From positions 186,001-250,000 of the forward strand of contig NZ_JACYXJ010000007.1 in the NCBI RefSeq assembly GCF_014842925.1: a stretch of 64,000 nt of DNA. The letters are read 5' to 3'. Positions 1-64,000 of the stretch are shown piece by piece. This DNA comes from Roseibium polysiphoniae (GTDB lineage: Bacteria; Pseudomonadota; Alphaproteobacteria; Rhizobiales; Stappiaceae). The notes under the pieces are model-generated. The model was not told where the DNA came from. It made no database searches and was given only the letters and a program-made list of their open reading frames with translations. Within the stretch, counting starts at the first letter, position 1; each line of letters begins with the position of its first letter. The position numbers and the translations under genes were made by a program.

Positions 1-435
1 CGTCACTCCTGGCCCGACAAATGCGTCAGCTGTGATCCAAGCGTATTCGCCAATGACAACAGGTGAGGTGACCAAAGGGAAAAACTCACTATTGATGTCA
101 TGAGTTCCGGTGCAGATATGGGCCCGCTTTGAAATCACAGCGTACTTACCGATCGAGATCGGAGCCATACAATAGATGTCTGCATAGTCCGCAACAGCAG
201 CGAAATCACCTAGAGCGAGGTTAGCAGGATACCAAATACGAGCCGTCGGCGCGACATAGACACCGCGGCCAACTTTTGCTCCGAAAAGACGAAGCAGAAA
301 CCGCCTCCAGCCGTGGAACGGTTGCGTCCACGAAGCTAACAACAGCCAAACAACTCCCCATACAAGCCGCACAAGCCTATGCCGCCAACCAAATCGGGGC
401 GTGTTTTTCAAGGTCTTTGTTGTTGGTAATTCCAT
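1..435 (-). CDS. WcaF-like hexapeptide-repeat acetyltransferase (partial, C-terminus beyond left edge)
   Basis: The first 145 codons of a minus-strand gene that runs off the left edge. It starts at ATG 435, with a GGGAGGG ribosome-binding site about 12 bases upstream. The N-terminus has the TPRFGW and PFHGWRRFLLRLFGAKVG signatures of WcaF/colanic-acid-type acetyltransferases. Left-handed beta-helix hexapeptide turns follow (VYVAPTARIWYP, ISIGKYAVISKRAHICTGTH). The His in CTGTHDI is the likely catalytic base that activates the acceptor sugar hydroxyl for transfer from acetyl-CoA. The family decorates sugar residues of exopolysaccharide in the cytoplasm. The position, divergent from a GT4 gene of the exopolysaccharide locus, fits this. 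The acceptor sugar cannot be told. Confidence 0.85.
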   Translation of the reverse strand, partial: MELPTTKTLKNTPRFGWRHRLVRLVWGVVWLLLASWTQPFHGWRRFLLRLFGAKVGRGVYVAPTARIWYPANLALGDFAAVADYADIYCMAPISIGKYAVISKRAHICTGTHDINSEFFPLVTSPVVIGEYAWITADAFVGPGVT

Positions 436-968
436 CCGCGCGCCGCGACCCTCCCGTCACCACCAAGATATCAGCGTACACCATCAACGCTGACTGCCCC
501 TTTCTGAGGCAGAAAAGTGGATCTTGAGTGAACGTTTTGCAGCCAACTGTCATTCCTAGGATTACCAATAGAATTTTATAGCTTTACCAAGAGGTTAAAA
601 TCCGTCGATCGGTCGCGCAAACAGATCTAGCCAACTTCACACAAAGCTCTGGCATAGGGCCGGTCAGCATCAATGCCAAAGGTTTACTCCGGTGTGAACC
701 CAGCTCTTCTCGCGGCTTTTCGGCGCAGAACCTACTACGTCGCGTAGCGATGTCGCCAAGGCGACATTGCGCAAGCGTATATAACGGGCATTAACTTATA
801 TCTGTTACACACTTGCATAAATTTAAATATGTCGGCTCCCACGGAAGGGAGCAGTTCCCAAGGTATTCATCACCAGTTCATCCAATTTACGACGTTTTGC
901 AAAATTCGAAACCACCACGGTTCAAGCACACCCGAGCCTATGCCGCCTCCCAAAGGGAAAGGAAGTCG
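436..968. other. Divergent intergenic region of the exopolysaccharide locus
   Basis: 533 bases between the acetyltransferase and the GT4 gene, read outward in both directions. No convincing small gene is seen. It is AT-rich near 770-830, where a TATATAAC stretch at 778-785 could be a -10 element, although no well-spaced -35 was found. Two inverted repeats lie just upstream of it. This is the obvious control region of the locus. Confidence 0.6.
735..766. promoter_or_regulatory. Two adjacent inverted repeats, candidate operators
   Basis: Seen directly: CTACG-TCG-CGTAG at 735-747, then TGTCGCC-AA-GGCGACA at 751-766, the latter a perfect 16-base palindrome. They sit about 200 bases before the GT4 start codon, next to an AT-rich stretch. 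Binding by a dimeric repressor or activator is inferred; the regulator is unknown. Confidence 0.4.
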
Positions 969-2201
969 ATGAGTGATATTACTCGGATTGAGGAACGTGC
1001 GATCTTCCGCGTACTTCACATTAGCGCGGACTATCCAAATCCTTACCGGGACCGCACTACTACGGCCATTGAGCGCCTTGTGTTGGGGGCAGCCAAAGAT
1101 GCCGAGGGTGATTTTGGCGAGCATATTGTTGTATCACTTAAACGAACAAGTCTTCCCTGGAACACATCGTTTGTAGACTGCGGCATTACCGGCGGTGTGC
1201 GTCTGTTCTCATATCGCTACTTCGGCTTGCCAATGGGACTTGGTCTTGCCAGGGCAATGCGCAGAGTTGCGCGTAAAATCGCCCAGACGCTAGAGATGGA
1301 AGACTGGGAACCCGATCTAATCCACGCTCATAAATTTGCCTTTGAAGGGATCGCTGGCCTTTGGCTCGCAGAGCATTATGGCGCTTCGACAGGCTTCTTT
1401 GTTTCAGTTCGGGGGGAATCAGAACGCAACGTCCTGATCTATAAGCCGTACTACCGTTGGCTAATGCGCAGGATCGCGTTCCGCGCAGACAAGATTTATC
1501 ATGTCTCAGCTTGGTTCAAACCAGCCTTCAACAAACAAGTTTCTCTACAAGCGGCCAAGGAGCGTCTCCTGCCGAACATTGTAGGCAATACCGCCCCAGA
1601 TCTGCCAGCAGTGCCGGCCAATGATCGCTTTGTCACAGTATTTCATCTAAACTTACGGAAGCGAAAAGGCCTATCAGGTCTGCTAGAGGGATTTGCCAAA
1701 TTTCATAAGTCTCACCCTGAAATTGGTTTAGATATCATTGGCCCTGGCGACGAAAAAGCCATTTCAGCAGTCAATGACGAGATCGAGCGTTTTGGTCTAA
1801 CAGGAACCGTGCGACTTCTCGGAGGCATGAATGGCAAGACGCTTTTTGAGCATTTACCGCATTATCTCGCCCTGACCATGCCAAGTCTGCAAGAAACATT
1901 TGGCATGGTTTACCTTGAAGCACTTTTTGCAGGCATACCAATCCTTTACAGTCGGCATACAGGTATCGACGGGTATCTCGATGAAATCGAAGCAGGGTTT
2001 GCTGTAGAGCCAGGCAATGCAGCGGAAATCTTAGCCGCACTTGAAGCCCTTTATCAAAAAAATACCTTCTATCGAAGAGCGATCTCTTCCTCAAGCAAGT
2101 TGCTTCACGATCGTTTCGATCCAGCCAGAATCATTTCTGGGTATCAGTACGACCTTGAGCAGGTTTGTCGTAAATATAGTTTAGGGAACACTGGTTCATG
2201 A
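969..2201 (+). CDS. Glycosyltransferase family 4 (exopolysaccharide)
   Basis: A 410-residue GT-B fold transferase. The start at ATG 969 is preferred over an in-frame ATG at 813 because GGGAAAGGAAG lies directly before 969, and HISADYPNPYRD then sits near the N-terminus as in GT4 proteins. The C-terminal donor-binding domain has FHLNLRKRKGL, a GPGDE turn and PSLQETFGMVYLEALFAG, which holds the Glu-x7-Glu motif that contacts nucleotide-sugar. No signal peptide is seen, so it should act at the inner face of the membrane on lipid-linked repeat units. The gene overlaps the next by ATGA, which implies translational coupling. Donor and acceptor sugars cannot be told. Confidence 0.85.
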   Translation: MSDITRIEERAIFRVLHISADYPNPYRDRTTTAIERLVLGAAKDAEGDFGEHIVVSLKRTSLPWNTSFVDCGITGGVRLFSYRYFGLPMGLGLARAMRRVARKIAQTLEMEDWEPDLIHAHKFAFEGIAGLWLAEHYGASTGFFVSVRGESERNVLIYKPYYRWLMRRIAFRADKIYHVSAWFKPAFNKQVSLQAAKERLLPNIVGNTAPDLPAVPANDRFVTVFHLNLRKRKGLSGLLEGFAKFHKSHPEIGLDIIGPGDEKAISAVNDEIERFGLTGTVRLLGGMNGKTLFEHLPHYLALTMPSLQETFGMVYLEALFAGIPILYSRHTGIDGYLDEIEAGFAVEPGNAAEILAALEALYQKNTFYRRAISSSSKLLHDRFDPARIISGYQYDLEQVCRKYSLGNTGS

Positions 2202-3502
2202 GCAAGCGCCTGGTTTTGAGCTTTGCACTTACAGCTGCCCTTATCTTTCTAGCACTTACCATAACGCTGGTCGCTCAGCGTATGCCGGCGCCGGACCAGA
2301 AAAACGATGATATCGCAGAACAAGCAAAAGCCATTCCCGAGTTTCGGCGAGGAATCAACCTAGCCCGGTTACAAAGCTTTGCATATCGCGACCCCAACCA
2401 AAAGGGTCGCTATCTTTGGCCCCCTTTCCAAGGGGAAATGAGCCGCTTTTCCGACTTAGAGCTTATGCAGCTAACAACTCTCGGCTTCGACTTCATACGC
2501 TTACCTGTAGACGCGGGGCCATTCCTCGCAGCGTCGGATCCTGATCGGAGGCTGCTTCTTGATGACCTGCGCGCGTGGGTCTTAAGATTGTTGGAAAACA
2601 ACCTCACAGTGATGGTCGACATGCACCCGGCAAACTACGCTTCTGTCTGGCGACCCGCAGATATTTTGAAGGAAGCCGACAGCGAAGCCTTTACCGCATA
2701 CAGAGATCTGTTGCGCGAGGTTGCCCGCCGTATTCGCGACCTTCCTCCTACTCAAGTTGCGCTCGAATTGATGAATGAGCCACAACCAACGTGCAAACGG
2801 AGCGTCGGAGAAGACTGGACGACGTCTCAATTCAAGCTCTTCAACGCCGTGCGTGAGGTCGCGCCAAATCTGCCTATTGTCTTGACAGGAGGCTGCTGGT
2901 CTTCAATCGACGGTCTAACCCGTCTCAATCCTGCAAACTACGATGAGCAGACACTTTTCGATATTCACTTTTACGAGCCACATTTTTTTACTCATCAGAG
3001 CCTTGCCTGGGCCTCTGCCCCCGCCCGTTATCTCGCTGGTCTGAGCTACCCTTGGACGAATGGGTCGATTGAACGTTCCAATAGGCTGTCCCGCGTACAC
3101 CAAGATGTCCTTGAAAAGGCAGGACAAAAGCAACCTGAAAACGCACCTGATGAAGTCGCGCGTGAAGTACGATCCTACTATCAACAAAAACGACCAGACA
3201 AAGCCTTCATGGAAAAACGCTTCAAGGTAATTTCTGACTGGGCGTTGAACAACGGCATTACACCAAACAGAATTGTAATTGGGGAGTTCGGAACCACAAG
3301 ATTACCGGACTATATCCCAGATGACGGTAGTCGGGTCGCTTGGTATCGCGACCTCCGCTTAACGGCCGAAGACTACAACTTTGGATGGGCCGTGTGGGAT
3401 GATCACGTGGGTTTTGGAATACTAAAGGGACGCGGAAACAGCGAGATCGACCTAGAAGTCTCGGAAGCCCTGGGCTTGGCCGTGAACCGTTTGAAACGGT
3501 GA
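2198..3502 (+). CDS. Membrane-anchored glycoside hydrolase family 5 (endoglucanase-like)
   Basis: 434 residues. One hydrophobic N-terminal segment (about 5-26) acts as signal or anchor, and a (beta/alpha)8 GH5 domain follows. The acid/base Glu is in LELMNEPQP (E194) and the nucleophile Glu in IVIGEFGTTR (E363). HFYEPH (H257, Y259) gives other active-site residues. GH5 enzymes cleave beta-1,4-glucans or mannans with retention. The gene overlaps the GT4 gene by four bases (ATGA) and precedes the polymerase gene. This suggests a periplasmic hydrolase that trims the polymer or frees stalled chains, the role endoglucanases play in cellulose and xanthan-type systems. The substrate is inferred, not seen. 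Confidence 0.87.
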   Translation: MSKRLVLSFALTAALIFLALTITLVAQRMPAPDQKNDDIAEQAKAIPEFRRGINLARLQSFAYRDPNQKGRYLWPPFQGEMSRFSDLELMQLTTLGFDFIRLPVDAGPFLAASDPDRRLLLDDLRAWVLRLLENNLTVMVDMHPANYASVWRPADILKEADSEAFTAYRDLLREVARRIRDLPPTQVALELMNEPQPTCKRSVGEDWTTSQFKLFNAVREVAPNLPIVLTGGCWSSIDGLTRLNPANYDEQTLFDIHFYEPHFFTHQSLAWASAPARYLAGLSYPWTNGSIERSNRLSRVHQDVLEKAGQKQPENAPDEVAREVRSYYQQKRPDKAFMEKRFKVISDWALNNGITPNRIVIGEFGTTRLPDYIPDDGSRVAWYRDLRLTAEDYNFGWAVWDDHVGFGILKGRGNSEIDLEVSEALGLAVNRLKR

Positions 3503-3598
3503 CCTCCAAGCGAACGAACAAGTGACCAAGCCGTGCTATGCTCAGTGAATGATTCGTGACTTTGGGTCCAAGCGTAGTTTAGCGCCCGGGAGGCTTGG

Positions 3599-4915
3599 GT
3601 GACAGATCAAAGAATATCGTTTGAGCAGCCTAATACCGAACCAAAAAGCGATTTCGGTGGCAAGTTTCTAAGTTGGCTCCCAGCGCTGATTTTCGCCTAC
3701 GCGGTTCTCATAGCACCTTTAATGATGAGGACTTCCGGAGGCCCGGATGATGGTGACATCAACATTGCGGCGTCAAAGTCGAACTTTTTCAATCAGCTTT
3801 TTTGGCTATGCCTTTTGAGCTTAGCCCTCTTGGCGTCGCTTAAGCGCCTGCATAAGCTTCCAGCCGTGCTACTCCACCCAGTAGTATTAGCAATCTTTGC
3901 ATACTTGGCGATTTCTGCGTTCAGCGTTGTCTGGTCTCCGGTGCCCGGAATCGCATTTCGCCGACTTGTTCTTCAGTCGATACTTGTGATCTGCTTTGTA
4001 CTTTCGATCGGACTAGGTGACAGTCGAGAAGCGATGTTGAATCGCATGCTGGTTTTGATTGTCCTATCTGTAGCGATTAACTGCATTGCGGTATTGGTAA
4101 TTCCGCCAACCCCAATCGGCTACGCAGGTATATATCCGCAAAAGAACGGCCTTGGCGCGGTGATGGCCTTTGCAGTCTTGTTCACAATCTATGGCGTAAG
4201 CGTCAAGACAGGACTAATCCGTGCCCTACTCATTTTGGTCCTAGCATTAGCTTTGGCTCTTCTTTTTATCAGCCAGTCTAAAACATCTTTGGGCTTGACG
4301 TTGGTGATCCCATTCGTCGTGTACATCTTCGTTGCACTGGCGTTTCATTTACAAATAAACGCTTACGCACTCATACTGCTGTTGACATCGACAGGACTGT
4401 TACTGGCGGCCTTCGTGTCGGCGGTTTCTGGCTTTGGTTTCGATGAGCTCTCAATGGCACTCTTCGAGGACACAACGTTCACAGGCAGAACTGTGATATG
4501 GAGCTTCGTACTCGACGTGATTTCAAGATCTTGGCTTGTTGGCCAAGGATATTCTTCATTCTGGGGCGTTGGTGTAGACTCAATCGTTTTCCGAGAAGCT
4601 CCAAGTTTCGTCTCCCTATTGCTGCAGGCGCACAACGGCTATCTCGACGTTCTTGTCGAGACGGGCGCTGTCGGCTTAAGCATCCTGCTTGTTTTGATAT
4701 TGATTGCGTTGAGGTCAGCGACCAAGCTCGTCCAAAGAGATCCGCAACTCGCGAGGCTTTGCCTGATGCTTGTCTTGTTCGTGGGCTGCCACAATTTTTT
4801 AGAAAGTAGCTGGTTTCGTAGCTTCTCACCCATTTGGATGCTCTTCATCGTGGCTGCGCTTCTACCTATCCTTCCGTCAGCTGCCGATAAAGCAATGAAG
4901 TCTAGTGTCTCATAG
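3599..4915 (+). CDS. Wzy-type polysaccharide polymerase / O-antigen ligase family membrane protein
   Basis: 438 residues, mostly membrane segments (roughly 11 or 12). The family's large periplasmic loop lies after the middle of the protein, around VGQGYSSFWGVG and FVSLLLQAHNGYLDVLVETG; the latter matches the conserved H-N-x-Y-L-x-x-L motif of the Wzy_C domain. It starts with GTG at 3599 behind a CGGGAGG ribosome-binding site. In the Wzx/Wzy pathway it polymerises undecaprenyl-linked repeat units at the periplasmic face. A ligase role cannot be excluded from sequence, but the neighbouring flippase and co-polymerase favour polymerase. Confidence 0.82.
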   Translation: MTDQRISFEQPNTEPKSDFGGKFLSWLPALIFAYAVLIAPLMMRTSGGPDDGDINIAASKSNFFNQLFWLCLLSLALLASLKRLHKLPAVLLHPVVLAIFAYLAISAFSVVWSPVPGIAFRRLVLQSILVICFVLSIGLGDSREAMLNRMLVLIVLSVAINCIAVLVIPPTPIGYAGIYPQKNGLGAVMAFAVLFTIYGVSVKTGLIRALLILVLALALALLFISQSKTSLGLTLVIPFVVYIFVALAFHLQINAYALILLLTSTGLLLAAFVSAVSGFGFDELSMALFEDTTFTGRTVIWSFVLDVISRSWLVGQGYSSFWGVGVDSIVFREAPSFVSLLLQAHNGYLDVLVETGAVGLSILLVLILIALRSATKLVQRDPQLARLCLMLVLFVGCHNFLESSWFRSFSPIWMLFIVAALLPILPSAADKAMKSSVS

Positions 4916-5002
4916 CCGCCCCTAGAAACGGCATTAGGGGTTCCCTAACCATAAACGCGTATGAAATAGCTTTAACAAATGGCGTAAAGCAGGGCCCAAT
5001 TC

Positions 5003-7270
5003 GTGAATAACCCGCCTGAGACAGCTAGGGTCAACACCCAGAACCTCCTCGATTTTCTGGCCATTTTGAGAGTCCTAAGGGCGCGCACGAGATTCATTTT
5101 TCTAACGGCGTTGCTATTCACTCTCATAAGTATCGCAATCACGTTGATGCTAACGCCTGTTTTCACTGCGACGACCGCCGTTCTTATTGATCCCACAATC
5201 AAGCAACCTCTCGACCTCAATCAACAGTCGCGTAGTGCTTTGACCGAAAGTATTCGCATTGATAGTCAAGTTGCGATGCTGCGCTCGGATACGATCCTCC
5301 GTCCTGTCGTTCGCTCGGAGAAACTTATTGATGACACGGAATTCGGGTCTGGCGTGTCCTCTGGGCTAGCCGGCCTGCTACTAGAGGTACTGAGACCGAC
5401 AACCTCTTCAAGGGAGAGCTCCCAACAAGACGCAGAGAACAAAGCACTGAAAGCGCTCGCAGATGCGACAACAGTCAAACGCGACGGCCAAACCTTCATC
5501 CTTTCCATTTCCGTAGATTCCAAAAATCCGTCGAAGGCGGCCCGTCTGTCTGTCGCAATCGCAAACAGTTTTCTAAGCGATCAAAAGCGCCAACTCGAGC
5601 AAGCCTCAAATCAAGTAACATCTCAAATCGAAGATCGACTTATCGGACTGCGTGAGCGGCTGCGGCTTGCCGAGGACAGTGTTCAGGAATTCCGAGCTGA
5701 GAATAACTTGCAGGTTGGAGCAGAGGGCGGGCTCATCACCGAGCAAGCTTTAGCAGGTATCAACAGCAGTCTGATTGAAGCCCGAGGTGCACTAGCGGCG
5801 GCGGAGGCAAAGAACACAGAGATACAACGTCTTCTGCGCCAGGGCGCAGACGCAGAGTCCATCAGCGATGCAATAAACTCTCCAACCATCACGCAATTGC
5901 GCGAACAACACTCCGAAGCTGCCAGAAATGTAGCGAACCTTTCTGCAGCCCTTCTACCATCGCACCCATCTCTGATTATGGCGCGATCGCAGCTTGCCGA
6001 AGTTCAACAACTTATTCGGGATGAAGTCGTCAGGATTGGGGATTCCTCCAAGATATCGCTTAAGGTTGCCCGCGATCGCGTCAACAATCTCGAGGCAGAT
6101 TTAGAAAGTGCTAGGTCGCTCAACAATGTCGATTCAACGGCGAGGATTCGCCTACGCGAGCTAGAGACAGAAGCCATCGCAACCCGCACACTTTATGAAA
6201 ATGCACTTGCTAAGGCCAAACAGATCTCCGCATTGGACCAAGTCGTCGTGCCTGATGCACGTGTCATTTCTCCTGCCGTGGCGCCGGAAAGCCCGACATG
6301 GCCGAAGAAGAAATTGATCGTTGCGCTTGCTGCTGTTTTAGGCGTCCTGGTTGGCTGTTGCGCCGCTATTGGTGGAACAGCACTACGTCTCTTGAAAGCG
6401 AGGCTAACGAACAAATATGAGGTGCTGGCGTACAACAGCGCCTTGTCCACTCGGATGGCTACGAGCGAGAGACAACTTGGCTTGGCAAATGAACAGGCCG
6501 GCGCCGAACCAACCCGAAGAGTTGCGAAGCACATTGACCGGCGGCTTACTACTGCAGCACCTTTATCGATCCTCGGTCGGATTCCCCGCATGATTGACCC
6601 GGAAGCTTTGCGAAGCGGTGTCGCGCGTCAAAGCGAAGAGGTCGACAATGTCCGACATGCTCTAGATCTTTTCTACTATGAAGAGGTTGACGGCCAAGAC
6701 GCTGAATTCGGTCGCGCAATCGAGAAAATCCAAGAACGAATTGATCAACTCGCCGAAGAAACAGATGCTCGCGTTGCGCTGATCACAGCCCCAGACACAA
6801 ACCAGGGTCAAACTATGCTCGCTTTCGCGGTTGCCTTCTCTGGAGCCTGCCGCGGCTTAAAGGTGTTGCTTGTAGACGCCGATCCCCTTCAGAAGGGATT
6901 GACGCGAGATCTGGATGGTGTGGCCGCTCGTCGAAGACAAACATTACAAGAGCGTGTCCGCGAAGACCCAGAACTCGGGATTTCCTTTGTTTCCCTTATT
7001 GCCGGTCAGTCACGCTACAAGCCCTTTGAATTAAGCGGGAAGGCCACACGAGAGCTGGCCCATATCACTCGGAATTACGATCTCACTGTCATCGACGGCC
7101 CGCTCTTACATGATCTTTCCAGCGACGCTCCTTTACTTGCAGTCTCTGATCTATTGCTGGTCGCACTGGCAGAAGAGAGTGAACGTGCGGCATCATCGCA
7201 AGAATTGGCCGCGCGGCTCAACAAGCTCGCAGGCGACCGTCCTCATGCGCTTTTGATGACAGGCTCCTGA
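5003..7270 (+). CDS. Wzz/Wzc-like polysaccharide co-polymerase with degenerate kinase domain
   Basis: 755 residues, GTG start. A first membrane segment lies near 32-50, followed by a Wzz domain and a long coiled-coil region (about 190-420). A proline-rich SPAVAPESPTWPKK and a second membrane segment (about 436-460) come next, then a cytoplasmic BY-kinase-like domain. The kinase domain keeps a Walker A' (VLLVDADP, about 620) and a Walker B (LTVIDGP, about 693). At the P-loop (about 593) it reads APDTNQGQT, without the GKS/T lysine, and no C-terminal tyrosine cluster is present. It should set chain length and help export, but is probably not an active tyrosine kinase. It follows the polymerase by 87 bases. 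Confidence 0.83.
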   Translation: MNNPPETARVNTQNLLDFLAILRVLRARTRFIFLTALLFTLISIAITLMLTPVFTATTAVLIDPTIKQPLDLNQQSRSALTESIRIDSQVAMLRSDTILRPVVRSEKLIDDTEFGSGVSSGLAGLLLEVLRPTTSSRESSQQDAENKALKALADATTVKRDGQTFILSISVDSKNPSKAARLSVAIANSFLSDQKRQLEQASNQVTSQIEDRLIGLRERLRLAEDSVQEFRAENNLQVGAEGGLITEQALAGINSSLIEARGALAAAEAKNTEIQRLLRQGADAESISDAINSPTITQLREQHSEAARNVANLSAALLPSHPSLIMARSQLAEVQQLIRDEVVRIGDSSKISLKVARDRVNNLEADLESARSLNNVDSTARIRLRELETEAIATRTLYENALAKAKQISALDQVVVPDARVISPAVAPESPTWPKKKLIVALAAVLGVLVGCCAAIGGTALRLLKARLTNKYEVLAYNSALSTRMATSERQLGLANEQAGAEPTRRVAKHIDRRLTTAAPLSILGRIPRMIDPEALRSGVARQSEEVDNVRHALDLFYYEEVDGQDAEFGRAIEKIQERIDQLAEETDARVALITAPDTNQGQTMLAFAVAFSGACRGLKVLLVDADPLQKGLTRDLDGVAARRRQTLQERVREDPELGISFVSLIAGQSRYKPFELSGKATRELAHITRNYDLTVIDGPLLHDLSSDAPLLAVSDLLLVALAEESERAASSQELAARLNKLAGDRPHALLMTGS

Positions 7271-7287
7271 TCAAAAAAACCTCTACT

Positions 7288-9021
7288 TCAGCGGCGTTCA
7301 AGGCGTCGGGCGAATTCAAGGAGTTTGGCGGTGACCTCCACCCTGGCCGGAAGTGGACTGAGATTATGGTCAGCATTAGGAACACTGGATAAGTTCACGT
7401 TTGGATAGTTCGACAAACCAGCCGTGCCCGGCCCAAACCAGCTGGACACCTCAAGCAAACCCCGATCACCGTCGCTGTAGACCAATTCGACCGGCGCCCC
7501 GCGTGCTCTAAGTGCCTCCAGTCTGGCATGAAGGATGCGATCTAGCCGATGATGCTTTGAAAAATTTCGAAGTACTGGCGCAAGCTTTTGGTCTGCAACT
7601 TTACCCAACGCTTGAGCAAGTCTTTTTATCGCTCTTGAAATAGGAAGTTCACCAGAAAGCAAACGCTTTAGCTGTCTGGGACTAGCTATTTTGTTTCGAT
7701 AGGTGCTGAGAGTTTGAATAGGTTCTCGAATCGCCTCATCCACGTCTTCGTCTGGATCCCAAACCAGTCTGCGCGCATTGATCAGGAATGCTCCATCGAT
7801 ACGCATATCAAGTTCCGCTGATACGAATGCCTGATATGCTCCACTACATCGTCCGATGATGATGATATTCTCGTAGCATCTTTCAGCTTTCATCCAGTCA
7901 ACCGCGCACTTCACATCGTCATTCTGGCGCTCTGAGTAGAGAACTTGCTCCTGCTGCCCAGGCCAAAGAGGCGTCTCACCGATACCTGCCATGTCCATTC
8001 GCAGTACAGCAAAGCCATCCGTTGCCATTTCTCGAGCAAGGTCGACGGTATAGCGGCCCCACCCACACGAATGATCATACCCCGCGTTCAGAACGATCAA
8101 TCCCGTTCTGGCTTGACTCTCCACGGGCTCACTAAGAACTCCGAAGAACATGGCACCCGGCCCGAACCGGCAAAAGGTTTCTTGAAATCCCTCTCCCTGG
8201 ACTTCTACCTTTGACGGAAATGACTGGCTACGTTCACTAGGCGAGCTATTGGAGGGAAAATGCGTCTTTACCCAAGACAGCATAGATCCAACTGTCTGTT
8301 CAGGCAGACGCGATAACGTAGGATTGGAAATGTAATCGACGTAGCCGTGGAAAGGAATGCGGTCGACCGAGGCACCACTTGAAATCAAATGCTCGGCGAA
8401 TCTTACATCAGCAGGGTTTTCCGGCCGCTCAACGACAAGACTTCGCGATACCATGGGTGCGTCGCCTTTTAAAAGGCTCAGTCCCTTAATCTCACTTGCG
8501 GTGGAGGCAGACAGGACGAAGCCGCCCGCCATAATCCCTCCCTCCGGGCCGTCCGATGCCCCAACAAGAAAAGTCGGCTTCGTCATCGCCGTCCAAGCGG
8601 AAATTTCCCTAAGGTGCGTGCGCCCCTGTGACACCGCGCCGAGGTAAATGATGCCTGCAACATCACGTTTACGCGCGAGGTCTCCCGCGATGAGGCCTCC
8701 GATCCCCTGACCCAAGAGAATGACGCGGGATGGCGCGCAGAGTTCAATGAGCTGATCCAGAGCAGCTTCAGCAGCGTTGCGCCATGCAAATGGATCATCA
8801 ATTGCGTCGCTCGCGATCGCAGAATGGCAAGTTCCCGGGAAGTCAAATCGCAGACACGGATACCCATTTTCCGCAAATTGGTCTGCCATGGTTCTGAAAG
8901 CCTTGCGAGAACACAACTCCTCATAAGCCCAAGGACTTAGCATGAGTATTGCTGTAGAGCCCTCAGCGGCATGAAACATCCCGGCGAGACCATCGAAGAA
9001 CACGGGTGAGGCAACAAACAA
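7288..9021 (-). CDS. Double alpha/beta-hydrolase domain protein, exopolysaccharide-linked
   Basis: 577 residues holding two alpha/beta-hydrolase units. It starts with TTG at 9021 behind GGGAAG. In unit one the nucleophile elbow reads GQGIG (104-108), so the usual Ser is Gly. In unit two it is GRCSG (390-394), with Cys 392 in the nucleophile position. A late His in NADHNLSPL could complete a catalytic pair. The Cys elbow resembles what I recall of exosortase-A-associated hydrolase 1, and the double arrangement recalls the hydrolase pair of those exopolysaccharide loci. No exosortase or PEP-CTERM protein is seen here. It ends 17 bases from the convergent co-polymerase gene. Substrate unknown; an acyl or sugar-ester substrate is a guess. 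Confidence 0.72.
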   Translation of the reverse strand: MFVASPVFFDGLAGMFHAAEGSTAILMLSPWAYEELCSRKAFRTMADQFAENGYPCLRFDFPGTCHSAIASDAIDDPFAWRNAAEAALDQLIELCAPSRVILLGQGIGGLIAGDLARKRDVAGIIYLGAVSQGRTHLREISAWTAMTKPTFLVGASDGPEGGIMAGGFVLSASTASEIKGLSLLKGDAPMVSRSLVVERPENPADVRFAEHLISSGASVDRIPFHGYVDYISNPTLSRLPEQTVGSMLSWVKTHFPSNSSPSERSQSFPSKVEVQGEGFQETFCRFGPGAMFFGVLSEPVESQARTGLIVLNAGYDHSCGWGRYTVDLAREMATDGFAVLRMDMAGIGETPLWPGQQEQVLYSERQNDDVKCAVDWMKAERCYENIIIIGRCSGAYQAFVSAELDMRIDGAFLINARRLVWDPDEDVDEAIREPIQTLSTYRNKIASPRQLKRLLSGELPISRAIKRLAQALGKVADQKLAPVLRNFSKHHRLDRILHARLEALRARGAPVELVYSDGDRGLLEVSSWFGPGTAGLSNYPNVNLSSVPNADHNLSPLPARVEVTAKLLEFARRLERR

Positions 9022-9229
9022 AGCGGCTTCCCAGGCTAGTGATCGAGATCCAATTCAGCGACTATGGCAATAGCTTGTCGCGTCTTAAGAAACTTCAAAA
9101 ATGCGACTTGCAGAGCTTGTAGATCAAACAACCGCAATTTTCCTATCCTTCCTTTAACGCCGCATCAAAGGTCCAAGCACATATTGGGAATACGTAGAAC
9201 AGGCGCAATAAAATCCGGAGTGATAGCCC

Positions 9230-10147
9230 TTGGGACACATCACGATTGCAATCGCTAGCGTTGGACGAGAGACTCTCGCGGAAACCTTGATATCCCTTTC
9301 AAAGATTGCGTGCCTTCCCGGTAAGAACTTAACCGTTTTGGTCGCGGATGATTCGAAGGATCAAGCGGCGGCCCGACTAATTGCTAGGCTCCGTCTGGAA
9401 GACCTAGACATAAAATGTATTCCAGTTGCTTCAGGCAATATATCCATTGCTCGAAATGCACTCCTTGATCAGACAGAGGGCGAGTGGATTGTTTTCGTAG
9501 ACGACGACGAATGGGTGGAAAGAGATTGGCTAATTCGGTTGTTTGAATGTCAAAATGACTACAACGCCGACGTTGTCATTGGACCGGTGTATCCGGTTTA
9601 TCCAAACGATGCACCGGGTTGGCTCGTAAGAGCAAATCCGCTCTATGCTGACTGGGGACATCGCGGCAAGCGACTGACCACTGGACGAGGCGGCAATACA
9701 CTCGCAAGGATGTGGTTTATCCGACAGCACGCCTTGCGTTTCGATCCAGCTCTCGGGAGGTCCGGCGGTGAAGACACTGCCTTCTTCGCAAACGCTGCGG
9801 CTCGAGGGGCGGTGATTGTGGCGACAGATGATGCAATCGCGCGTGAGCATGTGCCACCGGAACGGCTTGAACCTGACTACATCCTTCGTAGAGGCATCCG
9901 TTCCGGCCAGTCATATGCCAATTCCCGAAAATTGAAGAATCCAGGCCTGCTATGGCAATTTCAGTTCGGAGGTGATGCCGTTGCCAAATGCACTATCGCT
10001 GCCATCCTAGCTTTGGCATTAAGGCCCGTTGATCGCGCCCGCTCCTTCCGGATGAAACAGAAGCTGGCATTGAACCTCGGCAAATTGAGAGCCTTGTTCA
10101 ATTTGCCGTTGGCGCAGCTCTATGCCGCAAATAATCAGACAAAATAG
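9230..10147 (+). CDS. Glycosyltransferase family 2 (exopolysaccharide, ExoM/ExoO-like)
   Basis: 305 residues with a GT-A fold. The start is TTG at 9230 with CCGGAG about nine bases upstream; the protein then begins directly with the first beta strand (ITIAIASVGR). LVADDSKDQ and VFVDDDEWVE supply the nucleotide-sugar and metal-binding aspartates, and SGGEDTAFF is the catalytic-region ED motif. No membrane segment is clear, so it should act in the cytoplasm on lipid-linked intermediates. It resembles succinoglycan-type GT2 enzymes. Its end overlaps the convergent deacetylase gene by 13 bases. It is divergent from the hydrolase gene across a 208-base gap in which I see no gene. Confidence 0.83.
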   Translation: MGHITIAIASVGRETLAETLISLSKIACLPGKNLTVLVADDSKDQAAARLIARLRLEDLDIKCIPVASGNISIARNALLDQTEGEWIVFVDDDEWVERDWLIRLFECQNDYNADVVIGPVYPVYPNDAPGWLVRANPLYADWGHRGKRLTTGRGGNTLARMWFIRQHALRFDPALGRSGGEDTAFFANAAARGAVIVATDDAIAREHVPPERLEPDYILRRGIRSGQSYANSRKLKNPGLLWQFQFGGDAVAKCTIAAILALALRPVDRARSFRMKQKLALNLGKLRALFNLPLAQLYAANNQTK

Positions 10148-10830
10148 CGCAATCTTCGCAATTGTGCATACGCTGTGCCTTTCCAGATCTGCTTGACACT
10201 TAAACGTTGAGGCAAGTCGAGCTTCGGATCGAAATTCTGCTTTACCGACCATCGCGGCCGGAACCATGCATTGTCGTAACAAAGACCGGCAGTGCTTGTG
10301 GATACTTTCCCATATCCGCCTTCTTTCAATGCAGCCAGAACACGTCGATCAAACAGGCCAAAGGGAATAGCCGCCTCGGTGACACCAATTCCCGCGACAT
10401 CCTCGATCTTGCGTCGCGCGTCGTATAGCTCCTGTTTTCGGCCCGCATGGTCGAGCTTTCTCCAATCCACATGATTCCAACCATGACTGCCAATTGTCAT
10501 GCCAGAAGCGACCATATCGCGAATGTGCTTCCCCCTTAGGTAACCCTGCTGCCCAATTCGGCCTGCCAAGACAAAAAAATGCCCAGTCCGCCCAACATCC
10601 AGCAAAGCCGGTACGCCCACCTGATAGTCCGATAAATTACCATCGTCGAAAGTAATGCAAATCTGATTTCCAGAGTTACCTTCAAGTTCCTCAAGCGCAT
10701 AAATCGTGCGCCGATAAGTATCAACAGTTACAAAATAACCCTCCTCGCCTTCACTTAACTTAGTGACAGGCTCACCAATGCCATGAAATGTTAGGAAAAG
10801 GGTTCTAGCCAACATATTTTGCGCCACCAT
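10135..10830 (-). CDS. Polysaccharide deacetylase (NodB homology domain)
   Basis: 231 residues. The NodB fold is shown by ITFDDGNLSDYQ (catalytic base and metal-binding aspartates), GSHGWNHVDW (the H-x3-H metal motif) and AAIPFGLFD near the third motif. No signal peptide is obvious. ATG 10830 and ATG 10815 are both possible; the second has a better ribosome-binding site (GGTGG eight bases before). The family removes N- or O-acetyl groups from sugars. With the WcaF-like acetyltransferase in the same locus, acetyl tailoring of the exopolysaccharide is the natural reading. The 200 bases upstream, toward the flippase gene, form a divergent promoter region. Confidence 0.85.
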   Translation of the reverse strand: MVAQNMLARTLFLTFHGIGEPVTKLSEGEEGYFVTVDTYRRTIYALEELEGNSGNQICITFDDGNLSDYQVGVPALLDVGRTGHFFVLAGRIGQQGYLRGKHIRDMVASGMTIGSHGWNHVDWRKLDHAGRKQELYDARRKIEDVAGIGVTEAAIPFGLFDRRVLAALKEGGYGKVSTSTAGLCYDNAWFRPRWSVKQNFDPKLDLPQRLSVKQIWKGTAYAQLRRLRYFV

Positions 10831-11031
10831 ATCTGTAATAAAATCATCTTTACTAGATGCTTAAGCCAGGGAATTAACAAATCAAAGTCAGAACGCTAAC
10901 AAGGAAGATTCCGACTTGCTCTCCGGAAGCAGATTAACCTAGCTGGAAGATCCCTATGATAGGTTTACAATTCTCTTCCTTTCAAACCGCGTAGCCCTCC
11001 TCACTTCAGACACTTACCAACTGGAAAACTC

Positions 11032-12318
11032 ATGTGCCCGACCACATCCGGGAAACTTGCTTCCAAAATAGGAACCGTCATCAACCAGGCCCGCCAGTCC
11101 AGCCTGGTTGCCAATACGCTTTCCTACACAGTGAATTTCGGGCTACAGCTCGTCATCCAATTAGGTTTCTTCATGCTTGTTTCCCGTACCCTCGGCGCCG
11201 AGGGCTACGGCATTTTTGTAAGCATCACTAGCGTTTCGATTATTTCCGGAATCATTATCGGTGTTGGCAGCGAATACCTTTTGGTTCAAAGAACCGCGGT
11301 CGATCCCAGTGCGTTTCCGCGGTACTTCGGCCACGCGCTGATCATGATGACCCTCACACTGCCACTTGTTGCGATTCCGACGATCACCTTCCTGCATTAT
11401 CTCGTTGGGGACGCAGTTGGGCTTGTCCCCCTCACCATCATTTCCCTCACAGATCTAATCTTCACAAGGTTTATTGTTCTGGCTGGTCAGGCCTACATGG
11501 CATTCGACAAAGCTAACAAACAGCTCTTGATCAACATCCTGATGGCAGCTTCAAAGCTGATTTTCTTAGCGATCGCCGCGTCTTTGATCAAAGATCTGAC
11601 AATTACCGACTGGGCTTGGTGGTTTTTTGCGTCAGGCGTCCTCTCAGCGACCTTCGCGGCAGCGATGGTCCTGCGCGATCTTGGACGTCCGATCTTTGGA
11701 ATTTTAAAGAACGAACTGAAACTTGGCGGCCTCTATTGTATTGAATTTCTTGCAATAGGCGGCATGAAGGATCTGGATAAACCTGTGGTCGTCCACGCGC
11801 TTGGTCCAGAATTAGGCGGCCAGTATGCTGCCGGTTTTCGGATTATTGATGCGGCCTCGGCCCCCGTCCGCGCATTTCTTTACGCGACCTATACCCGACA
11901 TTTCCGGCATGCCACAGCGGGACGAGAGAACAGCTATGCCTTCGGGTTGAAGCTTTTGCCTCCGGCGGTCGGACTTGCGCTTCCTGTCGCGATCGGTCTC
12001 TTTTTAATTGCTGACTATATTCCACTCGTGCTTGGCGACGATTTCGCCGGAACATCGGGAGTAGTCAAATGCCTAGCCTTTTACCCTCTTTTAATGGGGC
12101 TATCAGGTATCGGTGCCGACCTACTTCGCGCAATTGGTAGCCAAAAAACCCGCATGGCTTTGCTGATAGCCAGCAGCATTGCGCTGATTCCGATGGTCTG
12201 GTTCGGATCGAAAATGGGAGGGCTCGTTGGCGCGGCGCTGCTGCGCTTCGCACTACAGACCCTGCTAAGCTTTTTGACTTGGGGGGCCATCTTGGTCACA
12301 AAGAAACGAGGTTCCTGA
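11032..12318 (+). CDS. Wzx-type oligosaccharide flippase
   Basis: 428 residues with about 12 to 14 membrane segments, starting in SYTVNFGLQLVIQLGFF and with LGAEGYGIF, a typical turn after the first helix pair of the polysaccharide transporter (MATE/MOP) superfamily. It should flip undecaprenyl-diphosphate-linked repeat units to the periplasm, upstream of the Wzy-like polymerase at 3599. It is transcribed alone, divergent from the deacetylase, and ends 34 bases before the convergent GH2 gene. The family is clear; the substrate is inferred from the locus. Confidence 0.85.
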   Translation: MCPTTSGKLASKIGTVINQARQSSLVANTLSYTVNFGLQLVIQLGFFMLVSRTLGAEGYGIFVSITSVSIISGIIIGVGSEYLLVQRTAVDPSAFPRYFGHALIMMTLTLPLVAIPTITFLHYLVGDAVGLVPLTIISLTDLIFTRFIVLAGQAYMAFDKANKQLLINILMAASKLIFLAIAASLIKDLTITDWAWWFFASGVLSATFAAAMVLRDLGRPIFGILKNELKLGGLYCIEFLAIGGMKDLDKPVVVHALGPELGGQYAAGFRIIDAASAPVRAFLYATYTRHFRHATAGRENSYAFGLKLLPPAVGLALPVAIGLFLIADYIPLVLGDDFAGTSGVVKCLAFYPLLMGLSGIGADLLRAIGSQKTRMALLIASSIALIPMVWFGSKMGGLVGAALLRFALQTLLSFLTWGAILVTKKRGS

Positions 12319-12352
12319 TCACGACGTTTGGCGAAGCCCCTTGCAGACTCCA

Positions 12353-14821
12353 CTATGATTTGACGATGACGGCGTTTCCAGCTGAAATCGCTTTTATCAC
12401 GCCAGCAGGACAGCCGCGATCGCCTTGAAGCCTCACTTTCTTCAAAGCACCTGGAGCCAGATGAAACCAGTCGTCAGACGGAACGAAACCATCAAGTTCC
12501 AGATGAACGAAGCGTGCCGTCTGAGTTGAACCGAGGCTCAATGTCCAGATCCCATCTCTTTCTTCTGAGAGTCCTGCTTCAATGTCCAACGGCCATTGAA
12601 GCGTCTCAAATCCGCCAGGAAAATGAAACGCCTCGGCAACGATCTCCTCGCTCTCGGGATCGGTTAGGCGCGCGACTGTGACGTCATGGGCTGGTGGCCC
12701 GAAACGGTAGGCGTAGGTGGTGTCGAAAAACGCTCCGAAGAGGTCGGTTGCTGCAAGTTCCTGATTGCTGTGAGCGGGAAGCGTCATCTCGCGCTGACCC
12801 GACACCACAGGCGTTGCTCCGTCGCGAAGACAGGTCAGGGTCAAAACAAGATCGCGGGATCGACCCGTGTCGTTGATCACATGGACTGCCAGTCCATTTG
12901 TGCCTTCGTCGGTCAGGTTGACGGTGACAGGTCGGAATGCTCGTTTCAGGGCATAATACGCCGGCTTCGGTACGCCAGTTGAGTCGACAAGACCCCATCC
13001 CGCGCCTGGCATCAGATCCTGATAGGTCCAGACAAGTGCCCCCTTGCAGGTGGATCGCGCACGGCGCCACTCCGCAAATGTCGTTTCCATGATCTCGCCG
13101 GTCAATGCACGCGACAGGTCCAAGTACCTCTCCGGATCGCAATAGCGCAGCTCCGCCGGGTCGATGCCATAGTGCGCCTTGAGGTAATGATCGCGCACAT
13201 CCTCAAAGTCCCAACCGGCACCGCGGTCACGGGGTATGCGTTCTTTCCAGCGAGGGTCATGCCCCGGTTTGACAGGCAAGTGCCTCTCGAGTGTCGCAGC
13301 CTCCGGTACATTCGAAAAGGCTAGGCACTCAGCCGCAAAACGCACTTCTGCGCGACGTGCATCTTCAAGTGGCCGCTGATAGGCGCCGACACCGTAATAG
13401 TGGGCAATGCCCTCATTCGCCGAGAACGGCAGAGCGCCTTGGCAAGGCGAGTTCTCGACATAGGGCACATCCGCACGAAACTCAGCAGCGACATTCGCAA
13501 GGATCTCCGTACACAGGGGCCCCTTCCAGCGTTCTTCCGGCAGTCCCATCATGGCGCCTTGCTGGTAAATCTCGCTGCCCCCGCACAGTACCCCGAGGGA
13601 CGGGCATCCCTGCGACCGCAAAAGCTGCTGCCGAGCCTCGGTGCGGACGCTTTCGACAAATGCCTCGTCCTTGACGGGATAGTCGTAGTTGGCGAATTGA
13701 AAATCCTTCCAGACCAGAATGCCAAGTTCATCACAGAGTTCAAAAAAGGCGCGAGACTCATAGACCATGGTGCCGCCGATGCGGAGCATGTTCATGCCTG
13801 CATCGCGGGCGAGTTCCAGCAGGTGACGGTAGCTTTCTATGTCCCCCGACAAGTTCAGGAGATCCGCTGACGTCCAAACTGCACCGCGACAAAATACAGA
13901 CACACCGTTGACAACAAGGCCGAAGCCTTTGCCGTCGTCGCCACGATCCACCGCGATGGTCCGGAATCCTGTCTTCCCGAGATCGATCTTCTCGCCACCG
14001 ACGTCAATATAGACTGCATGTAGCGTCGGCTCACCATGGGTATGCGGCATCCAGGGAGCGATGTCTGGCAAAAGCAACTCGCCGTGATATCGATCGCTGG
14101 AGGTACGTGTCAGACGCGCTTTTTTTCCGGCGCATTGCAAGTAAACCTCGCTTGCAGTGCCTGCCAATGCCAGGTCGACTTCCAGAACGCCACAGCCTGC
14201 CTCATACAGGCCAGCCGTCATGCGGAGACCTTCGGCTCGAAGATTGCTTGGTTCGATCAGGCTAATCGGCCTCCAGGGACCGACTGCATGGATCTTGGGA
14301 CACCAGCCCGGCATATGGCCCAGCAGCGTCGTCCTGACCAAACGCAGTCCTTGAGAGGTCGCCAGTTGAGGACGCCAGCGGGCGCGAGGCCCTTTGTGCT
14401 CAAGATGAGGTGCCAAGGCGCGGAAGCAGATCGCGAGCTCATGCTTCCCCGATAGATCGACTTCGACCGCCTGCCGCAAAAACATGTTGTCCGAATATGC
14501 GATGTGAACGCCATCCAGATAGATCTCGGCAAGCGTCGCAAGGCCATCGAAAACAAGCTCACGCTTGCCCGGCGTCTCAACCGGCAGCGGCACGACGTAC
14601 CAGGCATCCTTATCGTGCAGCGGAGACGGTTTTTCAGGATCATAGAGACCAGCGGCGGCCAAGGTTCCAGCAACCGTTCCAGGAACGCTGGCCTCAACCC
14701 AACCTGATGCGCCCGAAAGATCTGGCGGTTCCGGAAAGGCATTTGCGTCCGTCAACAGGAGGCGCCAACCCTCGGTAAGTTCGGTGACCCGGTCACCGGA
14801 TACAGACAAGGCGAGAGACAT
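12353..14821 (-). CDS. Glycoside hydrolase family 2, beta-mannosidase-like
   Basis: 822 residues. An N-terminal jelly-roll sugar-binding domain (with VPGTVAGTLAAAGL, typical of beta-mannosidases) is followed by Ig-like domains and a TIM barrel. The acid/base Glu is in VLCGGSEIYQQG and the likely nucleophile in RFAAECLAFSNVPE. GALVWTYQDLMPG and GWGLVDSTGVPKPAYY mark the barrel end. No signal peptide is seen, so the protein appears cytoplasmic. It lies two bases after the DUF1839 stop, last gene of the carrier-protein operon. The family removes terminal beta-mannosyl or related residues. Association with an amino acid:carrier protein ligase suggests a glycan or glycoside intermediate, which is inference. 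Confidence 0.83.
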   Translation of the reverse strand: MSLALSVSGDRVTELTEGWRLLLTDANAFPEPPDLSGASGWVEASVPGTVAGTLAAAGLYDPEKPSPLHDKDAWYVVPLPVETPGKRELVFDGLATLAEIYLDGVHIAYSDNMFLRQAVEVDLSGKHELAICFRALAPHLEHKGPRARWRPQLATSQGLRLVRTTLLGHMPGWCPKIHAVGPWRPISLIEPSNLRAEGLRMTAGLYEAGCGVLEVDLALAGTASEVYLQCAGKKARLTRTSSDRYHGELLLPDIAPWMPHTHGEPTLHAVYIDVGGEKIDLGKTGFRTIAVDRGDDGKGFGLVVNGVSVFCRGAVWTSADLLNLSGDIESYRHLLELARDAGMNMLRIGGTMVYESRAFFELCDELGILVWKDFQFANYDYPVKDEAFVESVRTEARQQLLRSQGCPSLGVLCGGSEIYQQGAMMGLPEERWKGPLCTEILANVAAEFRADVPYVENSPCQGALPFSANEGIAHYYGVGAYQRPLEDARRAEVRFAAECLAFSNVPEAATLERHLPVKPGHDPRWKERIPRDRGAGWDFEDVRDHYLKAHYGIDPAELRYCDPERYLDLSRALTGEIMETTFAEWRRARSTCKGALVWTYQDLMPGAGWGLVDSTGVPKPAYYALKRAFRPVTVNLTDEGTNGLAVHVINDTGRSRDLVLTLTCLRDGATPVVSGQREMTLPAHSNQELAATDLFGAFFDTTYAYRFGPPAHDVTVARLTDPESEEIVAEAFHFPGGFETLQWPLDIEAGLSEERDGIWTLSLGSTQTARFVHLELDGFVPSDDWFHLAPGALKKVRLQGDRGCPAGVIKAISAGNAVIVKS

Positions 14822-14823
14822 CT

Positions 14824-15822
14824 TCAGGCTGCTTCGCAGCTGGGCTTGGCAAAACGATCGTCAAGGGAAGAGGTCAACTCGTCCCATGCCGTTATGGCAG
14901 GCTCAAGTGCGGGCTGAAGCTTGTCGAATTTCTTGCGCATGACAGCACGCGCCAACTGGAATTGAACTGTCTTACAGGTCGTAGAGATGCGACGCGCTGC
15001 GTCTGCAGGCGCATCCAGTCTCACAACGCCGTTGCGACCGAGCCAATCAAGGTGAGCAGAGAAAAGCTCAAAATTGGCTCCGAGCTGGCGCAGCGTGTTG
15101 AACGCATACAGATGGAAAAACTCGAACGGACGCTCGGCGACCTCCTCCACCTGGCAAGGGAAGACCTCAGCAAAGGCAGCAACCGGATTGTGCTCGGGAC
15201 GCTTTGCCAGATAGGCCGCGAGCAGCGCTTGCGAGCGTTCAACCAGCTCTGACGCGCCGATGTTTGCCTCAGGCAGCTTGACGAACTCGGTGTAGGGCAA
15301 AAACGGCAGGTCGCGTGCATGGGCATCGCGCTGGAAGACGCCGTCAAAGTCGTCACCCTCGAGGTGATGAAGTCCAAGACCGTGGAAGTAGTCCATCGTC
15401 CGGTTTTCGATGTCGAGCCGGTTGATCGCTATCGTCGTCTTGCCGTGAGACTGATGGTATCCGACGCCTTGCGTATCGGGGAGGAAATAGCTGTCGACTT
15501 CCACGAGTGACAGGCGGCCACGGCGGATCTGCTCCAATACGTGGATCTCGACCCGATCGTAGATAGCAAGTTCGGTGACTTTGAGACCATAAAGGCTTTC
15601 CAGGTCTTCGAGCGGCACTTTGAAAAAAGTGAACTGATCGCCCTCGAAATCCTGCATGACGGAATAGGCCAGACAAGCTTCCGGCGGCAGGCCGAGCGCT
15701 GGCAGAACCTCAAGCCATACGTCGAGGTAACAATTTGTCTCCGGCCAATCCCGCTCAGCAGAATGCAGCGCATGTCGAACATAGGAGGCCGGATCCAGAC
15801 CCGGAAAGATCTTATCTGCCAT
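14824..15822 (-). CDS. DUF1839 family protein
   Basis: 332 residues matching, from memory, the DUF1839 family. Recognisable parts are the N-terminal DPASYVRHALHSAERDWPE, YLDVWLEVLPALG, and a central motif DSYFLPDT followed by GYHQSHGKTTIAI. The family has no established function and was noted mainly beside amino acid:[carrier protein] ligase genes. Conserved Asp, Tyr, Ser and His residues around 120-145 make an enzyme plausible, perhaps a transferase that accepts the aminoacyl group from the carrier. It starts at ATG 15822 behind GAGGGGACACT and follows the ligase gene by 16 bases in a clear operon. Confidence 0.8.
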   Translation of the reverse strand: MADKIFPGLDPASYVRHALHSAERDWPETNCYLDVWLEVLPALGLPPEACLAYSVMQDFEGDQFTFFKVPLEDLESLYGLKVTELAIYDRVEIHVLEQIRRGRLSLVEVDSYFLPDTQGVGYHQSHGKTTIAINRLDIENRTMDYFHGLGLHHLEGDDFDGVFQRDAHARDLPFLPYTEFVKLPEANIGASELVERSQALLAAYLAKRPEHNPVAAFAEVFPCQVEEVAERPFEFFHLYAFNTLRQLGANFELFSAHLDWLGRNGVVRLDAPADAARRISTTCKTVQFQLARAVMRKKFDKLQPALEPAITAWDELTSSLDDRFAKPSCEAA

Positions 15823-15838
15823 AGTGTCCCCTCACCAC

Positions 15839-16747
15839 TCAGCCCCAAAGGGCGGAGCGAACGCTATTTGGCCATGCATTCACATCGAAACCGTGGTGGC
15901 GGAAAAGCGCCAGTGCAAGGCGCTCAAGCCCGAAGCCCACACAGGCTGTATGGGCTGGTGAGCCGTCAGCTTGCTGGATGTTCCAGGCCTTGCCGAAGTT
16001 ATCCATGTGATAGTTGAAACTCATGCAGGCAGTCGGGTTTGCGCCTGAGTTGACAGGGATCACGAGTTCAAACTTCAACTCCTGCTCGCGTTGGCTCGCG
16101 CCCATCATCCGGCCAACACGGCCGAAAAACGGATCGTTCGCGACCTCGACCTCATGAGGGAGCTCCAGAATCCTCATCATCTCCTGGCCGCGCTGCTTCC
16201 AGGTTTCCCGGAACTCAATCGTCTGTTCTTCGGTGCCGACACGAACATATTCGCGCTGGCGGAACATCTGCATCCGCGTCGGTTCCTTGGACGGCTCATT
16301 GCGGAAGCAGTAGGACTGAAGAGCAACGTAGGCTCCAGCTTCCGGCAGACGTCCTCGGCGGGCGAGGATCGGATAAAGCGGATAACAGGCAGCCGGCGTC
16401 AGGGCGACATCGGTCTTTTTCTGACTTTCTGACCAGTCCTCGCCAGCTGCCATGCATTGGATCAGACCCATGTGGTCATGGTCGCTGCCGCAAAAGGCAT
16501 GAACTGTGCCCGCCAACTGCGGGAAATTCTTCATATAGCCACTGGTTTCAAAATCGGTAAGCGGCATTCCCGGCGGAAAGACCATCGCCTCGGAAATCTC
16601 ATCCTGACCGAAGCTCAGCGCGAACTCTTCAAATCGCGAAATGACATCTTCGAAGGCCGCACTGCGCGCATAAAGGCCATCAACACCGCTGTCGTGCAGA
16701 ATACCCTGATTGAAAAGCTGATCGAGAAACGAAACCTGAGCGTCCAT
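15839..16747 (-). CDS. Amino acid:[carrier protein] ligase (class II aminoacyl-tRNA-synthetase-like)
   Basis: 302 residues, only the catalytic core of a class II (SerRS-like) synthetase with no tRNA-binding domain. Motif 2 is FRNEPS (148-153) with TRMQMFRQREYVRVG after it; motif 3 is GFGLERLALALF (271-282). Cys 121 (AACYPLYP), Glu 151 or a neighbour, and Cys 269 (TACVGFG) are candidates for the active-site zinc ligands known in this family. The Bradyrhizobium homologue activates glycine or alanine and passes it to the phosphopantetheine arm of a small carrier protein rather than to tRNA (Mocibob and co-workers). The carrier gene lies two genes upstream. Which amino acid is used here is not shown. 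Confidence 0.9.
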   Translation of the reverse strand: MDAQVSFLDQLFNQGILHDSGVDGLYARSAAFEDVISRFEEFALSFGQDEISEAMVFPPGMPLTDFETSGYMKNFPQLAGTVHAFCGSDHDHMGLIQCMAAGEDWSESQKKTDVALTPAACYPLYPILARRGRLPEAGAYVALQSYCFRNEPSKEPTRMQMFRQREYVRVGTEEQTIEFRETWKQRGQEMMRILELPHEVEVANDPFFGRVGRMMGASQREQELKFELVIPVNSGANPTACMSFNYHMDNFGKAWNIQQADGSPAHTACVGFGLERLALALFRHHGFDVNAWPNSVRSALWG

Positions 16748-16752
16748 CTGAT

Positions 16753-17934
16753 CTATCCTAAAAGGCTGGTATCTTGTTTGTTGACCAAGAGCATTGTTGA
16801 CGTATTGCCGAGAATGCGGTCGTTCGAAATCATCAGCTGCGCAGAATGTGCGTCGCGCAGATGACGGCCGAGACTGAAGGGTGTTCCGTTCTTATAGGCG
16901 GCAATTCCGCAAATCAGCATGCAATGATTGATGATCGTCAGGATCATTTGGGAGGTACCGACCTTGATGTTGTTCATGGCGACAGAGAAGCTCATCGCAT
17001 TCAACGCATCGGCATCGCCCTTGGCGGCTTCGAACTGCTTCAGGCCCGCGACCACATTGGCCTTGACCTGCTGCAAGAGGTTCGACGCTTCTGCCAGTCG
17101 CAGTGCGCCTGGAGGTGTCTGGCCGGGGGACTTGCGGGCAGCCGCCTTGACGAATGCCTGAGACCGCGCGAGCGCATCAGCTGCGATGCCATACCAGAGT
17201 GCGCCCCACAGCAGGTGCGAGACCGCAAGCATGGATTGCGCGGCGATTTCCGCAAACGGCTTCGGCAGGATTTGCTCCGCAGGGGCTTCTGCCTTGAAGA
17301 TGTAACCGTCTGAACATGTTCCGCGCATGCCGAGCGTGTCCCAGACGGAGGTACGCTCAAGTGAGTATTGCTCCTTCAAGAACAGCGTTGCGATCTGATC
17401 GGAGTGTGGCGCATCGGCATTTCGCCGAGAGGTCACGATGATAGCGTCTGCCATCGCTCCGTAGGAGATAACGGTCGCATTCTTTTCAAGCCGCGCCGTT
17501 TCACCGTCGAGATCCATGGCACAGATGGAATTGCGAAGGTTCCCTCCGATCCCAGCCTCACTGGTCGCCGACGCGATCAGAAGCTGTTCATCACAGATCC
17601 GCTTTAGAAATGCCTCATGCCATGCGCTGCCAACAGCGTAGTCAGCGAGACTTGCAATCTGGATCTGATGCATGGCGTAGGTCATCGCGGTCGAAGCGCA
17701 GGCTTGGCCAAGGATCGCACATAGATCGGCGATCTCGGTCATGCTGGCAGCTTCGCCGCCAAGCTCCGGACGGATCATGACACCCATGAGACGCTCAGCC
17801 TTCAGAGCGTCCATGCCTTCACGCGGAAAGCGGCCCTCGGCATCAACGCGGTCCGCAAATTCTGCGGCCACCTTCGCCGCGCGACGAGCGCGCTCCGCGA
17901 GGGTCATGGCCGAAACCGGGCCTGCAATATTCAT
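16753..17934 (-). CDS. Acyl-CoA dehydrogenase-like flavoprotein
   Basis: 393 residues. The start at ATG 17934 follows the carrier-protein TGA by one base and gives a normal N-terminus (MNIAGPVSAMTLAERARR). The acyl-CoA dehydrogenase fold is shown by FPREGMDALKAERLMGV, CASTAMTYAMHQIQ, SATSEAGIGGN, WDTLGMRGTCSDGY and a C-terminal GRHLRDAHSAQLM. Where classical enzymes carry the catalytic Glu in a YEGT motif, this one reads ISNDRILGNTS, so the base differs or the reaction does. Relatives oxidise prolyl groups held on carrier proteins in antibiotic pathways. By analogy it may oxidise the aminoacyl-S-carrier made next door. It lies five bases before the ligase. Confidence 0.82.
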   Translation of the reverse strand: MNIAGPVSAMTLAERARRAAKVAAEFADRVDAEGRFPREGMDALKAERLMGVMIRPELGGEAASMTEIADLCAILGQACASTAMTYAMHQIQIASLADYAVGSAWHEAFLKRICDEQLLIASATSEAGIGGNLRNSICAMDLDGETARLEKNATVISYGAMADAIIVTSRRNADAPHSDQIATLFLKEQYSLERTSVWDTLGMRGTCSDGYIFKAEAPAEQILPKPFAEIAAQSMLAVSHLLWGALWYGIAADALARSQAFVKAAARKSPGQTPPGALRLAEASNLLQQVKANVVAGLKQFEAAKGDADALNAMSFSVAMNNIKVGTSQMILTIINHCMLICGIAAYKNGTPFSLGRHLRDAHSAQLMISNDRILGNTSTMLLVNKQDTSLLG

Positions 17935-17935
17935 C

Positions 17936-18205
17936 TCAAGCGACCTGGCGATCTTCAGTGATTTGGGAAAGCGCATCGGCGATGGATGCAATCGAAGAGA
18001 ATGACTTCCGATTGAGAAGGTTCTCGGGGAACTCGACGTCAAACTCTTCCTCAAGCGCAAGCATCAGCTGCACCGATGCAAAGGAAGACAGCCCCGCTTC
18101 ATAGAGATCATCGGCATCGGCCAGCTTGTCCACTGTGATAGGAAGACCGCCGTGTTTGGACAGCAATTCGCGGATCGTAGAATTCATGATGCTATTCCCT
18201 GTCAT
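17936..18205 (-). CDS. Small acyl/aminoacyl carrier protein
   Basis: 89 residues from ATG 18205, chosen because GGGGAGG lies five bases upstream; in-frame TTG 18220 and ATG 18187 are less likely. A four-helix carrier is indicated by DLYEAGLSSFASVQLM and ALEEEFDVEFPE. Aligned to AcpP by the ALEEEFD helix, Ser 41 takes the place of the phosphopantetheine serine, and the usual DSL is SSF. That change marks it as a dedicated carrier, not the fatty-acid AcpP. It is the first gene of the operon and the expected partner of the amino acid ligase at 15839. The phosphopantetheinyl transferase is not in the window. Confidence 0.88.
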   Translation of the reverse strand: MTGNSIMNSTIRELLSKHGGLPITVDKLADADDLYEAGLSSFASVQLMLALEEEFDVEFPENLLNRKSFSSIASIADALSQITEDRQVA

Positions 18206-18447
18206 TTGACCTCCCCGCAATTGAGAGGCCGTTCTTGTTCCCTAGGGAGAACTTACTATGACAGAATAGATAAACTCAGCTTAAAGCGCTTGGTTAATAT
18301 TTCTATAAATTTGAACTTCAATTCTTTTACATTAACAAAAACTGAAGAATACTTACTACAATTGCAATTCAACGAGCCATCCCAGTCAACTAGCCCCGTT
18401 AACAACCAGGATCTCGTAATCCTGGCCAAACGAGTCTGCCACCGGTT
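18206..18447. promoter_or_regulatory. AT-rich upstream region of the carrier-protein operon
   Basis: About 240 bases, strikingly AT-rich at 18290-18370, between the carrier gene and the end of the cytochrome b561 gene. It must hold the promoter for the operon that starts at 18205. No strong -35/-10 pair or small gene could be named. Confidence 0.4.
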
Positions 18448-18978
18448 TCACAGCATTCTCTGAAGAACACCGTCCCGCTTGATCAATCCGTGGAACAAGG
18501 CGGCCCCGATGTGCACCGTGACGACAGCTACAAAGGCAAGTCCGAGAACTTCGTGTATCGGGAAAAGTTGATCCGCCAGGGCACGATCCTTTGCCACCAG
18601 GGCAGGCAGCGTGAACAGGCCGAAGACCTCGATCGCTGCGCCGTAGGCAGATGTCGCCACCCAGCCAACCAGCGGGTTTAGAATCAGAAAGATATAGAGA
18701 AAAGCATGGGTCGCTCTTGCTGCCATACGCTGCCAAAGCGGGATAGCCTCCGGCAGCGGCGCCGGATGGGATCCAAAACGAAAAACCAGCCGGACCAACG
18801 TTAATACGAGAAGTACAAAACCAACTGAGCGGTGATAGTCAAACAAGGTGTTCTGCAAAGATCCGCCATCAATACGGATCATCACGATGCCTGCAGGCAC
18901 CATGGTCAGAACGAGCACGACCGTCAGCCAATGAAATAGCCTCGCCAGCGCACTGTAGCGCGTATCACTTCTAGCCAT
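18448..18978 (-). CDS. Cytochrome b561 family membrane protein
   Basis: 176 residues with four membrane helices and the family's haem-ligating histidines in ARLFHWLTV, FDYHRSVGF, RATHAFLY and PIHEVLGLAFVAVVTVHIG. The bacterial b561 family is a di-haem b protein that moves electrons between quinone and periplasmic acceptors or superoxide. It is preceded, after a 91-base gap containing a G-rich repeat, by the methyltransferase gene on the same strand. Whether it belongs to that operon functionally is open. Confidence 0.88.
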   Translation of the reverse strand: MARSDTRYSALARLFHWLTVVLVLTMVPAGIVMIRIDGGSLQNTLFDYHRSVGFVLLVLTLVRLVFRFGSHPAPLPEAIPLWQRMAARATHAFLYIFLILNPLVGWVATSAYGAAIEVFGLFTLPALVAKDRALADQLFPIHEVLGLAFVAVVTVHIGAALFHGLIKRDGVLQRML

Positions 18979-19042
18979 CCGACTTCCTCTCCAACGCCAA
19001 CCTAGAGCTGGCTATGGCCTCTCTCCAGAAACGAGGTGCCGC

Positions 19043-19072
19043 CCCTACCCTACCCTACCCTACCCTACCCTA
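19043..19072 (-). repeat. Six CCCTA units (TAGGG on the transcribed strand), G-quadruplex-prone
   Basis: Plus strand reads six uninterrupted CCCTA units with an extra C before them. On the minus (mRNA-like) strand this is TAGGG repeated six times, ending GGGG. The first TAG is the stop codon of the methyltransferase gene. Runs of three G with two-base loops are a textbook G-quadruplex pattern, so the mRNA 3' end or the gap before the cytochrome gene may fold this way. Confidence 0.9.
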
Positions 19073-19876
19073 CGCCCGAGGCGGCAAAGCAACCAAGTCT
19101 TGATGGCCAACGATGACAGAGAGGTGTCCATCTTCAATTTCGCCCAGGCGGCGCGTTTGCCAGCGGGCAAGTTGCTCGGGATCCATCCCCACCTCAGAAG
19201 CCGCTTCGATCCACCCTGCCAACAATGCCATTTGGAAGGCGGCGCTGTCACGATCGGCAATCCAGTCTGAGGCTCCGGTTGTGACCTTGTAACCGGCTTG
19301 CCTGAACAGATTGGCCGCAGCGTTCCAGGCGAATGGACCGAGCGCAGCGCCAAAGCCTTTGTCCGTCCTTTGATGCGTGTTCATGGCCTGACGAATTGCA
19401 TCATCAAGCGGATCGACCGGGTCGCAAGATGCTCTGCCATCATAAGACAGGCTGGCGAGGAACGGCTTTGAGGAAGCGGTGACCGTTTCGACAAGCGTCC
19501 CGAGGAACTCCTCCGTCACAAGGTCCAGGAAGGCCGACGTCGTAACCGCATCCACGGTACCCCACGGCAAATCATCAAGATCACGCGAGAGATCCGCGAT
19601 CTCGACCTGAATGTTCACACCGGGCGTTTCCGACAAGCGCTCTGCCGCAACGTCGAGAAGACGTGGGTCGTTGTCCACCAGGGTCCAGTTCTGGGAGCCG
19701 GAAAGCTTTTCAGACATAGCCGCGACGGTTGATCCAGCGCCACTGCCAAGGTCCAGAATGTGAACTGTACGATCGGTGGGCAAGGCAGCACAGAAAGCAT
19801 CTTCAATCTTCTGGTTGCGAGCCTTCAGGTCAAAGGGCTCGCGGAGAGCAAGCCAATCGGGGGAGAAGCCGCTCAT
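19070..19876 (-). CDS. Class I SAM-dependent methyltransferase
   Basis: 268 residues from ATG 19876, which overlaps the stop of the glycosyltransferase gene (ATGA); longer in-frame readings lie wholly within that gene and are rejected. Motif I is HILDLGSGAGS (about 38-48), and LVDNDPRLL is the acidic loop that binds the SAM ribose. DAVTTSAFLDLV corresponds to motif IV. It is the fourth gene of an operon with a dehydrogenase, a pterin-synthase-like protein and a glycosyltransferase, so it may methylate the product of that pathway. The acceptor is unknown. The stop codon lies in a TAGGG repeat. Confidence 0.82.
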   Translation of the reverse strand: MSGFSPDWLALREPFDLKARNQKIEDAFCAALPTDRTVHILDLGSGAGSTVAAMSEKLSGSQNWTLVDNDPRLLDVAAERLSETPGVNIQVEIADLSRDLDDLPWGTVDAVTTSAFLDLVTEEFLGTLVETVTASSKPFLASLSYDGRASCDPVDPLDDAIRQAMNTHQRTDKGFGAALGPFAWNAAANLFRQAGYKVTTGASDWIADRDSAAFQMALLAGWIEAASEVGMDPEQLARWQTRRLGEIEDGHLSVIVGHQDLVALPPRA

Positions 19877-20943
19877 GAGTCGAGCTCCAAGATCCTGGCG
19901 AACGCCATTGCTGCGTCGTCCCATGTCGGCAGGGTCTTGCTGCTGGCCCAGGCCGCCATGCCTAACTTCTTTCGTTCGTTGGAGCACTTCAGCAGTTTCT
20001 CCAATGCGCCTCGAAGCTGGCCGACATCCTCGACCCCGCAATAAATCGCCCCATCTCTCGCAAGAGTTTCCCCGACAGCTCCCGCACCGCTTCCAAGGAC
20101 GGGCAACCCATGGGACAGAGCCTCTGTGAACGCCATGCCGTAGCCCTCATAGCGGCTCGCGAGGACAAACACATCGGCAGCAGCGTAAAACCCCGACAGC
20201 TTGGCGGCGTCAACGGCGCCGTGAAAACGCACGCGATCGGAGAGTGAGAGTTCGCGGAGTTGCGCCGACAGTTGTGAAAAGCAGTTCTTGTCGCGACTTG
20301 TATCTCCGACAATGCCCAGGTGCCAATCGTACGCTTTGAGGTCCGAAAGTGCCTCAAAAAGGAGGTCGTAACCCTTTCGCTGAACGATCGTGCCGACGGA
20401 CAACAGGCAAACCGGTCCTTCATCTCGATACGCGTTCTCCTGCGCGCGGTCGGTCCCTGGCTCGACCACGTGCAACCGATCCTCGGAAACCTCGAAGAGA
20501 TCGCGGACCTGATCTCCTGTCGCGGAGCTCGTTACGATGACGCGGCGGGCGAATTGCAAAGCTGTTTTTTCGCCCTCCTCAAGAGCCTTGGCCGTTGCTG
20601 CGTCGATGCCATTTTCCTTACACAGAGGATGGTGAACCAATGCGATCAGCTCGACATTGTCCGCCGCGCTGGCAACAGCTTTCGCGAGCACGCCAAACGC
20701 CAACCCGTCAACGATGACGCGCGAGCCCTCCGGCAGGCTGTTCAGACGCCGACTGGCCTGATCGAGTGTTTCACGTGTTGGAAACGGGAAGCCCTCGCCG
20801 AGCTCCAGCAGCTCAACGTCCCAGCCAGCATCGCGCAGGCCAGAAATGATCCGGCGATCGTATCCATATCCACCAGTCGGCGTGTCCAAATCACCCGGAT
20901 AGGCGAAATAGACCAGCTGGCGTTGCCTGTCAGGTTCTAGCAT
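19873..20943 (-). CDS. Glycosyltransferase family 4
   Basis: 356 residues, GT-B fold. The N-terminal glycine-rich loop is in TPTGGYGYDRRI. The C-terminal domain has LLSVGTIVQRKGYDLL and ASRYEGYGMAFTEALSHGLPVLGS, with the E-x7-E pair that binds nucleotide-sugar. It begins at 20943, overlapping the end of the pterin-synthase-like gene by one base, and overlaps the methyltransferase by four. It lies well away from the exopolysaccharide locus, in a compact operon. A small-molecule acceptor such as a pterin is therefore as likely as a polysaccharide, though this is inference. Confidence 0.82.
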   Translation of the reverse strand: MLEPDRQRQLVYFAYPGDLDTPTGGYGYDRRIISGLRDAGWDVELLELGEGFPFPTRETLDQASRRLNSLPEGSRVIVDGLAFGVLAKAVASAADNVELIALVHHPLCKENGIDAATAKALEEGEKTALQFARRVIVTSSATGDQVRDLFEVSEDRLHVVEPGTDRAQENAYRDEGPVCLLSVGTIVQRKGYDLLFEALSDLKAYDWHLGIVGDTSRDKNCFSQLSAQLRELSLSDRVRFHGAVDAAKLSGFYAAADVFVLASRYEGYGMAFTEALSHGLPVLGSGAGAVGETLARDGAIYCGVEDVGQLRGALEKLLKCSNERKKLGMAAWASSKTLPTWDDAAMAFARILELDS

Positions 20944-21374
20944 CAGGCGATAGACGCTTCATACCAGGCGCGGGCGACGTGAGACTCAGAAATGGTGACT
21001 CTCAAGCTGTCTAACTCGGTGCCAACACGTCCCAGACGGTCTTCCCGCGCCGCTTTGGCAAGGTGGTCGTGAATATGCTTGGTCAGGAACTCGGTTGTCG
21101 TGTTGATGCCTTCAAATTCGGGCACGTCATCGAGATTCTTGTAGTTCAGCGGCTCAAGAACTTCCTTCAAGGCCTCGTGTGCGCGTCCGATATCGATGAC
21201 AACGCCATTGCTGTCGAGTTCTTTCGACATGAAGGCTGCATCAATCACAAAAGTGGCGCCATGCAGTGCCTGCGCTGGTCCGAAAAGCTCACCCTTGAAG
21301 GAATGAGCGATCATGACGTGATCTCTAACTTCGACTGCAAACATTGGCTCTGAATTTCCTTGGTTTTGGCTCAC
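20943..21374 (-). CDS. 6-pyruvoyl-tetrahydropterin synthase / QueD-fold protein lacking catalytic residues
   Basis: 143 residues of the T-fold family, overlapping the dehydrogenase stop by ATGA. Family marks are MIAHSF (H24), the HG pair (H38-G39), KNLDDVPEFEGINTTTEFL and SESHVARAWYE with the pterin-binding Glu region (about E130). Key positions are changed. The zinc-binding HGH reads HGA, the catalytic Cys region (FGPAQAL) has no Cys, and the LDHKNL motif that carries the catalytic Asp-His reads LNYKNL. It may still bind a pterin or purine-like ring, but it should not catalyse the PTPS or QueD reaction in the usual way. The adjacent genes suggest a dedicated pathway role. Confidence 0.78.
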   Translation of the reverse strand: MSQNQGNSEPMFAVEVRDHVMIAHSFKGELFGPAQALHGATFVIDAAFMSKELDSNGVVIDIGRAHEALKEVLEPLNYKNLDDVPEFEGINTTTEFLTKHIHDHLAKAAREDRLGRVGTELDSLRVTISESHVARAWYEASIA

Positions 21375-22357
21375 GAGTAGACCAGCACTGGCGCAAGCGC
21401 ATCTAACTGACCAGTCAATATTTCGGGAAGACGGTGTGGTGCTTCTTCAAATGGTATGCGGTGACTTACTAGGAGATCTAGCGCGGGATCCCTTAGAAGC
21501 GAGAGGGCAACGCCAAGACGGCGGCGGTAGTTCCATCTCGCCTGCCGAGCAACGGGAATGGTCCCGACTTGGCTGGACTTCAGGCTCAGTCTGCGCGCAT
21601 GAAAGTCGGCGCCAAGTGGCACGGACACGGATGTTGCCCCGTACCAGCTCATCTCGACAACCGTCGCTCCGTCTCCGGCTGCTTTCAACGCCGTCTCCAA
21701 TCCCGCTGCCTGCGCACTCGTATGAAAAACCAAATCCTGATCCGCAGGTGCGCCTTCGGGTTTGGCGAAGTCGAAACCCAGTGTCTCTGCAAGGACAGCA
21801 CGCGCGTCGTTGACGTCCACCAACGTCACGTTTGTGGCTGGAATCCTTGCCGCGAGATAGGCCGTCAGCAGGCCGACTACGCCGCCCCCGACCACGCAGA
21901 TGTGATCCCCAGGTGAAGGCAATCCATCCCATAAAGCATTGAGAGCAGTCTCCATATTGGCTGCGAGGACTGCCCGTTCTGCCGGAACCCCGTCAGGCAG
22001 AATGTGCAATTCGTTCAGTGAGGCATTGAAGTGCGTTTGATGTGGAAACAGACCAAAGACGAATTCGCCAATGTGCTGATGGGGCCCGGTCTCGACCTGG
22101 CCGACACAAGCGTATCCATACTTGACCGGAAACGGGAACTCTCCATCTTGATGCGGCGCGCGCATACGATGCCACTCGCTCTCGGGCACGCTTCCCCGGA
22201 AAACCAGTCCCTCTGTTCCCCGGCTAACCGCGCTGTTGATCGTGCGAACGCGGAGCTGTCCGGTCGCAAGTTGCGGCAAATCCTGATCACGAATTTCGCA
22301 GATTTCCTTCGCGCTGTACCAAAGTGCTCTAGCCATACTGTTTCTTTTTTCGGTCAT
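21371..22357 (-). CDS. Zinc-type alcohol dehydrogenase-like (MDR) oxidoreductase
   Basis: 328 residues from ATG 22357, preceded by GGTGATTTC; the next in-frame ATG (22336) has a poor ribosome-binding site. The N-terminal GroES-like domain contains NSAVSRGTEGLVF and PVKYGYACVGQVE, and the Rossmann domain has ICVVGGGVVGLLTAY with VTLVDVNDARA as the acidic end of the second strand (NAD preferred). The usual cysteine-rich structural-zinc lobe is absent. It is the first gene of a tight operon followed by the pterin-synthase-like gene. Substrate unknown. Confidence 0.82.
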   Translation of the reverse strand: MTEKRNSMARALWYSAKEICEIRDQDLPQLATGQLRVRTINSAVSRGTEGLVFRGSVPESEWHRMRAPHQDGEFPFPVKYGYACVGQVETGPHQHIGEFVFGLFPHQTHFNASLNELHILPDGVPAERAVLAANMETALNALWDGLPSPGDHICVVGGGVVGLLTAYLAARIPATNVTLVDVNDARAVLAETLGFDFAKPEGAPADQDLVFHTSAQAAGLETALKAAGDGATVVEMSWYGATSVSVPLGADFHARRLSLKSSQVGTIPVARQARWNYRRRLGVALSLLRDPALDLLVSHRIPFEEAPHRLPEILTGQLDALAPVLVYS

Positions 22358-22454
22358 GAAATCACCGCAGGGTTGAACTACGTCACTGGACGATCCGTAA
22401 GCACCGTTGACAATTGCACTATTGCGAAGCAATCCGGTTTTGAAAGTCACATTT

Positions 22455-24293
22455 ATGCGTGATGTATCTGAAATGCAGCTTCAGAACTCAAGAGTATTGC
22501 CCATGACCCGTCGGCGGATCATTTTTGCAGGGCTGGTTATCGTCAGCTTCCTCGGTCTTTCTGGCCTGATGGCTCTGACCCTCGCGACAGGCGACGTCGG
22601 AGTTCTCAAGGGCATTATGTTCACATGCTTCCTGTTGACCCTTCCCTGGACCATCATCGGTTTCTGGAACGCCGTCATTGGCTTGCTCACCATGCGCCTG
22701 GCAAAGGACCCAGCAGCCTATGTCTGCCCGATTGCCGCCGGTGAAAAGGATGCAGCACTGACGTCGCAGACAGCGATCCTGTCCTGCATTCGTGATGAAG
22801 ACGTTGAACTGCTTGAGACCCGTCTCAACGCAATGCTTGCCAGCTTGCTCCGCTCCGGTGAAGCCAAGTCCTTTTCGCTTTTCGTCCTCAGCGACACCTC
22901 GCGTGATGACATCGCCATGCAAGAGCAGGCAATGGTAGCTCGCCTTACAAGCAACTGGGGCGCGGATATCCCCGTAGCCTATCGCAGACGGACAGAGAAT
23001 ACCGGCTTCAAGGCCGGCAATATCGAAGATTTCTGCGAGAGATGGGGTGTCGACTACGACTTCGCTCTGGTTCTGGATGCCGACAGTTACATGTCCGCAG
23101 ATGCAATCCTCGGTCTTGTCAGGCGTATGGAATTGAACCCGCGCCTTGGCATCTTGCAGAGTTTGGTCGTTGGCCTTCCCACCGAAAGCGCCTTTGCGCG
23201 CGTGTTTCAGTTTGGCATGCGCCTTGGCATGCGGTCCTACACGATCGGCAGCGCCTGGTGGCAAGGCGATTGCGGCCCCTACTGGGGGCATAATGCGCTC
23301 TTGCGTATCAAGCCCTTCATCGAAAACTGCAAGCTGCCGACATTGCCAGGCAATGGACCACTCAGTGGCGCTATTCTGTCCCACGACCAAGTCGAAGCGG
23401 TTCTGATGCGTCGCGCCGGTTATGAGGTTCGCGTATTGCCGCAAGAAGGTGGAAGCTACGAGGAGAATCCACCACACCTGCTTGAATTTATCCGGCGTGA
23501 CCTACGTTGGTGCCAAGGCAATTTCCAGTATCGGCGCTTGCTGACCATGCCGCGCCTTCTGCCGGTCAGCCGAGTTCAGCTCTTCCTCGCGATGCTGATG
23601 TTCATCGGGTCTCCGGCCTGGATCGGCTTTATGGTCAGCGCCGCTCTCGCTGGTGTCACGGCGGCTGACGCCCCGCTGTTTCGAGCTGAAACCGGCTATG
23701 CGCTCTTTATCACCATCATGACGATGGTGTTTGCGCCCAAGCTTGCCACGGTCACCGACATTCTCGCACAAAAAGATCTCCGCAGAGGCTTTGGCGGCAC
23801 CTTCCGTGTCCTCGCGAGTGCCCTGACAGAAATCGTCTATTCCTCAATGCTCGCCCCGATCATGGCAATGGCGCATACGCTGTTCATCGGTGGTCTGGCT
23901 CTTGGAAAAACCATCGGCTGGGGTGCCCAGGGCCGTGAAGTCGAACAGCTTCCGCTTGGGCTCACGGCATCAAAACTCTGGCCACAGACCCTGTTTGGAG
24001 TGCTGGCGATCTCCTGGATCGCGACACAGCCACTTGTTGCGGTATGGCCTGTGATCCCGATCGCCTTGGGGCCTCTGCTTGCCGTTCCATTTGCGGTGTT
24101 ATCCTCCAGCCCTTCTATCGGCCTGATGGCAATCAAGTCGACATTCTGGCGAATTCCGGAAGAAACGACACCCCAAGCGGAGCTGTCACCACTTTCTCTC
24201 CGGGCCCTTCTGGAAGGACCGCAAACGCTCTCTGCCGATGCCAACGGTACGCACCTGCCGCCTCAAAGAGAGCCCGTCCGCGTGAAAGCGTAA
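22455..24293 (+). CDS. opgH: Glucans biosynthesis glucosyltransferase H (OpgH/MdoH)
   Basis: 612 residues from ATG 22455 (GAAAG upstream). A GT2 domain sits between membrane helices. ENTGFKAGNIEDF and LVLDADSYM give the donor and metal-binding aspartates, SHDQVEAVLMRRAGYEV the catalytic base region, and RRDLRWCQGNFQYRRLL the QxxRW-type motif. The WWQGDCGPYWGHNALLR signature is specific to OpgH. It makes the beta-1,2 or beta-1,2/1,6 glucan backbone of osmoregulated periplasmic glucans from UDP-glucose while exporting it. The usual partner opgG is not adjacent. It is divergent from the dehydrogenase operon and ends at a strong terminator. Confidence 0.93.
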   Translation: MRDVSEMQLQNSRVLPMTRRRIIFAGLVIVSFLGLSGLMALTLATGDVGVLKGIMFTCFLLTLPWTIIGFWNAVIGLLTMRLAKDPAAYVCPIAAGEKDAALTSQTAILSCIRDEDVELLETRLNAMLASLLRSGEAKSFSLFVLSDTSRDDIAMQEQAMVARLTSNWGADIPVAYRRRTENTGFKAGNIEDFCERWGVDYDFALVLDADSYMSADAILGLVRRMELNPRLGILQSLVVGLPTESAFARVFQFGMRLGMRSYTIGSAWWQGDCGPYWGHNALLRIKPFIENCKLPTLPGNGPLSGAILSHDQVEAVLMRRAGYEVRVLPQEGGSYEENPPHLLEFIRRDLRWCQGNFQYRRLLTMPRLLPVSRVQLFLAMLMFIGSPAWIGFMVSAALAGVTAADAPLFRAETGYALFITIMTMVFAPKLATVTDILAQKDLRRGFGGTFRVLASALTEIVYSSMLAPIMAMAHTLFIGGLALGKTIGWGAQGREVEQLPLGLTASKLWPQTLFGVLAISWIATQPLVAVWPVIPIALGPLLAVPFAVLSSSPSIGLMAIKSTFWRIPEETTPQAELSPLSLRALLEGPQTLSADANGTHLPPQREPVRVKA

Positions 24294-24307
24294 GTGCGGC
24301 AAAAACG

Positions 24308-24333
24308 AAAAAACCGGCTCAAGGCCGGTTTTT
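24308..24333. terminator. Bidirectional intrinsic terminator between opgH and ptsN
   Basis: Stem CCGGC (24314-24318) / GCCGG (24324-24328), flanked by A6 on the left and T5 on the right, extending the stem. It lies 15 bases after opgH and serves the convergent ptsN transcript equally. Confidence 0.88.
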
Positions 24334-24359
24334 CAGGTCATCTCAAACAGCTCAGACCA

Positions 24360-24827
24360 TCAAGCAGCGTTGGAAGACGCAATCGACTGGGTGAGCAGAG
24401 CATAGATCTCTTCAGGGTCACTTGAGCTTCGGATGGCTTTTGTGACCGCCGCGTCCCGAAGCTGTCTCGCGATCCGGGCAAGCGCCTTGAGATGATCAGC
24501 TCCAGCCCCCTCAGGCGCCAGGAGCAAAAACACCAGATCGACCGGCTCGTCATCCAATGCATCAAAGTCTACAGGCTTGTCGAGCCGCGCAAACAAACCA
24601 ACAAGACGGTCTAGGCGAGTCAGCTTGCCATGCGGGATCGCAATGCCATTGCCGACACCGGTCGACCCGAGACGTTCGCGCTGAAGCAGCGTATCGAACA
24701 CCTCTCGCTCGGAGAGCCCAGTCAGCTCAGCTGCTTTCGCAGACATTTCCTGAATAGCCTGCTTTTTGCTTTTGGCTTTCAGTCCGGCGATTACCGCCTC
24801 TTTTGTCAGAAGATCACCAAGATCCAT
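24360..24827 (-). CDS. ptsN: PTS IIA-like nitrogen regulatory protein (EIIA-Ntr)
   Basis: 155 residues. GNGIAIPHGKL carries the phosphorylated histidine (H66), and LLQRERLGSTGVG precedes it as in all EIIA-Ntr proteins. It accepts phosphate from NPr in the nitrogen PTS and regulates potassium, nitrogen and envelope functions by its phosphorylation state. It ends the rpoN-hpf-ptsN order that is standard in proteobacteria. It begins 66 bases after hpf and probably shares its transcript. Confidence 0.94.
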   Translation of the reverse strand: MDLGDLLTKEAVIAGLKAKSKKQAIQEMSAKAAELTGLSEREVFDTLLQRERLGSTGVGNGIAIPHGKLTRLDRLVGLFARLDKPVDFDALDDEPVDLVFLLLAPEGAGADHLKALARIARQLRDAAVTKAIRSSSDPEEIYALLTQSIASSNAA

Positions 24828-24893
24828 TTCAAATGCCTACAAGTGCGTCAGCGCCAGCTCTGGAGGAGTAGCCGGCGCCAACTCATTATAATT

Positions 24894-25481
24894 TTATTCG
24901 GCAGCCTGCTGGGCCACCAAGGCCGGATCTATCCAGCCAATATTGCCGTCTGAACGACGATAGACGACATTTACGCCGCCGTTTGCTGCATTTTTGAACA
25001 GAACGACTGGCGTTTCCGTCAGATCCAGTTCCATCACAGCCATGCCAACGGTCATCGTTTTGACCTTCGCCGAGGTCTCGGCAATTACCAGCGGATTGAA
25101 ATCTGCCGGCAACTCTTCCTCGTCCTCGGTCGAGGCAAGTACATAGGAAGCCGCCTCGAAAGCTTCGCGGCCATTGCCGTTATGACCATGATGGTCCTTC
25201 AGCTTCCGCTTGTACCGCCGCAGCCTCTTTTCAATCTTGTCCGCCGCCTGATCAAAGCTCTGCCGCGGCTCCTGGTCCTGAGCCGACACCTGCAGAACAG
25301 TGCCAGTATCCAAATGCAAAGTGCATTCCGACTTGAACCCAGTACCTTCCCGGCTCAACGTCACATGTCCGTTGTAGCCGCCAGCAAAATACTTGGTAAG
25401 CGCATCCTCAATTCGGTCTGTGACATGGGTCCGCAGCGCGTCTCCAACATCAACATTTTTTCCCGAAATCCGCAAAGCCAT
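24894..25481 (-). CDS. hpf: Ribosome hibernation promoting factor, long form
   Basis: 195 residues. The N-terminal S30AE domain (ALRISGKNVDVGDALRTHV onward) binds at the 30S A/P sites. A basic linker follows, then a C-terminal dimerisation domain (VFKNAANGGVNVVYRRSDGNIGWIDP) that makes 100S ribosome dimers. This is the long HPF type usual in alphaproteobacteria. The start is ATG 25481 with AAGAGG seven bases before. A perfect 10-base inverted repeat lies 52 bases upstream of the start codon. Confidence 0.93.
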   Translation of the reverse strand: MALRISGKNVDVGDALRTHVTDRIEDALTKYFAGGYNGHVTLSREGTGFKSECTLHLDTGTVLQVSAQDQEPRQSFDQAADKIEKRLRRYKRKLKDHHGHNGNGREAFEAASYVLASTEDEEELPADFNPLVIAETSAKVKTMTVGMAVMELDLTETPVVLFKNAANGGVNVVYRRSDGNIGWIDPALVAQQAAE

Positions 25482-25532
25482 GGGGACCTCTTATTCTCGT
25501 TTGGACCAAAAGGCCGTCAGCTAAAAGCCGAC

Positions 25533-25557
25533 GCTTGAAACGGGTCACGTTTCAAGC
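25533..25557. promoter_or_regulatory. Perfect 10-base inverted repeat upstream of hpf
   Basis: GCTTGAAACG (25533-25542), spacer GGTCA, CGTTTCAAGC (25548-25557). It lies between rpoN and hpf in a 279-base gap and is followed on the minus strand by a second, weaker stem (near 25514-25530). There is no T-run after it, so an operator or an mRNA leader stem is more likely than a terminator. Confidence 0.5.
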
Positions 25558-25760
25558 CTACAGAATGGACCAGTCAGCGCGGAAGCGCCATCCCCTCGTC
25601 ACTTAACACTTGCGGCGCGTCGTATACGCACCTGCATCGCCGCTGTCAATCGCGCTCGGTGTGAAATTACACGCGGCAGTGTCGCAAAATCCCACGGCAT
25701 TACCTCGCAAAAACAGAACATTGAAAAGAGCGGAGAGAATTTGACTTTTAATTTAGATAG

Positions 25761-27308
25761 TTAGCTCCGCGCGCGTTTCTCGCGCCGCCTTTGAACCGAC
25801 GACGGGATCTTCATCGCCTCACGGTATTTGGCAACGGTCCGCCGCGCGATATCCACGCCGTCGTGCTTTAAGTTTTTAACAATCGTATCGTCAGAAAGAA
25901 TAGCGGACGGCGATTCCGCGTCGATCATCTGCCTGATTTTATGCCGTACAGACTCGGCGGAATGAGCGTCGCCTCCAACTGTAGCGGAGATGGCGGATGA
26001 GAAGAAATACTTCAGCTCATAGATACCACGGGGTGTCGCCATGTACTTGTTGGATGTGACCCGGCTGATGGTGGACTCATGCATTCCAATTGCGTCCGCG
26101 ATGGTTTTCAGGTTCAGCGGCCGCAGATGTTCAATGCCGTAGGTCAGGAAACCGTCTTGCTGTCGAACAATCTCAGTCGACACCTTGAGCACCGTTTTCG
26201 CGCGTTGGTCCAGGCTTTTGACGAGCCAGTTCGCCGTCTGCAGGCAATCCGTCAGGTATTCCTTCTCAACCTCGTTCCGGGCGTTGCGCGTGATCGTTGC
26301 GTAATAGGTCTGATTGACCAAGACCTTCGGCAAGGTGTCCGTGTTCAGCTCCACTGACCAGGTTCCATCAGGCGAGCGCCGGATCAGGACATCGGGAACC
26401 ATCGGTTGAACCAGTGATGAGCCGAAGACGCTGCCGGGCTTTGGGTCCAGCGCCTTGATCTCCGTAATCATCTCGGCCAGGTCTTCATCATCCACGCTGC
26501 AAACGCGCCGCAGAGCCGCGTAGTCATGCTTGGCGAGAAGCTCAATATTATCAATCAAGGCTTCCATCGCGGGATCGAACCGATTGCGCTCGACCAGCTG
26601 CAATTTCAGGCATTCGGCCAGACCTCTGGCAAAGACGCCGGCGGGTTCGAACGTTTGCAGAATGGCAAGTGTGCTTTCCACTCTCTCGAGCGAGACACCC
26701 AGCTGCAGGGCCGTCTCTTCAAGATCAAGAAAAAGATATCCATTCTCGTCGAGAGAATTGATCAGATGACCTGCGATCAACTTGTCTGCCGGCTCCGAAA
26801 AAACCAAGTGCATCTGGTCTTCCAGCGAGGAAACAAGCGACTCCTCCTCCGCAACAAACGCCTCAAGATTATAGTCTTCACCCGCCGAGCTACTGGAGGT
26901 GTTCTTATAACTGTCGCCGCCTTTTAGTGCGGCGGGGTCCGGTGAGGACGGTACGCCTGGCTCATCTGGAAATACATTGCCGAGATCCGTATCGAGGCGT
27001 GTCGCAATTGCTTCGGATCCGGTTTCCAACTGGCTTTCCATCCAGTCGCCAGCCTGGGGCTCATCGCCGGTCGAGACTAGCTCGCCTTGTACCGGCCGAT
27101 CATCGGATGCCGGGGCGTCTCCAATCTCGCCGGCTCCACCGGGCTCGCTCTCTCCCTTTTCAAGGAGCGGATTTCTCTCAAGTTCCGCATCGACATAGGC
27201 GACCAGGTCAAGGTTCGACATTTGCAACAGCTTGATCGCCTGCATCAGCTGCGGCGTCATGATCAGCGACTGGCTTTGCCGCATCTCCAGCTTTGTTGTA
27301 ATTGCCAT
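25761..27308 (-). CDS. rpoN: RNA polymerase sigma-54 factor
   Basis: 515 residues. Region I is Gln/Leu-rich (QSQSLIMTPQLMQAIKLLQM), region II is a long acidic linker (about 55-150), and region III has the core-binding domain, HTH (ADAIGMHESTISRVTSNKY) and the RpoN box ARRTVAKYRE near the C-terminus. It directs RNA polymerase to -24/-12 promoters with enhancer-binding proteins. Its place between lptB and hpf is the usual one. Confidence 0.96.
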   Translation of the reverse strand: MAITTKLEMRQSQSLIMTPQLMQAIKLLQMSNLDLVAYVDAELERNPLLEKGESEPGGAGEIGDAPASDDRPVQGELVSTGDEPQAGDWMESQLETGSEAIATRLDTDLGNVFPDEPGVPSSPDPAALKGGDSYKNTSSSSAGEDYNLEAFVAEEESLVSSLEDQMHLVFSEPADKLIAGHLINSLDENGYLFLDLEETALQLGVSLERVESTLAILQTFEPAGVFARGLAECLKLQLVERNRFDPAMEALIDNIELLAKHDYAALRRVCSVDDEDLAEMITEIKALDPKPGSVFGSSLVQPMVPDVLIRRSPDGTWSVELNTDTLPKVLVNQTYYATITRNARNEVEKEYLTDCLQTANWLVKSLDQRAKTVLKVSTEIVRQQDGFLTYGIEHLRPLNLKTIADAIGMHESTISRVTSNKYMATPRGIYELKYFFSSAISATVGGDAHSAESVRHKIRQMIDAESPSAILSDDTIVKNLKHDGVDIARRTVAKYREAMKIPSSVQRRREKRARS

Positions 27309-27375
27309 CTAGTCCGGGGTCTTCTCTAAGCGTGGTTGGTCCGCTTCTTGCTATACCCTATCCCCGGTGTTGTCA

Positions 27376-28164
27376 TCAAAGTGTAAATTGCTCACCCAGA
27401 TACAAACGGCGCACGTCCGGATTGGCCACAATATCGTTCGGCAGGCCTTCGGTGAGAACTTCACCTGCAGCAATGATATAGGCCCTGTCGATGAGGCCCA
27501 GGGTTTCCCTGACGTTGTGGTCGGTAATCAGAACACCGATCCCCCGCTCGGTCAGATGACGAACGAGTTGCTGGATGTCGCCAACGGCAATCGGATCAAT
27601 GCCCGCGAAAGGTTCATCTAGCAGCATGAAAGAGGGTCGGCTGGCCAGCGCCCGGGCAATCTCGACGCGCCGCCGCTCACCGCCAGACAAAGCAATAGAG
27701 GGGGATTTGCGCAAGTGAGTCAGGCCGAATTCGGCCAGCAACTCATCGAGATCTTCATTGCGCTTGCGCCGATCAGGTTCGATAATCTCCAGCACGGCGC
27801 GGATGTTCTCTTCGACCGTCAACCCGCGGAAAATTGACGCTTCCTGGGGCAGATATCCGATGCCCAGTCGAGCACGCCGATACATGGGCAAACGCGTGAT
27901 ATCGAAGCCATTCAGTGCGATCGCGCCCTGGTCCGGGCGGATCAGGCCCGTAATCATATAGAAAGTGGTGGTTTTGCCCGCACCATTGGGCCCTAGCAGA
28001 CCGACAGCCTCGCCCGGCTTGACCTCAAGGCTCACATATTTGACCACCTGGCGGCGGCCATAGGTCTTACCAATGCCATCGACGACGAGCGAGCCAGTTT
28101 CCTGGGCGCTTGCATCACCGGATTGGAGTTTACCTGAAGAGGTAAAGGGGAAGAGTTTCACCAA
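27376..28164 (-). CDS. lptB: LPS export ABC transporter ATP-binding protein
   Basis: 262 residues. Walker [12 protein letters not shown] (about 57-67), signature [15 protein letters not shown], Walker [14 protein letters not shown] and the H-loop ITDHNV are all intact. It powers extraction of LPS from the inner membrane with LptFG and passes it to LptC and LptA. An N-terminal extension of about 25 residues precedes the conserved start ([16 protein letters not shown]). It follows lptA by 80 bases. Confidence 0.95.
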
Positions 28165-28244
28165 TTGAATTCCATTATTGGCTATTTCCGGCGAGATCCC
28201 GCAACCTCAACGGCAAGCTGTCTGTGGCCCCTAGGAGGCGGCTG

Positions 28245-28781
28245 CTAGTTATTGTCGAGGCTGTTAGGCTGAATAAGCACCTTAACACGGCCTGATTTTT
28301 GAGCCTGAAGGTCCGCCTTACCCGTCTTGAGATTGACGGTCAGACGATTGCCGACGACAACGTTTGGTCCCTGACTGAGCACGACTTCATCACCCGTCAT
28401 GACCATGACTTCACGTTTCATGTCGAAGCTTGCCTCATCGCCAGTCGCGGTCTGGTCCTTCGCGGAGATATAAACGCGACCGGCCGCCTCCAACCGTGAA
28501 ATTTTTTGCTGTGTGGTGCCAGAGGCAGAGCCATCGTAAAAAACCCGCAGCTTTTGTGTCTTGAGTTGGGTCTCACCCTGGGTCACGACGACATCGCCCT
28601 TAAAGGTGGCGCTGTTGGTCTTGTCCTCGACCTCGAGTTCCTCTGCCTCGATCTGAATCGGCTCCTTGTCGTTGGACCCAAAGCCCGCGAATGCGTCAGA
28701 AAAGGTTTGCGCCGCGGAGTAGCCGGTCAATGCACAAAGGGAAAAGACGCCGATCACGGCAACCTGTAGAAATTTCATCAT
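28245..28781 (-). CDS. lptA: LPS transport periplasmic protein
   Basis: 178 residues with an N-terminal signal peptide (hydrophobic 4-24, ending near SAAQT). The OstA/LptA beta-jellyroll repeats include PIQIEAEELEVEDKTNSATF, GDVVVTQGETQLKTQKLRV and VMTGDEVVLSQGPNVVVGNRLTV. It forms the periplasmic bridge that carries LPS from LptC to LptD. Three bases separate it from lptC. Confidence 0.92.
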   Translation of the reverse strand: MMKFLQVAVIGVFSLCALTGYSAAQTFSDAFAGFGSNDKEPIQIEAEELEVEDKTNSATFKGDVVVTQGETQLKTQKLRVFYDGSASGTTQQKISRLEAAGRVYISAKDQTATGDEASFDMKREVMVMTGDEVVLSQGPNVVVGNRLTVNLKTGKADLQAQKSGRVKVLIQPNSLDNN

Positions 28782-28784
28782 CGG

Positions 28785-29435
28785 TTATTCCTCTTGGGCG
28801 CCCGGGGTCAGCACCATCCTGATGCCGTCGGTAAACCGGACGATCCCCTTGTCCTGATCATAGGTCAATTGTCCAGCGCGAATGTTGCCATTTTCCGATC
28901 GGATCGAGAACGGCTCGGTCGTTTTCAAAGCCCCGGATTTCAAATCAATGGTCACCTCAGCGAGGTCAACGATGTAGCCTTCACTCCACTCCACCTGAAG
29001 ACCATCATAGAGCGCGAGCGTTTCAGCGCCATTGTCATATGTTCCCTTCAGAGCCGAGACCTTCGCACTTTGAGTCGGATCTAACACAATATCGGCCCGG
29101 ATGTTCTCAAGATCGATGATCCGGGGATCGCTCAGCCGCTGGATGGCCCTGACTGCGGACACTTTGTACGATCGTTCTCCGTCATGGCCAGAAAGCTCCG
29201 GACGATCCATCACAAGGCCATCACTGCTCAAACTTACATTTCCAATGCCGAGCCCGGTCAGAATGTTGAACACGACGACCAGCGCCGTCATCCCCGCCAG
29301 AATCAGCACGCCAGTAAGCGGCAGCAAGATGCGCAGAACTTTGACCATCCGGCTGTGACGGCGCGCAGAGCGCTGGGCACGGCTTTCGGTTGGCCGCGCG
29401 GTCACTCCAGTCGTATCGGCTACTGCCATCGTCAT
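28785..29435 (-). CDS. lptC: LPS export system protein LptC
   Basis: 216 residues. One N-terminal membrane helix (about 34-58) is followed by a periplasmic LptC jellyroll domain with GLVMDRPELSGHDGERSYKVSA and ISLE-type strands. The protein anchors the LptA bridge to LptBFG. ATG 29435 has AGG close upstream; ATG 29429 is an alternative. It sits 22 bases after the RNase D gene and directly before lptA. Confidence 0.88.
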   Translation of the reverse strand: MTMAVADTTGVTARPTESRAQRSARRHSRMVKVLRILLPLTGVLILAGMTALVVVFNILTGLGIGNVSLSSDGLVMDRPELSGHDGERSYKVSAVRAIQRLSDPRIIDLENIRADIVLDPTQSAKVSALKGTYDNGAETLALYDGLQVEWSEGYIVDLAEVTIDLKSGALKTTEPFSIRSENGNIRAGQLTYDQDKGIVRFTDGIRMVLTPGAQEE

Positions 29436-29457
29436 TGCAGCCTAGGTCCTATCATGC

Positions 29458-30078
29458 TCATGAGTGAGCGAAAATGTCGTTTTCGTCCCAACCCTTGAGA
29501 TCGAGCTCGGCGCGAACCGGTAGAAACTCGAAACAGGCCTTGGCGATATGTGCGCGCTCTTCGCGTTCAAGCATGGCTTCCAGACGCGTCTTGAGCTTGT
29601 GTAAGTGCAACACATCAGATGCCGCATAGGCCAGCTGTGCGTCCGAGAGCTTTTCGGCGGCCCAATCGGAGCTCTGCTGCTGCTTCGACAACTCGACACC
29701 GACGAGCTCGCGAGTGATATCCTTGAGACCATGGCGGTCCGTATAGGTCCGGACAAGCTTGGAGGCGATCTTGGTGCACCACACCGGGGTTACCGCGATA
29801 TCCAGATACCGCTTCAGAACGGCGACATCGAATCTTGCAAAATGAAAGATCTTCGGCTTGGAAGGATCAGTCAGAAGCCTGGCAAGGTTCGGCGCCTCGG
29901 TTTGGCCCCGTGCAATCTGCACGACATCGGCACTCCCGTCGCCCGCAGACAGCTGGACTACACATAGACGATCACGGTGAGGGTTGAGCCCGAGGGTCTC
30001 AGTGTCAACCGCCACAGCCTCTGCATTTTCATAGGCAGAGAGATCGGGAAGATCGTGCTTGTGGCTGCGGATCGTCAT
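29458..30078 (-). CDS. rnd: Ribonuclease D, catalytic domain only
   Basis: 206 residues, a single DEDDy 3'-5' exonuclease domain. ExoI is VAVDTETLGL, ExoII is FHFARFDVAVLKRYL and ExoIII is YAASDVLHLHKL with the Tyr and Asp of the DEDDy type. The C-terminal HRDC domains of E. coli RNase D are missing, as is usual for this short alphaproteobacterial form. It trims the 3' ends of tRNA precursors. It precedes lptC in a likely operon. Confidence 0.88.
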   Translation of the reverse strand: MTIRSHKHDLPDLSAYENAEAVAVDTETLGLNPHRDRLCVVQLSAGDGSADVVQIARGQTEAPNLARLLTDPSKPKIFHFARFDVAVLKRYLDIAVTPVWCTKIASKLVRTYTDRHGLKDITRELVGVELSKQQQSSDWAAEKLSDAQLAYAASDVLHLHKLKTRLEAMLEREERAHIAKACFEFLPVRAELDLKGWDENDIFAHS

Positions 30079-30291
30079 GAGTGTGACTGGCTCCTCAAAC
30101 TGTCCCTGCGGCCTGCGGAGGAACTCAGGTAAATCGGGGCCAAGATGCCCGTTTGAACTCTTGTGTCAGGTAGAACATGAAAGGCCGTCGCGCAAGGTTT
30201 CCCCAGCGCAATTCCTCTCTTTCGGCCGCCAACCGGGCAAAGCGGGGCAACTCCACCTACTTCAGGATGCAACGGCGATAGATAGCAGTCT

Positions 30292-31920
30292 TCAGGAAAC
30301 AGAGGCATTCGGTAGACGGATCAGAATACGGGTCTGAGACTCTCCGATCTCCCGCTCGATCGTGCCCGAGAGCTCCAGTTTGATGTTCATATCAATCAAA
30401 CGGGTGCCAAAGCCTGGTTTTTTATCGGCCTGAATGGCAATCGGCGCGCGCTTTTCAACCCATTCGATCAAAAGGCTGCGTTGGCGGCCACGCCCATCGA
30501 TCCGCCAGGAAACAGACAAGACACCCTCGGCATCCGTCACGGCGCCGTATTTCAGCGCGTTGGTCGCAAGCTCATGGAAGACCAGTCCCAATGCCTGGGT
30601 TGCCTTTTCGTTCAACTCCACCGCGTCGCCAGACAAGGCTTCATCGGCAACGTCATCGCCAAGGACTTGAGACACTTCCGAATAAAGCAGCTCTCTCAAA
30701 TCCGCCCGCGACCACTGCGAGCGGGTCAGCATATCTTGAGCATTCGCCATCGAGATCATTCTAGATTGGAAGGATTGCGAGAACTCCTCGAGGTCCTCGG
30801 AGTTGCTGGCGGTTTGGCGCGCAATTGCCGCGATCCGGGCGATCGCGTTTTTCAAGCGATGCTTCATTTCCTGAAGCATCAGCTCCTTTTCCTCGAGACC
30901 TTGCCTATTTGCAGTTGCCAACGCCCTTGCGGTCATCCCTGCACGGAACTGAGCATGCGACAACGCTGCCGCAAAAAAGGCGATCAGAAGCACTCCGACG
31001 CCGAGCCCATAGACCGGATAATAGTCTGATGGATCGCGGAATTGTCTGGTCGGATAGATGTTGAATTCCCAATTCCTGCCGGCAACTTCAGCAGAAACGA
31101 TCACTTTCGGTCCGCTGTCCGCGACACGGCTCTCGAAACCGCCAGACTTGTAAAGCTGGATAGGCTCGTTGCCGCTAACGTCGAATGTCTCGACCAGAAC
31201 CGGCAATTGCGCCCCAGGTTCCAATGCCGCGCGATGAAGATCGCCGGCACGAAAGGGAGCGTAGATAAATCCGTCGAGCGGATTTTCGTCCGCCTCTTCA
31301 CTCTCGTCAGCGCCAGGCGCATACCAGGGAAGATAGACCAGGAAGCCAGCTTGTTTGTCCTCGGTGATTTCCTGAACCAACTCGACCGGCCCGGACGCGA
31401 CTGCATCTTTGAGCTCAACAGCACTCTGCATGGCCGTGCGACGAACCGGATCGCTGTACATGTCATAGCCAAGGGCTGCAATATTTCGCGGATTGGATGG
31501 CTCGAGCAGAAGGATCGCGGTCCTGAGATCCTCTGACGACTCCGGCCAGACCTCGCGATCCAGATTGTAGTTCCTCTTAAGATCGGCCGCGATGTCTGGT
31601 TCTGCATCCGGCTGAATGACCTTGGCAAATCCGATCCCTTGAACGCCGCTATACTCGCCGCTCAGATCCAGTCCTGAAACAAAGGCCGAAAACGCCTGCT
31701 CACTCACCTCGCCCTTGTTGGCAGAATAAAGCGCACGCGTTGCGTGAAGCAGGGAGATGTGGTTGCCCACCCGCGAAACAATGCTGTTGCTAGCCTGCTC
31801 CGCCAAAGAGGTGAAACGGCTTGTCTCGGCGAGCTTGACCGCCTCATGATAGGAAACCGTCGCGCTCAGGCCGACTGCGGTCACCAGTAGAAACACCGAG
31901 GGAGAGATCAGGCGATACAT
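30292..31920 (-). CDS. CHASE-domain HWE-family sensor histidine kinase
   Basis: 542 residues. An N-terminal membrane helix (4-24) is followed by a periplasmic CHASE domain (about 60-290, with GVQGIGFAKVI and GFLVYLPWYAPG) and a second membrane helix near 305-325. The cytoplasmic kinase has the phospho-acceptor box EMKHRLKN (His at about 352), the N-box HELATNALKYGA and a WVE (W-x-E) motif that defines the HWE group. GFGTRLIDMNIKLEL is the G-box. The ligand is unknown. No response regulator is adjacent; in this class the partner is often a PhyR-type or single-domain regulator elsewhere. The 213 bases downstream show no gene. Confidence 0.88.
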   Translation of the reverse strand: MYRLISPSVFLLVTAVGLSATVSYHEAVKLAETSRFTSLAEQASNSIVSRVGNHISLLHATRALYSANKGEVSEQAFSAFVSGLDLSGEYSGVQGIGFAKVIQPDAEPDIAADLKRNYNLDREVWPESSEDLRTAILLLEPSNPRNIAALGYDMYSDPVRRTAMQSAVELKDAVASGPVELVQEITEDKQAGFLVYLPWYAPGADESEEADENPLDGFIYAPFRAGDLHRAALEPGAQLPVLVETFDVSGNEPIQLYKSGGFESRVADSGPKVIVSAEVAGRNWEFNIYPTRQFRDPSDYYPVYGLGVGVLLIAFFAAALSHAQFRAGMTARALATANRQGLEEKELMLQEMKHRLKNAIARIAAIARQTASNSEDLEEFSQSFQSRMISMANAQDMLTRSQWSRADLRELLYSEVSQVLGDDVADEALSGDAVELNEKATQALGLVFHELATNALKYGAVTDAEGVLSVSWRIDGRGRQRSLLIEWVEKRAPIAIQADKKPGFGTRLIDMNIKLELSGTIEREIGESQTRILIRLPNASVS

Positions 31921-32080
31921 TTAGGCTCCTGAAGAACAGTAACGCATCTTATTTGCTTTTGAGAGGGCAACAACAGATTTTTGGAGCCACAGCATTGCCA
32001 ACAGAAACAAGAACGCCACTTAACATAGTCAAGTTGTCGTCCTTGTTGCATCCAAAAGCATCAAAGGCCGGCTCAAGAAA

Positions 32081-32112
32081 CGAAAAAAGGCCCGGGAACC
32101 GGACCTTTTTCG
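32081..32112 (-). terminator. Terminator of tRNA-Leu
   Basis: On the minus strand the stem GGTCCGG / CCGGGCC (one mismatch) closes a TTC loop, is preceded by A5 and followed by T6. It lies about 40 bases after the tRNA 3' end. Confidence 0.85.
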
Positions 32113-32150
32113 GAAATTTCGGATCTTGGCAGTCTATCCGAAAGAATTTT

Positions 32151-32237
32151 TGGTGCCCAGGAGAGGACTCGAACCTCCACGCCCTTGCGAGCGCTAGCAC
32201 CTGAAGCTAGTGCGTCTACCAATTCCGCCACCTGGGC
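32151..32237 (-). tRNA. tRNA-Leu (CAG)
   Basis: The 87-base gene includes the encoded CCA (32151-32153). The acceptor GCCCAGG pairs with the 3' strand before A73. The anticodon stem CTAGC/GCTAG closes the loop TTCAGGT, so the anticodon is CAG. A long variable arm (CGCTCGCAAGGGCG) shows a class II tRNA, and the T-arm reads GTTCGAGTC. A good sigma-70 promoter lies upstream and a terminator downstream. Confidence 0.96.
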
Positions 32238-32249
32238 TGTGAGAGGGGC

Positions 32250-32277
32250 TTTTAAGGACGGGTCGGGATCTTGTCAA
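32250..32277 (-). promoter_or_regulatory. Sigma-70-type promoter of tRNA-Leu
   Basis: On the minus strand TTGACA (32277-32272), a 16-base spacer, then TTAAAA (32255-32250). The expected start site falls a few bases before the tRNA 5' end at 32237. Confidence 0.65.
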
Positions 32278-32423
32278 TCACAGAAGTGAAAACAATTAAA
32301 CTCATTCACAAGCAGAAAACGCTAGCCCCTTCACAGGGTGACGGCAAAGGTCTAAGAGACTGAGGAACGTTTGGTTCTTGAAAGAACTGCAACATCATTT
32401 GGACGCGACAGGGGGCAACCGGC

Positions 32424-33398
32424 ATGTCCATGGCTCTCAATGGAAAACTCGTAACAGTCTTCGGAGCATCCGGCTTCCTCGGACGCCATATCGTGCAGGC
32501 ACTTGCCCGCCGTGGCTACCGGGTCCGCGCTGCGGTGCGCCGCCCGGATCTTGCCGAACACCTCCAGCCTCTTGGAGCGCCGGGACAGATCATGCCCGTA
32601 CAGGCCAATCTGCGTTATCGCTGGTCGGTCGATCGTGCCGTGCAAGGCGCAGATGCCGTCGTGAACGCTGTCGGGATCCTGTTTCCTTCGGGCAAGCAAA
32701 GCTTTGACGCGGTGCAGTCCTTTGGGCCGCGCGCGATCGCCGAAGCAGCACGTGCCGCTGGTCTTTCCGGGATCACGCACATCTCCGCGGTTGGTGCTGA
32801 CGAGAACTCCGCTTCCGACTATGCGCGGTCCAAGGCCGAAGGCGAGCAAGGCGCCCTTGAGACCCTGCCGGGCAGCGTCATTCTGCGTCCCTCGATCGTG
32901 TTTGGCCCGGAAGATGATTTCTTCAACAAGTTCGCTTCCATGTCGCGGATTGCCCCCGCACTGCCACTGATTGGTGGCGGCGAAACGAAATTTCAGCCTG
33001 TCTACGTCTGTGACGTGGCTGAAGCGGTGGCAAAGTCGGTTGACGGAGAGCTGACCGCCGGCGCCACGTATGAGCTCGGTGGACCGGAAGTCGTCAGCTT
33101 CAAGGAATGTCTGGAGCTCATGCTCCACGTGACCCGTCGCAAGCGCACGCTTCTACCAATTCCGTTTGACGTTGCAAGTGCTCTTGGCCGCGTGATGCAG
33201 ATCCTGCCGAAGCCACTGCTTACGGCAGATCAGGTGGAGCTTCTGAGAAGCGACAATATTGTTTCGGAAGCGGCGGCCAAGGAAGAACGAACCCTTGAAG
33301 GTATCGGTATCAAGCCGGCGACGCTGGCCGCAATCCTACCGACCTATCTGGACCGCTTTCGTGAGCACGGACAGTTCGACGCGCATCGCGCCGCCTGA
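32424..33398 (+). CDS. NDUFA9-like NAD(P)-binding protein (complex I-associated family)
   Basis: 324 residues, atypical short-chain dehydrogenase fold. The nucleotide-binding loop is VTVFGASGFLGRHIVQAL; SAVGADENSASDYARSKAEGE contains a Tyr-x3-Lys pair; RPSIVFGPEDDFFNKFA follows. This matches the bacterial NDUFA9-like family, related to a mitochondrial complex I subunit. Its role in bacteria is unproven. ATG 32424 has a G-rich ribosome-binding site; ATG 32430 is also possible. Single gene with its own terminator. Confidence 0.87.
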   Translation: MSMALNGKLVTVFGASGFLGRHIVQALARRGYRVRAAVRRPDLAEHLQPLGAPGQIMPVQANLRYRWSVDRAVQGADAVVNAVGILFPSGKQSFDAVQSFGPRAIAEAARAAGLSGITHISAVGADENSASDYARSKAEGEQGALETLPGSVILRPSIVFGPEDDFFNKFASMSRIAPALPLIGGGETKFQPVYVCDVAEAVAKSVDGELTAGATYELGGPEVVSFKECLELMLHVTRRKRTLLPIPFDVASALGRVMQILPKPLLTADQVELLRSDNIVSEAAAKEERTLEGIGIKPATLAAILPTYLDRFREHGQFDAHRAA

Positions 33399-33424
33399 TC
33401 GAACGACTGAAGATTGATTTTTGA

Positions 33425-33449
33425 ACGGGCGGCCCAGGCCGCCCGTTTT
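33425..33449 (+). terminator. Intrinsic terminator after the NDUFA9-like gene
   Basis: Perfect 9-base stem ACGGGCGGC (33425-33433) / GCCGCCCGT (33438-33446), loop CCAG, followed by TTT and G. Confidence 0.85.
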
Positions 33450-33473
33450 GCTTTCGTCGCGCATCGCTCAGCG

Positions 33474-33698
33474 TCACCGCTGTCGGCGCAGCTCGTCCGG
33501 CATCATTTCAAATCCCATGGCGGTACGGGTCACGCCGATATCGCGCAGACTACGATCATCGAGTCTTTGAAGCGCTCGAATGGTTCTACGGTACTCGAGC
33601 ACTTCCCGTATCCGCCTGCCAAGCAAGACAAGCAGCGTGAGAGGAAGAGCCCGGCTCGCCGCCTTTTGGCGGTAGATTCTATCGGTTGCCATGGTCAT
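33474..33698 (-). CDS. DUF1127 small protein
   Basis: 74 residues. A basic C-terminal half with YRRTIRALQRLDDRSLRDIGVTR is the DUF1127 (YjiS-like) signature, the DRxLRDIG core being conserved. DUF1127 proteins of alphaproteobacteria are small, arginine-rich and reported to affect RNA turnover and phosphate or stress metabolism. The fused N-terminus has a short hydrophobic stretch (about 18-26). It is divergent from the WYL regulator gene. Confidence 0.85.
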   Translation of the reverse strand: MTMATDRIYRQKAASRALPLTLLVLLGRRIREVLEYRRTIRALQRLDDRSLRDIGVTRTAMGFEMMPDELRRQR

Positions 33699-33854
33699 GA
33701 GTTCAACTCCCTTTTCTGATGGCCGCGGGTGAAGTCCGTCCGGCGATAAAAAGAGAATGCCTGGTCAATCCTGACAGCAGGGAGTCAGGTATATTCTTGT
33801 TATGTTCCTTTTTCTGAAAATCTGTCAGAATTGGCCGAACGGGAGAGGACGCAG

Positions 33855-34868
33855 ATGAACCCGATAGAACGCGCATTGGGCATCTTGCTGCTCCTGACTG
33901 GCGGAAAACTCGTGACAGCAACGACGCTTTCGGAGCGCTTCGAGGTCTCGCTAAGGACAATCTACCGAGATGTGGACCGTCTGCTTGCGCTCGGCATTCC
34001 GATTGAAGCCGAGCGCGGCGCAGAGGGCGGTTACCGTCTGGAGAAAGGTTTTCTCCAACCGCCTGTCGCCTTGACCCGCAGGGAGACTGCAGCACTTCTT
34101 ACCGCCCTTGCCCTTGTGCGCGGCATTCGGACCATACCTCTGGTGGAAGAGCTCGTCGCCGCTGAAAGCAAGCTAGTGGCGTCGCTGCCAAAGTCGGTGC
34201 AACCACTCTTGAGCGAAGCTGACCGCATTATCGGTATCGAACCTGTCCCCGCAGACATTTTCCACGCAGGCACACATCTCGAACCGAATGCCGATTGGCA
34301 GAGAGCACTCGACGGCTTCATGACCGGTCTCCTGGAGAGCCGGCGTGTTCGCTTCGATCACCTCAACCCGGCGCGACCTCAACCGCGCGCGCATGACGTA
34401 GAGCCCTATGGCGTCTTGTTCGACCGCGATCTTTGGTACCTTGTCGGCCGATCAGTCGGCGCTGACAGCCTGAAGATCTATCGCGCCGACCGCGTTCGCA
34501 ATATTGAAGTCAGCGGTTTCAGGTTTCAGCCGGAGAAGGCTTTTTCCATACGGCAATTCCTTGGAGGAGCCTGGCTGTCTCAGGCCATGCGCCGCTGGGA
34601 AACAGAAAGACCAAGTGCTCTGATACGCGTCACCGCGCACCATGCCGCCAAACTCATGTCCGACTGGTACTATCGACATGCTGTCTTCACACCCGGATCT
34701 GACGGCAATGTTTTGATCAGCCTTCCCGATGTCAGTCGAAGCCGCCTTTTTCCCTTGATCCGCTGGCTCGGCCCGGGCGCAGAACTCATCGAGCCCGCAG
34801 ATCTGAGAGAGCCACTTGCAGCTGAACTGGAAGAACTTGCGAGTGCGCACAGAGTGCAAGTGACCTGA
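33855..34868 (+). CDS. YafY-type transcriptional regulator (HTH + WYL)
   Basis: 337 residues from ATG 33855, with GGGAGAGGA upstream; an in-frame TTG at 33831 is less likely. An N-terminal HTH_11 winged helix (ATTLSERFEVSLRTIYRDVDRL) is followed by RGAEGGYRL and a WYL domain (RRVRFDHLNPARPQPRAHDVEPYGVLFDRDLWYLV would be its core, at about 168-203). WYL domains bind nucleotides or nucleic acid and control many stress and defence genes, but nothing nearby suggests a defence role. Target unknown; the divergent DUF1127 gene or itself is the simplest guess. Confidence 0.85.
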   Translation: MNPIERALGILLLLTGGKLVTATTLSERFEVSLRTIYRDVDRLLALGIPIEAERGAEGGYRLEKGFLQPPVALTRRETAALLTALALVRGIRTIPLVEELVAAESKLVASLPKSVQPLLSEADRIIGIEPVPADIFHAGTHLEPNADWQRALDGFMTGLLESRRVRFDHLNPARPQPRAHDVEPYGVLFDRDLWYLVGRSVGADSLKIYRADRVRNIEVSGFRFQPEKAFSIRQFLGGAWLSQAMRRWETERPSALIRVTAHHAAKLMSDWYYRHAVFTPGSDGNVLISLPDVSRSRLFPLIRWLGPGAELIEPADLREPLAAELEELASAHRVQVT

Positions 34869-34874
34869 CGCCGA

Positions 34875-35681
34875 TCAACCGAGGTAATAGAGCCCCATAA
34901 AGCCGAGCAGGCCAACAATGATGCGCCACCAGGCAAAGGGCGCGAAACCATGGCGGGTGACGAAATTGAGGAGCCCTTTCACAACGAAGACGCCAGCAAC
35001 AAAGGACGCTATGAAGCCGATCGTAATGATCACGGCATCATTCATCGAAAGAACATCGCGGTTCTTATAGAGATCATAGGCAAACGCGCCCGCCATTGTT
35101 GGCATGGCCAGAAAAAAAGAAAACTCAGCCGCAGAACGCTTGTCGGTTCCCATTAGCAAGGAGCCTGCAATTGTCGAGCCGGACCGGGAAACACCTGGAA
35201 CCATGGCAAGACATTGAAACAGGCCAATCTTGAAACAGAGGCTCAGGGGATAGTCCATCACGTCGGTGTAGCGCGGCTTAAGAGGCAGCCTGTCGACCCA
35301 GAGCAGAATGATACCGCCTACCAGCAGGGTGGTGCAGATCAGAGCGGGGGATTCGAACAGCACGGTCTTGATAAAGCCATGCGCCATGACCCCGATGACG
35401 GCGGCTGGCAGAAAAGCCAAGAAGATGCCGAAAACAAACCGCCTCGACTTTCCATCGCTCGGCAGCGCCATGGCCAGGTTCCAAAGCCGCGCGGCATAGA
35501 CGGTCAGGATCGCGAGGATGGCGCCAAGCTGAATCAAGACCTCGAAGGTCTTGCCCGTGCTCTCGAAGTCCAGAAAATGCCCCAAGAGCAGGATGTGGCC
35601 GGTCGAAGACACCGGAATGAACTCTGTAAGACCCTCAACAATCCCCAGAATCAGTGCGTTGATGATCGTTTGTTCTTCCAT
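34875..35681 (-). CDS. uppP: Undecaprenyl-diphosphatase
   Basis: 268 residues from ATG 35681 (GGAG upstream), eight membrane helices. The two catalytic motifs are [13 protein letters not shown] and [10 protein letters not shown]. It dephosphorylates undecaprenyl pyrophosphate to recycle the lipid carrier used for peptidoglycan and for the exopolysaccharide pathway at the left of the window, and gives bacitracin resistance when abundant. It is convergent with the WYL regulator gene with six bases between. Confidence 0.95.
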
Positions 35682-35868
35682 CAATAAAGTCTCCAAATGA
35701 TCTAAAAATCAGCTTTGCCGGATCCCACAAAAATCGACACACAATTTCCAGCAAATTCGGTTGGCGTCAAACCCTTGATAACCACCCTTAGGACATAATT
35801 GACAGCTATCGGCACGCGATCAGGTGCCATAGATAAACCGTCTCCAACAGGCTGTTCCAACCTCTTTC

Positions 35869-36561
35869 ATGCTCACGCTCTATCATCATCCGTTCTCGCC
35901 GTCGTCCCGCTTCGTTCGTTTGATGTTGAAGGAGTATGGAGCCGAGTATCAGGAACGGACCATAAATCCCTGGGAGCGTCCCGCGGAGCTGCTCGACCTC
36001 AACCCGGCCGGCACCGTGCCCGTTCTCGTTGAGAACGATGGTCCACCGATTTGCGGCGCCTCGCCTATCATGGAATATCTTGATGAGACCCGTGGCTACG
36101 CGGTCGCGGACAGGCGTTTGATGCCGGATCACCCAGATGCGCGCGCAGAGTGTCGCCGTCTGGTCGATTGGTCGCTCAGCAAGTTTGACCTCGAAGTCGT
36201 CGGCCATCTTGTCCGGGAGCGCATCTACAAGCAGACAATGCCGAAGTCTGCGGGCGGCGGCGAGCCTGATTCTGCCGCGCTGCGGGTCGCGCGCGCAAAC
36301 ATCCACCACCATCTGCGATATTTCGGCTATCTTGTGGCTTCGCGCAGGTGGATCGCAGGGGATCGGCTGTCATTCGCCGATTTCGCGCTCGCAGCCGAGC
36401 TCTCCTGCGCTGACTATCTGGGTGAAGTGCCATGGGCGGCGGAAGACAACGTGAAGAGCTGGTACGCTCGGGTCAAATCACGGCCGAGCATGCGTCCACT
36501 TCTGGGCGAGAAGATCCTGGGCATGCCGGCGGCGGCGACCTACGCGGATCTGGACTTCTGA
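35869..36561 (+). CDS. Glutathione S-transferase family protein
   Basis: 230 residues. An N-terminal thioredoxin-like domain ([19 protein letters not shown], with [19 protein letters not shown] giving the glutathione-binding Ser) is followed by an all-helical C-terminal domain with [15 protein letters not shown]. Substrate unknown. The ribosome-binding site is weak. The stop codon overlaps the probable CTG start of queG, so the two genes look coupled. Confidence 0.86.
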
Positions 36562-37697
36562 GCAATACGGCAGGCAAACCCGGCAAGACCGAAAAGCTGA
36601 TCAAGGCGCTCGAAGACAAAGCCTCAAGCCTCGGGTTCGACGGGCTGAGGATCACTTCCGCGACCAGCATTCCACAAGCACCTGAGCGACTGCGCCAGTT
36701 TCTGGACGCGGGTCATCACGGCAGCATGGGCTGGATGCAAGAGACCGCTGAACGCCGGGGAGACCCTCGCAAGCTTTGGCCAGAAGTCAGATCAGTGATC
36801 ATGCTCGCGATGAACTATGGGCCCGAGGATGCCCCGCTCGCCCATCTGGAAGACCCGCGCAGCGCCGGCATATCGGTCTATGCCCGGCACCGGGATTACC
36901 ATGATGTCATCAAGGGGCGACTGAAGGAGCTTGCCAATTTCCTCGGCTCGCGCGCAGGAGGCGACGTTAAAGTCTTCGTCGACACTGCACCCGTCATGGA
37001 AAAGCCCCTTGCGGAGGCGGCAGGGCTTGGTTGGCAGGGCAAGCATACAAATCTTGTGTCGCGAGAACTCGGATCCTGGTTCTTTCTGGGATCGATCTTC
37101 ACCACACTGGAACTGCCACCTTCAGGCGGAGAGATCGATCATTGTGGATCCTGCCGGGCCTGCCTTGAAAACTGCCCGACTGACGCTTTCCCGGCCCCCT
37201 ATCAGATCGACGCCAGGCGCTGCATCTCCTATCTGACGATCGAGCACGCAGGGCCAATCCCGACAGAGTTGCGAAAACCAATGGGCAACAGGATCTACGG
37301 CTGTGACGACTGCCTGGCAGCCTGCCCCTGGAACAAATTCGCCTCGACGGCCAGCGAGGCGAAGTTGATCGCGCGGGATGATCTGAAATCACCCCAGCTC
37401 GGCGATCTTCTCGCGCTTGACGATGCCGCATTTCGAAAGCTCTTTTCCGGCTCGCCTATCAAACGGATCGGACGAAACAGGTTTCTTCGAAACGTGTTGA
37501 TCGCGGCCGGAAATTCCAGGGAGCCTGAGTTCCTGGCGAAAGTGCGAGCCCTGTTGGATGACTACGCCCCTGTTGTCAGAGGCGCCGCGGCCTGGGCCTT
37601 TCGGCAACTCGCGCCAGAAGACGAGCGCTCAGCCGAGCTCGCGCGGCGCCTCGAAAGCGAAACTGATCCGGACGTTCGCGAAGAGTGGGCGGCCTAG
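36558..37697 (+). CDS. queG: Epoxyqueuosine reductase
   Basis: 379 residues if begun at CTG 36558, which overlaps the GST stop (CTGA). The domain order is the cobalamin-binding N-terminal domain, then two [4Fe-4S] motifs ([18 protein letters not shown] and the [12 protein letters not shown] cluster, about 195-265), then a short C-terminal HEAT-like part ([12 protein letters not shown]). It makes queuosine from epoxyqueuosine in tRNA wobble bases. No ATG, GTG or TTG exists in frame between ATG 36432, inside the GST gene, and the MGWM motif at about residue 57, so the start is either CTG 36558 or a long overlap from 36432. It ends three bases before the convergent fdsA. Confidence 0.9.
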
Positions 37698-37700
37698 GCC

Positions 37701-40469
37701 CTACTCCGCAGCCTCGAGCATCGCTGGTGCTATCCTCGCAGCACAGTACTTGAACTCCGGAATTTTGCCGAAAGGATCCAACTGCGGATTTGTCAGGAAA
37801 TTCGCTGGGGCTTCCTGGAAACAGAACGGAATGAAAAGCATTCCTGTTGAAACGTCGCGATCAGCGCGAAGCGTCAATGTGATCGTCCCGCGGCGGGTCT
37901 CGACCCTCACCTGCTGTCCGACTTCCAATCCAGCCTTGCGAATTTCCTTTGGATGCATGGAGACAACGGGCTCTGGCTCAATCGCATCCAGCACAGTTGC
38001 ACGGCGGGTCATTGCCCCGGTGTGCCAATGCTCCAGCATGCGACCTGTTGTCAGGACGAGCGGGAAATCAGCGTCAGGCAGCTCGGCTGGCGGCACAAGA
38101 TCTGTCGGAACAATCCTGGCGCGCCCGTCACTGGTGGGGAAGGATTGGCCGAAGAGGATTTCATTGCCGGGTGCATGGTCATCGTCAGCCGGATAGGTCA
38201 CCGTTCCATCGCGTTCCAGCCGATCCCAGGAAATGTGCTCCAGCGAACGCATGTGCGAGCGCATTTCCTCATAGACCTCCGGCACCCCCGAGTAGTCCCA
38301 ATTCAGACCAACCCGATTTGCGAGCTCGATGATCAGATCCAGATCCGGTCGCGCCTCACCTGGCGCGGAAACGCAGGGGCGTCCGATCTGAACCTGACGG
38401 TTGGTGTTGGTGAAGGTGCCGAGCTTTTCGGCGTGAGCCGTAGCCGGCAAGATCACATCGGCATGCCAGGCCGTCTCTGTCAGGAAGATATCCTGCACGA
38501 CAAGGTGCTTCAGGCTTGTCAGGGCCTTGCGCGCATGATGCTGGTCCGGGTCTGACATGGCCGGGTTCTCACCCATGACATACATGGCTTCAATGCCACC
38601 GGCGAGAATGTCATCCATGATTTCAACGACGGTCAGTCCACGTTGCGGATCGAGCGTCCTTCCCCAGGCGTCTTCAAATTCCGCGAGTATCGCCGGGTCT
38701 TCAACCGAGCGATAATCCGGAAACACTTGCGGAATGAGCCCTGCGTCCGAGGCACCCTGCACGTTGTTTTGACCGCGGAGCGGATGGAGGCCAGTCCCGG
38801 GCCGCCCGATGTGTCCGGTCGTCAGTGCCATGGCAATCAGGCAGCGGACGTTGTCCGTTCCGTGCACGTGCTGCGAAACGCCCATGCCCCAGAAGATGAT
38901 CGACTTGCCGCTCTTGGCATACAGGCGAGCGACTTCACGCAAGGTTTCGGCATCAATACCGCAGACCGGTTCCATTGCCTCCGGCGTGAAATCCGCAATC
39001 TTTTCCTTCAGTGCCTCAAAGCCATCCACATGAGCTGCAATGTACTGGCTGTCGTAAAGCCCCTCGGTGATAATGACATTCAGAATTGCGTTCAGCATCG
39101 CAACGTCGGAGCCGGGCTTGAACACCAGCGCATAATCGGCGAAACGCATCAGACCCTGGTGACGCGGGTCCATGACGACAAGCTTGGCACCGCGTTGAGC
39201 CGCCTGCTTCAGATATGTTGCCGCAACGGGGTGGTTCTGCTCAGGCCTCGCGCCGATGACAATGATACAATCCGCATCAAGTGCCGAACTGAAGGGCGCC
39301 GTGACCGCGCCAGAGCCGATACCTTCCATTAGTGCGGCAACCGAAGAGGCGTGGCACAGACGCGTGCAATGATCGACGTTGTTGGTGCCAAATCCCTGGC
39401 GGATGAATTTCTGGAACAGATAGGCTTCTTCATTTGAGCCTTTGGCGGATCCGAAGCCGGCAAGGCCTGCTCCGCCCTTTGCGCCATAGCTCTCTTTCAA
39501 GCCATCCGCGGCACGGTGGAGCGCTTCCTCCCAGGACGCCTCCCGGAACACCGTCAAATAGTTGGACGGGTTCAGTTTCAACTCGGGGTCTTTGGGTGCA
39601 TCCTCCCGCCGTACCAGCGGCTTCGTCAAACGTTCAGGACTTGAGACATAATCAAAACCAAACCGGCCTTTGACGCATAGCCGGTTTTCGTTGGCAGGTC
39701 CGTCGCGCCCTTCGACCTTTACGATCTTGCCGTCGCTGACCGACACGGACGTCAGACAGCCAACGCCACAGAATGGACAGACACTGTCGACAGTTTCGTC
39801 CGGATAGACCGTTCGCGTTGCCGCCGTCTCATCCATCAAGCTCTTTTCGAAGAGTGCACCTGTAGGACAGGCCGACACGCATTCGCCGCAAGCGACACAG
39901 CTTGAAAGGCCCATCGGATCGGCGAGGTCGAAGACTGGCGCTGCGTGGCTGCCACGCCACCCCATCCCGATCACGTCATTGACCTGGACCTCACGACAGG
40001 CGCGTTCACAAAGGTTACAGGCAATGCAAGCCTCCAGATTGACGGCGATTGCCGGATGCGAAACGTCCTGCGCGGGCCTTTCGCAGGGAGCATATCGGCT
40101 CGCTGTCACACCAATATTGTCGGACCAGCGCCAAAAGTCGCTTTCCGGGTCAGGGTGCGCATGCCGATCTGGCTGATCGGCCATCAGCAGTTCAAAAACC
40201 ATCTCGCGGGCCTTGGTTGCCCGCTCCGTCTCCGTGTTGACGACCATGCCTTCCGCAGGATGACGGATGCAGGAGGCGGTTAGGGTGCGCTCACCCTCAA
40301 TATCGACCATACAGGCACGACAATTGCCGTCCGAGCGATAGCCCGGCGCATCCTTGTGACACAAATGCGGGATGCCAACGCCTTCCCTCTTTGCCACTTG
40401 CCAGATGGTTTCATCTTCGGAAGCGGTGACGGACTTTCCATCAAGTGTGAAGGTGACGACCTCACTCAT
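37701..40469 (-). CDS. fdsA: NAD-dependent formate dehydrogenase, alpha subunit (molybdenum)
   Basis: 922 residues. An N-terminal NuoG-like part has a [2Fe-2S] domain (GNCRACMVDIEG), a His-Cys cluster and two [4Fe-4S] motifs (ACNLCERACREVQ, SCVACGECVSACPTGAL). A further cluster (CPFCGVGC) begins the catalytic part with bis-MGD binding. The molybdenum ligand is Cys in NVDHCTRLCHASS (about residue 370), not selenocysteine. GRPGTGLHPLRGQNNVQGASD is typical. It oxidises formate to CO2 and passes electrons to the FMN subunit next door. The start overlaps fdsB by four bases. fdsC (fdhD-like) and fdsD are not downstream. Confidence 0.93.
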   Translation of the reverse strand: MSEVVTFTLDGKSVTASEDETIWQVAKREGVGIPHLCHKDAPGYRSDGNCRACMVDIEGERTLTASCIRHPAEGMVVNTETERATKAREMVFELLMADQPDRHAHPDPESDFWRWSDNIGVTASRYAPCERPAQDVSHPAIAVNLEACIACNLCERACREVQVNDVIGMGWRGSHAAPVFDLADPMGLSSCVACGECVSACPTGALFEKSLMDETAATRTVYPDETVDSVCPFCGVGCLTSVSVSDGKIVKVEGRDGPANENRLCVKGRFGFDYVSSPERLTKPLVRREDAPKDPELKLNPSNYLTVFREASWEEALHRAADGLKESYGAKGGAGLAGFGSAKGSNEEAYLFQKFIRQGFGTNNVDHCTRLCHASSVAALMEGIGSGAVTAPFSSALDADCIIVIGARPEQNHPVAATYLKQAAQRGAKLVVMDPRHQGLMRFADYALVFKPGSDVAMLNAILNVIITEGLYDSQYIAAHVDGFEALKEKIADFTPEAMEPVCGIDAETLREVARLYAKSGKSIIFWGMGVSQHVHGTDNVRCLIAMALTTGHIGRPGTGLHPLRGQNNVQGASDAGLIPQVFPDYRSVEDPAILAEFEDAWGRTLDPQRGLTVVEIMDDILAGGIEAMYVMGENPAMSDPDQHHARKALTSLKHLVVQDIFLTETAWHADVILPATAHAEKLGTFTNTNRQVQIGRPCVSAPGEARPDLDLIIELANRVGLNWDYSGVPEVYEEMRSHMRSLEHISWDRLERDGTVTYPADDDHAPGNEILFGQSFPTSDGRARIVPTDLVPPAELPDADFPLVLTTGRMLEHWHTGAMTRRATVLDAIEPEPVVSMHPKEIRKAGLEVGQQVRVETRRGTITLTLRADRDVSTGMLFIPFCFQEAPANFLTNPQLDPFGKIPEFKYCAARIAPAMLEAAE

Positions 40470-42142
40470 TGGTCGAACTCCTCGGGGAAGAATTTGAGGA
40501 CGGAGGCCACTGGGTTTGGAGCCGCTTGCCCCAGACCGCAGATAGACGCCGAGCGCATGACCTCATCCAGATCCGCGATTTTGTCACGATCCCAAGTCTT
40601 TTCCGTCAGCAGCGAGACCATCTTTTCGGTGCCTGAGCGGCAAGGCGTGCACTGGCCGCAGCTTTCATGCTTGAAGAACCGCATGAGATTGAGTGCGACG
40701 TCACGCATGTTGTCACGATCCGAAAAGACCAACACGGCATGGCTTCCGATAAAACAGCCGTGTTTTTCCAATGTGCCGAAATCGAGAGGTTCATCGCCAA
40801 GCAAGGCTGGCAGGATGCCACCAGAAGCTCCTCCGGGAAGATAGGCCTTGAAGGTATGGCCGTCCTCCATGCCACCACAGAACTCTTCGATCAGTTCATT
40901 CATGGTGACGCCGGCCGGAGCCTCTTTGACGCCAGGGTTCTTCACGCGGCCGGAAACTGAGAAAGAGCGAAAACCCTTGTGGCCGCGGCGTCCCTGCGCG
41001 GCAAACCAGTCCGAGCCTTTTTCGATGATGTCACGGAGCCAGAACAGGGTCTCAACGTTGTGATTGAGTGTCGGCCGGCCAAACAGTCCCACCTGCGCAA
41101 TGTAAGGCGGCCTGTGGCGCGGCAGTCCCCGCTTGCCTTCGATGGATTCGATCATCGCGCTTTCCTCGCCGCAGATATAGGCGCCTGCGCCGCGCCGAAG
41201 CTCGATATCGATCGTCGTGATGACACCACACTCTCTCAGGAGCGCGATTTCTGCTTTCAGGATGGCGAGAACGGCCGGATACTCATCGCGCATGTAGAGG
41301 TAAATGCGCTCCGCACCAATCGCATGTGCAGCAATGAGGGCGCCTTCGAGCATGCGATGCGGGTCCCGTTCAAGATGGTAACGATCCTTGAAGGTGCCGG
41401 GCTCTCCCTCATCCCCATTCACTGTCAGATATTTCGGACCGGGAAGGTCGTGAACGATCTTCCACTTCGTACCGGTCGGGAACCCTGCCCCGCCGAGACC
41501 GCGAAGGCCAGCTGCCAATGCATGGTCTGCGATGTCGACAGCGTCCAGACTTCCGGCCCTGACCTTTTGCAGAACCTCATAGCCGCCAGCCGCAAGATAG
41601 GCTTTCAACCCTACAAATTCTGGCAGAAGCGGGAGCTGATCTCCAGCATAGATCGCCGAGTGAACCGCGAGTTCATTCGCGCCATCGATGGCCTTCTTGC
41701 CGACCTGGACCGCAGGCGCGCCAGCGCATCTCCCTATGCAAGGAACCTTTTGAACCCTGATCTTCGCGGGATCCAAACCTGTCTGAAGAGAAGCAGCTAA
41801 TGCTTCGCTTCCCTTAAGTGAACAGGCGATGCTGTCGCAGACCCTCACTGTCAGTGGAGCAGGCGCCGCTTCGCCTTCCCGAATGATATCGAAGTGATGA
41901 TAGAAGCTCGCAACTTCGAAAATCTCGGCCTGAGACAAGCGCATCTCTTCGGCTAGCGCCTTCAGATGCCGAGCATGCAGACAACCGAATTTATCCTGGA
42001 TCTTGTGGAGATGCTCAATCAGGAAGTCGCGCTGCCGGGTCTCATTTCCCAAGAGACTGCGTACATCTTCAAGAGCTGTTTCTTCGAGCTGGCGGCCCTT
42101 GGGCTGGGACGGCTTTCTGGAAAGCCCCTTGCCGAATGTCAT
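40466..42142 (-). CDS. fdsB: Formate dehydrogenase fused gamma-beta subunit (FdsG-FdsB)
   Basis: 558 residues. The first 170 are NuoE/FdsG-like (thioredoxin fold with a [2Fe-2S] site: CDSIACSLKGSE and PCIGRCAGAPAVQVG). The rest is NuoF/FdsB-like: GLRGLGGAGFPTGTKW binds FMN, GDEGEPGTFKDR and RRGAGAYICGEESAMI bind NAD, and HESCGQCTPCRSGTEKM holds a [4Fe-4S] cluster. In many bacteria these are two genes. The protein passes electrons from formate to NAD. It is the first gene of the operon, with a LysR gene and a palindrome upstream. Confidence 0.92.
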   Translation of the reverse strand: MTFGKGLSRKPSQPKGRQLEETALEDVRSLLGNETRQRDFLIEHLHKIQDKFGCLHARHLKALAEEMRLSQAEIFEVASFYHHFDIIREGEAAPAPLTVRVCDSIACSLKGSEALAASLQTGLDPAKIRVQKVPCIGRCAGAPAVQVGKKAIDGANELAVHSAIYAGDQLPLLPEFVGLKAYLAAGGYEVLQKVRAGSLDAVDIADHALAAGLRGLGGAGFPTGTKWKIVHDLPGPKYLTVNGDEGEPGTFKDRYHLERDPHRMLEGALIAAHAIGAERIYLYMRDEYPAVLAILKAEIALLRECGVITTIDIELRRGAGAYICGEESAMIESIEGKRGLPRHRPPYIAQVGLFGRPTLNHNVETLFWLRDIIEKGSDWFAAQGRRGHKGFRSFSVSGRVKNPGVKEAPAGVTMNELIEEFCGGMEDGHTFKAYLPGGASGGILPALLGDEPLDFGTLEKHGCFIGSHAVLVFSDRDNMRDVALNLMRFFKHESCGQCTPCRSGTEKMVSLLTEKTWDRDKIADLDEVMRSASICGLGQAAPNPVASVLKFFPEEFDQ

Positions 42143-42220
42143 GTCATCTGTTCCCGCTGGCTATAATAGCCTGAGGAAACGTCCTTCCAAATGCAATGGC
42201 AAGTCATCAATGCGGATCAT

Positions 42221-42241
42221 TTGATAATCTGAAATTATCAA
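42221..42241. promoter_or_regulatory. Perfect inverted repeat, candidate LysR-type operator of the fds operon
   Basis: TTGATAAT-CTGAA-ATTATCAA (8-5-8), containing the T-N11-A core of LysR-type sites. It lies 79 bases before the fdsB start codon and four bases after the LysR stop codon. The FdsR regulator of Cupriavidus formate dehydrogenase is also LysR-type. Binding here is inferred. Confidence 0.65.
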
Positions 42242-42244
42242 TTT

Positions 42245-43147
42245 TCAGGCAATATCCGGTATCGCTGCAACTAAAGCTGATGTCACGGGCAGCGCCGGTT
42301 CACGCTGGGGCACGAGGATGCCGAGCTTCGCCCGCGCGTCAGGGTCGACGAGATCGAGGACCTGCAGGCCCTCGCTCAGTCCTGCATCCACCTGAAGGCG
42401 TGGCAAGATGGTCGCAAAGCCGCCGTCTCGGACAAGTGCAAGTATCGCGTTGAAGCTGTTCGATTCAAATGGCGTCTCGGGCGTCTTGCCCGCCTGTGCG
42501 AACGCGGCCTCTATGATCCGGCGGTTCTGCATGTCAGGCGTCAACAAACAAAGAGGCAGCTCAGCCGCCTGAGACCAGGTCATCTTCGTTGCGTTAGTCG
42601 CTTTCAGATCGACATTTTGCGCTGCGACGAGACAGTAGGTTTCCTCGTAGATCGGAAATGCTTTGCAATCCGCCGGAGTGCCTTCAGCCAGATAGGTGAG
42701 CCCTGCATCGAGACTAAAGTCCGCCAGTCCAGCCTCGATCGCAGATGATGACAGGGATAGGACCCGGAAGGTTATGCGGGGATGGATCCGTGCGAGGCGA
42801 CCGCAAAGCCGACCCGCATAGGGCGCGGCAGATGGCACAACACCGAGCCGCAAGACCCCAGACGGGCTGCCTGAAACGGCAACGTCCTGCACCAAGCCGC
42901 CGCAGTCAGACAAAATGCGTCTTGCCCAGACGAGGATCCGCTCTCCCTCGGGTGTAAAACCTTCGAACCGTTTGCCCCGAAAAATCAATGGCGTCGCGAG
43001 AGCCGCCTCCAGACGCCGTATTCTTGCAGACAGGGCGGGTTGCGACAGGCCACATGCAGCAGCAGCCCGAGCGAAGTGCCGGTGTTCAGACATGGCGAGA
43101 AGAAGGCGAAGGTCAATCAGATCGAACGGAGGAAGACGATCCATCAT
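42245..43147 (-). CDS. LysR-type regulator, probable formate dehydrogenase regulator (FdsR-like)
   Basis: 300 residues. The N-terminal winged HTH (FDLIDLRLLLAMSEHRHFARAAAACGLSQPALSARIRRLE) occupies about 5-65, and the periplasmic-binding-like effector domain follows (VLRLGVVPSAAPYAG, LPLCLLTPDMQNR). It lies directly upstream of the fds operon on the same strand, with the palindrome between them. That arrangement supports control of fds by formate or a related signal. It follows rppH by six bases, so it may also be read from the upstream housekeeping operon. Confidence 0.85.
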   Translation of the reverse strand: MMDRLPPFDLIDLRLLLAMSEHRHFARAAAACGLSQPALSARIRRLEAALATPLIFRGKRFEGFTPEGERILVWARRILSDCGGLVQDVAVSGSPSGVLRLGVVPSAAPYAGRLCGRLARIHPRITFRVLSLSSSAIEAGLADFSLDAGLTYLAEGTPADCKAFPIYEETYCLVAAQNVDLKATNATKMTWSQAAELPLCLLTPDMQNRRIIEAAFAQAGKTPETPFESNSFNAILALVRDGGFATILPRLQVDAGLSEGLQVLDLVDPDARAKLGILVPQREPALPVTSALVAAIPDIA

Positions 43148-43153
43148 GTCGGC

Positions 43154-43693
43154 TTAGGCCGTCAGATGAGAAAAAGCGGACACAACCACTTCGTAGACGC
43201 CCCGCTTGAAGGGGACGATCAGTCCGGGGAGCGTCTGAGCGTCCACCCATTTCCATTCGCAAAACTCAGGCTTATGGCCATCAGGCGGTGAGAGGACGTT
43301 GATCTCATCAACCGGGCCGGTGAAGCGCACAGCATACCATTTCTGCGCCTGTCCCCGGTATTTCTTGCGCCGTGACACGGCGATGACTTCCGCAGGATAG
43401 TCGTAGGTCAGCCAGTCCGCAGTCTCGCCGACAACCGAGACAGAATGGATCGAGGTTTCTTCGTAAAGCTCTCTCAGCGCGGCCACCTTCGGGTCCTCGC
43501 TGGTATCGATCCCGCCCTGTGGCATTTGCCAGGCGAACTCGTACTCGGAAGCGCCCTTGCCGTCGTCTCGCTTACCGACCCAGACCTTGCCAGCCTCATT
43601 CAACACCATGATTCCGACACAGGGGCGGTATGGCAATCCGTCTGAAACAACAGGAAAGCCCGGGTCCGTTCTCTCTTTAGGCACGGAAATCAC
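43154..43693 (-). CDS. rppH: RNA pyrophosphohydrolase
   Basis: 179 residues, GTG start at 43693 directly after the preceding stop. The Nudix box is GGIDTSEDPKVAALRELYEE, and YRPCVGIMVLNEAGKVWVGKR and EFAWQMPQGG are typical of RppH/IalA. It removes pyrophosphate from 5' triphosphate RNA and starts mRNA decay. It ends a long operon after ctpA and the divergent polysaccharide deacetylase gene, the usual order in Hyphomicrobiales. Confidence 0.92.
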   Translation of the reverse strand: MISVPKERTDPGFPVVSDGLPYRPCVGIMVLNEAGKVWVGKRDDGKGASEYEFAWQMPQGGIDTSEDPKVAALRELYEETSIHSVSVVGETADWLTYDYPAEVIAVSRRKKYRGQAQKWYAVRFTGPVDEINVLSPPDGHKPEFCEWKWVDAQTLPGLIVPFKRGVYEVVVSAFSHLTA

Positions 43694-44830
43694 TCATCGA
43701 TCAATCGTTGCGCTTACAGGCACGAGCAAAAGGCCCCGCTCTTCAAGGTCGCGAGACCAGACCTCGAGTTGGCGGACCGTGACCGGCAGAGCCGAACCGG
43801 AGGCCACGGCGACACCGCGCGCTCTGGCGACGCCCTCCAACTGAAGCAGTTTCGCGTTGATCTGGTCTTCCCGCGGAACGGCATCCAGCACAACATCGAC
43901 CGCACTGAAGGGTGCTTTAACCTCGGCAGCGACTTCGGCGGACATGCTGCGCGAAGATGCTCCGTTGTCGACGAACATCAGGCCGCGGCCGGTGAGCTTT
44001 TCCAACAGATACTGCATGGAAGGCCGCGTCGACGTATAGCGCGCACCCATTTCATTGATCACGCCAACATAGTTTGTGACCCGCGTCATCAACCATGCCA
44101 AACGATCCATCATCTCGGCAGGACGCAGACTGATGAGCAAAGTGTGCGGACCGGGGTCATTGTCAGGAAAGTCAAAAGGCTCAAGCGGCAACTGGAGCAG
44201 AAGTTCGTGCCCCTTGGTGCGTGCGCTCTGCATCCAGCGGTCCATGTTGGAGCCATAGGGTGCCATGGCAAAGGTCACGTCGGCCGGCAGACTGTCGATG
44301 GCGTTCTGCGTCCCGGTCTCGCTCAACCCAAGCCCACCGATGATCACTGCGATCTTTGGAATGGATGCGAATTCGCTCGAAAACGGTCGCGCATAGGCGT
44401 CCAGAGGCCGGACGCCATCCGAGCTGATACGCGGCAAGAATCCGTAGTCGGATCTCTCGCTGACGCGCGGGTCAGGGTTGATCAGAAGTCCCGCGGACGG
44501 ACCATCGCCCCCTTCTGACGCTTGAAGGTTATAGCGAGGTCCCAGGTTCGCATTGTTCTGCTCACGCCTCAGATTGGGGCCTAGATCGCCTTCAAGTGAG
44601 GGGCGAATTTCGACGACTTCGATATCGCGAGAGGAGAGGCCCTTGACGGAGTTTTCCAGTGGCACCACAGCGACCGGTTCGCCGCCGAAGGGATCGTTCA
44701 CAACCCCCATCCAGATCGCCGCAGTCGTCGCCACAACGCTCAAGATCCCCACCCCCATCAATCCAAAGGGGAGACGAAGGATTCGGCGTTTTCCAAGTCC
44801 TAAGGGTGCAGAGAGATCTTCACTCGCCAT
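43694..44830 (-). CDS. Divergent polysaccharide deacetylase family protein (DUF610)
   Basis: 378 residues. One membrane helix near 20-42 is followed by a low-complexity linker and a periplasmic domain with IAVIIGGLGLSETGTQNAI, VTFAMAPYGSNMD, GHELLLQLPLEPFDFP and GLMFVDNGASSRS. These are marks of the divergent deacetylase family always seen after ctpA. The envelope function is unproven; peptidoglycan or another periplasmic glycan is the likely target. It is followed at once by rppH. Confidence 0.88.
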   Translation of the reverse strand: MASEDLSAPLGLGKRRILRLPFGLMGVGILSVVATTAAIWMGVVNDPFGGEPVAVVPLENSVKGLSSRDIEVVEIRPSLEGDLGPNLRREQNNANLGPRYNLQASEGGDGPSAGLLINPDPRVSERSDYGFLPRISSDGVRPLDAYARPFSSEFASIPKIAVIIGGLGLSETGTQNAIDSLPADVTFAMAPYGSNMDRWMQSARTKGHELLLQLPLEPFDFPDNDPGPHTLLISLRPAEMMDRLAWLMTRVTNYVGVINEMGARYTSTRPSMQYLLEKLTGRGLMFVDNGASSRSMSAEVAAEVKAPFSAVDVVLDAVPREDQINAKLLQLEGVARARGVAVASGSALPVTVRQLEVWSRDLEERGLLLVPVSATIDR

Positions 44831-44873
44831 GGGGTCCGTCGGGCATCCTTTGTTTCGGCTCGAGCAGAAGAGT

Positions 44874-44907
44874 GGTGGCCGCGCTTCTGTATCAAAGCGC
44901 GGCCACC
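44874..44907 (-). terminator. Strong hairpin after ctpA
   Basis: 13-base stem GGTGGCCGCGCTT (44874-44886) / AAGCGCGGCCACC (44895-44907), loop of eight. It begins eight bases after the ctpA stop but lacks a following T-run on the minus strand. It may be a partial terminator or an mRNA 3'-end stabiliser inside the operon. Confidence 0.6.
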
Positions 44908-44914
44908 AGCTTTA

Positions 44915-46255
44915 TCAATTTGGCGCCGAAGCGGAGTCGCCGGTCGGCGGGAACGCGCTGTTCACCTGTTCGCCGCGCAAGAGATCAAGCGCCAGCTTCA
45001 ATTGCGTATCTTCAGCCGGGTCGGCAGGTACATAGGCCTGGCTGCCAGACTGCTCTTTTTCGCCCTCTTCGCCTTCAGCCTCTAGGTGACCGCGCAACCC
45101 GGCCTCGCCCTTGGTTTCAGCGCGTCCCTTGAGCTCATCCGGCAAGTCCTGCAGGGACTCGATGTCAGGGGCGATGCCCTTCGCCTGGATAGAGACACCG
45201 GACGGCGTGTAGTAGCGTGCCGTCGTCAGACGAATAGCACCATTTGCACCCAGCGGAATGATGGTCTGGACCGAGCCCTTACCGAACGAACGCGTTCCAA
45301 GGATCGTCGCCCGGCGATGATCCTGCAGAGCACCAGCAACGATCTCCGACGCGGAGGCAGAGCCACCGTTGACCAGAATGATCACCGGCTTGCCTTCAGT
45401 CAGATCGCCACTGCGGGCGTTGTAGCGCTGGGTCTCATCAGAGTTCCTGCCGCGCGTCGAGACAATCTCGCCGCGTTCGAGGAAAGCATCAGAGACTGCA
45501 ATCGCCTGGTCAAGAAGACCACCCGGGTTGTTGCGAAGGTCAATGACGAAGCCCTTGATATTGTCTTCGCCGATGTTGTTCGCCGTCTCTTCGATGCCCT
45601 TCTTCAGGCCATCGAATGTCTGCTCATTGAACTGGGTGATGCGGACATAGCCAACATCGCCTTCTTCACGCCAGCGCACCGAGCGAATGCGGATGATGTC
45701 GCGCGTGATGGTGATATCGAGCGGCTCGCCCGCACCCTCGCGCCGAATTGTCACGATGATGTCGGTCTTGACCGGGCCACGCATCTTTTCGACCGCCTCA
45801 TTCAGGGTCAATCCCTGAACTTGCTCGCCGTCGATATGGGTGATCAAATCGCCCGCCAGCACACCGGCCTTGTAGGCTGGCGTATCATCGATCGGGGAGA
45901 CGACCTTAACGAGACCATCTTCCATGGTGACCTCGATACCAAGTCCACCGAATTCGCCGCGGGTCTGCACCTGCATGTCGCGGAAGCTCTTGGGGGACAT
46001 ATAGCTGGAATGCGGGTCCAGCGAGGTCAGCATGCCGTTGATCGCGCTTTCAATCAGCTGCGCATCATCTGGCATCTCGACGTAATCGGAGCGCACGCGC
46101 TCGAAGACATCACCAAAGAGATTGAGTTGGCGATAGGTGTCAGACGCAGCGGCATTGGCCGCGTCACTGACCCGGAAGGGTATCTGGGTCAGCGTGGTGA
46201 CTGCAGCAGCCCCCATCAGCGCACCAACGAGTAGCAGTGAAGCTTTCCGAATCAT
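44915..46255 (-). CDS. ctpA: C-terminal processing peptidase, S41 family
   Basis: 446 residues. A signal peptide or anchor (about 5-25) is followed by an N-terminal helical part, a PDZ domain (about 90-165: GLGIEVTMEDGLVKVVSPID and YKAGVLAGDLITHIDG) and the S41 protease domain. The catalytic Ser is in NGGSASASEIVAG and the Lys in RSFGKGSVQT. It is a periplasmic Ser/Lys protease that degrades or processes envelope proteins such as peptidoglycan hydrolases. The start overlaps the envC-like gene by four bases, which suits control of cell-wall cleavage. Confidence 0.93.
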   Translation of the reverse strand: MIRKASLLLVGALMGAAAVTTLTQIPFRVSDAANAAASDTYRQLNLFGDVFERVRSDYVEMPDDAQLIESAINGMLTSLDPHSSYMSPKSFRDMQVQTRGEFGGLGIEVTMEDGLVKVVSPIDDTPAYKAGVLAGDLITHIDGEQVQGLTLNEAVEKMRGPVKTDIIVTIRREGAGEPLDITITRDIIRIRSVRWREEGDVGYVRITQFNEQTFDGLKKGIEETANNIGEDNIKGFVIDLRNNPGGLLDQAIAVSDAFLERGEIVSTRGRNSDETQRYNARSGDLTEGKPVIILVNGGSASASEIVAGALQDHRRATILGTRSFGKGSVQTIIPLGANGAIRLTTARYYTPSGVSIQAKGIAPDIESLQDLPDELKGRAETKGEAGLRGHLEAEGEEGEKEQSGSQAYVPADPAEDTQLKLALDLLRGEQVNSAFPPTGDSASAPN

Positions 46256-47664
46256 CCGCGAGCCTTTTCTTCTTCAACGCGCACCCACCAGGGTGTGGGA
46301 TCGATCGCACTTCCGTCTTTGCGAAATTCAACATACAGGATCGGCTGGGAAGAACCCAAACCAATCGTGGAGGCACTTGCCCATTTGGTTGTGCCCATAA
46401 CGCCTACAGGTTCCCCTGCAAGCACGAATTGCCCCAATTCAGCGTCGATTCGGTCCATGCCGGCAAGAAGTACATGGTAACCGCCGCCTGTGTTCAGGAT
46501 CAAGAGCTGGCCGAACGAACGAAAGGGTCCAGCATAGACAACCCAGCCATCAGAGGGCGAGGTAACACGTGATCCTGCTCGAGTTGTGATCGACTGCCCT
46601 TGTGTGAGGCTACCGAACTCATCTTCCTGACCGAAGTCCCGCACCATCTCACCGGAAACCGGCCGGGGCAAGCGGCCTTTTGTATCCTCAAAGGCAACAG
46701 CAGGCGCGAGCCGACCCGGATCAGAAAAGGGATCCTGACGCTCGCTCTGGTCAAGACGGGCCTGTCTCTCGGCCTCACGAGACTTTGCTGCCGCGGTTCT
46801 GGCGCTCTCGATTTCGCGTTCAAGATCGGCGATCAATTCCTTGAGAGTGCCCGCCTTTGCGGCCAATTCCTGCGACCTTGCCTTTTCCTGGGCAAGCTCT
46901 GCCGCCGTCTTGTCGCGCTCCTGACGCTTGGCGCTTAGGAGCAGCTCAAGGCGGGATTTTTCTTCCGCAAGACGCATGGCATCGCCGCGCAGACTCTTCT
47001 TCTCTTCGGCGATTACAGACTTCAGACGGCTGAGTTCCGCCAAATCGGCGGCGAGCGCTTCGGTTTCCACTCTCAGTTCAGGCATGACGGCGTTGAGCAG
47101 GATTGCGCTTCGTACCGCTGCCAGTGCGTCACTAGGGCGCACCGCCAAGGCCGGTGGCGGACGCCGGCCAATACGCTGAAGGGCAGCCAAAACCTCAGCG
47201 AGGACACCCCGGCGCCCTCTCAAGGACATGCGGACCGTGTCTTCGTTTTCCGCGAGGCGAAGAAGCCGCCTTTCGGTGTCGGTCAGTTTGGTCTCGAGTG
47301 ATTTGATGGTATCGGCGGCGGTCAGGATCTTGCTGTTCAGCGTGTCTCTGTCCCGGTCGATCAGCTGGATTTCCCGTTCGATTTCCGACTGTCTTTGATC
47401 CGAGACTTCCATGTCGCGCCCCAGTGCCAAGAGTTCCTGCTCTCGCACCTGTTTTTGAAGAGCTGCTTGATCGATTTCCGGAGCGGTTGACGCCGTCTCA
47501 GGCGCTTCAACAGTTTCAGTGGATATTGCCGGATCGATTGCGATCAACAGCAAAAGTCCCGATGCCACAATCGACGAGATAACGCCCAGCGAGTGGCGTC
47601 TCTGCTCATGCGGGCAGAGCCTCGAAGGTCTCGCGTGCCATCTGCCGATCAATCGGTCCGTCAT
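46252..47664 (-). CDS. EnvC-like murein hydrolase activator (degenerate LytM domain)
   Basis: 470 residues. A hydrophobic N-terminal segment (about 27-46) is followed by long coiled coils (about 65-330, very rich in Glu, Arg and Lys) and a C-terminal M23/LytM domain. In that domain the metal-binding residues are lost: the first His-x3-Asp region reads SITTRAGSRV and the closing HxH reads ILYVEFR. It should therefore activate amidases at the septum, as EnvC does, and not cut peptidoglycan itself. It overlaps ctpA. Confidence 0.88.
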   Translation of the reverse strand: MTDRLIGRWHARPSRLCPHEQRRHSLGVISSIVASGLLLLIAIDPAISTETVEAPETASTAPEIDQAALQKQVREQELLALGRDMEVSDQRQSEIEREIQLIDRDRDTLNSKILTAADTIKSLETKLTDTERRLLRLAENEDTVRMSLRGRRGVLAEVLAALQRIGRRPPPALAVRPSDALAAVRSAILLNAVMPELRVETEALAADLAELSRLKSVIAEEKKSLRGDAMRLAEEKSRLELLLSAKRQERDKTAAELAQEKARSQELAAKAGTLKELIADLEREIESARTAAAKSREAERQARLDQSERQDPFSDPGRLAPAVAFEDTKGRLPRPVSGEMVRDFGQEDEFGSLTQGQSITTRAGSRVTSPSDGWVVYAGPFRSFGQLLILNTGGGYHVLLAGMDRIDAELGQFVLAGEPVGVMGTTKWASASTIGLGSSQPILYVEFRKDGSAIDPTPWWVRVEEEKARG

Positions 47665-47823
47665 GAGGAGTCGATACCCAATGCATCGTTAAGGAACCGT
47701 TCACCAGATCCTGCTGCGGGCCGCCACTGGCAAGATTACAACCTAGCGGCTGATTAAGGCGACAACCGGGCATCTCGCGAAACCGCGACTGCAATCCAAG
47801 TCTTGGCGACGCCCTAGCGCAGA

Positions 47824-48306
47824 TTACTCGCGATGATAGGGATGGCCCGCCTGAATCGTCAGGGCTCTGTAAATCTGCTCTGCCAGGAGAATACGAACGA
47901 TCTGGTGCGGCCAAGTCATCGCCCCAAAGGCAATCTTCAGGTCAGCCCGGGCCAATATGCGATCGCCGTGACCATCAGCGCCGCCAATGGCGAAGGAGAC
48001 ATCGGGAACACCCTCATCTTTCCAGGCTTCCAGCTTCGAACTGAAATCAGAGCTGCTCAGGGATTTTCCGTGCTCGTCCAGGACAACGAGTTTTCCACCC
48101 GCAGGCAACGCTGCCTCCAGGGAAGCAGCCTCTTCTGCCTTGCGGTCAGCCCCCCGTTGGGCGCGGCTCTCCGTGATCTCCCTGACAGAGATGTCCGCCA
48201 AGCCGAGACCGCGTCCGGTTTTTCTAGCGCGGTCAATATAGCGGTCGAACAAATCCTTGTCGGACCCGGATTTCATGCGCCCGACACAGGTTATATTAAA
48301 CCGCAT
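47824..48306 (-). CDS. rlmH: 23S rRNA pseudouridine-1915 N3-methyltransferase
   Basis: 160 residues of the SPOUT family. KLVVLDEHGKSLSSSDFS, VSFAIGGADGHGD and the C-terminal MTWPHQIVRILLAEQIYRA with the HPYHRE end are the RlmH signatures. It methylates pseudouridine 1915 in helix 69 of 23S rRNA. The gene lies in the nadD-rsfS-rlmH order common across bacteria. 159 bases without a clear gene separate it from the envC-like gene. Confidence 0.95.
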   Translation of the reverse strand: MRFNITCVGRMKSGSDKDLFDRYIDRARKTGRGLGLADISVREITESRAQRGADRKAEEAASLEAALPAGGKLVVLDEHGKSLSSSDFSSKLEAWKDEGVPDVSFAIGGADGHGDRILARADLKIAFGAMTWPHQIVRILLAEQIYRALTIQAGHPYHRE

Positions 48307-48364
48307 AGCATCCCTTGCAGGGCCGATGGCCCCGCACTCTTACTCTCTCAGACCAGCCAGCTTG

Positions 48365-48775
48365 CTAGCCGACGTACTGCGGTGCGTCGTCCGGCTCAGG
48401 GGCCCACATTTTCTCGAGGTTGTAGAAACCTCGCACTTCAGGACGGAAAATGTGGACGATGACGTCACCGACATCGATCAGAACCCAATCGCAGGTCGTC
48501 AGACCTTCAATGTTGGCGTTACCGGCACCCGCGTCCTTGACGTCGCGCAGAAGGTGATCAGCAATCGCACCCACATGACGATGCGAGCGACCCGAGGCGA
48601 TCACCATTTGATCCGCCAATGAGCTTTTACCGGAGATTTGGAGAGTCACAATGTCCTCTGCCTTGGAGTCTTCAAGACTGGCGAGAACCGTATCGATCAG
48701 CTCACCCGAAAGTTCAGCGCTTGCGGGAGACTGTTTCGGAGCGGACTGGATGGCCCCCTCACTTTCAAAGGTCAT
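48365..48775 (-). CDS. rsfS: Ribosome silencing factor
   Basis: 136 residues. KAEDIVTLQISGKSSLADQMVIA-type core, ASGRSHRHVGAIADHL and DWVLIDVGDVIVHIFRPEVRGFYNLEKMW are the RsfS/Iojap signatures. It binds uL14 and blocks subunit joining in starvation. An N-terminal extension of about 20 residues is present. It precedes rlmH by 58 bases. Confidence 0.94.
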   Translation of the reverse strand: MTFESEGAIQSAPKQSPASAELSGELIDTVLASLEDSKAEDIVTLQISGKSSLADQMVIASGRSHRHVGAIADHLLRDVKDAGAGNANIEGLTTCDWVLIDVGDVIVHIFRPEVRGFYNLEKMWAPEPDDAPQYVG

Positions 48776-48804
48776 GGTCAGGTTTTGTGCCTTTCGCCTT
48801 GTTG

Positions 48805-48826
48805 CCCCCGCACATCATGTCGGGGG
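48805..48826 (-). other. GC-rich hairpin between nadD and rsfS
   Basis: Stem CCCCCG / CGGGGG, extended inside by ACA / TGT with one bulge. It lies 29 bases before the rsfS start. It has no T-run, so it may be a leader structure or a weak attenuator. Confidence 0.35.
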
Positions 48827-48932
48827 ACGGTTTGACCGTACCTCGGACGCCATATCGGCGCCCTCCTATAGGATAAGCCCTTCAAGTTTGCATTTTCAAG
48901 ACATGCAACAAATCCAGGGGCTTCACTTTCCG

Positions 48933-49568
48933 TTACGGAATCTTCTTCTGCCTCAAACCAGTTGAGGACGTGTTGTCGAGTGCGGAGTGAAGAAATGTCC
49001 AAGCAGGCGGCTTCAGATCTGCCAGCAAGGAAGCGTCTTCCTCTGCAACTCTTTGGCGCTCATAGGCTTTCGCCAGTGGTGCGCCGAGGGTCGCCAATGA
49101 CGAGCCCGGTCGGTCGATGATCGCGATCGGAACGGTTTGAACAATCGACCGCCAATCCTGCCAATGATGAAATCCGGCGAGATTGTCGGCCCCCATAATC
49201 CAAACAAAGTTCAACGCAGGACGTTTTCGCTTCAGCAACTGGATCGTCTTTGCCGTGTAGGGCGATCCGAGAATCACTTCGTGAGCGCAAACCCTCATCT
49301 TTGGATGGTTGGCCAGCGCACTGGTCATATGGACCCGCATTTCGAGCGGCGCAAGTTCTGCGTGATCCTTGAGAGGGTTTCCAGGGGTAACCAGCCACCA
49401 AACCTGATCAAGATCGAGACGCTTCAAGGCTGTCTCCGCGACCAGCAGATGTCCACTGTGTGCCGGATTGAACGAGCCACCGAATATGCCGATGCGATTG
49501 CCGCGCTCCGCGTGGGGCAACTTCAACCATTCAGGAACCAGCTTTTCTTGACCGGAACATGCCGTCAT
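48933..49568 (-). CDS. nadD: Nicotinate-nucleotide adenylyltransferase
   Basis: 211 residues. [19 protein letters not shown] holds the ATP-binding GxFxPx-HxGH motif, and [17 protein letters not shown] is the conserved nicotinate-nucleotide part. It makes deamido-NAD from nicotinate mononucleotide and ATP. The ATG overlaps the proA stop (ATGA), so the two are coupled. Confidence 0.94.
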
Positions 49569-50845
49569 GAACGGATCTGTCCCTCGCCGCGAACACGATA
49601 CTTGAAGCTTGTCAGTTGCTCCACACCAACAGGGCCGCGCGCGTGCATACGCCCTGTCGCAATGCCGATTTCTGCCCCCATACCGAATTCACCGCCGTCA
49701 GCGAACTGCGTAGACGCATTATGCAAAACGATGGCTGAATCGACGCGCTGGAAGAAGGCTTCTGCCGCGTCAATGTCTTCCGTGACGATACAATCGGTAT
49801 GATTGGAGCTATAGGCTGAGATGTGTTCAATGGCTTCATCGAGGCCAGAGACGACTCTCACCGCCAGGATCTCATCAAGATATTCAGTGCTCCAGTCGGC
49901 TTCGCTCGCAGGCACCACGTTTTCGCAAAGCTCGCGCGTGCGTGCATCGCCGCGCACTTCACAGCCTGCGTCTTGCAGTGCCTTCACGATCGCAGGCAGA
50001 TGGCTGTGGGCCACGGCCTCATCAAACATCAAGGTTTCCAGTGCTCCGCAAATACCGGTGCGCCGCATCTTGGAATTGACGACGATGTCGAGAGCCTTGT
50101 TCAGATCAGCCTGTCTGTCGACAAAGATATGTACGAGGCCTTCCAGATGAGCAAAGACCGGCACCCGGGCTTCGTCCTGGACTCGCGCCACGAGGCTCTT
50201 GCCACCGCGTGGGACGATCACATCCAGATTGCCGCCGAGCCCCTTCAGCATCTCGCCAACGGCCGCGCGATCGGTGACCGGCACCATCTGAATGGCGTCT
50301 TCTGGCAAGCCGGCTGCCTTAAGACCAGCCTGCAGAGCCGCATGTATGGCCTTGTTGGAATGGATCGTATCCGAGCCGCCGCGCAGAACCACCGCATTGC
50401 CCGCCTTCAGACAGAGCGCGCCAGCATCTGCGGTCACGTTCGGACGGCTCTCGTAAATCACGCCGATGACGCCTAGCGGAGTTCGAACACGTTCGATCTT
50501 AAGACCGTTAGGTCGCTCCCAGGCCGAAATCACGCTGCCGACCGGGTCATCCAGCGCAACAATATCTTCCAGCGCCTGAGCAACAGCCTCGATGCGCTCT
50601 TCGGTCAACGTTCCGCGATCGAGAAACGATGCGCTTTGACCGTTCGCGCGCATCAACTCAAGGTCCTTGGCGTTGCCCTGAAGGATATCCGGCATGGCTG
50701 CGCGCACGGCTTTGGCCATTTCTTTAAGCGCGCTGTCCTTGGTTTCGGTTGGAGCCACGGCAAGTATTCGGCTTGCCGCGCGAGCGCGCTGACCGATTTC
50801 TGCCATGAGAGCCTGAACGTTGACGGACTCAACCTTTTCCAACAT
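49565..50845 (-). CDS. proA: Gamma-glutamyl phosphate reductase
   Basis: 426 residues of the aldehyde dehydrogenase superfamily. The catalytic Cys is in [18 protein letters not shown], and [29 protein letters not shown] is the family signature. It reduces gamma-glutamyl phosphate to glutamate semialdehyde with NADPH in proline synthesis. It follows proB by 68 bases on the same strand. Confidence 0.96.
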
Positions 50846-50913
50846 TTTTCTCGTTCCGCTTCATCGTCTGCGATTGCAGACCCAAATCTCTGACCCCGGC
50901 TTTCTTACCGGTT

Positions 50914-52043
50914 TCAGCCTGAAATTGCATCGTCCAGCACGAGATCATCGCGATGGATCATTTCGGCCCGCCCCGGATAGCCAACGATCGCCTCGATTTC
51001 TCGGCTGTTTCGCCCCGCGATCATGACCGCTTCATCGAGGTCATAGGCTATCAAGCCGCGACCAATGTCCCGACCTTCCGGATCAAGTATCCGAACCGCA
51101 TCACCACGGGAGAACTCTCCAGAAACGCGTGTCACGCCCGCCGGCAGAAGGCTTTTTCCGTCTTGAAGCGCTTTGACTGCGCCCGGGTCGAGCTGGATCT
51201 CTCCACGCGGCTCCAGGTGACCTCCAATCCAGGCCTTGCGGGCTGTCGCCGGCGTTGCCAGAGCCGGAAACCAGGTTCCACGAGCGCCTTCATTCAAACG
51301 CTTGAGAGGATTGAGAGCCTTTCCAGACGTGATCACCATTGATGTTCCGGCCGCAGTTGCGATCTTGCCGGCATCGATCTTGGTTTTCATGCCGCCGCGG
51401 GACAGCTCGGACCCTGCACTTCCCGCCATGGCTTCAATTTCCGGCGTAATGCGAGGCACTTCAGGCAAAAAGACCGCATCCGGGTTCGTCAGGGGTGGTG
51501 CAGTGTAGAGACCATCAATGTCGGACAGAAGAACGAGACAATCCGCGCTGGCCATGGTCGCCACACGGGCGGCCAACCTGTCGTTGTCCCCATATCGAAT
51601 TTCGGAGGTCGCAACTGAGTCATTTTCGTTGATGATCGGCACCGCTCCGAGCTTCAGCAGCGTCCCGATCGTGGCGCGGGCGTTCAGATAGCGCCGACGC
51701 TCCTCCGTATCACCCAATGTCAAAAGGATCTGCCCGGCCTGAATGCCGAACCGGTCCAAACTCTCCGCATAGGCCTTGGCAAGCGCAATCTGACCCGCCG
51801 CAGCTGCGGCCTGGCTTTCCTCCAATTTCAAAGGTCCCGCTGGCAAAGCCAAGATGCCGCGCCCCAGAGCAATCGATCCGGAAGAAACCACAATGACCTC
51901 GGAGCCGGCCTTCACCAGCGACACAAGATCCTCGATCATCGCATCCAGCCAGTCGCGCTTTAGCTCCCCTCTTTCCACGAGAAGGGCAGAGCCAATCTTC
52001 ACGACGATGCGGCCGTGCTGTGACAGGGGACGCAGGCTGGCCA

Positions 52044-52044
<1 letters not shown>
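50914..52044 (-). CDS. proB: Glutamate 5-kinase
   Basis: 376 residues. An N-terminal amino acid kinase domain ([43 protein letters not shown], and [17 protein letters not shown]) is followed by a C-terminal PUA domain (about 280-370). It makes gamma-glutamyl phosphate and is usually inhibited by proline. ATG 52044 overlaps the obgE stop (TGATG). Confidence 0.96.
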
Positions 52045-53120
<1,076 letters not shown>

Positions 53121-53331
53121 TTACTCATTTGCTCACGAAAGCCGTGCCTACTGCGCCTACGGCCTCACTCATATACTCTTTAGAACCACTCGGCGCGGCC
53201 CTGCCAATACCTCAAAGTAGACCGTTCCGGCAACTAGAGTGGCGAAACACCGTCAATCAAGTCGACGATACAGTCCAAATCAGCCGCAAACGACGGACGC
53301 AGCGCCCGCCGCTCGATGGTAGTAACATGCT

Positions 53332-53895
53332 TCACGCCGCTACCCGCCGGGCCTCGAAGTCATCCCGTTCCAGGCGAACAACGACGCATGAGACCTTCCG
53401 GTCCAAGGGCTTGGCAAACCGCTCTGTCATTCCGACAGGCCGAAACCCCTGTTTTCTGAGAAGTGCACGGGACGCCGTATTCTCCTCATAGGCCCTTGCC
53501 GCAATAGCCTGGCAGTCATATGCGGCAAAGGCCCAATCCAGAACAGCTTTCGCTGCCTCACTGGTGTAGCCAAAGCCTTGAAAGCTTCGCCCGATCCAAT
53601 AGCCCAAGGTCGGACAGTCAGGCTCCTGTTCAAGATCTCCCGGCGCCTCGATCGCGATCATGCCGATAAAGATACCGCCAAGCGTCATCGCGAAAGCCGC
53701 TTCGCGCTCCAACGGGTTCCCAGCCATCACATCGGCAACAAAGGTTTCAGCATCGCCTTCGTTGTATGGCCAGGAACAACCTGTCAGCCACCTTGCAACC
53801 TCGAAGTCCTTGCCGCCCAGGGCTGCGATGGCTTCCGCGTCGCTCGATTGGATCGGTCGCAAAACCAATCTCTTCGTTGTCAGGGTCGGAAGCAT
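53332..53895 (-). CDS. GNAT family N-acetyltransferase (RimJ/RimL-like), second of a pair
   Basis: 187 residues from ATG 53895, which overlaps the stop of the upstream GNAT (TGATG) and has GGGGAGGG before it. TKRLVLRPIQSSDAEAI is the usual N-terminus, and LGYWIGRSFQGFGYTSEAAKAVLDWAF binds acetyl-CoA; NTASRALLRKQGFRPVG follows. Such proteins acetylate protein N-termini or small amines. Substrate unknown. It lies in the rpmA-GNAT-obgE order of Hyphomicrobiales. Confidence 0.86.
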   Translation of the reverse strand: MLPTLTTKRLVLRPIQSSDAEAIAALGGKDFEVARWLTGCSWPYNEGDAETFVADVMAGNPLEREAAFAMTLGGIFIGMIAIEAPGDLEQEPDCPTLGYWIGRSFQGFGYTSEAAKAVLDWAFAAYDCQAIAARAYEENTASRALLRKQGFRPVGMTERFAKPLDRKVSCVVVRLERDDFEARRVAA

Positions 53896-54500
53896 CACCG
53901 GCGCCCTCCCCACGTCTTCAAAGATGACCAAACGGCCCTTTCCAGATTGAACCGTTCAATCGGAACATTCCCGCCCGCACCAAGCGAATGGATCATCGAC
54001 TGGTCGCGATACTGGAAACCGGACTTGATCAGAACCCGGCGGGACCCAGGATTGGTAACCCGACAAGCGCCGGTAAGTTCCCTCATGTCGCCATAGGTAA
54101 AGGCATGATCGACGAGGGAATGCAGCGCCTCGGTTGCAAGTCCCTGTCCCCAGAACGCTTCGCCAAGCCAATAGCCGACGTGAACCGGACTGCCGGCTTC
54201 GAGTTCGGCATAGCGGGCGACGCCAATGAAGCGGCCGGTTACCGTCAGCCTGATCGCGAAGACGGCGCTATTGCCTCTCGCCGCTTCGGCTTTCGCAACA
54301 AGCATCTTTGCGTCGGCAAGGCCGAAAGGATGCGGCATGGTCGCCAGGTTTGCTGCGATACGATGGTTATTGGCCAGATATACGATATCGGCCAGATCGT
54401 CCGTTCGCGGCAAATCAAGACGCACCCGGACGGCTTCCTGCGGCAAGGGGGCCGCACCACGACAGCTTTCGTCTAAGAGACCATCACTCTCAACAACCAT
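53895..54500 (-). CDS. GNAT family N-acetyltransferase (RimJ/RimL-like), first of a pair
   Basis: 201 residues from ATG 54500; an in-frame TTG at 54518 is less likely. VHVGYWLGEAFWGQGLATEALHSLVDHAF binds acetyl-CoA (key residues at about 117-143), and GACRVTNPGSRRVLIKSGFQYR is the C-terminal part. The pair probably arose by duplication, since both proteins keep the same motif order. It starts 30 bases before the rpmA terminator, seen from its own side. Confidence 0.86.
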   Translation of the reverse strand: MVVESDGLLDESCRGAAPLPQEAVRVRLDLPRTDDLADIVYLANNHRIAANLATMPHPFGLADAKMLVAKAEAARGNSAVFAIRLTVTGRFIGVARYAELEAGSPVHVGYWLGEAFWGQGLATEALHSLVDHAFTYGDMRELTGACRVTNPGSRRVLIKSGFQYRDQSMIHSLGAGGNVPIERFNLERAVWSSLKTWGGRR

Positions 54501-54527
54501 GTTTCCAACTCCAGTCAAAATTCAAAG

Positions 54528-54558
54528 AAAAAGGGGAGATGGCGCCCCATCTCCCCTT
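54528..54558 (-). terminator. Intrinsic terminator of rplU-rpmA
   Basis: Perfect 12-base stem AAGGGGAGATGG (54531-54542) / CCATCTCCCCTT (54547-54558), loop CGCC. On the minus strand the stem is followed by TTT and a further T-rich stretch. Confidence 0.9.
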
Positions 54559-54628
54559 GAACTTTGACCGGTTCATCTTGAACCGCCGGGGCTATGAGGC
54601 GCCGGCGGTTTTCGATAACACGTCGGCT

Positions 54629-54898
54629 TTACTCCGCTGCTTCCGCCACTGGAAGCACGTTAATGAAGGTTCGCTTGTTGGCTTTGGCCTGGAATTCCAC
54701 CTTGCCTTCGACCGTTGCGAAGATTGTGTGGTCCTTGCCCATGCCAACGCCCGTGCCCGGATGCCACTGCGTGCCACGCTGGCGCGCAATGATGTTGCCC
54801 GGGATTACGGCTTCGCCGCCATACTTCTTGATGCCGAGACGGCGACCAGCGGAATCGCGACCGTTGCGTGACGAACCGCCTGCCTTTTTATGTGCCAT
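54629..54898 (-). CDS. rpmA: 50S ribosomal protein L27
   Basis: 89 residues. [20 protein letters not shown] (N-terminus that reaches the peptidyl transferase centre) and [21 protein letters not shown] are the family signature. No cleaved N-terminal extension is present. GAGGAG lies before ATG 54898. It follows rplU by 49 bases. Confidence 0.97.
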
Positions 54899-54947
54899 GA
54901 GGGTGCTCCTCGTTCCTAAAAGTGTTGTTCAGACCGGATGGCAGCGA

Positions 54948-55571
54948 TTATTCGCCAGCCAGTTCCTTGGCCTGCTCAAGCCAGTTGTCGCGCTCGATGC
55001 GGCCCTTGAAGCTCAAGGCATCGTCGACGCGGGCGATATCGTCGGCGGAGAAAGCAGCGACCTGCGCATAGGTGGTGATGCCCAGCGCGTTCAGCTTCTT
55101 CTCCAGAACCGGTCCAACGCCGGAGATCTTCTTCAGATCGTCGGCCTTGCCTTCCGGCGCGGTGAACAGCGGCGTTACAGCGTCATCGCTTGCAGCTGCC
55201 GGCTCTTCTTTCTTGGCTTCAGCCTTCTTCGGCGCAGCCTTTTTCGCCGGCTTTGCACCAGCGGCCAGAATGTCGGTCACTTTCACCATGGTGAAGGACT
55301 GACGATGGCCATTGCGACGACGGGAGTTCTGACGCCGACGCTTTTTGAAAATGATAATCTTGCGGTTACGGCCCTGCTCAACGACTTCAGCAACAACGCT
55401 GGCGCCTTCAACAAGCGGCGCGCCGACTGTCGTGTCGGTGCCGTTGCCGAGCATGAGCACTTCGTCAAAGGTAACGGTGCTGCCAGCTTCGGCATCGAGC
55501 TTTTCGATCTTCAGAAGATCGTCTGCGGCGACGGTGTACTGTTTACCGCCGGTCTTGATCACTGCGAACAT
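54948..55571 (-). CDS. rplU: 50S ribosomal protein L21 with C-terminal helix-hairpin-helix extension
   Basis: 207 residues from ATG 55571 ([12 protein letters not shown]); an earlier in-frame start at 55661 gives a tail that no L21 has. L21 proper covers about 1-105 ([20 protein letters not shown] near its end). It is about twice the usual length. A Lys/Ala/Pro-rich linker (about 113-145) leads to a helix-hairpin-helix domain ([20 protein letters not shown], then [19 protein letters not shown]). The tail is known from other alphaproteobacterial L21 proteins but its role is not established. Confidence 0.95.
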
Positions 55572-56053
55572 GTCTCGCACGTCCTTCTTTTCGTTTTTAC
55601 TACGCTCTGCCATTTTGACGGCAGATGCGGTCCGTTGCTGTTCGTTGGCGCCCGGAAACAACTTGTCTGTTGGGACAGTCAGGGTCTTTGCGGCAGGAAC
55701 TGCGGATGTTACCGCTGATGCCTGCCAGGCCTTCGAACAAGGCGAAAGAGCGGAATCGTTGCCAATCCCGCCTCTTCAAGCTCGCGCACTATATGCATGG
55801 CGCCTCACAAGTCAACGCTTAACTGCCAGTTTCGGGCCGATCAACCAGCGACGCGCCAGGACACTATCGCTTTGCCGTAATGCGCTTTCTCGTTGTCGGG
55901 CACGTGGTCTTACCGATTGCCTGGCCCTTGCAGTCGTCGCCCCCTTTCCCGCCTGCGATAAAAAACGCGAAAACCGCTCAACAGGCTCTTGCGGCTCAGA
56001 AAAGCCTTGTCTATGTTCCGCGCCACTTGAGACTCGTTTATCTTAAGTGCCGC
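55572..56053. other. 482-base gap upstream of rplU and tRNA-Ser
   Basis: No protein gene is convincing here. It holds the rplU promoter (55788-55815) and an mRNA leader of about 210 bases before the rplU start codon, long enough for a regulatory structure. The remaining part, toward 56053, must hold the tRNA-Ser promoter on the plus strand, but no clean -35/-10 pair was found. Confidence 0.6.
55788..55815 (-). promoter_or_regulatory. Sigma-70-type promoter of rplU-rpmA
   Basis: On the minus strand TTGACT (55815-55810), a 16-base spacer, then TATAGT (55793-55788). It is the closest match to the consensus in the region and predicts a 5' leader of about 210 bases. Confidence 0.7.
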
Positions 56054-56143
56054 GGAGAGGTGCCGGAGTGGTTGAACGGGGCGGTCTCGAAAACCGTTGA
56101 GCGCGCAAGCGTTCCGAGGGTTCGAATCCCTCTCTCTCCGCCA
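56054..56143 (+). tRNA. tRNA-Ser (CGA)
   Basis: The 90-base gene includes the encoded CCA. The acceptor GGAGAGG pairs with TCTCTCC before G73. The anticodon stem GCGGT/ACCGT (one G-T pair) closes loop CTCGAAA, anticodon CGA. A long variable arm (class II) and the T-arm GAGGGTTCGAATCCCTC are clear. Confidence 0.96.
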
Positions 56144-56170
56144 TTTTGATCAATTTCGCCGGCAAGGCGG

Positions 56171-56197
56171 AAAAACGCCCCCCGAAGTTCGGCGGGC
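56171..56197 (-). terminator. Terminator of panB
   Basis: Stem GCCC-CC-G / C-GG-GGGC with one mismatch (56177-56197), followed on the minus strand by G and T5. It starts about 27 bases after the panB stop and also faces the tRNA-Ser transcript. Confidence 0.75.
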
Positions 56198-56223
56198 TTT
56201 GGAACTGACTGCGTGCTCGGGTC

Positions 56224-57033
56224 CTACGTGTAGGTTTGAGCCGCAGATGGGAAGGAGCGGTCCTTGACCTCGTCCGCGTAGGACTTGACCGCATTTTCGA
56301 TCTGGTTGCCGAGGTCGCCATAGACTTTGACGAACTTCGGTGGTTTCGGGTTCAGGCCGAGCATGTCCTCGAGCACCAGGATCTGACCGTCGCAATCTGC
56401 CGACGCACCAATGCCGATGGTCGGGATGGCAATCTGCTTGGTGATCTTCGCTGCGAGCGGTTCGACCATTCCTTCAAGCACGATGGCAAAGGCGCCAGCC
56501 TCGGACACCGCCTTGGCGTCTTCCTCATGCATCGGCCAGCTGTCTTCATCGCGCCCCTGGGTCTTGAAGCCCCCCATGACGTGGCTCGACTGCGGCGTCA
56601 GACCTGTATGTGCCATGACGGGAATGCCCCGCTCGGTGAGAAAGTGAATGGTCTCGGCCATGCGCTTGCCGCCTTCGAGCTTGACCGCACCACACCCCGT
56701 TTCCTTCATGATCCGCGCAGCATTGCGGAATGCGACGGCTGGGCTTTCCTCGTAGGTGCCAAAGGGCATATCAACCACGATCAAGGCGCGCTGGGTGCCA
56801 CGTACCACTGCCTTGCCATGCATGATCATCAGATCAAGCGGCACACCGACCGTGGACTCCATGCCATGCATCACCATGCCCAGGCTGTCGCCGACGAGGA
56901 TGAAATCCGCGTATTTATCGACGATGGCCGCCGTATGCGCGTGATAAGAGGTGAGTGACACGATCGGGTCACCTCCCTTTCTCGCTGCAATCTGGGGCAC
57001 CGTGACACGGCGGATCGGTTTTTGCGTGCTCAT
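56224..57033 (-). CDS. panB: 3-methyl-2-oxobutanoate hydroxymethyltransferase
   Basis: 269 residues from ATG 57033 (AAAGGA upstream). TIM-barrel signatures are [75 protein letters not shown] and VLEGM. It transfers a hydroxymethyl group from methylene-tetrahydrofolate to 2-oxoisovalerate, the first step to pantothenate. It follows panC by 62 bases. Confidence 0.96.
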
Positions 57034-57095
57034 CGAGCATCCTTTCAAAGAAGCGTCGTCGCGCTGGATTTAAGCCCTGAAGCGAGCCAGTGCAA

Positions 57096-57953
57096 TTACC
57101 CTTTGGTCCCTGGATGAATGACCTTTTGGTCAATCAGAAGAACCTTTCCGAAACGCACGGCAAGGAGCAGGACCGCTGGCCTGGTCAGCACGCCCTCTAG
57201 CTCTTCAAGGGTCTCGGCGTCTCGAATATCAACGCTTTCGACCTTGCCGAGACTTGCCTCAGAGAGGACCGTCCTGACGGCCAGATCCATGTCGGCGACC
57301 GTCCCGCCGGCGCGTGCGACGTCATTGGCCGCCAGAAGCGAACGGTTCAACGCCGGGGCCTCCGCCCTTTGATCTGGCTCCAAGCGGACATTGCGTGACG
57401 ACATCGCAAGACCATCGGCTTCGCGCACCGTCGGATGACCGATGATCTTGAGCGGCATGTCCAGATCGCGAACCATTTGCCGGATCAGCGCCAGTTGCTG
57501 GTAGTCTTTTTCGCCAAAAACGGCGACGTCCGGCCCGACAATGTTGAACAATTTGGTCACAACCGTCGCGACTCCGCGAAAATGCCCAGGCCGAAGAGCG
57601 CCCTGCAAAATGCCCGAAAGGCCTGGCACCTCGACAAATGTGTCGCCGGAGACGCCGTACATTTCGTCAACATCGGGCATGAAGACCGCCGCAACGCCCT
57701 CGTCTTGCAAAAGCTTCAAGTCACGCTCGGGATCGCGCGGATAGGAGCTCAAATCTTCATTCGGGCCAAACTGGGTCGGATTGACAAAGATGGAGACAAC
57801 AACACGGTCGGCCTGCGATGCTGCCTCCCGGACCAGCGACAGATGCCCCTCATGCAGGAACCCCATCGTCGGCACGAGTGCGACGCTCAAACCCTTGCGT
57901 CTCGTCTCGCGAACCTCCTCACGGATCGCCTTTTTTGTCGCGCAGATTTTCAT
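57096..57953 (-). CDS. panC: Pantothenate synthetase
   Basis: 285 residues from ATG 57953, with GGGAGAGAG directly upstream; a longer in-frame reading has no conserved residues. ATP-binding PTMGFLHEGHLSLVREA, FVNPTQFGPNEDLSSYPRD, VFGEKDYQQLALIRQMV and the KMSKS-like LAMSSRN are intact. It joins pantoate and beta-alanine. panC-panB form an operon. Confidence 0.96.
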   Translation of the reverse strand: MKICATKKAIREEVRETRRKGLSVALVPTMGFLHEGHLSLVREAASQADRVVVSIFVNPTQFGPNEDLSSYPRDPERDLKLLQDEGVAAVFMPDVDEMYGVSGDTFVEVPGLSGILQGALRPGHFRGVATVVTKLFNIVGPDVAVFGEKDYQQLALIRQMVRDLDMPLKIIGHPTVREADGLAMSSRNVRLEPDQRAEAPALNRSLLAANDVARAGGTVADMDLAVRTVLSEASLGKVESVDIRDAETLEELEGVLTRPAVLLLAVRFGKVLLIDQKVIHPGTKG

Positions 57954-58236
57954 TCTCTCTCCCGAACCTTCTGGGTGAGCCGTGTGGCTGTCATTTGACC
58001 CTTTGTTGGAAGGGAGGAATAGGCCAAGGCCGCCAGCGGGTCCAGATCGCAATCAGCTGCGACATGGCCCCAGGAGGCAATTTTTCGGCGCGAAACGACA
58101 GGACACAGAAAACTAAGCCACCATCATAATCCCGTCGTGTTAAATGAGCTAAGCGATCAGGATCGCACCGTCCTATTTGGCAAGATTCCTGCATTGCCAG
58201 GCTCACCTCATTGCGTCCCTCTTTGGTGGAGACTTC

Positions 58237-59364
58237 ATGAAACCAAGCAGTTACGACCTCGCTGTTGTCGGAGCCGGTATTGTCGGCCTCGCGCACGCAC
58301 TTGCCGCTGCAAATCGAGGCAAAAGGGTCATTGTGATCGACCGGGACGCCGCAGCGAACGGGGCCTCAATCCGCAACTTCGGATTCGTCACGATCACCGG
58401 GCAACAAGCCGGAGACTGCTGGCAAAAGGCAATGCGCAGCCGCACGGTCTGGGGCAAGGTTGCCGAAAGCGCTGGCATTCCAATCCTGCATCGCGGCCTC
58501 ACCATGACCGCGCGCAGGCCCGAGGCGGAGGCCGTTATTGACGCATTTCTCCGGACCGAAATGGGGGCCGAGTGCCAACGGCTCACACCTGCTCAAGCGC
58601 TGGAAAAAGCGCCTCGCCTACGCGTGGGCGGTATATCGGCTGCGCTTTATTCGCCTTTTGAGCTGCGTGTAGAGTCCAAAGATGCCCTGCCACGCATTGC
58701 TTCCTGGCTCGAGGCCGAGAAGGGCGTCGACTTTCTTTGGCAAACAAGCATCACCTCGGTCGAGACTCCGAAGCTCGTGACCTCCCGTGGCGACGTCCAC
58801 GCAGAATCCGTGATTGTCTGTCCTGGCGATGATGGAACCAGCCTGTTTGCCGACCGCATCGCGCCTTATGGTGTGACCCGGTGCAAATTGCAGATGCTGC
58901 GCGTGAAGCCAGAAAAACCAGCGCCATTGGGCACCGCCGTCATGTCTGATCTCGGTCTGGCGCGCTATCTCGGCTATGCGGATCTGCCCGAAGCGGCTCC
59001 CCTCAAGCAGCTCCTCGACAAGGAGCAGGCAGCCTGCCGGCAAAATGGCATTCACCTGATTGTCGTCCAGTCCGCCGACGGAAGCCTCGTTGTGGGAGAC
59101 AGCCATCACTATGGCCCTACACCTGATCCGTTCATCGACAATGGCGTCAACGATCTCATCTTAGAAGAAATGGATGCCGTTCTCGATCTCGGCCCTTATG
59201 AGGTCAGCGAGGCCTGGATCGGAACATATGCGTCTGCAGCAGACCGCTGGCGCTTTACCGATGCACCGGATGACGCGACCCGGATCGTTGTGGTGACAGC
59301 CGGCTGCGGCGCATCAACTGCTTTCGCCATTGGCGAGGAAACCATTCAAGAGCTTTTCGGATAG
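58237..59364 (+). CDS. FAD-dependent oxidoreductase of phosphonate loci (TIGR03364-like)
   Basis: 375 residues from ATG 58237 (GGTGGAG upstream). The FAD-binding motif is AVVGAGIVGLAHALAA (about 9-24) with VIDRD at the end of the second strand. RNFGFVTITGQQAGDCW and the C-terminal GCGASTAFAIGEE fit the D-amino-acid-oxidase superfamily group that is regularly found beside phnX. Oxidation of 2-aminoethylphosphonate or an N-methylated form to phosphonoacetaldehyde is the likely reaction, deduced from the next gene. The 283 bases upstream hold its promoter; no gene is seen there. Confidence 0.84.
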   Translation: MKPSSYDLAVVGAGIVGLAHALAAANRGKRVIVIDRDAAANGASIRNFGFVTITGQQAGDCWQKAMRSRTVWGKVAESAGIPILHRGLTMTARRPEAEAVIDAFLRTEMGAECQRLTPAQALEKAPRLRVGGISAALYSPFELRVESKDALPRIASWLEAEKGVDFLWQTSITSVETPKLVTSRGDVHAESVIVCPGDDGTSLFADRIAPYGVTRCKLQMLRVKPEKPAPLGTAVMSDLGLARYLGYADLPEAAPLKQLLDKEQAACRQNGIHLIVVQSADGSLVVGDSHHYGPTPDPFIDNGVNDLILEEMDAVLDLGPYEVSEAWIGTYASAADRWRFTDAPDDATRIVVVTAGCGASTAFAIGEETIQELFG

Positions 59365-59373
59365 GACCCCCTC

Positions 59374-60156
59374 ATGACAAAATTCAAGGCTGTCGTCTTC
59401 GACTGGGCCGGCACGATGATTGATTTCGGCTCCTTTGCGCCGATGGGCGTTTTCGTCAAGGCCTTCGAAAAATTCGGCATTACGGCGACGATCGAGCAGG
59501 CGCGTGCGCCCATGGGTGCGCCAAAGTGGGATCATATCCGCTCAATGATGGACGATCCCGACATTGCCGCCCAATGGACCGACAAGCACGGGGCAGCACC
59601 GACGGATGCGGATGTTGATGCGGTCTACAAGATCTTCGTACCCATGAATGAGGAGGTTGTGGCCGACTTCGCAACCCTAGTCCCGGGCGCGAAGGAAGTC
59701 GTCACCTGGCTCAGAGCGCGCAGCATGAAGATTGGCTCGACCACCGGCTACACCCGCTCGATCATGAAGCGTGTGCTGCCAGTTGCCGCCGCACAAGGAT
59801 ATGAGCCGGACAATCTGATCTGTGCGGACGACCTCCCCGAGGGGCGACCAGGGCCGATCGGCATGTACCAGTGTTTTGTTGATCTGGTGGTCTATCCGCC
59901 GGAGCTCGTGATCAAGGTGGATGATACCGAGCCGGGGATCGCGGAGGGTGTCGCAGCAGGCTGCGTAACGGTGGGTCTGGCGCTTTCCGGGAATTATGCC
60001 GGCAAAACACCTGAAGAACTCGCCGCACTGCCCGAGTCGGAAGTCGACGCCCTGCGTCAGCTCGCGACCGAAAAGCTCACTGCAGCCGGGGCCGACCACG
60101 TCATTGATACGGTGGCAGACCTTCCTGCCTTGATTGAAAGGCTAGAGCAGGCATGA
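59374..60156 (+). CDS. phnX: Phosphonoacetaldehyde hydrolase
   Basis: 260 residues of the HAD superfamily. The nucleophile is Asp 10 in VVFDWAGTMIDFGS, with Ala at the +2 position as in PhnX, and Lys 51 in APMGAPKWDHI forms the Schiff base. TTGYTRSIM and VKVDDTEPGIAEG are the other HAD motifs. It splits phosphonoacetaldehyde into acetaldehyde and phosphate. It begins nine bases after the oxidoreductase and overlaps the next gene by four. Confidence 0.95.
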   Translation: MTKFKAVVFDWAGTMIDFGSFAPMGVFVKAFEKFGITATIEQARAPMGAPKWDHIRSMMDDPDIAAQWTDKHGAAPTDADVDAVYKIFVPMNEEVVADFATLVPGAKEVVTWLRARSMKIGSTTGYTRSIMKRVLPVAAAQGYEPDNLICADDLPEGRPGPIGMYQCFVDLVVYPPELVIKVDDTEPGIAEGVAAGCVTVGLALSGNYAGKTPEELAALPESEVDALRQLATEKLTAAGADHVIDTVADLPALIERLEQA

Positions 60157-61667
60157 CGCGCACCCGCCCCAACATTCTTCTCATCACTGCAGATCAATGG
60201 CGGGGCGACTGCCTTGGCGCGGCGGGACATCCGTCCGTCAAGACACCGGCACTCGATGAACTTGCCGCGGATGGGACGTTCTTCGAAAATCACTATGCTG
60301 CCACTGCGCCGTGTTCGCCGGCGCGTGCGTCGCTCTATACCGGGCTGTACCAGATGAACCACAGGGTGATCTGGAATGGCGCGCCGCTGGATGATCGGTT
60401 CGACAACATTGCCCGTGCCGCGCGCCGGGCGGGATATCTGCCTTCTCTTTTTGGCTATACCGACACGTCCCCGGACCCCAGAACGCTAGCGCCTGCCGAT
60501 CCAAACTTACAGAGTTACGAGGGAACGCTTCCCGGTTTTGAAGTGAGGCAATCTCTCCCGGAGGATGATAAACCCTGGCTCTCGTGGCTTGCCTCGCGCG
60601 ATTACGATCGCCGGAGCCTGGATACAATTCATCACGTTGAGCCTGAGGCGGGTGAAAGGATTTCACTCGCACCGACACGTTATGGCGCCAACGAAACACA
60701 GACAGCTTTTCTCACCGATGCCTTTCTGAATTGGCACGATGAACAAGAACCGCAAGAACCTTGGTTCGCGCATGTCTCGTTTCTCCGGCCGCATCCGCCG
60801 ATCTGCGTGCCAGAGCCCTACAACACGATGTACGACCCGGAAGATGATGCAAGCTTTGCCGGGTCAGCGTCTATTGACCTTGAGGCAGCGGTTCATCCGT
60901 TGGCGGCGGCGCTTCAAGCCAGCCAAAAGCTCTCGCACATTCCCGGCGCCAAAGGACTTGCGCGGGATTTGAGCCAGCGCGATCTCAGACGTTTGAGGGC
61001 GCTTTATTTTGGAATGATTTCCGAAGTCGATGCCCAGATCGGTCGTATACTCGAGCGGCTCAAGACCTCCGGCGATTTCAAAAACACGCTGATTATCTTC
61101 ACCTCCGACCACGCAGAGATGATGGGCGATCACGGCATGCTCGGAAAAGGTGGCTTCTACCGCGAGAGCTATCATATCCCACTGATCATCAAGCCACCTG
61201 CGGCCCAAGAGGCCGTCAGGGTGCCGTCTTTCACATCCGCGGTCGACATTTTCCCGACACTGCTGGACCTGCTCAATATTGAACCGAACCATGCGCCCGA
61301 CGGCGGTTCCCTGGTGCCCTTTGTCGAGGGAAAAGCGCCAGATCGGTGGCGTTCGACGGCCATATGGGAGTACGATTATCGCTGGCTCGCGACCGTTCCT
61401 GAAGGCCTTTCACTGAGCACTGACGGACGGGATCGCTCCCTGATATCGAGGTATGACGGGACCTGGCAGTATGTGCATTTTGAAAAACTGCCCGCTTTGC
61501 TGCTGAAGCCGAACGAAACGCAATCGACGACGAATTTTGCGGTTCAAGCCGAGACATACAGCGTGCAAATGGAGGCCATGTCGGACCTTCTGAGCTTGCG
61601 CATGCGCCATAACGAAGAGACGTTGGCCCGAAGGCTCGTTTGGGATTTTTACCCGGCCGAAGGCTAG
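60153..61667 (+). CDS. Sulfatase-fold phosphonate monoester hydrolase-like enzyme
   Basis: 504 residues. The formylglycine motif CSPAR (54-58) is intact, and LITADQWRGDCLG (metal-binding Asp) and TSDHAEMMGDHGMLGK are the other active-site parts. The combination matches phosphonate monoester hydrolases and arylsulfatases of this superfamily. Its overlap with phnX (ATGA) favours cleavage of phosphonate monoesters to feed that pathway. A sulfatase role cannot be excluded. Cys 54 needs conversion to formylglycine by an enzyme not in the window. It ends four bases into the convergent phosphatase gene. Confidence 0.83.
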   Translation: MTRTRPNILLITADQWRGDCLGAAGHPSVKTPALDELAADGTFFENHYAATAPCSPARASLYTGLYQMNHRVIWNGAPLDDRFDNIARAARRAGYLPSLFGYTDTSPDPRTLAPADPNLQSYEGTLPGFEVRQSLPEDDKPWLSWLASRDYDRRSLDTIHHVEPEAGERISLAPTRYGANETQTAFLTDAFLNWHDEQEPQEPWFAHVSFLRPHPPICVPEPYNTMYDPEDDASFAGSASIDLEAAVHPLAAALQASQKLSHIPGAKGLARDLSQRDLRRLRALYFGMISEVDAQIGRILERLKTSGDFKNTLIIFTSDHAEMMGDHGMLGKGGFYRESYHIPLIIKPPAAQEAVRVPSFTSAVDIFPTLLDLLNIEPNHAPDGGSLVPFVEGKAPDRWRSTAIWEYDYRWLATVPEGLSLSTDGRDRSLISRYDGTWQYVHFEKLPALLLKPNETQSTTNFAVQAETYSVQMEAMSDLLSLRMRHNEETLARRLVWDFYPAEG

Positions 61668-63457
61668 GCAGAATTACACGGCTCAGCCTTTGACAACTCA
61701 ACAACCGCTTCGACGATGTTGCCCTTTCCCCGATAGGTCAGGCCGTCGAAAGACAACTTCTGCGCAATCGCGATGCCTCGGCCATTGGGCGCGTCCAGTC
61801 TTGCCTCGCCGTCCAGATAAGTCTGAAAGTCAAAACCTTCGCCTTCATCGGCAATCTTGAGCTTGATCTGGCTGTCGGATTTCTCGAATTCAACCTGAAC
61901 CCGGCGATCGCGAAAGACCGGCAGGGAAAGCCTCAACTCGATCTCACTGTCCAACTCATTTGCCAGCAGAAGTTCTGTTTTTTCGTCATGGCGTATGGCC
62001 AGATTGCCGTGTTCGATCGCGTTGGCCAACAACTCCCATATTCCCGTACTAACCGCATCCGGCTCCGGATATTGCGCTGCCAGTTCCTTGGTGAGTTCCT
62101 CGGCATCCTGCATGGTCCGAATGACGAAAGTGTCCTGGGAAACCACAGCGCTTGCCACCGGCTCATCAGCCTTTTCACTAACGAGGTGTATCTGGCTGCA
62201 ATCTCCCTGCTCATCGCGTACGCGCTTGACCTTCACATGCTCGAGGAAAACCAAGGTCAGATCATCGTCCAGCCCCTCCGGCGCCACGGCAGCAAGATCG
62301 CCGACGAGCGCGAGCGGGCGCTTTGACAACTTCACGTCGGTGAGCTCGTCAAGCCGGTCGATCAGGGGATCCATGTCGTAAAGCGGGGTCTCAGCCGAAG
62401 GTGTTTCGGTCAGGGCATCACTGTAGGCAAACAGGCAACTTCCAACGGGAAATGGCAGCCGGATCTGGTCGAAAACGACGCCCTCGGAGATGCCCAAGGG
62501 TATCCCACCAATGGAGGCCACTTCATTGCGCCCATCCGTTTCAAGGATTGGCTGTGGTGCTCCAGCCGAGGCAAGATCGATCGTACTTTCGCGAAAATCA
62601 ACATCGCAGCACAGCATGGTTGCGAACTGCCCAACGGGAAGCACCTCGCACAGGAAATCATTGACGGTCGCAAGCCAATCACCAGGACCTCGACGATCAT
62701 CCTTCAAGGAGGTCCGCAGAAATGTGTTGAGCCGGAAGGTGTTCAGCGCCGACTTGACGCCGTGGCCCGTGAAGTCCGCATTCCATATTCTGATGCGGTG
62801 ATCATCGAGCCTCTCTGCCCCCCAGATATCGCCTGCAAGCCCCTGACAAGGCTGGCTGTGCCAGGCAAATTTCACCGGAAATTCCTGCTCCATTGCATCG
62901 ATCGTCTGGTCGGCCGGCAGAAGCTCCATCTGCATCGCCTTGGCCGAGTTCAATTCCTCATGCATTTGGCGGCGATAGGTCTTGAGGCTTTCAATCAGCC
63001 GGAGACGTTCCAGATGCACGCGTATCCGGCTCAGAAGTTCGCGCGCATTGATTGGCTTGTTGATCAGATCCGAAGCACCCGCTTCAAAAACATCGCCGCG
63101 CAACGCCGGGGTGTCGGACGACGTCTGAACAATGATCGGCGTTTCCTGAAAGGCCGCGTCCTCACGTAGCTCCCGGCACAGATCGAAGCCTGTTTTCACC
63201 GGCATGAAAAGGTCAGTAATAATGACCTCGGGCAGCCACTCGCGTGCAACGCGAAGCCCTTCTTCGCCGTCTGTTGCCAACTTGACGTTGGTAAATCCAT
63301 GATTGGCCAGGATGGCGTTGATGGTCTTGCGGGCAAAGCGGCTGTCGTCGATCAACAGGAGACGCGCGCTTGCCAGCGTCCCCAATTCCAGAAGTCCGCT
63401 TCCCGGAGCGGGACCAGGATCTGTAAAGTCAGAGCTTGTCAGAGCCGTTCCGACCAT
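61664..63457 (-). CDS. Response regulator fused to SpoIIE-type PP2C phosphatase and RsbW-like ATPase
   Basis: 597 residues. A receiver domain (about 30-150, phosphorylated Asp in VIITDLFMP) is followed by a coiled linker, a PP2C/SpoIIE domain (about 205-410; GLAGDIWGAERL, ADFTGHGVKSAL and DDLTLV hold the metal aspartates) and a GHKL ATPase domain (about 460-597; N-box ELLANAIEHGN, DEGEGFD, NGRGIAIA). This combines the phosphatase and the anti-sigma-like kinase of a partner-switching system in one protein. The STAS protein just downstream, toward 63788, is its likely substrate. Confidence 0.88.
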   Translation of the reverse strand: MVGTALTSSDFTDPGPAPGSGLLELGTLASARLLLIDDSRFARKTINAILANHGFTNVKLATDGEEGLRVAREWLPEVIITDLFMPVKTGFDLCRELREDAAFQETPIIVQTSSDTPALRGDVFEAGASDLINKPINARELLSRIRVHLERLRLIESLKTYRRQMHEELNSAKAMQMELLPADQTIDAMEQEFPVKFAWHSQPCQGLAGDIWGAERLDDHRIRIWNADFTGHGVKSALNTFRLNTFLRTSLKDDRRGPGDWLATVNDFLCEVLPVGQFATMLCCDVDFRESTIDLASAGAPQPILETDGRNEVASIGGIPLGISEGVVFDQIRLPFPVGSCLFAYSDALTETPSAETPLYDMDPLIDRLDELTDVKLSKRPLALVGDLAAVAPEGLDDDLTLVFLEHVKVKRVRDEQGDCSQIHLVSEKADEPVASAVVSQDTFVIRTMQDAEELTKELAAQYPEPDAVSTGIWELLANAIEHGNLAIRHDEKTELLLANELDSEIELRLSLPVFRDRRVQVEFEKSDSQIKLKIADEGEGFDFQTYLDGEARLDAPNGRGIAIAQKLSFDGLTYRGKGNIVEAVVELSKAEPCNSA

Positions 63458-63482
63458 CGTCCTCCCTCCCTACTCCCAAAGC

Positions 63483-63788
63483 CTAGTCAGTGATCGTCAT
63501 CAGCTGGTCGAAGCGAGAGAGCTCCAGAATTTTGCGAACCTGCCCCTTGGCGCCGCTCAAGGTCAGCGCCCATCCATTTTTCTTGCCAGCGTCGGACGCG
63601 ATAACAAGCATTCCAAGCCCGGCGGAATCGATGGATGTGAGGTCGGACAGTTCAAAAACGCAGTTCTTGACGTTGGCCTCAGTCATGTCATCGACCAATG
63701 TGCGGAAGGCACCATTGTCCTGATACTGCAACTGACCGCTGATAAAGGCCGTGTATTGCGTTCCATTGCATTCGGTTCTCAAATTCAT
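63483..63788 (-). CDS. STAS-domain anti-anti-sigma-like protein
   Basis: 101 residues. FELSDLTSIDSAGLGMLVIA carries the phosphorylatable serine of SpoIIAA/RsbV proteins (the Ser of IDSAGLG). It begins behind TAGGAGATCCCA and precedes the fused phosphatase by 25 bases. It should switch between a kinase-bound and a free form according to phosphorylation. The final target (a sigma factor, chemotaxis or biofilm output) is not in view. Confidence 0.9.
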   Translation of the reverse strand: MNLRTECNGTQYTAFISGQLQYQDNGAFRTLVDDMTEANVKNCVFELSDLTSIDSAGLGMLVIASDAGKKNGWALTLSGAKGQVRKILELSRFDQLMTITD

Positions 63789-63797
63789 TGGGATCTC

Positions 63798-64000
63798 CTA
63801 AAACAATTCGATGTCGTCATCATCAGATCCGGATGCATCGTCAGCTGTGGCACTTGCAGTTTCGGCGGACACAATGCCGAATTCTGCCTCATACGCGGAC
63901 TTCAACGTTCCCAGTTTGAAGATGTTTGCGATTTCGCTCGCGAGGGCCTGTCGAAACTCAAGGCTCGTACCTTCAAGCGAGACGGCCGTTCCCGGCAGGG
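63798..64000 (-). CDS. C-terminal end of an unrecognised protein with an acidic tail (partial)
   Basis: The last 67 codons of a minus-strand gene cut by the right edge, stop TAG at 63798-63800, nine bases before the STAS start. The visible end reads SEIANIFKLGTLKSAYEAEFG and finishes with a very acidic SGSDDDDIELF. I do not recognise the family. Its tight spacing puts it in the STAS/phosphatase operon. Confidence 0.6.
   Translation of the reverse strand, partial: LPGTAVSLEGTSLEFRQALASEIANIFKLGTLKSAYEAEFGIVSAETASATADDASGSDDDDIELF

Follow-up and report, generated by a model that had tools for sequence, protein, structure and literature searches.

The locus studied here raises the question of what five adjacent genes build on an aminoacyl-carrier protein. 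They lie in a window of 64,000 nucleotides of Roseibium polysiphoniae, the whole stretch of DNA analysed, in the following order:

17936-18205, minus strand: carrier protein, 89 aa (PF00550 PP-binding, 35 bits; NF005480, 118 bits, cut-off 72)
16753-17934, minus strand: flavoprotein with acyl-CoA dehydrogenase fold, its start an ATG inside a longer frame (Acyl-CoA_dh_N, 39 bits)
15839-16747, minus strand: amino acid:[carrier protein] ligase (NF005479, 482 bits, cut-off 357)
14824-15822, minus strand: DUF1839 protein (PF08893, 433 bits)
12353-14821, minus strand: GH2 glycoside hydrolase, beta-mannosidase branch (Glyco_hydro_2_N2, 57 bits)

The open reading frame calls agree with the preliminary description, which placed the five genes on one strand with gaps of 1, 5, 16 and 2 bases from carrier to GH2. 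A Shine-Dalgarno-like GGGGAGG ends 4 bases 5' of the carrier-protein ATG at 18205. Co-occurrence of the five genes in other genomes, set beforehand as a test of that description, was found as well: at 105 of 113 loci, a figure in which some genomes count twice, they share a single strand and gene order. Of the 80 named loci, the best-preserved 80 of at least 516 relatives in the scan, 76 show this arrangement. DUF1839 was paired with a glycosidase in all 26 DUF1839 genomes of the relatives sample, and a ligase was present in 22 of these and in 16/16 DUF1839 genomes of the phylum sample. The operon is conserved as a unit among many soil and marine bacteria. Calling it a complete pathway, as had been done, goes too far, since it holds no gene for making an acceptor and four Roseibium genomes lack the ligase.

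The carrier has its attachment site at Ser41 in the motif GLSSF, and this serine is found in all 111 carrier matches from the 113 loci. The ligase (302 aa) covers only positions 313-503 of 518 in the serine--tRNA ligase model NF002120; it consists of the catalytic core of a class II synthetase and lacks the domain that binds tRNA. Its closest structure is PDB 3mey (E 1.5e-90), the Bradyrhizobium ligase Bll0957, to which it is about 48% identical. Work on these ligases published in PNAS in 2010 reportedly included the assay of an Agrobacterium enzyme, which would be one from this operon type. Loading of Gly or Ala onto a neighboring carrier is reported for the ligase family (PMC5370406), and by analogy the window ligase may load one of these two. 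The preliminary description pointed to the Bradyrhizobium enzyme, which loads Gly or Ala; its amino acid cannot simply be transferred, because the identity is only about 48% and the loci nearest to Bll0957 in our samples carry neither DUF1839 nor GH2.

The description of the second protein as acyl-CoA-dehydrogenase-like applies to its family and fold and fails for its active site, where the catalytic glutamate is missing. The place of Glu376 of MCAD is taken by Ile371, and the helix-G place (241) by Ser, Ala or Cys, each in 111/111 matches from the 113 loci. Among the seven other ACAD-family matches of the same genome, six have Glu at the MCAD-376 place and one has it on helix G (the comparison comprised 8 matches, with L187 dropped as mis-extracted). 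Oxidation of the carrier-bound amino acid is the best reading of the flavoprotein's role, with oxygenation more likely than a dehydrogenation of the acyl-CoA type.

The earlier proposal of DUF1839 as a candidate transferase gains backing from its predicted fold. The AlphaFold model (pLDDT 86) matches CcbD, CtaG and AziU3 over nearly its full length. Fold similarity at 11% identity is no proof of reaction. This kinship is visible only by fold, because neither phmmer nor an 18-sequence profile finds CcbD or CtaG in the PDB, the weak matches having E values of 0.05 or above. Counting the best copy per locus, Cys31 is present in 112 of 113 loci; it is absent from two in-operon copies of one genus, and each of these genomes has an intact second copy. 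Conservation across the 113 loci is similarly high for His147 (113), Thr129 and Thr130 (112 each) and His126 (110). PMC10318531 groups DUF1839 with papain-like families whose triad is rearranged, models this triad as Cys-Thr/Ser-His and suggests a role in glycan processing. The model supports DUF1839 as a papain-like, CcbD/CtaG-like carrier-dependent acyl (amide-forming) transferase with Cys31 as the putative nucleophile.

The GH2 enzyme has PDB 5n6u and 2vjx as structural relatives. Its Glu417 and Glu498, present in 112/112 matches, align with glutamates of the Bacteroides beta-mannosidase 2vjx that are its catalytic acid/base and nucleophile. The enzyme belongs to the beta-mannosidase branch and keeps both catalytic glutamates. 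Judged by eye it has no obvious signal peptide, and as far as can be seen it is cytoplasmic. Six GH2 matches were flagged with one TGA, which is probably the DUF1839 stop, lying in the same frame ahead of the GH2 start; in the one of the six that was checked, L080 (same genome as G033), the GH2 alignment is stop-free.

The surroundings of the operon in the window include putative polysaccharide genes:

11032-12318, plus strand: Wzx-type polysaccharide flippase (PF01943, 28.8 bits, cut-off 28.2)
10135-10830, minus strand: NodB/HfsH-like polysaccharide deacetylase (PF01522, 66 bits; TIGR04243 NodB, E 1e-7, far under cut-off)
7288-9021, minus strand: tandem alpha/beta hydrolase, like exosortase-A-associated hydrolases 1 and 2 (TIGR03100, 99 bits; TIGR03101, 50 bits; both under cut-off)
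5003-7270, plus strand: Wzz/Wzc-type chain-length protein (TIGR01005, 201 bits, under cut-off)
3599-4915, plus strand: Wzy-like polymerase/ligase (families of the region 3599-7270: PF04932, PF02706, PF13807)

The deacetylase could free a sugar amine. Such a gene lies close to the operon at 12 of 100 loci, and at 8 of the 80 named loci (again the best 80 of at least 516 relatives). Polysaccharide assembly genes (variously Wzx, Wzy, Wzz/Wzc, Bac_transf, ManC, GumK-like and Wza) adjoin loci of four families. Among the four Rhizobiaceae/Brucella loci typed gene by gene, they occur only at L129; L076 and L078 are flanked by sugar-transport, ThiC and other genes, and L097 only by the tandem hydrolase. 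Among 112 ORFs flanking 13 selected DUF1839 loci, Wzz occurred 4, GNVR 4, Wzy_C 4, Bac_transf 2 and Glyco_trans_1_4 5 times, a small tally made from mechanical calls of at least 150 aa of which some are surely shadow ORFs. Among the 25 of 82 families listed for 70 hand-picked ORFs in the flanks of seven second-type loci, none of these five families occurred.

Our best explanation, to which we assign a probability of about 0.5, is that the operon N-aminoacylates a sugar. From the observed gene set, gene order, co-occurrence and residue conservation, together with the predicted fold of DUF1839, we infer the reactions, amino acid, acceptor and product as follows. The ligase would activate a small amino acid, by analogy Gly or Ala, and put it on the phosphopantetheine of the carrier, where the flavoprotein would oxidize it. 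Cys31 of DUF1839 would then accept the acyl group and acylate an amino sugar at its amino group, in the manner of CcbD, which uses proline bound to a carrier. The product may join a surface polysaccharide, in some lineages at least, and GH2 would hydrolyze a beta-glycoside of that sugar in trimming or clean-up. Against this explanation stand the departure of the modeled DUF1839 triad from the canonical one, the flanks without polysaccharide genes at three of the four loci typed gene by gene, and the four Roseibium genomes that lack the ligase. In the literature searched for DUF1839, Atu2571-2574, bll0957, bll6282 and the ligase, we found no assay or mutant of an operon-type DUF1839 protein, flavoprotein or GH2. 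More tentatively, and with the odds somewhat against it, we posit a new class of machine, in which a tRNA-synthetase-derived loader, a Glu-less flavoprotein and a CcbD-like transferase with rearranged triad N-aminoacylate amino sugars of surface polysaccharides with oxidized Gly or Ala. Its logic would be that of Nod factors, with a deacetylase freeing the amine and the acyl group coming from a dedicated carrier; loading in one Roseibium clade would have passed to a different enzyme.

The operon might instead make a small diffusible aminoacyl-sugar or amide resembling lincosamides or butirosin, with GH2 removing a protecting sugar as the last step; in the butirosin pathway, BtrG strips a protecting amino acid. 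CcbD and CtaG, which are among the closest folds, belong to small-molecule pathways, the typed flanks of L076, L078 and L097 hold no polysaccharide cluster, and the lack of an obvious signal peptide in GH2 fits as well, but the assembly genes next to loci of four families make this product rather unlikely. DUF1839 could also be a thioesterase or peptidase that releases the modified amino acid, so that the operon yields a free oxidized derivative. We regard this as improbable: although the papain-like fold is largely hydrolytic, and the placement of DUF1839 among such families with a suggested role in glycan processing (PMC10318531) speaks for hydrolysis, its full-length fold neighbors are carrier-dependent enzymes and include no peptidases, and the constant pairing with a glycosidase points to a sugar.

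Sugar aminoacylation with Gly or Ala would also need amending if, within Roseibium at least, a different enzyme loaded the carrier with some other group and the ligase were an accessory or back-up. The four ligase-less Roseibium genomes, which keep the other four operon genes, speak for this. They represent four separate losses within one 13-row clade of a 21-row tree. Assembly gaps were rejected as the cause, as the junctions lie inside contigs and G034 is a single contig; L080 retains what reads as a C-terminal remnant of the ligase. The dN/dS values obtained are low (the L027-L024 row for GH2, of 7 codons, being ignored), which says nothing on selection after the loss, since the separateness of the four losses leaves that selection undatable. 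A PF00587 search of three ligase-less genomes gave five matches in one and four in each of the others, versus four in ligase-bearing genomes, and yielded no substitute; as the only such search it is too weak to tell, having missed the known ligase even in G000. Given that the ligase accompanies DUF1839 in most genomes of both samples, and that the losses could be recent with the remaining genes about to decay, we consider another loader quite improbable. The four strains offer natural material in which to seek one.

Several known systems resemble the operon in part. In the Bll0957 locus, a flavoprotein and a ligase of the same families are adjacent, with a carrier-like match in 5/7 such loci; it differs in the ligase sequence and in having neither DUF1839 nor GH2. 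Closthioamide CtaG and azinomycin AziU3/U2 act on substrates other than those proposed here, and the product of AziU3/U2 is an aziridine ring, not an amide. Butirosin BtrH (PF14399) is a papain-like ACP:aminoglycoside acyltransferase, yet the match of DUF1839 to BtrH_N is not significant (one of five proteins listed, best 12.8 bits, cut-off 29.7). Another is lincosamide synthetase (CcbD/LmbD, carrier CcbZ/LmbN, CcbC/LmbC), in which a Cys-dependent protease-like enzyme that shares its nearly full-length fold with DUF1839 joins a carrier-bound amino acid to an amino sugar. There, loading is done by an adenylation domain, the condensation set as described has no glycosidase or acyl-CoA-dehydrogenase-like enzyme, and the CcbD triad is Cys-His-Glu, in contrast to the Cys-Thr/Ser-His modeled for DUF1839 (PMC10318531).

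The core idea of the operon is already in print: a note added in proof of 2010 predicted, from gene order around Atu2574 of Agrobacterium, a system of a paralogous seryl-synthetase ligase, an ACP, a redox enzyme, the conserved ORF Atu2574, a glycosidase and liposaccharide genes (PMC2922099). All five genes recur, identically arranged, at L078, L114 and L126 of Agrobacterium. No essential difference was seen between the operon of the window and the Atu2574 system, of which it is an orthologous member. The 2010 note relies on gene neighborhood, and its section does not name the fold of Atu2574 (PMC2922099); the fold link between DUF1839 and CcbD turns this guess into a concrete, assayable reaction. 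If true, carrier-dependent acylation of amino sugars would reach beyond rare antibiotics and be a conserved trait in many alphaproteobacteria, as well as in some members of another class.

The ORF positions confirmed the five minus-strand genes of the preliminary description, separated by gaps of 1, 5, 16 and 2 bases. The scores of the carrier (NF005480) and of the ligase (NF005479) are well above the curated NCBIfam thresholds, and the DUF1839 protein matches PF08893 with 433 bits. Among named organisms, the genome is most closely related to Roseibium species (Stappiaceae). Co-occurrence of the five genes elsewhere, which that description had proposed as a check, was also observed: among the best 80 of at least 516 relatives, carrier, flavoprotein, ligase, DUF1839 and GH2 genes lie on one strand in this order in 76 of 80 named loci, the remainder being three loci without ligase and one cut contig. 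A set of 113 loci, which counts some genomes twice, contains 105 with the full ordered set, 6 without ligase, one cut contig and one lone second DUF1839 copy. DUF1839 was found in 26 of 61 genomes (the source genome and 60 relatives), and the same 26 encode the operon-type GH2 (at least 48% identity); four further genomes have GH2 matches of at most 31%. The flavoprotein occurs in these 26 and the ligase in 22 of them, and both are also found in one genome without DUF1839 (G051), where each is 47% identical to its counterpart in the window.

Among 398 Pseudomonadota genomes, all 16 with DUF1839 have a ligase match of at least 490 bits. A second ligase type (350-385 bits) was found in 12 other genomes, and 16 additional matches were weak (at most 138 bits). 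In the seven of the 12 second-type loci that we examined, the flavoprotein always adjoins the ligase and a carrier-like match is present in five, while DUF1839 and GH2 are present in none. Because these loci keep flavoprotein and ligase without the other two genes, the operon seems to combine two modules, the first made up of carrier, flavoprotein and ligase and the second of DUF1839 and GH2. The solved Bradyrhizobium ligase Bll0957 shares 61-96% identity with the seven second-type ligases, but 48-50% with the seven DUF1839-type ligases compared; it is thus closer to the second type, which corrects its earlier use as a guide to this operon. Since the flavoprotein accompanies the ligase whatever genes follow, the pattern suggests that it acts on the loaded carrier. 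Other downstream partners occur in two second-type loci: L180 and L181 each encode an Abhydrolase_3 protein, and L180 also encodes an AMP-binding enzyme.

Acyl-CoA dehydrogenases carry their catalytic Glu either after an RDA motif or on helix G. The genome's own PF00441 matches number nine, of which one is the operon gene and one of the other eight was mis-extracted; six of the others have the Glu after the RDA motif and one has it on helix G. Neither place holds a Glu in the operon flavoprotein, in four distant operon relatives or in five second-type relatives, so that the earlier label of an acyl-CoA-dehydrogenase-like protein holds for the fold but not for the catalytic Glu. His242, Trp245 and Trp249 are invariant (111/111). 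The fold matches fit dehydrogenases and monooxygenases alike and do not separate them; they include ColB1, an assembly-line cysteine dehydrogenase, which gives a dehydrogenation-type precedent for oxidizing a carrier-bound amino acid with this fold. Monooxygenation, predicted for the redox enzyme in PMC2922099, is judged more likely than dehydrogenation.

Four Roseibium genomes lack a ligase match and keep carrier, flavoprotein, DUF1839 and GH2. Their loci are:
L017, genome G027
L026, genome G033
L027, genome G006
L195, genome G034

In a 21-row tree built from flavoprotein, DUF1839 and GH2, the absences require four independent losses, all within one 13-row Roseibium clade. Locus L080, from the same genome as L026, retains a stretch that reads as a ligase C-terminal remnant. 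Our guess is that a substitute loader replaces the lost ligase. A search too weak to be decisive gave one additional class II synthetase-like match in G006 (contig C64, 103236-103874), within a reading frame of 677 aa that lies some 57 kb away from the operon, and no such match in the other two ligase-less genomes tested.

Two genomes of a single genus have an in-operon DUF1839 that lacks both the catalytic Cys (Gln or Arg instead) and the KTT motif, and a second copy, adjoining a ManC gene in both, that retains them. The copies are:
L134, 6937-7866, plus strand, and 11762-12697, minus strand
L135, 8477-9409, plus strand
L136, 223-1038, minus strand

The closest solved relatives of the GH2 protein are beta-mannosidases. 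Its Glu417 and Glu498, both invariant (112/112), match glutamate residues in the alignment with 2vjx; inspection of the sequence by eye revealed no apparent signal peptide.

Close to the operon, the window encodes Wzx, Wzy-like and Wzz/Wzc proteins, glycosyltransferases and the following:
7288-9021, tandem alpha/beta hydrolase, resembling a fusion of exosortase-A-associated hydrolases 1 and 2, with scores below cut-offs
10135-10830, NodB/HfsH-like deacetylase, found close to the operon in 12 of 100 loci
20943-21374 and 21371-22450, recurrent upstream block of 6-pyruvoyl-tetrahydropterin-synthase-like, dehydrogenase, GT4 and methyltransferase genes

The deacetylase, which has no apparent signal peptide, could free the acceptor amine. 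The upstream block is common to many Roseibium loci, and one sequence cluster of tandem-hydrolase relatives is represented in 40 of the 84 loci clustered. Wzx-type and GumK-like genes flank the operon in Roseibium denhamense (L058), Wzx, GumK-like and GT4 genes in Agrobacterium vitis (L129), and a Bac_transf gene in L034. In family f87, the L137 operon lies between GT4 and Wzy-like genes on one side and genes for a Crp-type regulator, Wza and Wzc on the opposite side, and the neighbours in L134 are Bac_transf, ManC, Wzc and tandem hydrolase genes. Counting against a polysaccharide are Rhizobium freirei (L076; sugar-transport, Gfo/Idh/MocA, EpmA-like and radical SAM genes), Agrobacterium rubi (L078; ThiC, transport and other genes) and Brucella pecoris (L097), where the tandem hydrolase is the sole gene of this kind. 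Because flanking genes differ among loci, a polysaccharide is the likely destination of the product in some lineages and a possible one in others. In four loci spanning two families (L016, 3881-5991; L076, 4945-7268; L129; L145), the carrier gene is directly preceded by genes for a class II synthetase resembling EpmA and a radical SAM protein resembling EpmB, named by analogy with a Pfam basis for the L076 pair only; a small gene beside the pair in three of them may encode EF-P.

A note added in proof to PMC2922099 describes such a neighbourhood and predicts that Atu2574, a conserved Agrobacterium ORF, joins an amino acid through an amide bond to the amine of a cell-surface sugar; the operon accordingly belongs to a system that is so far mostly a prediction. 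PMC9437257 states that the role of amino acids on such carriers remains unknown. To this printed record our analysis adds the modelled fold of DUF1839, like that of the amide-forming lincosamide enzyme CcbD, the missing Glu of the flavoprotein, the two-module split with its correction on Bll0957, the Cys-less DUF1839 paralogue pair and the ligase losses.
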